Positions 1 to 31,991 of a DNA stretch of 31,991 nt are shown here, one piece after another. Made by a program: the position numbers and the translations under genes. The stretch comes from a virus, in the IMG/VR virus record IMGVR_UViG_3300034352_000094, positions 1 to 31,991 of that record. The stretch is one strand, 5' to 3'. The notes beneath the pieces were generated by a model. The model saw nothing but the letters and a program-made list of their open reading frames with translations. It searched no databases and was not told where the DNA came from. Each line of letters opens with the position of its first letter. Within the stretch, counting starts at the first letter, position 1.

Positions 1-989
1 ATCAGAATCTTTATGGTTCATCTAAAGATACTGGCGCTATTCAAAGAAAAATCCCAACTCTCCGTGAACACGGTGGTCGGGTTAATCGAGTTGGTTTCAC
101 ACGTACTCAAGTTGAAGGTGAACTTCTTAAACGTGGTTTTTTCACTGAGTACACTCAAGAATCAATGGATTTCGATTCAGATTCAGAATTGTTATCACAT
201 ATTGTTGAGGAAGCCCTTGTTGGTGCTAATGAGATCACTGAAGCTGAGCTTCAGAAAGATCTAATTACTACCGCAACTTCTGATGGTACTGCTTACTTCT
301 GTTCTGGTACTGCTTCAGCAGCAGTTCCTGCTCTTGCAGGTTCAACAGTTGCAGCAGGTGCTACTCGAACAGCATTAAAATTAGCTGTTGATGAAGTTGT
401 TGTGTATGAAGATTTAATGAATCTTTCTATTGCTTTGGATGATAATAAGACTCCTAAGCAAACGAAAGTTATCAGTGGTTCTCGTATGATTGATACTAAA
501 ACCGTTAATGGTGGCCGTATCATGTATATAGGATCTGAATTGATTCCTGTAGTACGAAAAATGACTGATATTACAGGCTCAGGTGTAGGTTCCGGTTTTA
601 TTAGTGTAGAAAAGTATGCTGACGCTAGTAATACCGTACACGGCGAAATTGGTTCTGTTGATCAATTCCGTATTGTTGTAGTTCCAGAAATGCAGCATGA
701 TCGAAAAGGTGGTGCATCTGCTGCTAATACTGCAGGTACCGGTAAACAAGGTGCAGACATCTTCCCAATGCTCGTTGTTGGTGATGGTGCTTTCACAACT
801 ATCGGTTTTCAGACTGATGGAAAGAGTGTTAAATTTTCCGTTAACCATAAGAAGCCTGGTAAAGAAATAGCTTCTTTGGATGATCCATATGGTGAGGTAG
901 GGTTCTACTCCATCAAATGGTATTACGGTTTTATGGCACTTCGTCCAGAGCGTCTTGGTATTATTTGGACCGCTCTAGAAGCAGTATAA
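1..989 (+). CDS. Major capsid protein, N4-gp56 family (5' end cut off by window)
   Basis: The reading frame is open from base 3 (first codons read QNLYGSSKDTGAIQRK), so the gene starts upstream of the window; the internal ATG at 165 is not the true start. The visible 329 residues show the plan of N4-gp56-type capsid proteins: a stretch ending KIPTLREHGG, a segment GFFTEYTQESMDFDSDSELL where the family has its conserved 'open for business' region, a long helix with alternating acidic residues, a VYEDLMNLSIAL segment, and a C-terminal part with FPMLVVGDGAFTTIGF followed by a late GEVGFYSIKWYYGFMALRPERL. The protein would form the icosahedral shell. It is followed directly by a strong terminator, as is common for the most highly expressed capsid gene. 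Family assignment is by recalled pattern, not alignment; moderately high confidence. Confidence 0.82.
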   Translation, partial: QNLYGSSKDTGAIQRKIPTLREHGGRVNRVGFTRTQVEGELLKRGFFTEYTQESMDFDSDSELLSHIVEEALVGANEITEAELQKDLITTATSDGTAYFCSGTASAAVPALAGSTVAAGATRTALKLAVDEVVVYEDLMNLSIALDDNKTPKQTKVISGSRMIDTKTVNGGRIMYIGSELIPVVRKMTDITGSGVGSGFISVEKYADASNTVHGEIGSVDQFRIVVVPEMQHDRKGGASAANTAGTGKQGADIFPMLVVGDGAFTTIGFQTDGKSVKFSVNHKKPGKEIASLDDPYGEVGFYSIKWYYGFMALRPERLGIIWTALEAV

Positions 990-1005
990 TTAACATTGTT
1001 TAACC

Positions 1006-1043
1006 GTCCCTCCGAGCCCTTTAGGGCTCGGGGGACACTTTTT
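1006..1043 (+). terminator. Rho-independent terminator after the capsid gene
   Basis: A GC-rich hairpin lies 16 bases after the capsid stop codon. The left arm (1006-1020) pairs with the right arm (1023-1036) over 14 base pairs with one bulged T at 1011 and a very short loop. Five Ts follow at 1039-1043. In such an AT-rich genome this is clearly a selected structure. It probably sets capsid transcript level while letting part of the transcription continue into the downstream virion genes, since no clear promoter follows it. Confidence 0.9.
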
Positions 1044-1064
1044 AAATTATAATTTGGAGGAAGC

Positions 1065-1691
1065 ATGGAAGATACCATAGCAGCAGTTCCCATTAACTCA
1101 ATGACAGATGATGAAATTCGACAGGAATTAACAGATAACGGGATTACATTACATCATAAAACTGGAACAAAGAAACTTGCTTCTACTCTAGCTGAGGTTA
1201 GAACTAAAGAATACAAAGAAGACACTAAAACGTCTGATACTCCTGCTGGTTCTCTTCCCGGTTCTACTGAAGCATCCAGGGCCGCAAAAGCAAAACATAT
1301 GTACGCTATAGATAATTTGACACCAACACAAGAAGCTATGAAGCTTGTTCGTGTAGTAGTTACTCCTAATGATCCTAATATGACTAATTATCCAGGACTT
1401 ATCTTTACTGTAGGAATGACAAATATTAATAGAGGACGAATGATTAAAAAGTTTGTACCTTTTAATAATGAGGAAGGGTGGCATGTTCCAACAATTATTC
1501 TTCGTCAAATTGAGCATGCTGAAATGCAAAAATTTAAGACTATTACCCGCCCTAATGGTGAAAAAGTATTAGAACCATATATAACTAAGAAATTTAATGT
1601 ACGTGTTTTAGATCCTCTTACTCAAGAAGAATTAGAAAAACTTGCTGCTAGACAAGGTGCAGCAGGATTTGGCGCAGGAGTAGATAACTAA
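1065..1691 (+). CDS. Head/structural protein with SAP/HeH-like N-terminus
   Basis: 208 residues; GGAGG at 1055-1059 gives a good ribosome binding site for the ATG at 1065. Residues about 10-46 (MTDDEIRQELTDNGITLHHK, then TGTKKLASTLAEV) resemble the small helix-extended-loop-helix (SAP/HeH) fold found at the start of several phage head proteins. After a Ser/Thr/Pro-rich linker, residues about 83-170 form a compact domain (LVRVVVTPNDPN, MIKKFVPFNNEEGWHVP). I recognise this as a pattern seen next to capsid genes in N4-like and related podoviruses but know no biochemical role. Position directly behind the capsid gene suggests a virion or head-completion protein (the slot held by gp55 in N4). The stop codon overlaps the next start by one base (TAATG). 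Confidence 0.7.
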   Translation: MEDTIAAVPINSMTDDEIRQELTDNGITLHHKTGTKKLASTLAEVRTKEYKEDTKTSDTPAGSLPGSTEASRAAKAKHMYAIDNLTPTQEAMKLVRVVVTPNDPNMTNYPGLIFTVGMTNINRGRMIKKFVPFNNEEGWHVPTIILRQIEHAEMQKFKTITRPNGEKVLEPYITKKFNVRVLDPLTQEELEKLAARQGAAGFGAGVDN

Positions 1692-2215
1692 TGGCCATTA
1701 CTATTGCTAATTTAACTGCTGGTGTTGCTACAGATGGAGACAATGTAGTAACAGGCACCGGTGTATTCGATGACATGATGGAAACTGTTAATGCTCATAT
1801 GGCTGCCCAGTTTAACTTGGGTCGTATTACTGGCAGTGACTATGCAACAGTATACCTAACAGCAATGCAGGCTACTGTACAACAAGCAGTAGCCTACACA
1901 ATAGGAATGCAAAAAGGTAATGCTGAAGAGTCTCTATTACTTCAAAAAGAAGTTACTGAGTTTGCACAAACTGATAGATCAACTAAAGTAGCTCCAACTA
2001 CAACTAGTGTCATGGGAGCAGCAGCTGATTTATCTGTCGAGCAAGCTAAAGGATTTAAATGGAATGCAGATCAGAAATACCTTAAAACTCTTTTAGATGC
2101 TTGGGCTATTAATATTTCTACAGCAGGAGTAGCTGCTACACAAGTAACTGCTATTAACGCAACTGGTACAGGTAATATTAATACACAGATAACTAACGCC
2201 GAACCTACGGGATAG
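1691..2215 (+). CDS. Small virion structural protein
   Basis: 174 residues, translationally coupled to the preceding gene (TAATG at 1689-1693), with a GGAG upstream inside that gene. The sequence has a helical middle part (GVFDDMMETVNAHMAAQFNL followed by GRITGSDYATVYLTAMQATV), then a linker and FKWNADQKYLKTLLDAWAINI. The GRITGxDYAxVYLxAMQ pattern is one I recall from virion proteins that sit between the capsid gene and the ejection-protein genes in N4-like and other podoviruses. Role unproven: neck, tail tube or head-tail connection are all possible. The C-terminus is threonine/asparagine-rich and low in charge. No signal peptide or membrane helix. Confidence 0.65.
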   Translation: MAITIANLTAGVATDGDNVVTGTGVFDDMMETVNAHMAAQFNLGRITGSDYATVYLTAMQATVQQAVAYTIGMQKGNAEESLLLQKEVTEFAQTDRSTKVAPTTTSVMGAAADLSVEQAKGFKWNADQKYLKTLLDAWAINISTAGVAATQVTAINATGTGNINTQITNAEPTG

Positions 2216-2225
2216 GAGGCGTGCA

Positions 2226-5024
2226 ATGAGTTTTATTGCTAGTATTTTCACGGCTATTATAGATATTATTGTATCAATAGTCGAAGCAGTTATAGCCATA
2301 GTAGAAATGATTGTACAACTTATCATGATACTTCTTGGCTGGGACAGCGGAAGCAGTCAAACGATTGAGTATTACGAAGTACACAATATTCCTCTTTTTA
2401 ATGATGTAGATAAAAAAAATCCCCTCCTACAGTCAGTTATTCAAAGTATTCTTGAAGATAAAGATATTGCTACTAGTTTAATTTATAATCTTACGTTTCG
2501 AAGTCTTAAAGGAAATGTAAGAGACTTTCTGCAATTTATTGACAATGGGAATTATTTTGAAAATTTCCCTACAGTAGAATCATATATTTTAACAATAGAT
2601 TATACTGAGTTAACAGCTGCATTGAATACTCTCAATAGTGTTCCATGCACTCCTGAAGGGTCTTACTTAAGAGCGTTATCTAAATCAGATTGGGTTAAGT
2701 ATTGGCTTCAAGAAAATAAAGAATACAATGTAGGTACTAATACGTTAGGAACAGATTACTCTACAACAAGTACTAGCCCAGCTAGTATTGCCGCAGATAC
2801 GGTTAATGTAACCCCATCTACTAATCATTTTGATATTAGTATTACAAGTGGAATAGCTACTTCAGATGAAGTATTTGCTGATGAACGATGGCAAGTTAAT
2901 CTTAATACTATTGTTTATAATTCAGTCCCGGATACCTATACAATTCAAGTATACAATGCACCAACTGTTGGAAGTATAACTAGAACTCTTCCCTATACAG
3001 CACCTACTAAACCTACTCAATTACATTATGTTTCTACATACTATAGAGACAGTGCTCCTACTAGAAAATACTTATTTATTTATCAAGTAGGATCCGGAAC
3101 TTATACTGACTTAGATACAATAGAAACACCTATTGATCAAGATGGTACTACTATTGAAGCACTGCCCGCTGTTCCATTAAGAATAAGTAATGCTAATTAC
3201 ACTACATTTGGTGCAACTAAACGGGCTCAAATTGAAGGCTTATTAGACATAATTCACTTAGATGCTGAAGAAGTGTTAAATGCTGTTTTAGAGGATCCAG
3301 GAGTAGCTAGTAATTTAGGGGATGTAGATAACATTTATGTAAATTTTGGTGTGCGAATGTGGGATACCTCTCAAGCAGGAATGTCATATTTATTTAATAT
3401 GTTTGAGAATTTATACCCTTCACAAGGAGTTACACAAGGTACTTATAACAATACTGCAGCAGGAGATGACAAACCGCAAAATAATATAATAACTACAACA
3501 GATGATAATAAATTAGCGTTTCAATGGTCTTACATTACATACACTCATACGTCTTTAACTACTATTAACGCAAGTAGTGGTAGTACTGAAAATGGAATAT
3601 ATTATTCTGATATGTCTAAATTTAGTGGAGGTATTTTAGTATATCCTTATTATGTTTCTTCAGGTAAAGGGACCTACAATGTAGGGTATAAAGCAGATGA
3701 TCTAGATGAAGTACAGGATTTTTTAGATGGCAATGGTGTAATAAATCCAGGTACCACTACTGCAGAAGCTGCTAATTGGCTACAAGTAACTGAAAGAATG
3801 TCTTATAACAACCCCACTCCTGCCTTATTAGAATCAGATAACTCTGCTGCTACTTTAAAGTATTTAACGCCTGATCTGGTTTATGAAAATAATGGTTCAG
3901 GTGTATTAAGATTATTACAACAAGCATCACCAGAAACGACTATAGGGCAATCAATTACTTATTATTGTGTTAAACCCTCAGGATTAGACGCTTATACTGT
4001 AGTTTCTCCAATTGCTGCTTTAAAAGTTATTGATGGAGCTACTGGACGTTTTAATGTGGTTAAATTTAATCTGGGGAATAAAGCAGATTTAATGGCTCCA
4101 TTTGTTCATAATTTTATTAAAGATTTATCTAATACTAAAGTTAGTCAATTATTTTTAGCAGGATGTCATGTTTCAATATATATAGCTCATTATGAGGTTA
4201 TTGAACAAGCTGGTATGAGCTTTCTTGAAGCTCTTGTAATGATCGTTGTTATTATTGTTGTTGTAGTAATTATAGTTATGACAGCAGGAGCCGCAGGACC
4301 TGTATTAGGTCCTATTTTAGGTGCTATAGGTTCCGGAGCATTTGCTCAAGCATTCTTTCTTTTCTTAGCAGCTTTACCTCAGTTGCTTATGAAATTCGCT
4401 GTCCAAATGATTATTAAAATAATCATTACAGAAATAGCTGGTGATAATGAAATGTTAGCTATGATATTAAACGTAGTTGCTATGGCGGCTATGGCTTCAT
4501 GGGAAGGAGGAGTTACATATGGGCAAGCTCCACCAGGTACGGTAGTCCCAGGAAGCTATAGTGATCTTTCAGGAGGTACCGCTATAGGAGACAATTTAGG
4601 AGCTAGCATAGAATTTGCCCCTCCTGCTCCTTCAAGCTTTCATTTCACTAATATGACAAGCTTTAGTAGTCTTACTGCAATGGATTTTGCCTCTATAGCT
4701 TTCGATGTAGTTACTGGTTTAAATACAATTGCTTTGCACAAGACAGAGGATTCAGGAAGAAAACTATTAGAAGAAAAACAAGAATTTACAGCGTTTCAAG
4801 ATAAATCAGAAAAAGAGCTAGCTGGATTACAACTGTTAATGCCAGACTCATCATTTAGTTCTGAATTTCTTACTAAAGTTCTTAGAACAACTAATAAAGG
4901 AGGAGTTTTAGGAGGAGACAAGTACTTTGCTTTGTGGGATGCTCAATATGAAGTTCCTTATACAAGTTGGGCATTTAGTGAAACTATTAACAATAAAGTA
5001 TCTGTAGATGCACGGTTTGTATAG
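2226..5024 (+). CDS. Large virion protein with two hydrophobic membrane-type segments
   Basis: 932 residues. The start is fixed by AGGAGG at 2214-2219, which overlaps the previous stop codon. Residues about 2-38 are almost wholly hydrophobic (ASIFTAIIDIIVSIVEAVIA and onward), and a second long hydrophobic block lies at about 675-745 (LVMIVVIIVVVVIIVMTAGA, then a glycine/alanine-rich part and two more possible helices). Between them is a mostly beta-rich, Thr/Asn/Tyr-rich region of more than 600 residues. No enzyme motif was recognised. The place in the operon, between structural and ejection-type genes, matches the slot of N4 gp53, and the hydrophobic blocks would suit a protein that enters or crosses a membrane during ejection. 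That role is inference; a tail component is the alternative. Confidence 0.62.
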   Translation: MSFIASIFTAIIDIIVSIVEAVIAIVEMIVQLIMILLGWDSGSSQTIEYYEVHNIPLFNDVDKKNPLLQSVIQSILEDKDIATSLIYNLTFRSLKGNVRDFLQFIDNGNYFENFPTVESYILTIDYTELTAALNTLNSVPCTPEGSYLRALSKSDWVKYWLQENKEYNVGTNTLGTDYSTTSTSPASIAADTVNVTPSTNHFDISITSGIATSDEVFADERWQVNLNTIVYNSVPDTYTIQVYNAPTVGSITRTLPYTAPTKPTQLHYVSTYYRDSAPTRKYLFIYQVGSGTYTDLDTIETPIDQDGTTIEALPAVPLRISNANYTTFGATKRAQIEGLLDIIHLDAEEVLNAVLEDPGVASNLGDVDNIYVNFGVRMWDTSQAGMSYLFNMFENLYPSQGVTQGTYNNTAAGDDKPQNNIITTTDDNKLAFQWSYITYTHTSLTTINASSGSTENGIYYSDMSKFSGGILVYPYYVSSGKGTYNVGYKADDLDEVQDFLDGNGVINPGTTTAEAANWLQVTERMSYNNPTPALLESDNSAATLKYLTPDLVYENNGSGVLRLLQQASPETTIGQSITYYCVKPSGLDAYTVVSPIAALKVIDGATGRFNVVKFNLGNKADLMAPFVHNFIKDLSNTKVSQLFLAGCHVSIYIAHYEVIEQAGMSFLEALVMIVVIIVVVVIIVMTAGAAGPVLGPILGAIGSGAFAQAFFLFLAALPQLLMKFAVQMIIKIIITEIAGDNEMLAMILNVVAMAAMASWEGGVTYGQAPPGTVVPGSYSDLSGGTAIGDNLGASIEFAPPAPSSFHFTNMTSFSSLTAMDFASIAFDVVTGLNTIALHKTEDSGRKLLEEKQEFTAFQDKSEKELAGLQLLMPDSSFSSEFLTKVLRTTNKGGVLGGDKYFALWDAQYEVPYTSWAFSETINNKVSVDARFV

Positions 5025-5045
5025 GAGTGGACAATTAAGGTAAAT

Positions 5046-5073
5046 CATAGTAATATTTAATTAACATACTATG
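5046..5073 (+). repeat. Inverted repeat in the 5025-5091 gap
   Basis: CATAGTA (5046-5052) and TACTATG (5067-5073) form a perfect 7-bp inverted repeat around a 14-base AT-only-but-one loop, in the 67-base gap before the 5092 gene. It has no T-tract, so it is not a standard terminator. It could be an mRNA processing or stability element or an operator; chance cannot be ruled out in AT-rich DNA. Confidence 0.3.
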
Positions 5074-5091
5074 CAGTATAGGAGATAAATT

Positions 5092-5778
5092 ATGGCAGAA
5101 AGTCAATATGGTAATTTTTCGCGGTGGAACGATGAAGCACTAGGTAGGTTTAATACTTATGGTGCTGAGGGAAATAAAAAATCACAAGATTATATGTTAG
5201 ACAATTCTGGTGATTATGTAAACAAAGGTGGAGGGCCACAATATACTCAAGGTGCTGGGTCAGACTTCGGTTCCTTTCTAGAGCAATATAGTCGAAATAA
5301 TCCTAGACAATATGGTAATAATTACTACAAAGACAAAGACCGAAATCAAGCTGCAATAAACTATAACCAAGGCAGTAATAAGAGTTATGCAGATTTTGCT
5401 AATAACGAAAATCTAAATGACCCTTTAGGTAACGGAGTATTTATGCTCAATTCAGAGAGCAACCGTAGGAAGAAGGACCCTCCAGAAGCGGGTATGTTTG
5501 ATGGTATGGGTACCCATATTATGGGAGGTATTAAAAATCTTGGTGCTAGCGATTGGGGAAATCTAGCATTAGGAGGATTTAAAGCATACCAAGGTTTTGA
5601 AGAAAACAAACGAGCAAAGGAACAGCATAGATTAGCTACGGATGCTTTTCAGTTTCAAAAAGCTGCATGGAATAAAGATTATGCTGGTAGACAACTAGCG
5701 TATAATACTAATGCTCAGAATGTAAATGCATGGAAAGAAGCTCAAGGACGTACTGACCTTAATAAATTAATGGTTTAA
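5092..5778 (+). CDS. Putative internal/ejection virion protein (small)
   Basis: 228 residues; an AGGAG about 10 bases upstream supports the ATG at 5092. The first 110 residues are Gly/Asn/Tyr-rich and low in predicted structure. The last 60 residues form a long charged helix with EENKRAKEQHRLATDAFQFQ and AWNKDYAGRQLAYNTNAQNV. A glycine-rich start plus a Gln/Ala/Lys-rich helical end is the usual look of small internal virion proteins of podoviruses (T7 gp14 and unnamed equivalents). The order here (small protein, mid-size helical protein, huge protein starting with a transglycosylase) matches the T7 gp14-gp15-gp16 and N4 gp52-gp51-gp50 order of ejected proteins. Function by context only. Confidence 0.6.
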   Translation: MAESQYGNFSRWNDEALGRFNTYGAEGNKKSQDYMLDNSGDYVNKGGGPQYTQGAGSDFGSFLEQYSRNNPRQYGNNYYKDKDRNQAAINYNQGSNKSYADFANNENLNDPLGNGVFMLNSESNRRKKDPPEAGMFDGMGTHIMGGIKNLGASDWGNLALGGFKAYQGFEENKRAKEQHRLATDAFQFQKAAWNKDYAGRQLAYNTNAQNVNAWKEAQGRTDLNKLMV

Positions 5779-5793
5779 TTTAGGGGAATCCAC

Positions 5794-7575
5794 ATGGTTG
5801 CAACATGGAAAACACAAGCAGCTCCTACTTTTGATGCTGCACTACAGGCAGCACAAAAAGCAAATGACTCTATAACGTCAGGCGGGGAACAAATAACTGC
5901 CGGACTTGGTGAAATAGCACAAGTACCAGAAGACGCTATAATGAATCAAGCTAAAACTGCACTTATGGGCCTTGATACTGACCAAGCACGTGAAGAATTC
6001 TTGCTAGAGAATCCATCTTCTTTTCATGATGCAGATAAGCTTCAGACATTTAGAGACCAATTGATGAAAAATGATGGAGCACGTGAGAAGGAAAGTCATA
6101 AACTAACTCTTCTAGGTCAATCAGAAATCCTTGATGGAATTCAAGATCCCGTTGAACGAAAACGACAAATGGGCGAGTATCAATATAGTAATGATTTAAA
6201 AGGAATTAATGATGACGAAGGTATGCATAAATCCAGAATGAATAAGATGCTGGGCAATCAACAATTTGAAGTCACAAGAAAGACCATTGAACAAGCTGGG
6301 GGAAACCCAGATGATGAATTAACTTTCAATGAAGACGTTGAGCAAAGAGTATTTGATATTATCGATAAAAATATAAGATCTCAATATTACGGCGCAAGCG
6401 CAGCAACTATTGAAACAAAAAGAAATGAAGCATTAGCAGCATCTCCGTGGGGAGCAATGTTTACTCGTCGAACAAAAAGACGAGAACAAATGACTGACCT
6501 GGATATACAGTCAGAAACTCTTGCTCATGCCATAACTGATAATATAAGTGGTCAAAGTCCCGAGTCTCAAACTAAATTAGTCGATTCAGTAAATCAAGCA
6601 ATGGACTTTTATCTCAACAATGCAACTCAACTAAATGACCAACAGAAACAATGGTTACAAAAGCCAATATTAAAAGCATTAGAAGGAGAAGGTATAGACG
6701 CCACTAAGAGATGGTTTGAGATTAATGCTAATTATGATGTGGATACCCCAGGTAGCGTAAAGAATCAAAGAAGATTTGGACGAGAAATATCTCGTCAATT
6801 AAAGAACAAATTTCCAACTTTAGATCAAGGAATAATTGATACACATATTGCTGACCTAATTAGTAGATCTGGTTTAGAAGGAATGATTGGAAAAGGTAAC
6901 ATGGTCTACGAGTATCAGCAAAAATTGGACAGAGAGTTTATGGACTCAGTGAGCGGAATGAAGAAAGGTATAGTAGATGACCTTATACAATTCCGAAAAA
7001 TTGGTGTAGCTGCAACTGTTAGGCAAGATCTTGAAGAGAATATGAATAAAAGATGGGGTAAAGATGAAAAAGGGAAATCTAAGGTTACTGGTGTAGAACG
7101 GAACGACCTAATCAAACAAACTGCGGAAACAGTTAAAAAAATTAAAGGCGCATTTATAAATTCAGAATTTAAAACTAATTTAACTAAAACTCAGGAAGCA
7201 ACCCTTGATTTAGCTATACATAGATTCTTGACAACTACAGTTGGATATGACCCAGACACAGGTTACCTTCCTTTTGATAGTGCTGATTGGGTAATTGCTA
7301 CATTAGGCGGATATATGGGTCAAGGTAAGGACATGTCTAATAATAGTGTCAATTCGCTTTTAGAAGGACTCAAAGAACATCTTCCACAACGAGGTGATCG
7401 TTTAGACGGCGCTCGAGGAAAAGACGCTGTACTTTTAGAAACTCTAATTGATAATTATCAGAAACGTAATCCTGGTACTCAAGAGCAGAAAAAGATTGAT
7501 GACCAACTAAAAGACATTAAAGCTAAACGGAAAGAGATGGAAAACATGTCCCCCCAAATGCTTAACCGTACTTAG
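5794..7575 (+). CDS. Putative internal/ejection virion protein (mid-size, helical)
   Basis: 593 residues, almost entirely charged helix with no recognised catalytic motif. The start at 5794 follows AGGGGA by 6 bases. The N-terminus (SGGEQITAGLGEIAQV, then ALMGLDTDQAREEFLLENPS, FRDQLMKNDGAREKESHKL) resembles the long helical internal virion proteins of podoviruses (the T7 gp15 or N4 gp51 slot), in which many copies are ejected and assemble a periplasmic channel. Its place immediately before the transglycosylase-bearing giant gene supports that reading. No membrane helices or signal peptide seen. The similarity is one of composition, length and position; I did not identify a specific family. 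Confidence 0.6.
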   Translation: MVATWKTQAAPTFDAALQAAQKANDSITSGGEQITAGLGEIAQVPEDAIMNQAKTALMGLDTDQAREEFLLENPSSFHDADKLQTFRDQLMKNDGAREKESHKLTLLGQSEILDGIQDPVERKRQMGEYQYSNDLKGINDDEGMHKSRMNKMLGNQQFEVTRKTIEQAGGNPDDELTFNEDVEQRVFDIIDKNIRSQYYGASAATIETKRNEALAASPWGAMFTRRTKRREQMTDLDIQSETLAHAITDNISGQSPESQTKLVDSVNQAMDFYLNNATQLNDQQKQWLQKPILKALEGEGIDATKRWFEINANYDVDTPGSVKNQRRFGREISRQLKNKFPTLDQGIIDTHIADLISRSGLEGMIGKGNMVYEYQQKLDREFMDSVSGMKKGIVDDLIQFRKIGVAATVRQDLEENMNKRWGKDEKGKSKVTGVERNDLIKQTAETVKKIKGAFINSEFKTNLTKTQEATLDLAIHRFLTTTVGYDPDTGYLPFDSADWVIATLGGYMGQGKDMSNNSVNSLLEGLKEHLPQRGDRLDGARGKDAVLLETLIDNYQKRNPGTQEQKKIDDQLKDIKAKRKEMENMSPQMLNRT

Positions 7576-7590
7576 CCATGATTGTATAAT
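7562..7590 (+). promoter_or_regulatory. Candidate sigma70-type promoter before the giant gene
   Basis: TTAACC (7562-7567), a 17-base spacer, and a perfect TATAAT (7585-7590) lie at the junction between the 5794 gene and the giant gene. Initiation near 7597 would leave a leader of roughly 43 bases with GAAGGAG before the ATG at 7640. N4 late genes are transcribed by host RNA polymerase, so a host-type promoter would make sense. TATAAT is common by chance in AT-rich DNA and the -35 box matches only four of six bases. Confidence 0.3.
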
Positions 7591-7639
7591 TATTTAAATA
7601 TACTTCCCAATAATCACCCGAGTATAGAAGGAGCAGCAC

Positions 7640-10600
7640 ATGGGAAACGACGAGAGTTTAGCAGAAGCTAAAAAAGCATTTAGAAATGGTAACGGTAATG
7701 GTGCTGATAATGAAATAACCCTTACTAAAAATCTCCCTCCTCTTACTGAAGAGGAAAAGAGTAAAGCCTTATTACAAGAAACATTAAGACGACGACAAGA
7801 AGAACACCCCGCCAAGTATGATGAATTTGGTAACTTACCAAGCCCTCCTAATAATTTTGTTCAGAAAGCACGACAAGTTCAAGCAGAAGTTAATGAACAA
7901 AAAGCTAAAATCCTTAAAGACGTCCTTCCCCAGAAAGAGAATACTGCTGCACAAATAAGAGAACAAAAGCAAAGAGCTATTAATATAGAACTTCCAGAGA
8001 TGTCTATGGTAGATCATCCGCTTGAAGAGGACCTATCTGGAGGTGGTTTCACAAGTCTACAAAGTGGTACAGGACCGGGGCAAATTCCAACAGAAAGAGA
8101 TGTAATTCATGGGAAGATTGAAGCTGCCGCTAATAAGCATGAACTTCCTCCAAAACTTTCTCTTATGCTGGCTCAACAAGAATCAGGTTTGGATAACGCA
8201 GCTGTTTCACAAACAGGAGTTCAAGGCCTATTTCAAGTAACTGCAGAAACTGGGGATGAAATGTTTAAAGGTACCGGGGTTAAGTTTGATGTTAATAACA
8301 TGGATCATCAAATAGAAGCCGGTAGTAAATATCTAGCTAAGCATATTAAAGACTGGAAAGCTAAAGGCTTTAGTGAACAGCAGGCTCAGCATTTAGCTAC
8401 TATGTCTTACAATACTGGGTTTGGGCGTGTGTCCCAAGCTATTAAAGCTACAAAAAAAGCTAACCCTAGTATGCAAGAAATAGAAGATGCTGGCCTTATT
8501 TTATTTCCAGAATCTGAAATAAAAGATGGAAAAGAATATCCATTTTCTAAAGACGAATATAAATCAAAATCTCATAAAGCTAGAAGCTTTAGAGAAGGAG
8601 TGGGTCACTGGAAAAAGATACACTATGATGATAGTGGTAATCTTATAGATTATCGTAAAGTAGATGAAACTCCTTTTGAACCTGGAAAGGTACTCCCATC
8701 TCCTACAACTCCTGTAGAAAGAATAGATACCGGTGAAAGACCTGAAACAATTCCCGTTGAGGTAAGAGAACAAGAAGAAGTTATTATTCCTAGTGAACTG
8801 TCTCCAGTACCTATGGTAAAAGTGGCAGATCCACGATTCCCAGGTGCAAACGTACCTCATGTACCTTCTCCTATAACTAATCCAGACATTCCACCGCCTA
8901 CAAAGCAGGTAAAAACTAAACCTATTTCTCAAATAACAGCTAGTCCTAAAGAGACTACTGATTTATTAACTAAGAAAACTACCAAAGCTCCTACTATTAC
9001 TGAGGAAGAATCTTTAGAAGAAAGCCCTACTGAAATACCTCCCACAGAAGAGGAAGTCAATAAACCAGGAGATATTGCTAAAAAGGTTGTAGAAAGTAAA
9101 GACCGCGATTTAGAGTTTTTTACTGAACAAGAACAAACTGCTTTTAAAACAGGTGAAAAAGCTGGAGAAAGCTTAGCAAGTATAAATATAAAAAAACAAT
9201 GGAATCAACTATTAGATACTTTCGTGGAAACTCCGGATATATTTCAGCAAGGAGTAAAGAATAGCGTTGATAGTCTAAAAGGTTTAGCAGAACGCTATAT
9301 GGAATATAAAGGTATAACAGGTGTATCTGGAAATCAATTAGTAGATTATGTTACAAAAAATTCAGCAGAATTTGTTGATTGGGTTAAACAAACAGAGCGT
9401 TTAAAACAAAAAGAAATAGAAAGAAGAACAGGTAAAGCGTATGTACAAGAATTCGTAGGTAGTAAACAAGCAAGAGACAAAGAACTAAAAGCTAAACACA
9501 AGAAGGACGACATAGCAAAAGTTGGTGGCTTAGGTAATTGGAATGCAATTCAAAAAGATGATCAAGTAGGAATACGAGCAGGATTAGATGAATTAGCGGA
9601 TAAAATGGACGGAGCCAATCAAACTGGAAACGATGCTCTAGTAAAAACACTTAAAGAACAATACGTTAAATTACACAAGTTTAAAAAAGAAAAGATTGTA
9701 CAGAAAGCCACGGAAACAACCTACACTCCAATTAAAAAACCTAGCATTTTAGATAAATATCCTCTGCATATTTCTTCTGATATGGATGTCAGTATAGGTC
9801 AAGGACTGTCGTCTGCTTGGGATATGATGCCATCTGCTGAAATACAAGCAGCAGGAGAAGGAATGCTAAAGATGGAGTCTTTAGAAAATAAGACTCCTGT
9901 TGTATCAACATATGGCAAAAACGTATTTGAACATGAAGACGGTAGATGGTCAGTCCAGACTCATGACGGCAGAGTACTCAATTTCCACAGTGAAATTGAA
10001 GCTAAATCATACGGTGATTACAACGCAGCAAATGCCAAAGGAATGCATGAAGGTGCCCCACCAGCTGGTAGTCCTCATGAGTATTTTAATAGGGTTATGG
10101 AAGGCCTAGCAATGCCTGCTGAGTTATTAGGCAGTGCAATGGTTGGAAAAACTACTTTAATACAAAAAACCGCAGAATGGAATCATATAGAAGTAAAAAA
10201 CGGACGTGCTCCTATTACTGATGAGATATTAGAAAAATACAAGAATAAAGAATTATCAATAACCGACCCTTTTCACAAAACCCTTGTTCGATTAGATAAA
10301 GAAGCTAAGGAAAATAGAGCAGAATATGCTGCTATTGGTAGATTTGCTGATAGTTATAGAAAGTATTTTCCTGTAAATAGAAAACATATGGCAGGAGCTG
10401 CTACTGCTTTTAAACTTATTCATCAATCAAAAAAGCACGGTAAATTAGATTCTCTTTTACATGTATATAATAATATAGGCACTTTTATGGAACAGGGGTT
10501 TGATAGTGTCGGATTTACGTTAGCACTGACACTAGGTAACGTACCTGTACAATTAGGTATGCTTGCTAGTTTAGCTAAAGGTCAAGCTACTAAAATGATT

Positions 10601-13600
10601 GAGGACTATGTTAAAGAGCATGGAGAAGAACCTTCTTTAGAAATAATAGAACGTATAAATATAGCCGCCGCTTTCAGTCTTGCAGCTGAAAAAATTAGTA
10701 TGGGATACATGAAGGGCGTAGTTAAGGGTTTACCTATAGTAGGTGATCAAGCTAAGTGGGTTGGTAAAGTAGGAGCAGCTATAAATAGATCTATCGATAG
10801 TAATATTGCTACTAGTCTTCTTAAAAGAATAGCAGTTAAACCCGCTATATCAATGTTTGGGGAGGGCGTACAGGAACGATTTAGTCAAGAAGCTGAACAC
10901 TATGGAATGAAAGGAGAATGGTTACCGCCCGAAGAAGGAACCCTCGCTATTGTTTCAGGAATGACTGCAGCACCTGGAGTTGGTGGTACTTTATTAACGC
11001 TACAAATAGGCGGTAAAATTGCTAAAACAATAGCAAGTCCTAGTAAATTAAAACTACAAAGGGAACGATTTCAATACGAGTTAAATAGACTCACTATACA
11101 GGAAGGACAGATTAATAAGCATGATCGTATATCTAATCTTGATGAACAGATAGAAAATCTAGAACAAGAAATAAATCCATACACAGGTCCAGAAGGCTCG
11201 GGTGTTGAAACAGCTAATGATCGTTTTATGTTTCATTACGATCAAGCACGTATGAATGATATTCCTCATCGTGAGGCAATAGCAGATGCTAAAAGAAGAA
11301 CAAGTGAAGAGGTCGTACAACTTAAACAAGAAAGAGCTGAATTAATCAAAGATACTCCTGTTATAAGACTTAGAGATACAGTATTAGCCGAGAGTATTAG
11401 AGAACAAATAGCAGAAATAGACAAACTAATTACAAAAGGGGATAACGCCCAATCTATCGCAACCCTTGAAAATACTAAAAAAGATCTTGAAGCAAAATTA
11501 GATGCCCCAGCTAATAAAGAACAACTTGCATTCCATAAAGAAGCAGTATTAAACGATAAAAAATTAGCAGAAAAGCTTCTTATAGCTACTGATCCAAAAG
11601 CATCAAAAGAAGATAAAGAGGCAGCTAAAAAAGATCCGTTAGATGTTGGGGCAATTGCTGGTCTAAAACAGCAAGTATCTAACCTGGCTACAATGACTAG
11701 TGCCATCTTGGGCCCAGAAAAAGGAGACCCTGTTGCCTTAAAAGAAGGGGATACCTATAAACCTGAAAAAGGTAGTGGTTTAAAACTACGCCAACAAGAA
11801 GGACAGGCCAGTATTGTTGAACTTATACCAGAAAACCCAGAATGGCTTGATGAACAAGGAAGAAGAAAGACAGAAAGAGATTTTCCTGATAAAGCAGCTT
11901 ATCAAGAATTTCTTAATGAAACTAAAGAGTTTGATGCTAACCAGAAAAAAGGTAAAGAAAAGCTTGCTGAACTTCGTAAAGAGCAAACCAACCTAGACCC
12001 CGAACAAGTAACGGCATTTAGAGCATCTGAAATTTTAAAATTATTAGCTTCAGTATCTAAGAAAGATCTAAATGATGAAGAAAAGAAAGTTATTCGCGGA
12101 ATAATAAAAGAACTTGAAGAAACAGGAGTTTTAGGACCTGAGGCAGAAGAGGGTAAATCATTAGCTGATAAGTTATTTAGTGGGCCAGATCCATTTGGTG
12201 ACGCACAAAATGCTAGCCCAGAAGAACTACAAAGATTAATTGATGATCCTTTAGTTACTGATGCAACTAAAAAGCATTTAGTAGCAATACAAAAAGCTAA
12301 TAAAATTAAGAAGAGTTCTAGAAAGAATGTTCATGATAAAAATATTCAAGAAGTAGGTGAAGAGGTTGTTTCTGGAGAAGAAGGGGATTTTAAAGGTCTC
12401 CATACTTATCGAGATCACATAATAGCTTTATTTAAAAATCCAGATAAATTAGGAGCAAAAGCATTAGCTCGAAAAGTTCAAGTCCAAATGGAAGCAATGA
12501 ACACCCATGCGGCGAATCTTAATAAGAAACTCAGTGCATTTAAAGAAGCAGCTCAGCGTAATATAGATACTCCTGCTGGAGTAGATAAAGATGATAATCA
12601 GCTTCTTTGGACTGTAAGAGGTAATCGCGCTGTAGATGACACCGGTAGACTAACAGGCTCACGAGAAATGACCTACTCTGTCCAGACAATGACAGAGGCA
12701 GAGTACACACAGAAACGAGAAGTTGAAGGGAAATACCTCAATAGAATAGATGCTAATTCTTCTACTGCCACACCTAAGCAAAAGAACGGTTCAGCAAAAT
12801 TAATTAAAACTCTTAACGAGGAAGTAAAACTAGGAAAACTTGCAGTAGATGCTGTTAATACGTATGAAGGTACATCTATTGATAAACAACAAAAGCTTCG
12901 TACAGTTGGTGCCTCTAGTAACAAACTATTTCAAATTGAATTAAAGAAAATTAAATCACAAATAGAAGCACCTATAGAAGAAATTACTGATGAAGTTATA
13001 GAAGATATAGATGCTACAGATGAAACAAAAACTGAAGAAGGAAAGAAAGAACCTAAAGATAAGAAAGAAACTGCAGAGGAAGAAATAAAAAGACTTAAAT
13101 CAGAAGTTAAGGAGACGCCAGATGAAGCTAAAAGCGAAAGAATTGAACATCTTATCAACGAAATATTTCTTGAACAATCAGAAGAAACTAGATCCGATGA
13201 AGATGGAGCACCTCAAGGAGAAGATGACATATTTAATGAAGCTGCTGAATCTCCTGATGCAACTCCTGAACCTACTGAGCAGGCTGAGGGGGGAGAACGA
13301 GCAGTACCACCAGAGACAGGTGAAGGTGCTAAACCCACCGAAGAAGGGAAGATTGAATCTGTTAAAAAGGTATTTCAAGATTTCATAACAACTGCTACTA
13401 AGAAGTACTGGCCTGTTATAAAATCAGTTAGTGCCAAGAATTTAGATAAGATGTTAGGTTTGTTTAATGCGGTATTTTCAGATCTAGTTAAAATAGGATC
13501 AGATGATTTAAGCATAGCAGGTCTTCATACTTTAGCAGATGACGTATTTGTAAAAAATGATAAAGGGCTTATATCAACTATTCCACTAAGAAAAGCTCTT

Positions 13601-16600
13601 AGAGATTTAGGGATGTCTCCAGCAGGAGCGCATGCTTTAGCTGACAGATATCAAAAATTTAAAGCTAGATATGAAAATATTGTATGGAAGGGGAACATAA
13701 AAGGAAGAACATATAAGAAGGATAAAAAGGGAGAGCCAACTAATGAAATTAGATATAAAGGAACTATGGTGCAGTTCCTTGATTCAGAAGATGCGACTAC
13801 TTATGAAGTAGAAACAGTTACTGATGGTCAAGCTAAGCTTGAAGGTAAAACAGAACTAGTACCGGTAGAAGAACTATTTGATGTAAATAACTTCGCTATT
13901 AGAAATCCCCTCTCTATCCTATTACGTAAAGACGAGACAGATCCAAAAGATCAGATAGGCAAATTACCTGATCAAGTAATATTTGGAATGATGTTAAGCG
14001 CGATAAACTTTAGACAACATACCCTTAATAACGAAAGATTTTCTTCTGACTGGGAGAAGTCCTTATTTCTATACGGCGGCAAGGATACTGTTCTTAGTTC
14101 GACTGAAGAGGCACAATTAAAAGATCTTGGTTATGGTTATAACGATACTGCTGAAAGTATAGGACGAGATGTTGCATCCTTATTAAGGATGTCTGCTAAA
14201 AAGATAGCTAAAGACCACCCAACGATAACACAGCATGGAGCTGATTTATATTTTGATAATTTAATCCCAGCTCTAGGAATGATGGCTATAGAAATAGGCC
14301 AAGGAACAGATGCAAATTCCTTATTTACAATTGAAGAGAAGAAGTGGCAGTTTAAAGATGGGGATGACAACAAGGGTTATGTAGAAGGAAGAAATTTTAA
14401 TGATGCAGATCCAAATGATAAAGGCGCTGCACCTTATTACAGACACATTAAAGTACCAGAAGGAGATAAAGGAGTTCCTGTAAAACTGAAACAAGCATTA
14501 AGGGACTCATTAACTGAATTAGTTAAAGTTACAAAAACCCAAATGAATAATTATGGGTTTGAACCTCTTAGTGAACCTCCAGAAGTTTCAAATGATATTA
14601 AAGGAACTTTTGGGAATATCCCACGAAAAGTTAAAAACCTTCTTAAAAAACTCCAAAAACAAAAATGGAATACAGCTGAAACCCTAGATTCAGTAGTTGC
14701 TCTAGAAGGTCATAGAGATGTTTTAGAACAACTAATGGGGATAGTAGAACTTAAAGGGATAGATCGTCATAAATCTGAAAAAGACTCTCTTGAAGCTGCT
14801 AATAAAGATAAGATTACCGATTTAGAAGAAATTTTAGCAGCATACGATAAGGGCGGAGATAATAATTCATTAAAAGATTTCTACTATAAATATGAATTGC
14901 AAAATCAGCATCGTATTTTAATGCAGGGAAGAATTAACCCTCAGCAAAGTAAAGTTACTAGATTCCTACTACAATCTTGGGGAGCACAAACATACAACTC
15001 AGAAAATCTCTGGAAATTTAAATTAGCTGTAGCTCAGAATTTTGGTATTGGTGTAGATAAAGAGAATCTAGTATTTGCAGAGCTGGCATTTGATGACATT
15101 GTAGAAAATGAAAATGTCCAAAATGCAGTAAAAGCTTTATCAAATATTCAGAATAAAAAAGGAGATCAGAAAGAACTAGCTAAAAAATTAGCTGATGCAT
15201 TAGCAGCCATTAAACTTACAGACGATTATAAAGATAGTGATCTATCTCTGCTGAATGCTATTACTGCATTAACTAATTACATGCCTGATGGTACTCCACA
15301 AGCTGAATTTAAATCCGATGTAGTGTTTGAAGCAGATGGTATCTCCAATGGGTTTGCTATGAATGTTATGCAATTCCCTATGTTTGCCAATCTGGAAAAG
15401 ATACTTAATCAGATAGGCAACTACTTCGACGTTAGAACTCCCCACGATACAACTCAACCTGATGTTTATGTGACTTTAGGTGGTCATGTTAAAGATGGAG
15501 CAACCGCTAAGCAAAGTTATGAGTGGTATGCAAATAATTCCTGGAAAGACGACTTTAAACATGAAACATACGCTGAAACTGATTCTGGTGAGACAGGTAC
15601 AGATATTGTAATTCATCGAGGTACTAAAGCAGAACCTTTAACAGAACAGGATAAGACGGAAAATAGGATAGCAAAAAGCATTTTAATAGATAGATATAAA
15701 GCACGAGATGAAGCTCTAAATAATGTTTACTCAAATTTTGGAGATAAGAAACAACTACGTAAAGTCGTTAAATACCCATTCCTGATTTATATGTATGGTG
15801 GAGGTATTGATCGTATTTCCAAGGATGTTAGCAAAGACATTATTAAAAGTATTTATGAAACTGCCGGTACTATATTCAGAGAATATAAAGGGATGGAAAC
15901 CGGTGATCCTGAAGTTCTCAAAGCATTAAGTAATCATCCTTCCGGTCCTATTAAAACACAACAACAGTACCGAGATACCAAGATGAAAACATTCTTGGAT
16001 AGCTTAGAAGAACTTGGAGCGTTCAAGGGAGACAAACTTAGTAGAGAGCAATATGAAAAAGCGCTATTAGAAAAAGATGAGGAAACAGGCAAGTTAGTTG
16101 GTAAATCCCTGGAACTATTTTTTAATGACTCAGAACTAACTCAACAAGTTAGCAGGACGATTGCTCCTAGATTTGATTATGGGTTAGATAAAATGCTGGG
16201 AGAAACTAAGGGCCCAAGAGACGCCGTAGTTCAAATGGGAGAAATGCTTCATAACGTATTTATGTTGCATTACAAAAAAGCATACAACGAAGAACTCGAT
16301 AAAATAAACCAGGAGTATAAAGCATCCCTTAGTGAGGAAGATAAAGCTAACTTTACCCCATTAACAAAATTAACAAAGAAACAGATTACACATCTTATTA
16401 AAGATGTTAATGGAAAGTTAATACATGTATTCCCTCAATACGAAGGACCTCTATCTCAAATTCTAGAAAATAGTAAGGGAGAAGATTATATTGAAGGCGC
16501 TGTTGATTTAAGCGACATGGAGTTTGTCAGAAAGGACACTGATAAAGAAACTAAGGAGACATTTGATAGCGAAATATCTGAGATTTCATATGCCAAAGAT

Positions 16601-19600
16601 GGCAAGAAGAAAACTCGTGAGAGTTTTCCTAGCCAGTTAAAATTTATTGAACCTGGAGTTGCTGCACTAATCCGTCAGATCATTAATATGGATTCTGTAG
16701 TTCTTACTCAGACATTAAATGGAACAAATAGAAAGGGTGACCCAAGAATCACTGAAGGGTTTACTAATATAGAGTGGGCAGGAAATACCCAACTTATACC
16801 GCTTCATGATGCTTTCATGGGTAGTCCTGAACATATGTCTACCGTATCTGAAATATACGGAAAGATCTACTTAGAATACAGTCTCAAGCATAGCATTATA
16901 GAAAAAACTTTTAGTCAGTTAGAAAAAGTTATCGAACTAACTAAAAAGCTAGACAATGTAAATCTTGATGTTAAAGACTATCGTCCATTAATGGATGACC
17001 TAGAGCAACAGTACCAACGGAAGCAAATGGATAGAGGAGTAGATGATATTAAAAGCGTTGAAGAGATTATTAACGAATTTGAATCAATGCAAACCGCTGT
17101 TATTATAGCTCGAAAAGCATTAGCAAAAAGAATTAAAGATGAAGGCATGGTATCTCATCAAATGTACATGCCGAGAAAAGATGATTTGATTACTAAGGCA
17201 CGTAGTTTTTATGACTATGTAATGCAAACCCATGTAGAACCTTCTCTTAAGGACAGGAAAACAGCAGAACGTAGTGAACCAACTGTTAGATATGTAGATG
17301 AAGATATTATTTCAGCAGTTGATGGTAAACGTGTTGTAGCAGCACAAACAGATCATGAAAACAATCAAATACTTATTAATAAAGCCGAAGTTGCACGTAC
17401 GTTTAAAAAGAAAGCCTGGACTGTTGCAAAAATGAAAGGAGTTATTCCATATGCTGCAGATGCATTTAAAACTGTGGAAGAATGGGAAGTATTTCTAATA
17501 GCTCATGAGAGAGCTCACTTTACTAAGGCTAATCAAAGTCTTCCTAAAGGATCTATTAGGGAAAATAATGCTAATACGGAAGCATATAGAGCAGTCCAAC
17601 GACTAAGAGAAACTGAGGAAACTGATGAAGCAGAAGGAGAGCCTTTACCTGTTAATCCATATCAATTATTTAAAGACGCCAGTGGTAACTGGACGTTCAC
17701 TAATTTAGGTCAAACACTAGCCATTGATAAAATGAAAGAGTGGTGGAAAGGAAATTTAGGTAATCTTTTTGTATTACAAGGTAGAGGTGGCACAGGTAAG
17801 ACTACTATTGTTAATAAAGCTCTTGAAGAAATGGGAATACCTATAAGAAATGTTAAATTTGCTTTACCGACACATAAAGCTAAACAAGTAATTATGGGAG
17901 CTGCTGAAGATTACTCAGACGATCAATTCGATACACTTGCTAAATTATTAGGACAGAAACAATATTATGATTGGGACAAAAATGTTTTTGATTTCAAAAA
18001 AGACCAGAACAAATTTGACTTCTCAATGAAGAAATTAAAAAAAGACGGAATTGAGCTAATTGTTGTTGATGAAGCTTCTATGGTGTCAGAAAATTTTACA
18101 AAAGAACTTAATAATTTATACAAGGAACTGGGTATACGTGTACTTTTTATGGGCGATAATGTGCAGTTGCCTCCTATAGAACAACTACTAGGTCTTATAA
18201 AAGGAAGAATATCATTATCAACAGTATTTGATAATGTAATGGATTTTAATAAAAAAACTGATTTAGGAATTGATAAAGAAACTAGCTATGCTGAATTAAC
18301 TAAACGTATGCGTCAAGGTGAGGAGTCACCTATTTTAGGTATTACAGATATTATTGCTAATACTGCCATAGATGTTTTTAATCGAGCAGTTAGTGATGAT
18401 CAAGATACAAAAGACGAAGATCTTCAATATGATGGTACAAGTAAAAATATATTTTTTAGATTACCAGATATCAAAAAAAGCTCAGAAGTAGATGGTGTCC
18501 ATTATATGGATGGAGAGGGTACACATAATTTTGACAAAACATTAGAGAAGTTTGTTGATGAGTATAAAAAAGATCCTGCTCGTGTTAAATACATTCACTA
18601 CAATAATGAAGTAAATGAACGCACTGTTACATTACGAGCAAAAATTCGTGAATTACTTTTTCCTAATGAAAAAGATGCAGGTGATTTAGAAGCAAGACCT
18701 TTTATTAAAACTGACGAAGTAGCTGAACGTATTGTAGTCTCAGACGTCATAGGTGAACTTGATGAAGAAGGCAAGGTTAAACGGTCAGAGCATTTACATA
18801 ATGGCGATGAGGTTACCGTAGTTTCAGAATTAACTGATGCGTTAGTAGAATTTACGACTGAAAAGGATGGATTCAATCCAGAAAAGTTTTATGGAAGTAT
18901 TCCAGCAAGAATTTTACGAGTTGTAACAGATAAAGGTGTGGAACACTCGTTAGTTATGGAAGATAAAAGGAAAACTGAAGATAACGGAAAACCGATTACG
19001 ATTGACATACCTCTGTATACTAAGAATGAAAAAGGAAAATTTAAAGACTTTATTTATGATGTTGATGGAAAAATAAAAACTAGAAAAATAAGAAGTACAA
19101 GAACTATGGCAGTTATACATAGTAAGCAATCAATGAAGCAACGAGCATATACAAAGAAAAACGAGAAAAAAGAAGAGGTTTCTACATATGCACATAAAGT
19201 ACTTCAAGAAATATTTACATCAGAACCAGCTGCGGCTTATCTAATTAATTCACATAAAGCACAAGGCAGTACCTACCATACTGTATACGTAGACTATGAA
19301 AATATTATGGGTCCAAAAGGACCTCCAGATTGGTTAAGTAAATTAAGTGCACTATACGTAGCTACATCTCGTCCAACTACAAGACTCGTATTAGTAGGAG
19401 ATGGTCAGCTGGAACATGGTAATCCTAAAACAGCCGAACTAGACGCGAATATAAAAATAAGAGAGGATCTTGAAGGCGTAAGACCTACTAGTACTGAAAG
19501 TAAAGGCGAAACTAGATTTAGAAGTGTTAAACGATTTGGAAAAGCACTATGGGATAGAGCAGATGCTATTAAAGATGCAGCTACAATATTTCTTTTTGGT

Positions 19601-22600
19601 GATAATTTAGAAAAAAAGGGTACTGGTCCACAATCAGGACAAGCAATTATTAGAGGGTTAGCCAATGCTTTTGGTATCCCAACTAAGAAAAAGCCGTCCA
19701 TGACTAAAGACAGCTTTTTTACAGATAATGAGTTAGAAGACAACAAACGAGTTATCAATGATGCATTTTTAGCAATTCCAGAAGGTAGAGACATAATACT
19801 ATCTCAAGGTGGGTTAGGTACTGATCGAGCTAGATTAAAAAAAGAAGCACCTGAAACATGGGAGTACTTACAGGGCATTCTTGAGTATATGGAAGAACAT
19901 TTAGAACTGCCTCCGTATGTAGTATCAGAAACCGTTTCTGATGACACAAACAAACCATTTAACATCTGGTCAACTGATAAAAAGAGCGGAAAGCTTAGTA
20001 ATCTTGCCAACAGACCTTTTACATATATCTTACCAGATGACTTTCCTCAATTTGCCGGAGATCCGTATCAATCACTTAGGGGAGTATCCTTCGAATTTAC
20101 ATCAGTAGAGCATGCTTATCAAACTTTGAAATCCGGAGAATTTAATAAGACAATATATAATAATAAAGCATGGGGGGATAATAATAAGATTAAGAGTGGT
20201 AAAAAAGCAAGGACAGAGAATGATTGGAATATAAATCTGATGGGTAACTTAATGCGAGAGTCCTTAGCTACTAATTCACCAGAAGCTAAAGCAGCTCTTA
20301 AGTTATTAGAAGAATCGGTTGGTAGTCCTATTACTCATGTGGGTCCATATAAAACAGATTCTTGGACAATAGACTTTCCTCTCATACTGACTCAAATAAG
20401 AAAAGAACTTTTTATTGATAAAAAAGAAACGGGTCTGACAAGACCCCTTACAGACTTTAAACCAGGTGTAGTTCACGTCGTTGAGGATACTAATAACGCT
20501 AAAGAGTATTCTAGAAATAATTCTAAAACTTCAGTTTATGTAATGCGACCTAATGAGGGAGACAATATTCCTTATGTAAAAGTGAATCAAAATTTTGGTA
20601 ATCCTTGGTCATCTGGTGGATTCCAGGGATCTATTAAAGTTGATAGCGTAGAAACAGCTGTTAATAACTATGAAGCTTGGTTAAGAGGTGATGCGCATCA
20701 AGATATACTGCCTAATCGTAGAACTTTTATCCTTCAACGAATTAACGAAGGATTCTTTGATGATAAAGAATTAGTCTATTTTAGAAGTGGTACTAGTCAT
20801 GCAAAGGTATTAGAAAAACTTATAGCTGAAAGAAATGCTAAGCCTACAGGTAAAACTACTCCACCTAAAGGTGAAACTTTACAAACACGAATGACCGCTA
20901 TGATTGCTAAAGTAATCAGCGATAACGCAAAAAAATGGTTAAAAAAGGAACAGGTTAAAACAGCTGTAGCTACACAATTTATTGGTGATGGCTCTGTCGG
21001 TTCTTCCTCATACAGATATAAATCAATATATCAACGGGAAAATAAAGCTAATACAGGTATATATACTGCAAACGATATTATCTTTATAGCTTCTAATGGA
21101 CGACGAACTAAAAGAATTGATCCTGTCGTAGGTGGAAAATTACAAGGAGCCTACGAGAATGTCCAGAAAGCAATGGATGCAGGAGCTACTATTATTATGG
21201 ACACGAAGGCCCATTTAGATGCTCACAGCTATAATATTGGTGAAGCAGCTCTGGCTAAATATTTAGCTAATAACGGGTATGCTAGGGAAGGACAGTCAGG
21301 TATCTGGAAACCTGCTAAGCCTAAAGCTAAAGCTGCGGAAACAACAACATCTTCGTTTACTTATAGAAAAGCTAATGATAAGGATCCAGATATAAAAGTT
21401 AAAGAAGGAGATTTTGTATATGTTGTGCAGATGGACGAATTATCAGGCCAAAATGTTCCATTCCTAAATTCCTGGGTCATACCCGTTGAAGTGGTAGAGA
21501 TATACGTAGAAGGGTGGGTAAGAGTAAAGAACCCTGATGGGTCATTTAGTACAGCTGTAATAAATCAGGATGATAGCTATATACAGCTAAGAACAACAAG
21601 AAATATAGACAGGAAAGCTCCTCCTGGAACTGCTTGGAAATGGGGCGAGTTCATGAGACATCTAACAGAGAGTGAACGGATACGTGTTTTTAAGTTAGTG
21701 GATGATATTATGCTTCAGGAAGAGATCATGGATTATGTAAATAATCCGTCTAAACTTAGAAATGAATTAATAGAAGCAAAAAAAGCAAAAGAAGAAGAAG
21801 AATTTCCAGAAGGGTATGATCCAGAAAACCCAGGGGATTTTGGTATGATGGAAGATTTTGCAGAACCAGAGCCAGATATGGATGAAACTATTGAAACTTG
21901 GACTCGAGGACGAAAAGATCTATACGAAATACTTCTTGATATGGAAATTACCAATGAGGTAGGGGATCGATTAAAAACATTAGATGATCTACCTAAGAAC
22001 CCGACCGATAAATCTAAAGAGCTGGGTGATATTACAACGAATAATATAAAGAAATTATTTAACAAATTTAAAAAATTCTCCCATGGGCATTATTCTAATA
22101 AACAAGAGATGGACGACCACACCCAAACATTAGATTCAGTTCTTAATGTATTAAACGAAGGAATAGCAGCAGTAGGAGGGATTAAATTATCTACTCAACA
22201 TATTAATGGGATTACACAAGGGGAGTACGATATAGCTAGTAAGTCAATGAAGATGTTCCTAAGTAATAATCCTCCTTACTCTAATAATAGTCAGTCCCCA
22301 CAGGAAGTCTATGTACATGAATTACTCCATGCTACTACGGCCCTGGCAATAAGAGAGAACCCGTTAGTTGCTGAACGTATAGAACGGTTGTATGTCCAAA
22401 CTGAAGATGCTCTAAATAGCAAATGGGGAGAAGGTAAGGGATATAAGGTATTTTTAGCTAAAGGGGTTACGCCTTCCAAGAAAGATATAGATATGGCTCA
22501 ACGCCAATATAACTATGTATTTAAAGGTAAAGAGAAAGCCAAGCTTCATGAGTTCTTAGCTTACGCGGTAACTAATAAACAAATGATTGATTTCCTCAAG

Positions 22601-25519
22601 ACTCAGCCTAAACCTGTACGAGAAGGTACTCTAGGTAAATTATTAGATATGGTTAGCTTAATTATGAATGTTATTAAAGAAGCTTTCGGCGCACGAACTT
22701 ACCGAGATACTACTGGTAATGCATTCAATGACATGATAGCTGCTACAGAACAGTTAGTAGCTATTCAAGCTAAGCATCAAAGTCTCTATCAGAAGTACGC
22801 CAATAGAGCTTATGACGCTATGGATAAATCCGATGAATTTCTCAAACAGTTTGCAGAAGATATAGCTGTGAATGTTGCTGGTAATCCTGATGATGATAAG
22901 CGTTTTAAGGGTGCCAAAGGTGCATTGCGTAAAGGTACTCACATGATGACAGGTGGTCTTAATACCATTTTTGGAGAAAGCGAAGGATCAAGAAAAGCTA
23001 GACAACAAGTTGATCGAATCATGAGTAAAACTTTAAGGGGTATTGCCGGTGAAATTGGAGCAGGCACTCTTAATGAAGCCATGATTGAACAGCTATTGCA
23101 CGTTAAAGTTAATATTTCCAAAGCACGACAGCAAGCTGAGACGTTTACTATGAAATGGTTTAATGGGGACCCAGATGAAGGACTAAAAGGTATTTGGAAA
23201 TCTGTAAATCCTTTAGATAAACACTCTATGTCTGTTCAGACAAAAATAGCATTAACTGAAATAATGCTTAGAACTGATCTATCTGCTCTTCGTAATAAAG
23301 GTACTGAATTTGAATTAAGCCATAAAGAAATTATGGATTTAATTGGTAATGATACAAATACTAAAGCAGCTAGAAGAGTGAAACAAAATGCCATTGCTAG
23401 AAAATTACGATTACCTCATTCAAGTAAAGCATTAAGATACGCCAATGAATTAGGGCATCATATTGTTACAAATAAAACTCGGCTAAACCGGGCAAATATG
23501 AATGCTAAGTCAATTGCCTTACATCATTTAAAGAATCCTACAGATGAACAAATAGCATTACTAGATACGTATGCAACTTTATCTGCATTAGATCACACGG
23601 ATTCTACTCAGGATTCTTTAGTTAAAAATTTATCTAAAAAAGAATTTGCTAAAGATTCTACAGAGAATGGCATGACTGAATTAATAGATTATCATATCGA
23701 ATATAAAAAGAATTCAAAGAGAGATCTATTTAATGACAATGCTACCCAAATGGTTAAAGGATACATTATTGAACGAGTAGATAATTTTACTCATGTAAAA
23801 GTTGGTACTAAAGCTGATATAGCTAAAATGAAAAAAGAAGGGTATAGCGAACATTATGAGTTAACAAAAATAGATCCTAATCAAACTTATGATACTTTGT
23901 TTGTTACTCGTACTATTCCAGAGGTTACAGATGTATCGGGAGTTATGTCTACGACTAATCAACGAAATATGGGTACTACATTAACTGAAATATTAGTAAG
24001 GGACCCAGCATTTCATCACAAAAAAGGACCTAATAAAGACCAACCTAATTTCCATTTAATAAAAGTAAAAGTTAAAAAGTTTATAGCTGCACAAGAAAGA
24101 GCAGCTGAAAATCTAGACTGGGATGACTCGTTAAAACTTCGTCCTGTTTTTGATGAGAATAATAACATTACTGATTATCGTGTGTTGATGGACAATGAGT
24201 GGAAAAAAGAGCTTCTACAACCTGATCTAGAGTATGATCACGTATTTGCACATATGAGATCTGCAGCAATTGATCGTAAAGAAACGATTGAGAGTGATAA
24301 GAAAACCGTAGAGCTCTTAGTGTATGAGCAAATGGATATGATGGATTCTCACCCAGATATGAAATGGGTGGATATTATGGATCCTGCTTCGCCGTACATT
24401 GATAGATATAGAAAACTTCCTAGAGAAGTACGAGAGCTTATAAAAGAGTACGCACTAAATGGTAAATTCATGGTTAGAGAGGATGTTGTTGATAAGGTAT
24501 TTGGATATAAAGCATTTGATCTAACGCAGTTAAAAATACTGCAGTCAGGTGATCATCCTCTTGCTAAACGAATTGCCGGGGCAACTCATCATGCTATTAA
24601 GCAGACAGTTGGTTATGGTAAAAACAGAATAGTTATTGCTATGCCTCAGGTAGTAGTTGGAAATATGATGTCTAATATCTACCAATTACTAATGAGAAAA
24701 ATTCCAATAGACTTTATCTTTCATAAAATTTATGAAGGTATCTCTGAATATAATAAATATGATAAAGATACTAAGGAACGTACAAGATTAAACGCTAGAA
24801 TTAGAGCTAAAGGTTTGGATAATAAAACTAGTGATGAAGCTATTAAAGTAGCAAGACTTAATGATCGTATAGAGAATAATTTGATTCATAGAATGAGTGC
24901 GGCGGGATTAAACTCTCTTATTGTGGAAGACATTAATGATTCACAAACAGATGGTTATTTAAATAAATTAAAAAAGACTATTCCTGTCACTTTTCCAGGA
25001 GCTCAGAAATATATAGATAACATACCTCCTTTTATAGGAGATGTTGCGGCTTTATTATTTATGACTAAAAGCAGTAAACCATTCCAGATGTCTAGGCATG
25101 TAGTTCAACTGACTGACTTTTTAGGTAGGTATGTAATGATAGAGCATGCTACGAAAGTAAAAGGACAGAGTTTTAATTCAGCTATGCACGAAGCGCTTAA
25201 TGCATTTGTATTGTTTGATGAAGCACTAGTTCCGGCTTTAGAAGCAGTTGATGCTGTCGGAGCTACCTCATTCCTCTCGTATTATTTACGTAATTCTAGA
25301 GCTTCTAAACAACTGATTCAAACAAGTCCTACAGGAGTAGCAATGTCTGCTGCATTCCAGCATGCTACGGGGATACCTACATTAGGTAATGTTAATAGTT
25401 CATGGCTTGGTGGGAAGTTCTCTCCTAATTATTTACAAACAGATGATCTATTCGATGAAGCAAGTAATGTAACACTATATGACATTGTAATGAATGAGGG
25501 ACGTAATTTATTTGATTAA
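7640..25519 (+). CDS. Giant virion polyprotein: transglycosylase + single-subunit RNA polymerase + helicase + ADP-ribose-type domains
   Basis: One uninterrupted frame of 5959 codons; GAAGGAG 6 bases before the ATG at 7640 is a good ribosome binding site. Domains in order: lytic transglycosylase (about 153-279), hydrophobic Gly/Ala-rich stretch (946-1135), coiled coils (1135-1340), acidic linker (1790-1905), single-subunit RNA polymerase (about 1908-3130), HERAH zinc peptidase (3289-3293), SF1B helicase (3332-3945), DUF7831-like (3958-4085), NADAR (4104-4258), DUF4326 (4274-4405), GDGSxGSSS domain (4418-4556), SH3-like segment (about 4575-4660), HELLH zinc peptidase (4893-4897), long C-terminal region (5060-5959). 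It sits where N4 has gp50, the 3500-residue virion RNA polymerase, at the end of the late operon and convergent with the SSB side. Most likely packaged and ejected with DNA. The design fits the 'polyvalent protein' concept of Aravind and co-workers. Whether it is cleaved after translation is unknown. Confidence 0.93.
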   Translation: MGNDESLAEAKKAFRNGNGNGADNEITLTKNLPPLTEEEKSKALLQETLRRRQEEHPAKYDEFGNLPSPPNNFVQKARQVQAEVNEQKAKILKDVLPQKENTAAQIREQKQRAINIELPEMSMVDHPLEEDLSGGGFTSLQSGTGPGQIPTERDVIHGKIEAAANKHELPPKLSLMLAQQESGLDNAAVSQTGVQGLFQVTAETGDEMFKGTGVKFDVNNMDHQIEAGSKYLAKHIKDWKAKGFSEQQAQHLATMSYNTGFGRVSQAIKATKKANPSMQEIEDAGLILFPESEIKDGKEYPFSKDEYKSKSHKARSFREGVGHWKKIHYDDSGNLIDYRKVDETPFEPGKVLPSPTTPVERIDTGERPETIPVEVREQEEVIIPSELSPVPMVKVADPRFPGANVPHVPSPITNPDIPPPTKQVKTKPISQITASPKETTDLLTKKTTKAPTITEEESLEESPTEIPPTEEEVNKPGDIAKKVVESKDRDLEFFTEQEQTAFKTGEKAGESLASINIKKQWNQLLDTFVETPDIFQQGVKNSVDSLKGLAERYMEYKGITGVSGNQLVDYVTKNSAEFVDWVKQTERLKQKEIERRTGKAYVQEFVGSKQARDKELKAKHKKDDIAKVGGLGNWNAIQKDDQVGIRAGLDELADKMDGANQTGNDALVKTLKEQYVKLHKFKKEKIVQKATETTYTPIKKPSILDKYPLHISSDMDVSIGQGLSSAWDMMPSAEIQAAGEGMLKMESLENKTPVVSTYGKNVFEHEDGRWSVQTHDGRVLNFHSEIEAKSYGDYNAANAKGMHEGAPPAGSPHEYFNRVMEGLAMPAELLGSAMVGKTTLIQKTAEWNHIEVKNGRAPITDEILEKYKNKELSITDPFHKTLVRLDKEAKENRAEYAAIGRFADSYRKYFPVNRKHMAGAATAFKLIHQSKKHGKLDSLLHVYNNIGTFMEQGFDSVGFTLALTLGNVPVQLGMLASLAKGQATKMIEDYVKEHGEEPSLEIIERINIAAAFSLAAEKISMGYMKGVVKGLPIVGDQAKWVGKVGAAINRSIDSNIATSLLKRIAVKPAISMFGEGVQERFSQEAEHYGMKGEWLPPEEGTLAIVSGMTAAPGVGGTLLTLQIGGKIAKTIASPSKLKLQRERFQYELNRLTIQEGQINKHDRISNLDEQIENLEQEINPYTGPEGSGVETANDRFMFHYDQARMNDIPHREAIADAKRRTSEEVVQLKQERAELIKDTPVIRLRDTVLAESIREQIAEIDKLITKGDNAQSIATLENTKKDLEAKLDAPANKEQLAFHKEAVLNDKKLAEKLLIATDPKASKEDKEAAKKDPLDVGAIAGLKQQVSNLATMTSAILGPEKGDPVALKEGDTYKPEKGSGLKLRQQEGQASIVELIPENPEWLDEQGRRKTERDFPDKAAYQEFLNETKEFDANQKKGKEKLAELRKEQTNLDPEQVTAFRASEILKLLASVSKKDLNDEEKKVIRGIIKELEETGVLGPEAEEGKSLADKLFSGPDPFGDAQNASPEELQRLIDDPLVTDATKKHLVAIQKANKIKKSSRKNVHDKNIQEVGEEVVSGEEGDFKGLHTYRDHIIALFKNPDKLGAKALARKVQVQMEAMNTHAANLNKKLSAFKEAAQRNIDTPAGVDKDDNQLLWTVRGNRAVDDTGRLTGSREMTYSVQTMTEAEYTQKREVEGKYLNRIDANSSTATPKQKNGSAKLIKTLNEEVKLGKLAVDAVNTYEGTSIDKQQKLRTVGASSNKLFQIELKKIKSQIEAPIEEITDEVIEDIDATDETKTEEGKKEPKDKKETAEEEIKRLKSEVKETPDEAKSERIEHLINEIFLEQSEETRSDEDGAPQGEDDIFNEAAESPDATPEPTEQAEGGERAVPPETGEGAKPTEEGKIESVKKVFQDFITTATKKYWPVIKSVSAKNLDKMLGLFNAVFSDLVKIGSDDLSIAGLHTLADDVFVKNDKGLISTIPLRKALRDLGMSPAGAHALADRYQKFKARYENIVWKGNIKGRTYKKDKKGEPTNEIRYKGTMVQFLDSEDATTYEVETVTDGQAKLEGKTELVPVEELFDVNNFAIRNPLSILLRKDETDPKDQIGKLPDQVIFGMMLSAINFRQHTLNNERFSSDWEKSLFLYGGKDTVLSSTEEAQLKDLGYGYNDTAESIGRDVASLLRMSAKKIAKDHPTITQHGADLYFDNLIPALGMMAIEIGQGTDANSLFTIEEKKWQFKDGDDNKGYVEGRNFNDADPNDKGAAPYYRHIKVPEGDKGVPVKLKQALRDSLTELVKVTKTQMNNYGFEPLSEPPEVSNDIKGTFGNIPRKVKNLLKKLQKQKWNTAETLDSVVALEGHRDVLEQLMGIVELKGIDRHKSEKDSLEAANKDKITDLEEILAAYDKGGDNNSLKDFYYKYELQNQHRILMQGRINPQQSKVTRFLLQSWGAQTYNSENLWKFKLAVAQNFGIGVDKENLVFAELAFDDIVENENVQNAVKALSNIQNKKGDQKELAKKLADALAAIKLTDDYKDSDLSLLNAITALTNYMPDGTPQAEFKSDVVFEADGISNGFAMNVMQFPMFANLEKILNQIGNYFDVRTPHDTTQPDVYVTLGGHVKDGATAKQSYEWYANNSWKDDFKHETYAETDSGETGTDIVIHRGTKAEPLTEQDKTENRIAKSILIDRYKARDEALNNVYSNFGDKKQLRKVVKYPFLIYMYGGGIDRISKDVSKDIIKSIYETAGTIFREYKGMETGDPEVLKALSNHPSGPIKTQQQYRDTKMKTFLDSLEELGAFKGDKLSREQYEKALLEKDEETGKLVGKSLELFFNDSELTQQVSRTIAPRFDYGLDKMLGETKGPRDAVVQMGEMLHNVFMLHYKKAYNEELDKINQEYKASLSEEDKANFTPLTKLTKKQITHLIKDVNGKLIHVFPQYEGPLSQILENSKGEDYIEGAVDLSDMEFVRKDTDKETKETFDSEISEISYAKDGKKKTRESFPSQLKFIEPGVAALIRQIINMDSVVLTQTLNGTNRKGDPRITEGFTNIEWAGNTQLIPLHDAFMGSPEHMSTVSEIYGKIYLEYSLKHSIIEKTFSQLEKVIELTKKLDNVNLDVKDYRPLMDDLEQQYQRKQMDRGVDDIKSVEEIINEFESMQTAVIIARKALAKRIKDEGMVSHQMYMPRKDDLITKARSFYDYVMQTHVEPSLKDRKTAERSEPTVRYVDEDIISAVDGKRVVAAQTDHENNQILINKAEVARTFKKKAWTVAKMKGVIPYAADAFKTVEEWEVFLIAHERAHFTKANQSLPKGSIRENNANTEAYRAVQRLRETEETDEAEGEPLPVNPYQLFKDASGNWTFTNLGQTLAIDKMKEWWKGNLGNLFVLQGRGGTGKTTIVNKALEEMGIPIRNVKFALPTHKAKQVIMGAAEDYSDDQFDTLAKLLGQKQYYDWDKNVFDFKKDQNKFDFSMKKLKKDGIELIVVDEASMVSENFTKELNNLYKELGIRVLFMGDNVQLPPIEQLLGLIKGRISLSTVFDNVMDFNKKTDLGIDKETSYAELTKRMRQGEESPILGITDIIANTAIDVFNRAVSDDQDTKDEDLQYDGTSKNIFFRLPDIKKSSEVDGVHYMDGEGTHNFDKTLEKFVDEYKKDPARVKYIHYNNEVNERTVTLRAKIRELLFPNEKDAGDLEARPFIKTDEVAERIVVSDVIGELDEEGKVKRSEHLHNGDEVTVVSELTDALVEFTTEKDGFNPEKFYGSIPARILRVVTDKGVEHSLVMEDKRKTEDNGKPITIDIPLYTKNEKGKFKDFIYDVDGKIKTRKIRSTRTMAVIHSKQSMKQRAYTKKNEKKEEVSTYAHKVLQEIFTSEPAAAYLINSHKAQGSTYHTVYVDYENIMGPKGPPDWLSKLSALYVATSRPTTRLVLVGDGQLEHGNPKTAELDANIKIREDLEGVRPTSTESKGETRFRSVKRFGKALWDRADAIKDAATIFLFGDNLEKKGTGPQSGQAIIRGLANAFGIPTKKKPSMTKDSFFTDNELEDNKRVINDAFLAIPEGRDIILSQGGLGTDRARLKKEAPETWEYLQGILEYMEEHLELPPYVVSETVSDDTNKPFNIWSTDKKSGKLSNLANRPFTYILPDDFPQFAGDPYQSLRGVSFEFTSVEHAYQTLKSGEFNKTIYNNKAWGDNNKIKSGKKARTENDWNINLMGNLMRESLATNSPEAKAALKLLEESVGSPITHVGPYKTDSWTIDFPLILTQIRKELFIDKKETGLTRPLTDFKPGVVHVVEDTNNAKEYSRNNSKTSVYVMRPNEGDNIPYVKVNQNFGNPWSSGGFQGSIKVDSVETAVNNYEAWLRGDAHQDILPNRRTFILQRINEGFFDDKELVYFRSGTSHAKVLEKLIAERNAKPTGKTTPPKGETLQTRMTAMIAKVISDNAKKWLKKEQVKTAVATQFIGDGSVGSSSYRYKSIYQRENKANTGIYTANDIIFIASNGRRTKRIDPVVGGKLQGAYENVQKAMDAGATIIMDTKAHLDAHSYNIGEAALAKYLANNGYAREGQSGIWKPAKPKAKAAETTTSSFTYRKANDKDPDIKVKEGDFVYVVQMDELSGQNVPFLNSWVIPVEVVEIYVEGWVRVKNPDGSFSTAVINQDDSYIQLRTTRNIDRKAPPGTAWKWGEFMRHLTESERIRVFKLVDDIMLQEEIMDYVNNPSKLRNELIEAKKAKEEEEFPEGYDPENPGDFGMMEDFAEPEPDMDETIETWTRGRKDLYEILLDMEITNEVGDRLKTLDDLPKNPTDKSKELGDITTNNIKKLFNKFKKFSHGHYSNKQEMDDHTQTLDSVLNVLNEGIAAVGGIKLSTQHINGITQGEYDIASKSMKMFLSNNPPYSNNSQSPQEVYVHELLHATTALAIRENPLVAERIERLYVQTEDALNSKWGEGKGYKVFLAKGVTPSKKDIDMAQRQYNYVFKGKEKAKLHEFLAYAVTNKQMIDFLKTQPKPVREGTLGKLLDMVSLIMNVIKEAFGARTYRDTTGNAFNDMIAATEQLVAIQAKHQSLYQKYANRAYDAMDKSDEFLKQFAEDIAVNVAGNPDDDKRFKGAKGALRKGTHMMTGGLNTIFGESEGSRKARQQVDRIMSKTLRGIAGEIGAGTLNEAMIEQLLHVKVNISKARQQAETFTMKWFNGDPDEGLKGIWKSVNPLDKHSMSVQTKIALTEIMLRTDLSALRNKGTEFELSHKEIMDLIGNDTNTKAARRVKQNAIARKLRLPHSSKALRYANELGHHIVTNKTRLNRANMNAKSIALHHLKNPTDEQIALLDTYATLSALDHTDSTQDSLVKNLSKKEFAKDSTENGMTELIDYHIEYKKNSKRDLFNDNATQMVKGYIIERVDNFTHVKVGTKADIAKMKKEGYSEHYELTKIDPNQTYDTLFVTRTIPEVTDVSGVMSTTNQRNMGTTLTEILVRDPAFHHKKGPNKDQPNFHLIKVKVKKFIAAQERAAENLDWDDSLKLRPVFDENNNITDYRVLMDNEWKKELLQPDLEYDHVFAHMRSAAIDRKETIESDKKTVELLVYEQMDMMDSHPDMKWVDIMDPASPYIDRYRKLPREVRELIKEYALNGKFMVREDVVDKVFGYKAFDLTQLKILQSGDHPLAKRIAGATHHAIKQTVGYGKNRIVIAMPQVVVGNMMSNIYQLLMRKIPIDFIFHKIYEGISEYNKYDKDTKERTRLNARIRAKGLDNKTSDEAIKVARLNDRIENNLIHRMSAAGLNSLIVEDINDSQTDGYLNKLKKTIPVTFPGAQKYIDNIPPFIGDVAALLFMTKSSKPFQMSRHVVQLTDFLGRYVMIEHATKVKGQSFNSAMHEALNAFVLFDEALVPALEAVDAVGATSFLSYYLRNSRASKQLIQTSPTGVAMSAAFQHATGIPTLGNVNSSWLGGKFSPNYLQTDDLFDEASNVTLYDIVMNEGRNLFD
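8096..8476 (+). other. Domain: SLT-type lytic transglycosylase (giant protein, residues 153-279)
   Basis: The motif LAQQESGLDNAAVS followed by GVQGLFQVTAETG is the soluble lytic transglycosylase signature; the catalytic glutamate is E181, and the later MSYNTGFGRVSQAI matches the conserved YN.G segment near the end of the fold. This activity would cut peptidoglycan locally during DNA entry. In T7 the same domain opens gp16, the largest ejected protein, which supports an ejected role for the whole chain. Confidence 0.88.
10475..11044 (+). other. Domain: hydrophobic Gly/Ala-rich membrane-type stretch (residues 946-1135)
   Basis: Repeated hydrophobic segments (FTLALTLGNVPVQLGMLASL, later LAIVSGMTAAPGVGGTLLTL) surround a short conserved-looking GEGVQERFSQEAE. 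This layout, a Gly/Ala membrane-type region with an EGVQE..Q.. motif after a transglycosylase, is what I recall from the large internal virion proteins of podoviruses. A role in crossing the inner membrane is inference. Confidence 0.5.
13361..17029 (+). other. Domain: single-subunit (T7/N4-type) DNA-dependent RNA polymerase (residues about 1908-3130)
   Basis: Four catalytic signatures appear in the correct order. T/DxxGR: LMQGRINPQQSKVTRFLL (R2431), close to T7 DWRGRVY...NPQG..MTKGLL. Motif A: VVFEADGISNGFAM (D2566), as in T7 AFDGSCSGIQ (D537). Motif B: R2707-xxx-K2711-x7-Y2719-G2720 in RKVVKYPFLIYMYGG, exactly the RxxxKxxxxxxxYG spacing of T7 R627/K631/Y639. Motif C: LIPLHDAFMGSPE (H3056, D3057), as in T7 LIHDSFGTIP (H811, D812). 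The A-to-C distance (491 residues) is longer than in T7 (275), so the fingers carry insertions. N-terminal and C-terminal borders are estimates. In N4 this enzyme transcribes the early genes right after ejection. Confidence 0.87.
17180..17620 (+). other. Domain: zinc metallopeptidase, HERAH motif (residues about 3181-3327)
   Basis: FLIAHERAHF gives an HExxH zinc-binding helix (H3289, E3290, H3293), and E3314 in NANTEAYRAV is placed as the usual third ligand 21 residues further on. Upstream strands (NNQILINKAEV) resemble the edge strand of zincin folds. Substrate unknown; self-cleavage between polymerase and helicase or attack on a host protein are both possible. Confidence 0.65.
17633..19474 (+). 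other. Domain: SF1B helicase, RecD/Dda-like (residues about 3332-3945)
   Basis: Walker A is LQGRGGTGKTT (K3387); Walker B is IVVDEASM (D3477, E3478); motif III is FMGDNVQLPPI; the C-terminal motifs are LINSHKAQGSTY and ALYVATSRP (R3911 as arginine finger). Order and wording fit 5'-3' SF1B helicases of the RecD2/Dda/Pif1 group. Roughly 100 residues between motifs III and IV are expanded and charged. It could unwind DNA during entry, help the polymerase, or act against host nucleases. Confidence 0.85.
19511..19894 (+). other. Domain: DUF7831-like (FGDNL..NAFGIPTK) (residues 3958-4085)
   Basis: IFLFGDNLEKKGTGPQSG, then LANAFGIPTKKKP, IPEGRDIILSQGGLGTDRARL and APETWEYL form the pattern of a phage domain of unknown function that is often a stand-alone small protein. 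The glycine-rich loops look like a nucleotide or ADP-ribose binding site. I recall its usual name as DUF7831 with only moderate certainty. Confidence 0.6.
19949..20413 (+). other. Domain: NADAR (YbiA-like ADP-ribose glycosidase) (residues 4104-4258)
   Basis: NIWSTDKKSGKLSNLANRPF, SVEHAYQTLKSGEF (E4157, H4158, Y4160), WNINLMGNLMRESLATN and ITHVGPYKTDSWTIDFPLIL are the hallmark segments of NADAR proteins. Known members remove ADP-ribose from guanine bases in DNA and act on N-glycosidic bonds of NAD-related metabolites. In a phage this would suit reversal of DarT-type toxin action or NAD-based defence; the target here is inferred. Confidence 0.82.
20459..20854 (+). other. Domain: DUF4326 (residues 4274-4405)
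   Basis: TSVYVMRPNEG, then VNQNFGNPWSSGGF (F4319 to W4323), an AVNNYEAWLRG helix and ELVYFRSGTSHAKVLEKLIA match the DUF4326 layout (V.R....GNP(F/W)....A...Y..WL....L.C......H..VL..L). Biochemical role unknown. The domain is common in phages and repeatedly found beside NADAR-type domains, as here. Confidence 0.65.
20891..21307 (+). other. Domain: unnamed GDGSxGSSS domain (residues about 4418-4556)
   Basis: VATQFIGDGSVGSSSYRY, then ANTGIYTANDIIFIASNGRR, VQKAMDAGATIIMDTKAH and HSYNIGEAALAKYLANNGY. I recall this pattern from proteins of large phages but know no assigned function. The alternating strands and glycine-rich first loop suggest a Rossmann-like or SLOG-like nucleotide-binding fold. Its place behind NADAR and DUF4326 suggests a shared substrate. 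Confidence 0.5.
22037..22609 (+). other. Domain: second zinc metallopeptidase, HELLH motif (residues about 4800-4990)
   Basis: EVYVHELLHATTALAI contains HExxH (H4893, E4894, H4897). A later LHEFLAYAVTN gives a candidate third ligand at E4971. It is unlike the HERAH domain in surrounding sequence, so it is a second peptidase rather than a duplication. It separates the nucleotide-type domains from the C-terminal region. Substrate unknown. Confidence 0.65.
22817..25516 (+). other. Domain: C-terminal virion region (residues about 5060-5959)
   Basis: Mostly helical. A segment near residue 5660 (NRIVIAMPQVVVGNMMSNIY) resembles a pattern I recall from the C-terminal parts of large phage virion proteins, followed by hydrophobic helices (FIGDVAALLFMTKSS and LVPALEAVDAVGATSFLSYY). 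No catalytic motif found. In N4 the region of gp50 outside the polymerase core is needed for packaging; a packaging or membrane role here is inference. Confidence 0.4.
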
Positions 25520-25520
25520 A

Positions 25521-26009
25521 TTATGAGAATAATGAATCAATATTTTTAAGTTCTTCAGCTTTTGGAATAGTAGCTTCAGGTTCTTCGGTATCGTTATCAT
25601 ATTTTATAGGATTTTCTGGATAGGCTCCAGAAAGTAACTTCTCCTCAGTGTAACCGTTTTCTTCAGCTAGTTCTTTAGTAGCTGCAGCCATACCCTCAGC
25701 AGCTATTTTATCTATACGATCTTTCTTAATAGCAGCTTCTTTAATTGTATTTTCAGTAGTTGTATCTATATGAATAACTGCTTTAGCTTCCCCTTTCTCT
25801 TCAGGAGTTAATAAACGTCCTTTTTCACGTTCTAAAGCATGTAAAGCTATCTCTTCTGGAGTACGACGTCTTCCATTCTTACGTCCATACTCCCATTTAG
25901 ATCTACTATTAGTAGCTTCTACAGGAATAGAGATCGTATCTTCTGATTGTTGCTTCTTAAGTGCCTCTTTTACTATAGATTCAATATCTATATCTATTTC
26001 TATCTTCAT
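25521..26009 (-). CDS. Unknown charged protein at the end of the replication operon
   Basis: 162 residues, strongly charged and predicted mostly helical. It begins MKIEIDIDIESIVKEALKKQ, continues with a basic patch (RSKWEYGRKNGRRRTPEEIA) and a repeated 'TPEE' theme (RRTPEEIALHALEREKGRLL followed by TPEEKGEAKA), and ends in an acidic, proline-containing tail. The basic patch followed by a small helix could bind DNA, but no family was recognised. The start codon overlaps the end of the resolvase gene (26006-26009), so the two are co-translated. Its stop codon is separated from the stop of the giant plus-strand gene by a single base, with no hairpin between the two converging operons. Confidence 0.72.
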   Translation of the reverse strand: MKIEIDIDIESIVKEALKKQQSEDTISIPVEATNSRSKWEYGRKNGRRRTPEEIALHALEREKGRLLTPEEKGEAKAVIHIDTTTENTIKEAAIKKDRIDKIAAEGMAAATKELAEENGYTEEKLLSGAYPENPIKYDNDTEEPEATIPKAEELKNIDSLFS

Positions 26010-26473
26010 TGTTCCTCCATATGTTTTAATCCGTAATAAGCAATCATTAAAGCATCAGATCTTCCATCTAATAATCCTCCTTTAGGACCGTGTAATAAAG
26101 CATTAGGATACAATCCTTGAGCGATATTACATACTTCTTGTTTAATACCTTTACCTTTAACAGTAACACCTATATATTTCTGCCATACTTTAGGAGTAAC
26201 TTGTTGGACACGCCCATCGGAAGTTCCCATTTTGGCTATTGCAAATGCTATACCAAAATTTCTACCAAATCCGAAATTAGATTTTGCAGACATTCCGTAT
26301 AATGAATGTACGCTCTCTAACCAAATAGCGTTTACCTGTTGAGTATGTAACCATACAGCAGCTTGGTAAATACTAACTTTTTTTAAATCTAATAGAGCAA
26401 CGCTGTCTGGATTCTCTGAATCCAGAACAGCGATTGCTCCATTAGTCCCCGGATCAATGCCTGCAATAAACAT
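26006..26473 (-). CDS. RuvC-like Holliday junction resolvase
   Basis: 155 residues, the usual length for RuvC-type nucleases. The N-terminus MFIAGIDPGTNGAIAVLD carries the first catalytic aspartate (D7) in the IDPG motif. W-L-E53 in IWLESVHSLYGM supplies the glutamate on the third strand, with GMSAKSNFGFGRNFG after it. The C-terminal LLDGRSDALMIAYYGLK supplies the final acidic pair (D136, D140). TPKVWQK and the GKGIKQE segment fit the usual lysine-rich substrate-binding part. It would cut branched DNA during recombination or before packaging. The gene starts inside the stop codon of the SSB-like gene (TAATG) and overlaps the next gene, so it belongs to the recombination group with SSB and the Sak4-like ATPase. 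Confidence 0.87.
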   Translation of the reverse strand: MFIAGIDPGTNGAIAVLDSENPDSVALLDLKKVSIYQAAVWLHTQQVNAIWLESVHSLYGMSAKSNFGFGRNFGIAFAIAKMGTSDGRVQQVTPKVWQKYIGVTVKGKGIKQEVCNIAQGLYPNALLHGPKGGLLDGRSDALMIAYYGLKHMEEQ

Positions 26474-27210
26474 TAAATCGGTGGATCGGTTTGGAATAAC
26501 GAACCTTTAGTTTCAGGTGCGGATCCCATGATATCTGCTGCGGAACTACCATTTTTAGATTTGGTAGACTTATCGATAACAGCGCCTGTATTCTTCTGGG
26601 CCCACTTATCAAACATAGCAGCAGGTTTATTCTCTGTGATCTCTTCAGCAGTTTTACCTTCTGAATTACCAAAGAATTTACACTGATTAACAGTACGAGA
26701 TTCACCTGTAGATACATAGTTTCCACTGGCGTCTTTAGCTTGTTTATCTTCGATTACTTGATGAACAGCTACCTTAATTGTTTTACCAATTAAACTCGTT
26801 ATTACTGGTCTTTCCGTAGGCATTTCTTTCTTCTGCTCTGGATTCCAGATCTTAACCTGTTTCTTTTCTGCAGAGTCCATGCATTTAGGCAAGTTCTCAC
26901 CAGTAGCGGCTATACATATAGATTTTGCAGTTAAATACCCAGGAAGAGGATACTCTTTGCCATCTTTTGTATAGGTAATTTTATTACCCTTTTCCTTACC
27001 AGATCTAACCCAGAAACTTTCTTTAAGCTCTGCGAAATTACCACCATTCTTTTCTAAAATAATATTAAAACTTACTGCTTCTTTTGCGGACTGGTTTAGA
27101 TACACCATTTTAATAGTGGCATCATATACTCCAGATTCCCATGCAAATCCTCCGCCCATTCTTTCGATAGACGGTGTCTCTACACCTTTAGGTAGTTCCC
27201 ATTCACTCAT
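26473..27210 (-). CDS. Putative single-stranded DNA-binding protein
   Basis: 245 residues. A beta-rich first half (GGGFAWESGVYDATIKMVYL, AVSFNIILEKNGGNFAELKE, then a KITYTKDGKEYPLPGY turn) fits an OB-like fold, and the C-terminal third is a flexible Ser/Lys/Gly-rich tail ending in SLFQTDPPI, recalling the exposed tails of SSBs. Size and position (after primase and Sak4-like ATPase, before a RuvC-like resolvase) match the phage SSB slot, in N4 gp45. In N4 the SSB is needed for replication, recombination and late transcription. AAGGAG precedes the ATG in the 40-base gap at 27211-27250. The fold call rests on general pattern and context, not on a diagnostic motif. Confidence 0.62.
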   Translation of the reverse strand: MSEWELPKGVETPSIERMGGGFAWESGVYDATIKMVYLNQSAKEAVSFNIILEKNGGNFAELKESFWVRSGKEKGNKITYTKDGKEYPLPGYLTAKSICIAATGENLPKCMDSAEKKQVKIWNPEQKKEMPTERPVITSLIGKTIKVAVHQVIEDKQAKDASGNYVSTGESRTVNQCKFFGNSEGKTAEEITENKPAAMFDKWAQKNTGAVIDKSTKSKNGSSAADIMGSAPETKGSLFQTDPPI

Positions 27211-27250
27211 AAATTATCTCCTTTAGTTGAGTGTTAAAATTTACTCTAAT

Positions 27251-27505
27251 TTAACTGTTCTTATTAGCTTTCTCTCGTTGCTGTACAAGATACTCATCTA
27301 ATACTTTTACAAAGTCTTTAACAGAACAACCCGGTCTTCGTTTTAAAGTCTCTACTGCTATTTCCTGTACTACACCAATACCCATTTCTGTAGCAGAACT
27401 TACCATTTTATCAATTAAAACAAGTCGTTTTGGATCTAGACCAACAATATTACGTATGTTGTCTCTTTCGTTATCTATAATCTCGTCATTACCTGGATGA
27501 CTCAT
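27251..27505 (-). CDS. Small unknown protein of the replication operon
   Basis: 84 residues, start supported by an AGGAGGG a few bases upstream on the minus strand. It is soluble and helical: an acidic N-terminus (MSHPGNDEIIDNERDNIRNI), a central helix VLIDKMVSSATEMGIGVVQE, and a basic segment ETLKRRPGCSVKDFVKVLDE. I recognise no family. It lies 8 bases after the Sak4-like gene and before the SSB-like gene, which suggests a small accessory factor of recombination or replication. Confidence 0.68.
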   Translation of the reverse strand: MSHPGNDEIIDNERDNIRNIVGLDPKRLVLIDKMVSSATEMGIGVVQEIAVETLKRRPGCSVKDFVKVLDEYLVQQREKANKNS

Positions 27506-27513
27506 AACCCTCC

Positions 27514-28239
27514 TTATTTATAATATTCATGAAGTCGATTAATAACGTTCTGCAAGTTATTATCTATATAGGTTTCATTCCTAGGCCACATACCCATAGG
27601 ACTACGAATTCTCTCGTTAACTGTTTCTTTAGTTAATCTAGTTTGAAACACATACTTGAATCCGTCTTCTTTATTATCTTGGGTAGCTTTAAATAGCGGG
27701 GATTTAGCAACCTTATCATCTAGCTTTCCTAGAGCTATTTTTTTAGTAGATATGACACAAGTAAAGAAACTCTCTATACCTTGATTCATAAGAGATCCTT
27801 TAACTTTAACTAAAGTTTCATTTACCATTTCAGCTTCATTAAGAACATCTGTAGTGTGTGCTAGAAATACTACATTCTTGGTAGATTTAGCTACTATCTG
27901 GGACATTAGTATTTTCATATACTGTGCATACTGTCCCCATGCATGCATTGTATTTGTTGAATTTAATACCTTAGTACTTTCAAACATATCCATTAGATAT
28001 GTAAGACTATCAATAACAATAGTATGTGTATCTTTCATTTTTTCAGCTTCTTCAAATGCTTGATACACTTGATCTGTGTCAGTAACAGTTAACTCTTTGA
28101 ATTTACTTTTAAATGGTAATTTCTTGCCATTTTCACAGTTTAGATACATGACACCCTCAGGCTTAGTCATATCCAGTAAACTGGCACTCTTACCAGAGCT
28201 TGATTTACCTGAAACTAATACTAGATGGTTATTAATCAT
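27514..28239 (-). CDS. Sak4-like RecA-fold ATPase (recombination)
   Basis: 241 residues. Walker A is GKSSSGKS at residues 11-18 (K17, S18), close to the N-terminus as in phage Sak4/AAA_24 proteins. A following strand VMYLNCENGKKLPF, Walker B HTIVIDSLTYLMD, and a strand-plus-sensor KNVVFLAHTTDVL complete a RecA-type core. The C-terminal region carries basic residues (FQTRLTKETVNERIRSPMGM). Such ATPases assist single-strand annealing and work with a partner SSB, which is encoded two genes downstream. It sits where N4 has gp43. The ATG overlaps the preceding stop codon (ATGA at 28236-28239), indicating coupled translation. Alternative reading: a replication-accessory ATPase without recombinase activity. 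Confidence 0.8.
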   Translation of the reverse strand: MINNHLVLVSGKSSSGKSASLLDMTKPEGVMYLNCENGKKLPFKSKFKELTVTDTDQVYQAFEEAEKMKDTHTIVIDSLTYLMDMFESTKVLNSTNTMHAWGQYAQYMKILMSQIVAKSTKNVVFLAHTTDVLNEAEMVNETLVKVKGSLMNQGIESFFTCVISTKKIALGKLDDKVAKSPLFKATQDNKEDGFKYVFQTRLTKETVNERIRSPMGMWPRNETYIDNNLQNVINRLHEYYK

Positions 28240-28466
28240 TTATTGCCCTCCAAAATAGAATGAACTTTATCGTTTTCTTTTTCTCTTTCTTTACTAAGTA
28301 CTTGTACTTCTTCTTCAAGATTCCAAATTTGTTTTTCAAGATCTTTAATTTTTTCTTCTTTTGTATCATCAATTATGTTGTCCCATACGTTTCCGAATGC
28401 ATTAAATAATGAAGAAAAAGCTTCTTTTATTTGAGTTTGCTCTTTATCTGGTATACCAAAATTCAT
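28236..28466 (-). CDS. Short coiled-coil protein
   Basis: 76 residues. After a short N-terminus with FSSLFNAFGNVWDNIID, the second half (KEEKIKDLEKQIWNLEEEVQ and on) shows heptads of Leu/Ile/Val and is a clear dimerising coiled coil. No enzymatic motif. It lies between the primase-helicase and the Sak4-like ATPase, one base from the former and overlapping the latter by four bases. A GAGAGGTAATTAAT leader gives a workable ribosome binding site. It may be an adaptor or oligomerisation partner within the replication machinery. Confidence 0.7.
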   Translation of the reverse strand: MNFGIPDKEQTQIKEAFSSLFNAFGNVWDNIIDDTKEEKIKDLEKQIWNLEEEVQVLSKEREKENDKVHSILEGNK

Positions 28467-28467
28467 A

Positions 28468-30630
28468 TTAATTACCTCTCTTTTGAAATTCCTTACTAAT
28501 AGATTTAACTGTACTGTTTCTAAATTGCTCTTCAGGCAATGGTGATTCTAAAGAATTATTAAAATTCTCTAATTTTTCAACTATCTCGCCCAATAAATAA
28601 TTACTGTCGATTAGTACCATTCCATATCGGTATAGATGGTTAGCTCTGTTACCTGTACCTGTATGGGTTACAAACCAACGCTCAATATTATCAATACCAG
28701 TAGCACTGATCTGTGCCTTTGTTTCGTCAGATCGTTTAGTTTCTGGGATAAACATAGTAGCGTCAATTGTATTTCCTTTATTGTATTCGTAGGTTCCTGG
28801 ATGTGTGGCCCACTTTCTGGCTATGTCTTTAGCGCCCTCATCTACAGGAAATGGTAACCATTCAAATACATTCATCATGAATTTAGAATAGTCGCCAGGG
28901 GATAGTTTAATTTTATGAGACATAGGCAGGATAAGTCTAAATCTATTTAGTTCTTCAGTATGTCGTTTAGTAGTGGAAAGTAGAAAAGTGTAATCTTCTA
29001 ATAACACCTTAACTGTGGATATATTAATATCTCCATCACAATCGAGAATAAGTAGATCAAATCCCGGAATAACACAATCACTTGTGCGATGCCCATTAAC
29101 AAATCCATGAGCTGTATAATGAAGCTGTGGAGCTGTAGTTAATTGATGTAATAAATCAAATGAAGGCTTTGGGTCATGAAATTCGAAGTTATACGCAATA
29201 TCCTTGCTAATTGCTACTGTTAGGTTATTTAAATCTGTCTCTTGGAGAGTTTCTCCGTCAAAAAATTCAATATCGTCTAATATACGTTTTTTGATGATAA
29301 TGTTGTTTTTATACCCATAAGACATGGCTAGAGTCATTAAATCTTTTCTTTGAGCTTCTGAGCCTCCGTAGAATGCGAGTTCTTCTATTAACTCATGCTG
29401 AGTTACCTCTTGATCGCAATCAGCTAAATAATGCGCTAAACGTTCATAAGGGCCCTGTTTACGCATTAATTGATGAAATGCTTCTCCTGAATCATCAACT
29501 ACGCTAATTGCGTAATCTAGATGATTCTGTGTTATTTCAGTAGAATTATCAGCAAAAGTATAAGCTCCAGCTAGTTTGATAGCCTTGTAATACCGGTGAA
29601 TCATTTCAGCTTTATGGATGCTCATATGATCTTTCATTTCATCTGCAGCATCCTCACACTTCATCTGATATTCTATTAAATAAACAGAATTAGCTTCAGA
29701 CATTTGTAATACTGGATTAAATGGTTTTTTTGCAAAATTAGTAAATGTTTGTTGAATGGCTATTATATCTTTAGCTAAAGTAGTATCTACCATTTGTTGA
29801 TATCGTTCCTGTGCAGATGCGTACTTAGTTCTATGACTTTCTGTTGTATATCCAAATAGTAATCTACGAGCATATCCAGTTTCGAGGAATTGTTTAAACT
29901 CATCCTCTGTTTTTCCACCGTCTAGTAATTTAGTAGGTGTGCCGAACATCATTAGATTAGTTGGTGTATTACCTGCTAACTCTTCTGATCTAATGTTTTC
30001 TTGTGTATTTTTTATGAGTTTTTGTTTTACAAGGCCTACATCGTAGAGTTCTAAAAATGTATTTAATACATCTGCATTTTGAGACATGTTTGATCCAACT
30101 TCATCTAGTTCTAGATTCATGGAACCTGCAGAAGCTAATAATAATTTCTCTCGCATTTGTTTAACAGCTGGAGAAGTTCCACTGTCAAAACTAAAAGCTA
30201 ATTCTCCTAAGCGGTCGTAATGTTGTTGAAAGTTTACTACTTGAATAGCAGTTTCTTCATCTAATGGTAATATACTGTGTCCAACATTAATCCTCCATGC
30301 AGCCCTTTCTCTAGCTAAAGTTTGAATGTTTTCTTCAGCTTTTCTAGGAAATATATTGTTTAAAAATTCTTTTTTAAAATAAGCTATAAAGTCTCGTTCT
30401 AATATATTTTGTGAATGTCCCTTACCTGTTCCTGATACCATCAGATTTAATACATAAGTATTAACAGGAATTACGTCTCTATCGTTTGTTTGTATATTGC
30501 ATCTCATCATGGATGCTACTTTAGATAAATAGTATCCAGTTAAAATGCGAAAAAAATGTCGATTATCGTTGTTTACTTTACGAACAAGGATATCTACTAT
30601 TTTTTCAGAAAACGGATGGTACTTTTTCAT
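28468..30630 (-). CDS. Primase-helicase (P-loop ATPase plus AEP-type primase)
   Basis: 720 residues from the ATG at 30630, chosen because AGGGAG lies 8 bases upstream (30639-30644) and the previous gene stops at 30632; a longer in-frame start at 30702 would run through that gene. N-terminal half: a P-loop-like VSGTGKGHS (residues 65-73) with glycine where Thr/Ser is usual, Walker B LELDEVG (173-179), and an arginine-finger-like GYARRLLFGY (252-261), as in DUF3987-type phage helicases. C-terminal half: LLILDCDGD (526-534) with an Asp-x-Asp metal site, then STTKRHTEELNRFRLILPM, the layout of archaeo-eukaryotic-type primases. It would prime and unwind DNA at the fork. Position and size match N4 gp42. 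Confidence 0.8.
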   Translation of the reverse strand: MKKYHPFSEKIVDILVRKVNNDNRHFFRILTGYYLSKVASMMRCNIQTNDRDVIPVNTYVLNLMVSGTGKGHSQNILERDFIAYFKKEFLNNIFPRKAEENIQTLARERAAWRINVGHSILPLDEETAIQVVNFQQHYDRLGELAFSFDSGTSPAVKQMREKLLLASAGSMNLELDEVGSNMSQNADVLNTFLELYDVGLVKQKLIKNTQENIRSEELAGNTPTNLMMFGTPTKLLDGGKTEDEFKQFLETGYARRLLFGYTTESHRTKYASAQERYQQMVDTTLAKDIIAIQQTFTNFAKKPFNPVLQMSEANSVYLIEYQMKCEDAADEMKDHMSIHKAEMIHRYYKAIKLAGAYTFADNSTEITQNHLDYAISVVDDSGEAFHQLMRKQGPYERLAHYLADCDQEVTQHELIEELAFYGGSEAQRKDLMTLAMSYGYKNNIIIKKRILDDIEFFDGETLQETDLNNLTVAISKDIAYNFEFHDPKPSFDLLHQLTTAPQLHYTAHGFVNGHRTSDCVIPGFDLLILDCDGDINISTVKVLLEDYTFLLSTTKRHTEELNRFRLILPMSHKIKLSPGDYSKFMMNVFEWLPFPVDEGAKDIARKWATHPGTYEYNKGNTIDATMFIPETKRSDETKAQISATGIDNIERWFVTHTGTGNRANHLYRYGMVLIDSNYLLGEIVEKLENFNNSLESPLPEEQFRNSTVKSISKEFQKRGN

Positions 30631-30631
30631 A

Positions 30632-30832
30632 TTATGGTCTCCCTGGTGACATATATCTGCTTGCAATCCATAGACCGGTATAAAATACGGACATAGCAAC
30701 AATGCAGTAAAGTGAAAATATTCCTAACATTTCATACCAACTTGGTATGTTAGTTACATAGTAAGTAGTTTCATGAGGTCCTTGTTTTATCCGTAGCATG
30801 ATAGTTAACTTATCATCCGTCAGAAGATCCAT
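30632..30832 (-). CDS. Small single-pass membrane protein
   Basis: 66 residues. GGAGGAGCAG precedes the ATG at 30832. Residues about 35-60 (MLGIFSLYCIVAMSVFYTGL and on) form one transmembrane helix with a short basic C-terminal tail (ASRYMSPGRP); the N-terminal 33 residues are soluble. The start overlaps the stop of the upstream gene and the stop is one base from the primase-helicase start, so it is in the same transcript and translated in series. Function unknown. A membrane protein inside a replication operon could anchor the replisome, or alter the host envelope. Confidence 0.68.
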   Translation of the reverse strand: MDLLTDDKLTIMLRIKQGPHETTYYVTNIPSWYEMLGIFSLYCIVAMSVFYTGLWIASRYMSPGRP

Positions 30833-30977
30833 CTGCTCCTCCTTCTGTTAAGTTATCTGCAAATTCTATAGCTACTTCAAGTAGAATAGAATCTTCTTTA
30901 ATATCTACGGAGCCATGGGCAATTTCTTGTAATATTTGTTTTATATATTCTAATCTTTTGTGTCTATCCAGGGACAT
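30813..30977 (-). CDS. Small acidic unknown protein
   Basis: 54 residues from the ATG at 30977, preceded by GAGGAGGAGGAAG, an excellent binding site that also encodes the run of glutamates at the end of the upstream gene. A start six codons earlier (30995) is possible but has no such site. The sequence is one amphipathic helix (LDRHKRLEYIKQILQEIA), a short strand, and an acidic Gly/Ser-rich end. It overlaps the upstream gene by 14 bases and the downstream membrane-protein gene by 20. No family recognised. Confidence 0.6.
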   Translation of the reverse strand: MSLDRHKRLEYIKQILQEIAHGSVDIKEDSILLEVAIEFADNLTEGGADGSSDG

Positions 30978-31437
30978 CTTCCTCCTCCTCTTCAATAGGT
31001 TTAATAATTAAGGATACAGAATCAACAGCAGATACAACGTCTACAATGCCGTTTTTACTAGCTGAATCTATTTCTGAAATCCAAACAGGAGTATTTGCTT
31101 TCATAATATAATCTCTATAATAATCCTCTGAATGGTCAGGGCCTATAAATGATGCTCTTATAGCTGTTTCACATACTAGAAGAAATTGAGCTACAGTTAT
31201 TGAGGTTTGTGTAACTGTAAATGCTAAATCAGCAGGGTATCCGTAATAGCTATGTGGTATTCCTGGGTACCCTTTACTCCACATTTCATTTCCTGAGTTA
31301 TTAACATGAACTGGTAAACCAACCCGTTCTTTCTGTAACGCTTTTATTAGACTACCTAAACACATTTGATATTGCCCATGTTGCTTAAATCTGGGCATAT
31401 CTTTTGTTAATTCTTTTGTTATATTTTTAATATCCAT
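30964..31437 (-). CDS. Unknown phage protein
   Basis: 157 residues from the ATG at 31437, preceded by GGAGAA with 6-base spacing. A longer frame starting at 31482 would begin inside the tRNA-like gene and lacks a binding site, so I reject it. The protein opens MDIKNITKELTKDMPRFKQH, has a tryptophan/tyrosine-rich middle (NEMWSKGYPGIPHSYYGYPA) and a helical part with VAQFLLVCETAIRASFI, then ends in a beta strand and an EEEEED tail. No motif was recognised. First protein gene after the tRNA-like element and head of the run that leads into the primase-helicase. Confidence 0.68.
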   Translation of the reverse strand: MDIKNITKELTKDMPRFKQHGQYQMCLGSLIKALQKERVGLPVHVNNSGNEMWSKGYPGIPHSYYGYPADLAFTVTQTSITVAQFLLVCETAIRASFIGPDHSEDYYRDYIMKANTPVWISEIDSASKNGIVDVVSAVDSVSLIIKPIEEEEEDVPG

Positions 31438-31456
31438 AATATTTTCTCCATAATGC

Positions 31457-31537
31457 GCCCTTGGGTGGCTTTGAACCACCAACTTTCCGCCTCTTCTTTG
31501 AATAGTACGGGTGCTTTACCAGTTAAGCTACAAGGGC
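31457..31537 (-). tRNA. Atypical tRNA or tRNA-like element with an odd anticodon arm
   Basis: On the minus strand the element shows a 7-bp acceptor stem (GCCCTTG at 31531-31537 with CAAGGGC at 31457-31463), TA at positions 8-9, a D arm GCTT/AAGC with loop AACTGGTA (31513-31528), and a T arm GGTGG-TTCAAAG-CCACC (31464-31480). These are textbook. The 32 bases between D and T arms (31481-31512) do not form a normal 5-bp, 7-base anticodon arm. The best fold is a longer hairpin with CCG/CGG at its base, an internal loop, and CTATTC facing GAAGAG around AAA. CCA is not encoded. It lies between two protein genes. Either an unusual tRNA, a class II-like form I cannot resolve, or a degenerate gene. 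Confidence 0.6.
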
Positions 31538-31544
31538 TAAATTT

Positions 31545-31832
31545 TTATTCCTCTGACCTACCCAATCCATATCTTTCTTGTATTTTCTTTACAGATTTTG
31601 GAGGTAAGTGCTCTGGTTGAAATTCTAACGTGGGTTCTAATTTATCTGGACAGTTATTATTGGCATGTATGCCTTTAATTTTGCCAGTATCTTTAACATA
31701 TTCTTCGAATATATCCTGAAATATTTTATTAACCATTTCAGTGTAGCTATCCTGTGTGAAGTGTTTGATCGTTATTTGACTAACTACATGCTTACATCTA
31801 AGAATGTCTTGTTGTAATTTATGTACACTCAT
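31545..31832 (-). CDS. Small unknown protein upstream of the tRNA-like element
   Basis: 95 residues; GGAGG is placed 5-9 bases before the ATG at 31832 on the minus strand. Mainly helical and basic at the start (MSVHKLQQDILRCKHVVSQI), then an amphipathic helix (MVNKIFQDIFEEYVKDTGKI), then proline-rich (PEHLPPKSVKKIQERYGLGR). Two cysteines and several histidines do not make an obvious zinc site. No family recognised. It is the first gene on this strand after the non-coding 31833-31991 stretch. Confidence 0.62.
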   Translation of the reverse strand: MSVHKLQQDILRCKHVVSQITIKHFTQDSYTEMVNKIFQDIFEEYVKDTGKIKGIHANNNCPDKLEPTLEFQPEHLPPKSVKKIQERYGLGRSEE

Positions 31833-31884
31833 AAATCCTCCAATTTAAAAGTTAATGGCGTGGTAATGAGCTACGCGGTTGTAT

Positions 31885-31991
31885 CGCTATCACTTTAATG
31901 ACCCATAAAACTAGTATTAGCTCTCGACCAACCAATTAGTAAATATAGAGATAGCGGGGGAACAAGCAACGCACTTGTATTTAGCTCCCCC
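31885..31991 (-). repeat. Non-coding edge region with inverted repeats and a hairpin
   Basis: The 159 bases after 31832 hold no gene I can support. CGCTATC (31885-31891) and GATAGCG (31950-31956) are a perfect 7-bp inverted pair. At the very edge, GGGGGA and TCCCCC, with ACAAG-7 bases-CTTGT nested inside and a 7-base bulge on one side, make a strong hairpin (about 31956-31991). It may be a terminator, the leader of the minus operon, or a structured DNA element; the window ends in the middle of its context. Confidence 0.4.

Follow-up and report, generated by a model that had tools for sequence, protein, structure and literature searches.

A single protein of 5959 residues encoded by an uncultivated virus (IMG/VR record IMGVR_UViG_3300034352_000094) is, judged from its sequence, a virion RNA polymerase (vRNAP) of the phage N4 type, and this polymerase has probably been enlarged into a delivered multi-enzyme chain, whose packaging, injection, enzyme activities and purpose we infer. 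The stretch of DNA analysed, referred to here as the window, is 31,991 nucleotides long and makes up the entire record, a linear metagenome fragment, so that the rest of the genome lies outside view. Positions 7640-25519 of the plus strand form one open reading frame (ORF), which in the ORF scan of the window starts with ATG and contains no internal stop; a good ribosome-binding site, AGAAGGAG, is located immediately 5' of the ATG. The unbroken frame of 17,880 bases and 5959 residues given in the original prediction is thereby confirmed. An open frame of such length would arise by chance, at the base composition of the window, with a probability of about 10^-203, and the GC content is uniform all along it (33-39%), insert included. 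The features of the window are as follows.

3..7575, plus strand: N4-type late genes, encoding the major capsid protein and gp55-, gp54- and gp53-like proteins, with two genes at the gp52 and gp51 positions
7640..25519, plus strand: single ORF, predicted N4-type vRNAP with a large insert (ORF call, phrog_2206)
8117..8464, plus strand: SLT transglycosylase domain, residues 160-275 (PF01464, 1.2e-17)
10340..11239, plus strand: N-terminal region with weakly hydrophobic helices, residues 901-1200 (hydropathy; conserved in relatives)
13352..16939, plus strand: single-subunit RNA polymerase core, residues ~1905-3100 (phrog_2206 and catalytic-residue alignment)
17177..17632, plus strand: HExxH domain 'HERAH', residues ~3180-3331, motif at 3289 (alignment A9)
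17633..19444, plus strand: predicted SF1B helicase, residues 3332-3935 (AAA_30, phrog_325 and motifs)
19544..19873, plus strand: DUF7831/phrog_2072, residues 3969-4078 (PF25176, 1.7e-28)
19937..20455, plus strand: NADAR domain of the phage gp30.3 kind, residues 4100-4272 (LSNL at 4119, SVEHAYQ at 4155, H4233)
20465..20854, plus strand: DUF4326, residues 4276-4405 (FGNPW at 4319; alignment A4 and BFVD)
20897..21319, plus strand: domain X, residues 4420-4560 (matches in phages and relatives)
22007..22789, plus strand: C1 domain with HELLH at 4893 (equivalent to N4 C1, HELVH at 2228)
22790..25516, plus strand: C2 helical C-terminal domain (phrog_2206, 4.5e-114; as in the N4 vRNAP)
25521..30702, minus strand: replication genes for a RuvC-like resolvase, SSB, a Sak4-like protein and a primase (convergent; as in N4 relatives)

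The gene order of the window matches the N4 layout, as seen by comparison with N4 and with Vibrio phage phi50-12. The late genes were recognised by phrog_1357, 2130, 2050 and 2220, and the gp52 and gp51 (ejection-protein) genes by position only. The vRNAP gene closes the late operon after the major capsid protein gene and the genes for gp55 to gp51, and is convergent to the SSB and primase genes. A tRNA-Leu (CAA) gene is present at the end of the replication block (31455-31537, minus strand). By gene content and homology the encoding virus is an N4-type virus of bacteria. One 63 kb contig placed in a Hyphomicrobiales MAG (L061, JAJFHN010000039.1) encodes a 3583-aa N4-type vRNAP with an extra HExxH at residue 1024; it is a possible clue to an alphaproteobacterial host in the wider group, though the contig may be a mis-binned phage.

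The likeness to gp50 of phage N4 (Schitoviridae) extends to the arrangement NTD-RNAP-C1(HExxH)-C2, to the five catalytic residues, and to the late-operon position by the capsid and ejection-protein genes. The N4 vRNAP profile phrog_2206 matches the protein over residues 1613-2596 (9e-40), 2409-3324 (2e-46) and 4822-5930 (4.5e-114), the first two being overlapping slices that together cover residues 1613-3324. Alignment of the window protein with N4 gp50, the vRNAPs of Alteromonas phage A5 and Vibrio phage phi50-12, and environmental relatives shows that the five catalytic residues of N4 (R1421, D1556, K1667, Y1675 and D1948) are all kept, as R2425, D2566, K2711, Y2719 and D3057, and they are conserved across the other aligned vRNAPs too. 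A search of PDB sequences with the polymerase profile A1 gave no match, so that the membership of the polymerase rests on phrog_2206 and the catalytic-residue alignment. The C-terminal profile A2 matches the solved N4 vRNAP chains 9pnr and 11fw, and the HExxH at 4893 is conserved in N4 and in every relative that reaches that far. N4 gp50 had been credited with only the polymerase core among the enzymes of this chain, which does not hold, since its C1 contains the same HExxH domain (HELVH at 2228; PMC12633501). With 5959 residues against 3500, the window protein is about 1.7 times as long as gp50, which has no transglycosylase, second HExxH domain, helicase, DUF7831, NADAR, DUF4326 or domain X (PMC12633501).

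At the N-terminus, the SLT transglycosylase scores 64 bits against a PF01464 cut-off of 21.3 and keeps the catalytic Glu (E181) in a QQESG motif. The same domain is present in three related vRNAPs (L013, L015 and L048); L019 (3536-17662) is a helicase-bearing vRNAP without an N-terminal transglycosylase, so the wall-cutting module is optional too. In N4 gp50 the N-terminal region is predicted to span the membrane, and the region equivalent to it by position in the window protein has two weakly hydrophobic segments, 961-979 and 1101-1119, with a mean hydropathy of 1.3-1.5. Of the domain list drawn up at the outset, the transglycosylase, the two HExxH domains, the helicase and the N4 C-terminus are upheld, while the membrane-type segment proved to be only weakly hydrophobic.

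One insert of about 1,600 residues is located between the polymerase and C1 (residues ~3180-4780). Three sister vRNAPs of 4417-4582 aa (L006, L008 and L010) are collinear with the window protein on both sides and are without residues ~3180-4780; in N4, where the polymerase ends at 2101 and C1 starts at 2124, a short linker occupies this site (PMC12633501). The insert comprises, in order, the HExxH domain, the helicase, DUF7831, NADAR, DUF4326 and domain X. The HExxH domain is a separate conserved domain that occurs in other giant phage proteins; in alignment A9 it shares 45% identity with L075 and 26% with L063, with KAWT..HExxH in common. It is absent from the helicase-bearing L013 and L019, being specific to the window within the helicase clade, and tblastn against isolate phages gave no match for it.

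The helicase was matched by AAA_30 (1.1e-16) and, over residues 3224-3934, by the Dda-like profile phrog_325 (4e-42), and its own profile A3 matches RecD and other SF1 chains. Its motifs are intact and in order, namely GRGGTGKTT at 3381, DEASM at 3477, GDNVQLPP at 3505, HKAQGST at 3872 and YVATSRP at 3906, so that Walker A, the DEAx box, motif III (GDxxQLPP) and motif VI are all present. It is accordingly classed as an SF1B helicase of the Dda/RecD2 type, for which 5'-3' translocation and unwinding are predicted. Helicases that resemble the embedded one are also encoded separately in phages of the group (L002 12393-13472, L033 13135-14166 and L037 21922-23229, all on the minus strand); as these phages carry a stand-alone helicase, the embedded one would be dispensable for replication as such.

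A metagenomic contig of this kind may raise the suspicion of a chimera, in which the assembly would have fused an N4-type vRNAP with a helicase/NADAR gene from a different phage. The window is indeed a single linear contig, close-relative searches with the whole insert returned nothing, so that no close relative spans all of it, and three contigs (L002, L014 and L047) break in or near the insert region. Against this, the junctions are in frame, the base composition is uniform, and three vRNAPs from metagenomes other than that of the window, those of L013 (5001 aa), L019 (4709 aa) and L048 (4933 aa), carry the helicase in frame in the corresponding position, after polymerase motif C and before HELLH. 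The start of the helicase is also found at the end of L014 and its continuation in L047, both from one metagenome (a split contig). In a tree of the C-terminal domain, built without the helicase sequence, the helicase carriers and the window form one clade with 100/100 support, in which the window is sister to the others. Since the same helicase recurs in frame at the same site in three other metagenomes and its carriers form one clade, an assembly artefact was set aside; a chimera is largely refuted for the helicase part and, taken over the whole insert, is extremely improbable. On the simplest reading of these sequences, the helicase would have been gained once in the clade, and the HExxH domain, DUF7831, NADAR, DUF4326 and X later in the branch of the window. 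Among the matches listed for isolate phages, none of the helicase matches falls in a gene that carries a virion RNA polymerase annotation.

The remaining part of the insert is composed of domains of predicted ADP-ribose type and of domain X. For DUF7831, the best match of the AF2 model is human TARG1 with ADP-ribose (2l8r; Z 5.7 over 105 residues, the next at about 4), whereas a Foldseek search of the PDB with a DUF7831+NADAR model gave no significant match; DUF7831 is probably a macro-like, ADP-ribose-binding fold, the Z of 5.7 being middling. NADAR of the window alone has no match to PF08719 at E<1. Two of its aligned relatives exceed the PF08719 cut-off (L076, 1e-9; cr126_1, 2e-15), the profile A8 matches Escherichia coli YbiA (3.6e-13), and YbiA is again the top match for this part of the AF2 model (Z 7.6 over 136 residues), where model confidence is low. 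In alignment A8, H4233 is invariant and the LSN and SVEHAYQ positions are also kept; a His in the catalytic site, on the last strand, is a feature of the phage (gp30.3-type) NADARs, one of which hydrolyses ADP-ribosyl-guanine on DNA (PMC11125620). DUF4326 aligns with L014, L023 and L031 (alignment A4), and its PF14216 E-value is 0.11 for the window and 4.5e-4 for the aligned relative L048, which falls short of the curated cut-off; the matches of this region among BFVD structures are mostly DUF4326 proteins, the highest probability being 0.99. Both NADAR and DUF4326 are assigned with the help of relatives, since the window alone is missed by Pfam or sub-threshold. Domain X occurs elsewhere as a stand-alone phage protein of about 136 aa (Vibrio phages Kuja and SUMAE), and also in L049, L058 and L062; a DUF4326+X model gave no significant Foldseek match in the PDB. 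ADP-ribosyl cyclase and methyltransferase were considered for domain X and set aside, the VIA Z-scores (4.4 or less) being judged uninformative. Overall, the polymerase, helicase and NADAR folds were recovered by profile searches at the residues first proposed, NADAR by way of its relatives and folds.

Divergence of this order could be read as decay, that is, as a kit gained by recombination that now serves mostly as structure or spacer without activity. The sub-threshold Pfam scores of NADAR and DUF4326 when scanned alone, together with the several sister phages that do without the kit domains, would fit such degenerate passengers. The signature positions, however, are kept throughout: motifs I, II, III and VI in the helicase, LSN, SVEHAYQ and the His in NADAR, FGNPW in DUF4326, and FGDN and GLGT in DUF7831. 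The kit moreover recurs in a distant lineage (L049), and its reduction to spacer is very unlikely.

The relatives show where else these modules can be placed. L014 and L048 carry DUF4326 within the polymerase region, and L055 and L056 at a different internal site; it precedes the polymerase in L023, L031, L058 and L059, in the last two accompanied by X. The 4811-aa vRNAP of L062/L145 (L145 211-14643) has DUF7831, X and an AlkB-type 2OG-Fe(II) oxygenase ahead of the polymerase. A 90.8 kb contig (L049 2987-15882, also L146), N4-type and very distant in the tree, has RNAP-NADAR-X-DUF7831-HExxH-helicase as its middle gene order; its vRNAP is split in three genes, the N- and C-terminal parts being separate, each with its own ribosome-binding site. 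DUF7831 adjoins NADAR in many other giant phage proteins, commonly also on contigs in which the N4 C-terminal domain was not found. Three giant proteins of 3200-3500+ aa on such contigs (L147 5610-15701, L148 9565-19998 and L149 5383-15159) contain DUF7831 plus NADAR, a HERAH-type HExxH domain or a helicase. The module set is therefore reused among related phages and its order is not kept. One element of the original prediction fails here: the idea that the order follows the stages of infection is contradicted by the shuffled orders in relatives, with the several sites of DUF4326 and the arrangement in L049.

Such mobility of the parts also bears on the function of the chain, as the polymerase may be no more than a vehicle from which the HExxH domains free the helicase and the ADP-ribose enzymes, unlinked to transcription. 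The kit is flanked by two HExxH domains (3289 and 4893), its order is not conserved and its parts shift along the chain, the C-terminal domain and N-terminal part of L049 are encoded apart, each behind a ribosome-binding site of its own, and a peptidase domain has been proposed to release units of such proteins (Iyer et al. 2017, PMC5512222). The site of the helicase is nevertheless fixed directly behind the polymerase in five clade members, and the helicase follows the polymerase in L049 too, while the upstream HExxH domain is missing from the other helicase-bearing vRNAPs of the clade. In the model system, studies treat N4 gp50 as an intact chain and peptidase release is without support; no degradation was seen of recombinant gp50, whose C1 motif is the same (PMC12633501). 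A cargo polyprotein is for these reasons considered unlikely.

Many enzyme domains in one chain with predicted delivery at entry are likewise described for the polyvalent proteins of phages and conjugative elements (PMC5512222). N4 vRNAPs belong to the founding members of that class; nearly all are fused to a metallopeptidase, and some carry lysozyme/transglycosylase, ART or RNase domains (Iyer et al. 2017). The window protein has the features of this class, with unrelated early-infection enzyme domains and a metallopeptidase-type HExxH in one chain and a virion gene context. The proposed merger of the N4 polymerase with the polyvalent concept was thus partly anticipated and, with N4 vRNAPs already described in that source as polyvalent proteins, becomes an extension of a published concept; the part that was not found in the literature searched is the helicase and ADP-ribose kit. 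An N4-type vRNAP with a helicase or with a NADAR/macro/DUF4326 set is not mentioned in the passages of PMC5512222 covered here, literature searches found no N4-type vRNAP with a helicase or NADAR, and the main text of a survey of N4-like viruses in metagenomes (PMC10654107) lacks the word helicase. ADP-ribose domains of the same types are fused to one another in the phage SLOG/Macro/NADAR/DUF4326 proteins, among which SLOG-SF1 helicase fusions are known (PMC9503650), but those are mostly stand-alone proteins, whereas the set of the window sits in a virion polymerase. Giant proteins of crAss-like phages are parallels that differ in arrangement and are not classed as N4-type vRNAPs: cr118_1 QOR58373.1 (L011; 4946 aa) has the same Dda-like helicase type at its C-terminus, and cr126_1 QOR59539.1 (L045; 2402 aa) the same NADAR type at its N-terminus.

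On ejection, the domains of N4 gp50 are loosely linked, beads-on-a-string with a mobile CTD; its NTD anchors, it requires a single-stranded template, and its C-terminal half damps activity (PMC12633501). By analogy, each capsid would hold a few copies of the window protein, which would thread into the cell in the same beads-on-a-string manner before the DNA follows. Opening of the wall would fall to the transglycosylase, anchoring at the membrane to the N-terminal region and transcription of the early genes to the polymerase, with single-stranded hairpin promoters predicted as for N4-type vRNAPs. The tethered helicase would most likely serve to open the incoming DNA or to draw it in. As for NADAR, the macro-like domain and DUF4326, these enzymes may strip ADP-ribose from phage DNA or destroy ADP-ribose signals of host defence, acting before any phage gene is expressed. 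As the best explanation of the domains, a complete infection-start kit, the central idea of the original prediction, is retained, its virion location and injection being suggested by gene order and homology. This reading is supported by the polymerase residues and C1/C2 conserved with N4, by the late-operon position, by the same-site helicase fusions and by the recurrence of the insert content in the distant L049. A more specific version, possible and put forward tentatively, is a self-melting virion polymerase, in which the helicase, at the hinge from the polymerase to the autoinhibitory C-terminal half, would unwind or reel in the genome in place of the supercoiling-driven promoter opening of N4, while NADAR, the macro-like domain and DUF4326 would erase DarT-like ADP-ribose marks from the same DNA.

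How the N4 virion polymerase acts once ejected is a matter of continuing study, and each part of a 5,959-residue chain would need to pass a channel of about 35 angstrom. A helicase on a polymerase from a single-strand-dependent family makes promoter opening and genome pull-in directly testable. If the ADP-ribose erasers are indeed pre-packed, the first molecules to enter would bring counter-defence with them, ahead of all reading of phage genes. The N4 virion polymerase emerges as an open platform, into which entire modules are inserted and within which they are relocated among related phages, and a whole toolkit for the first minutes of infection is apparently delivered in one chain.
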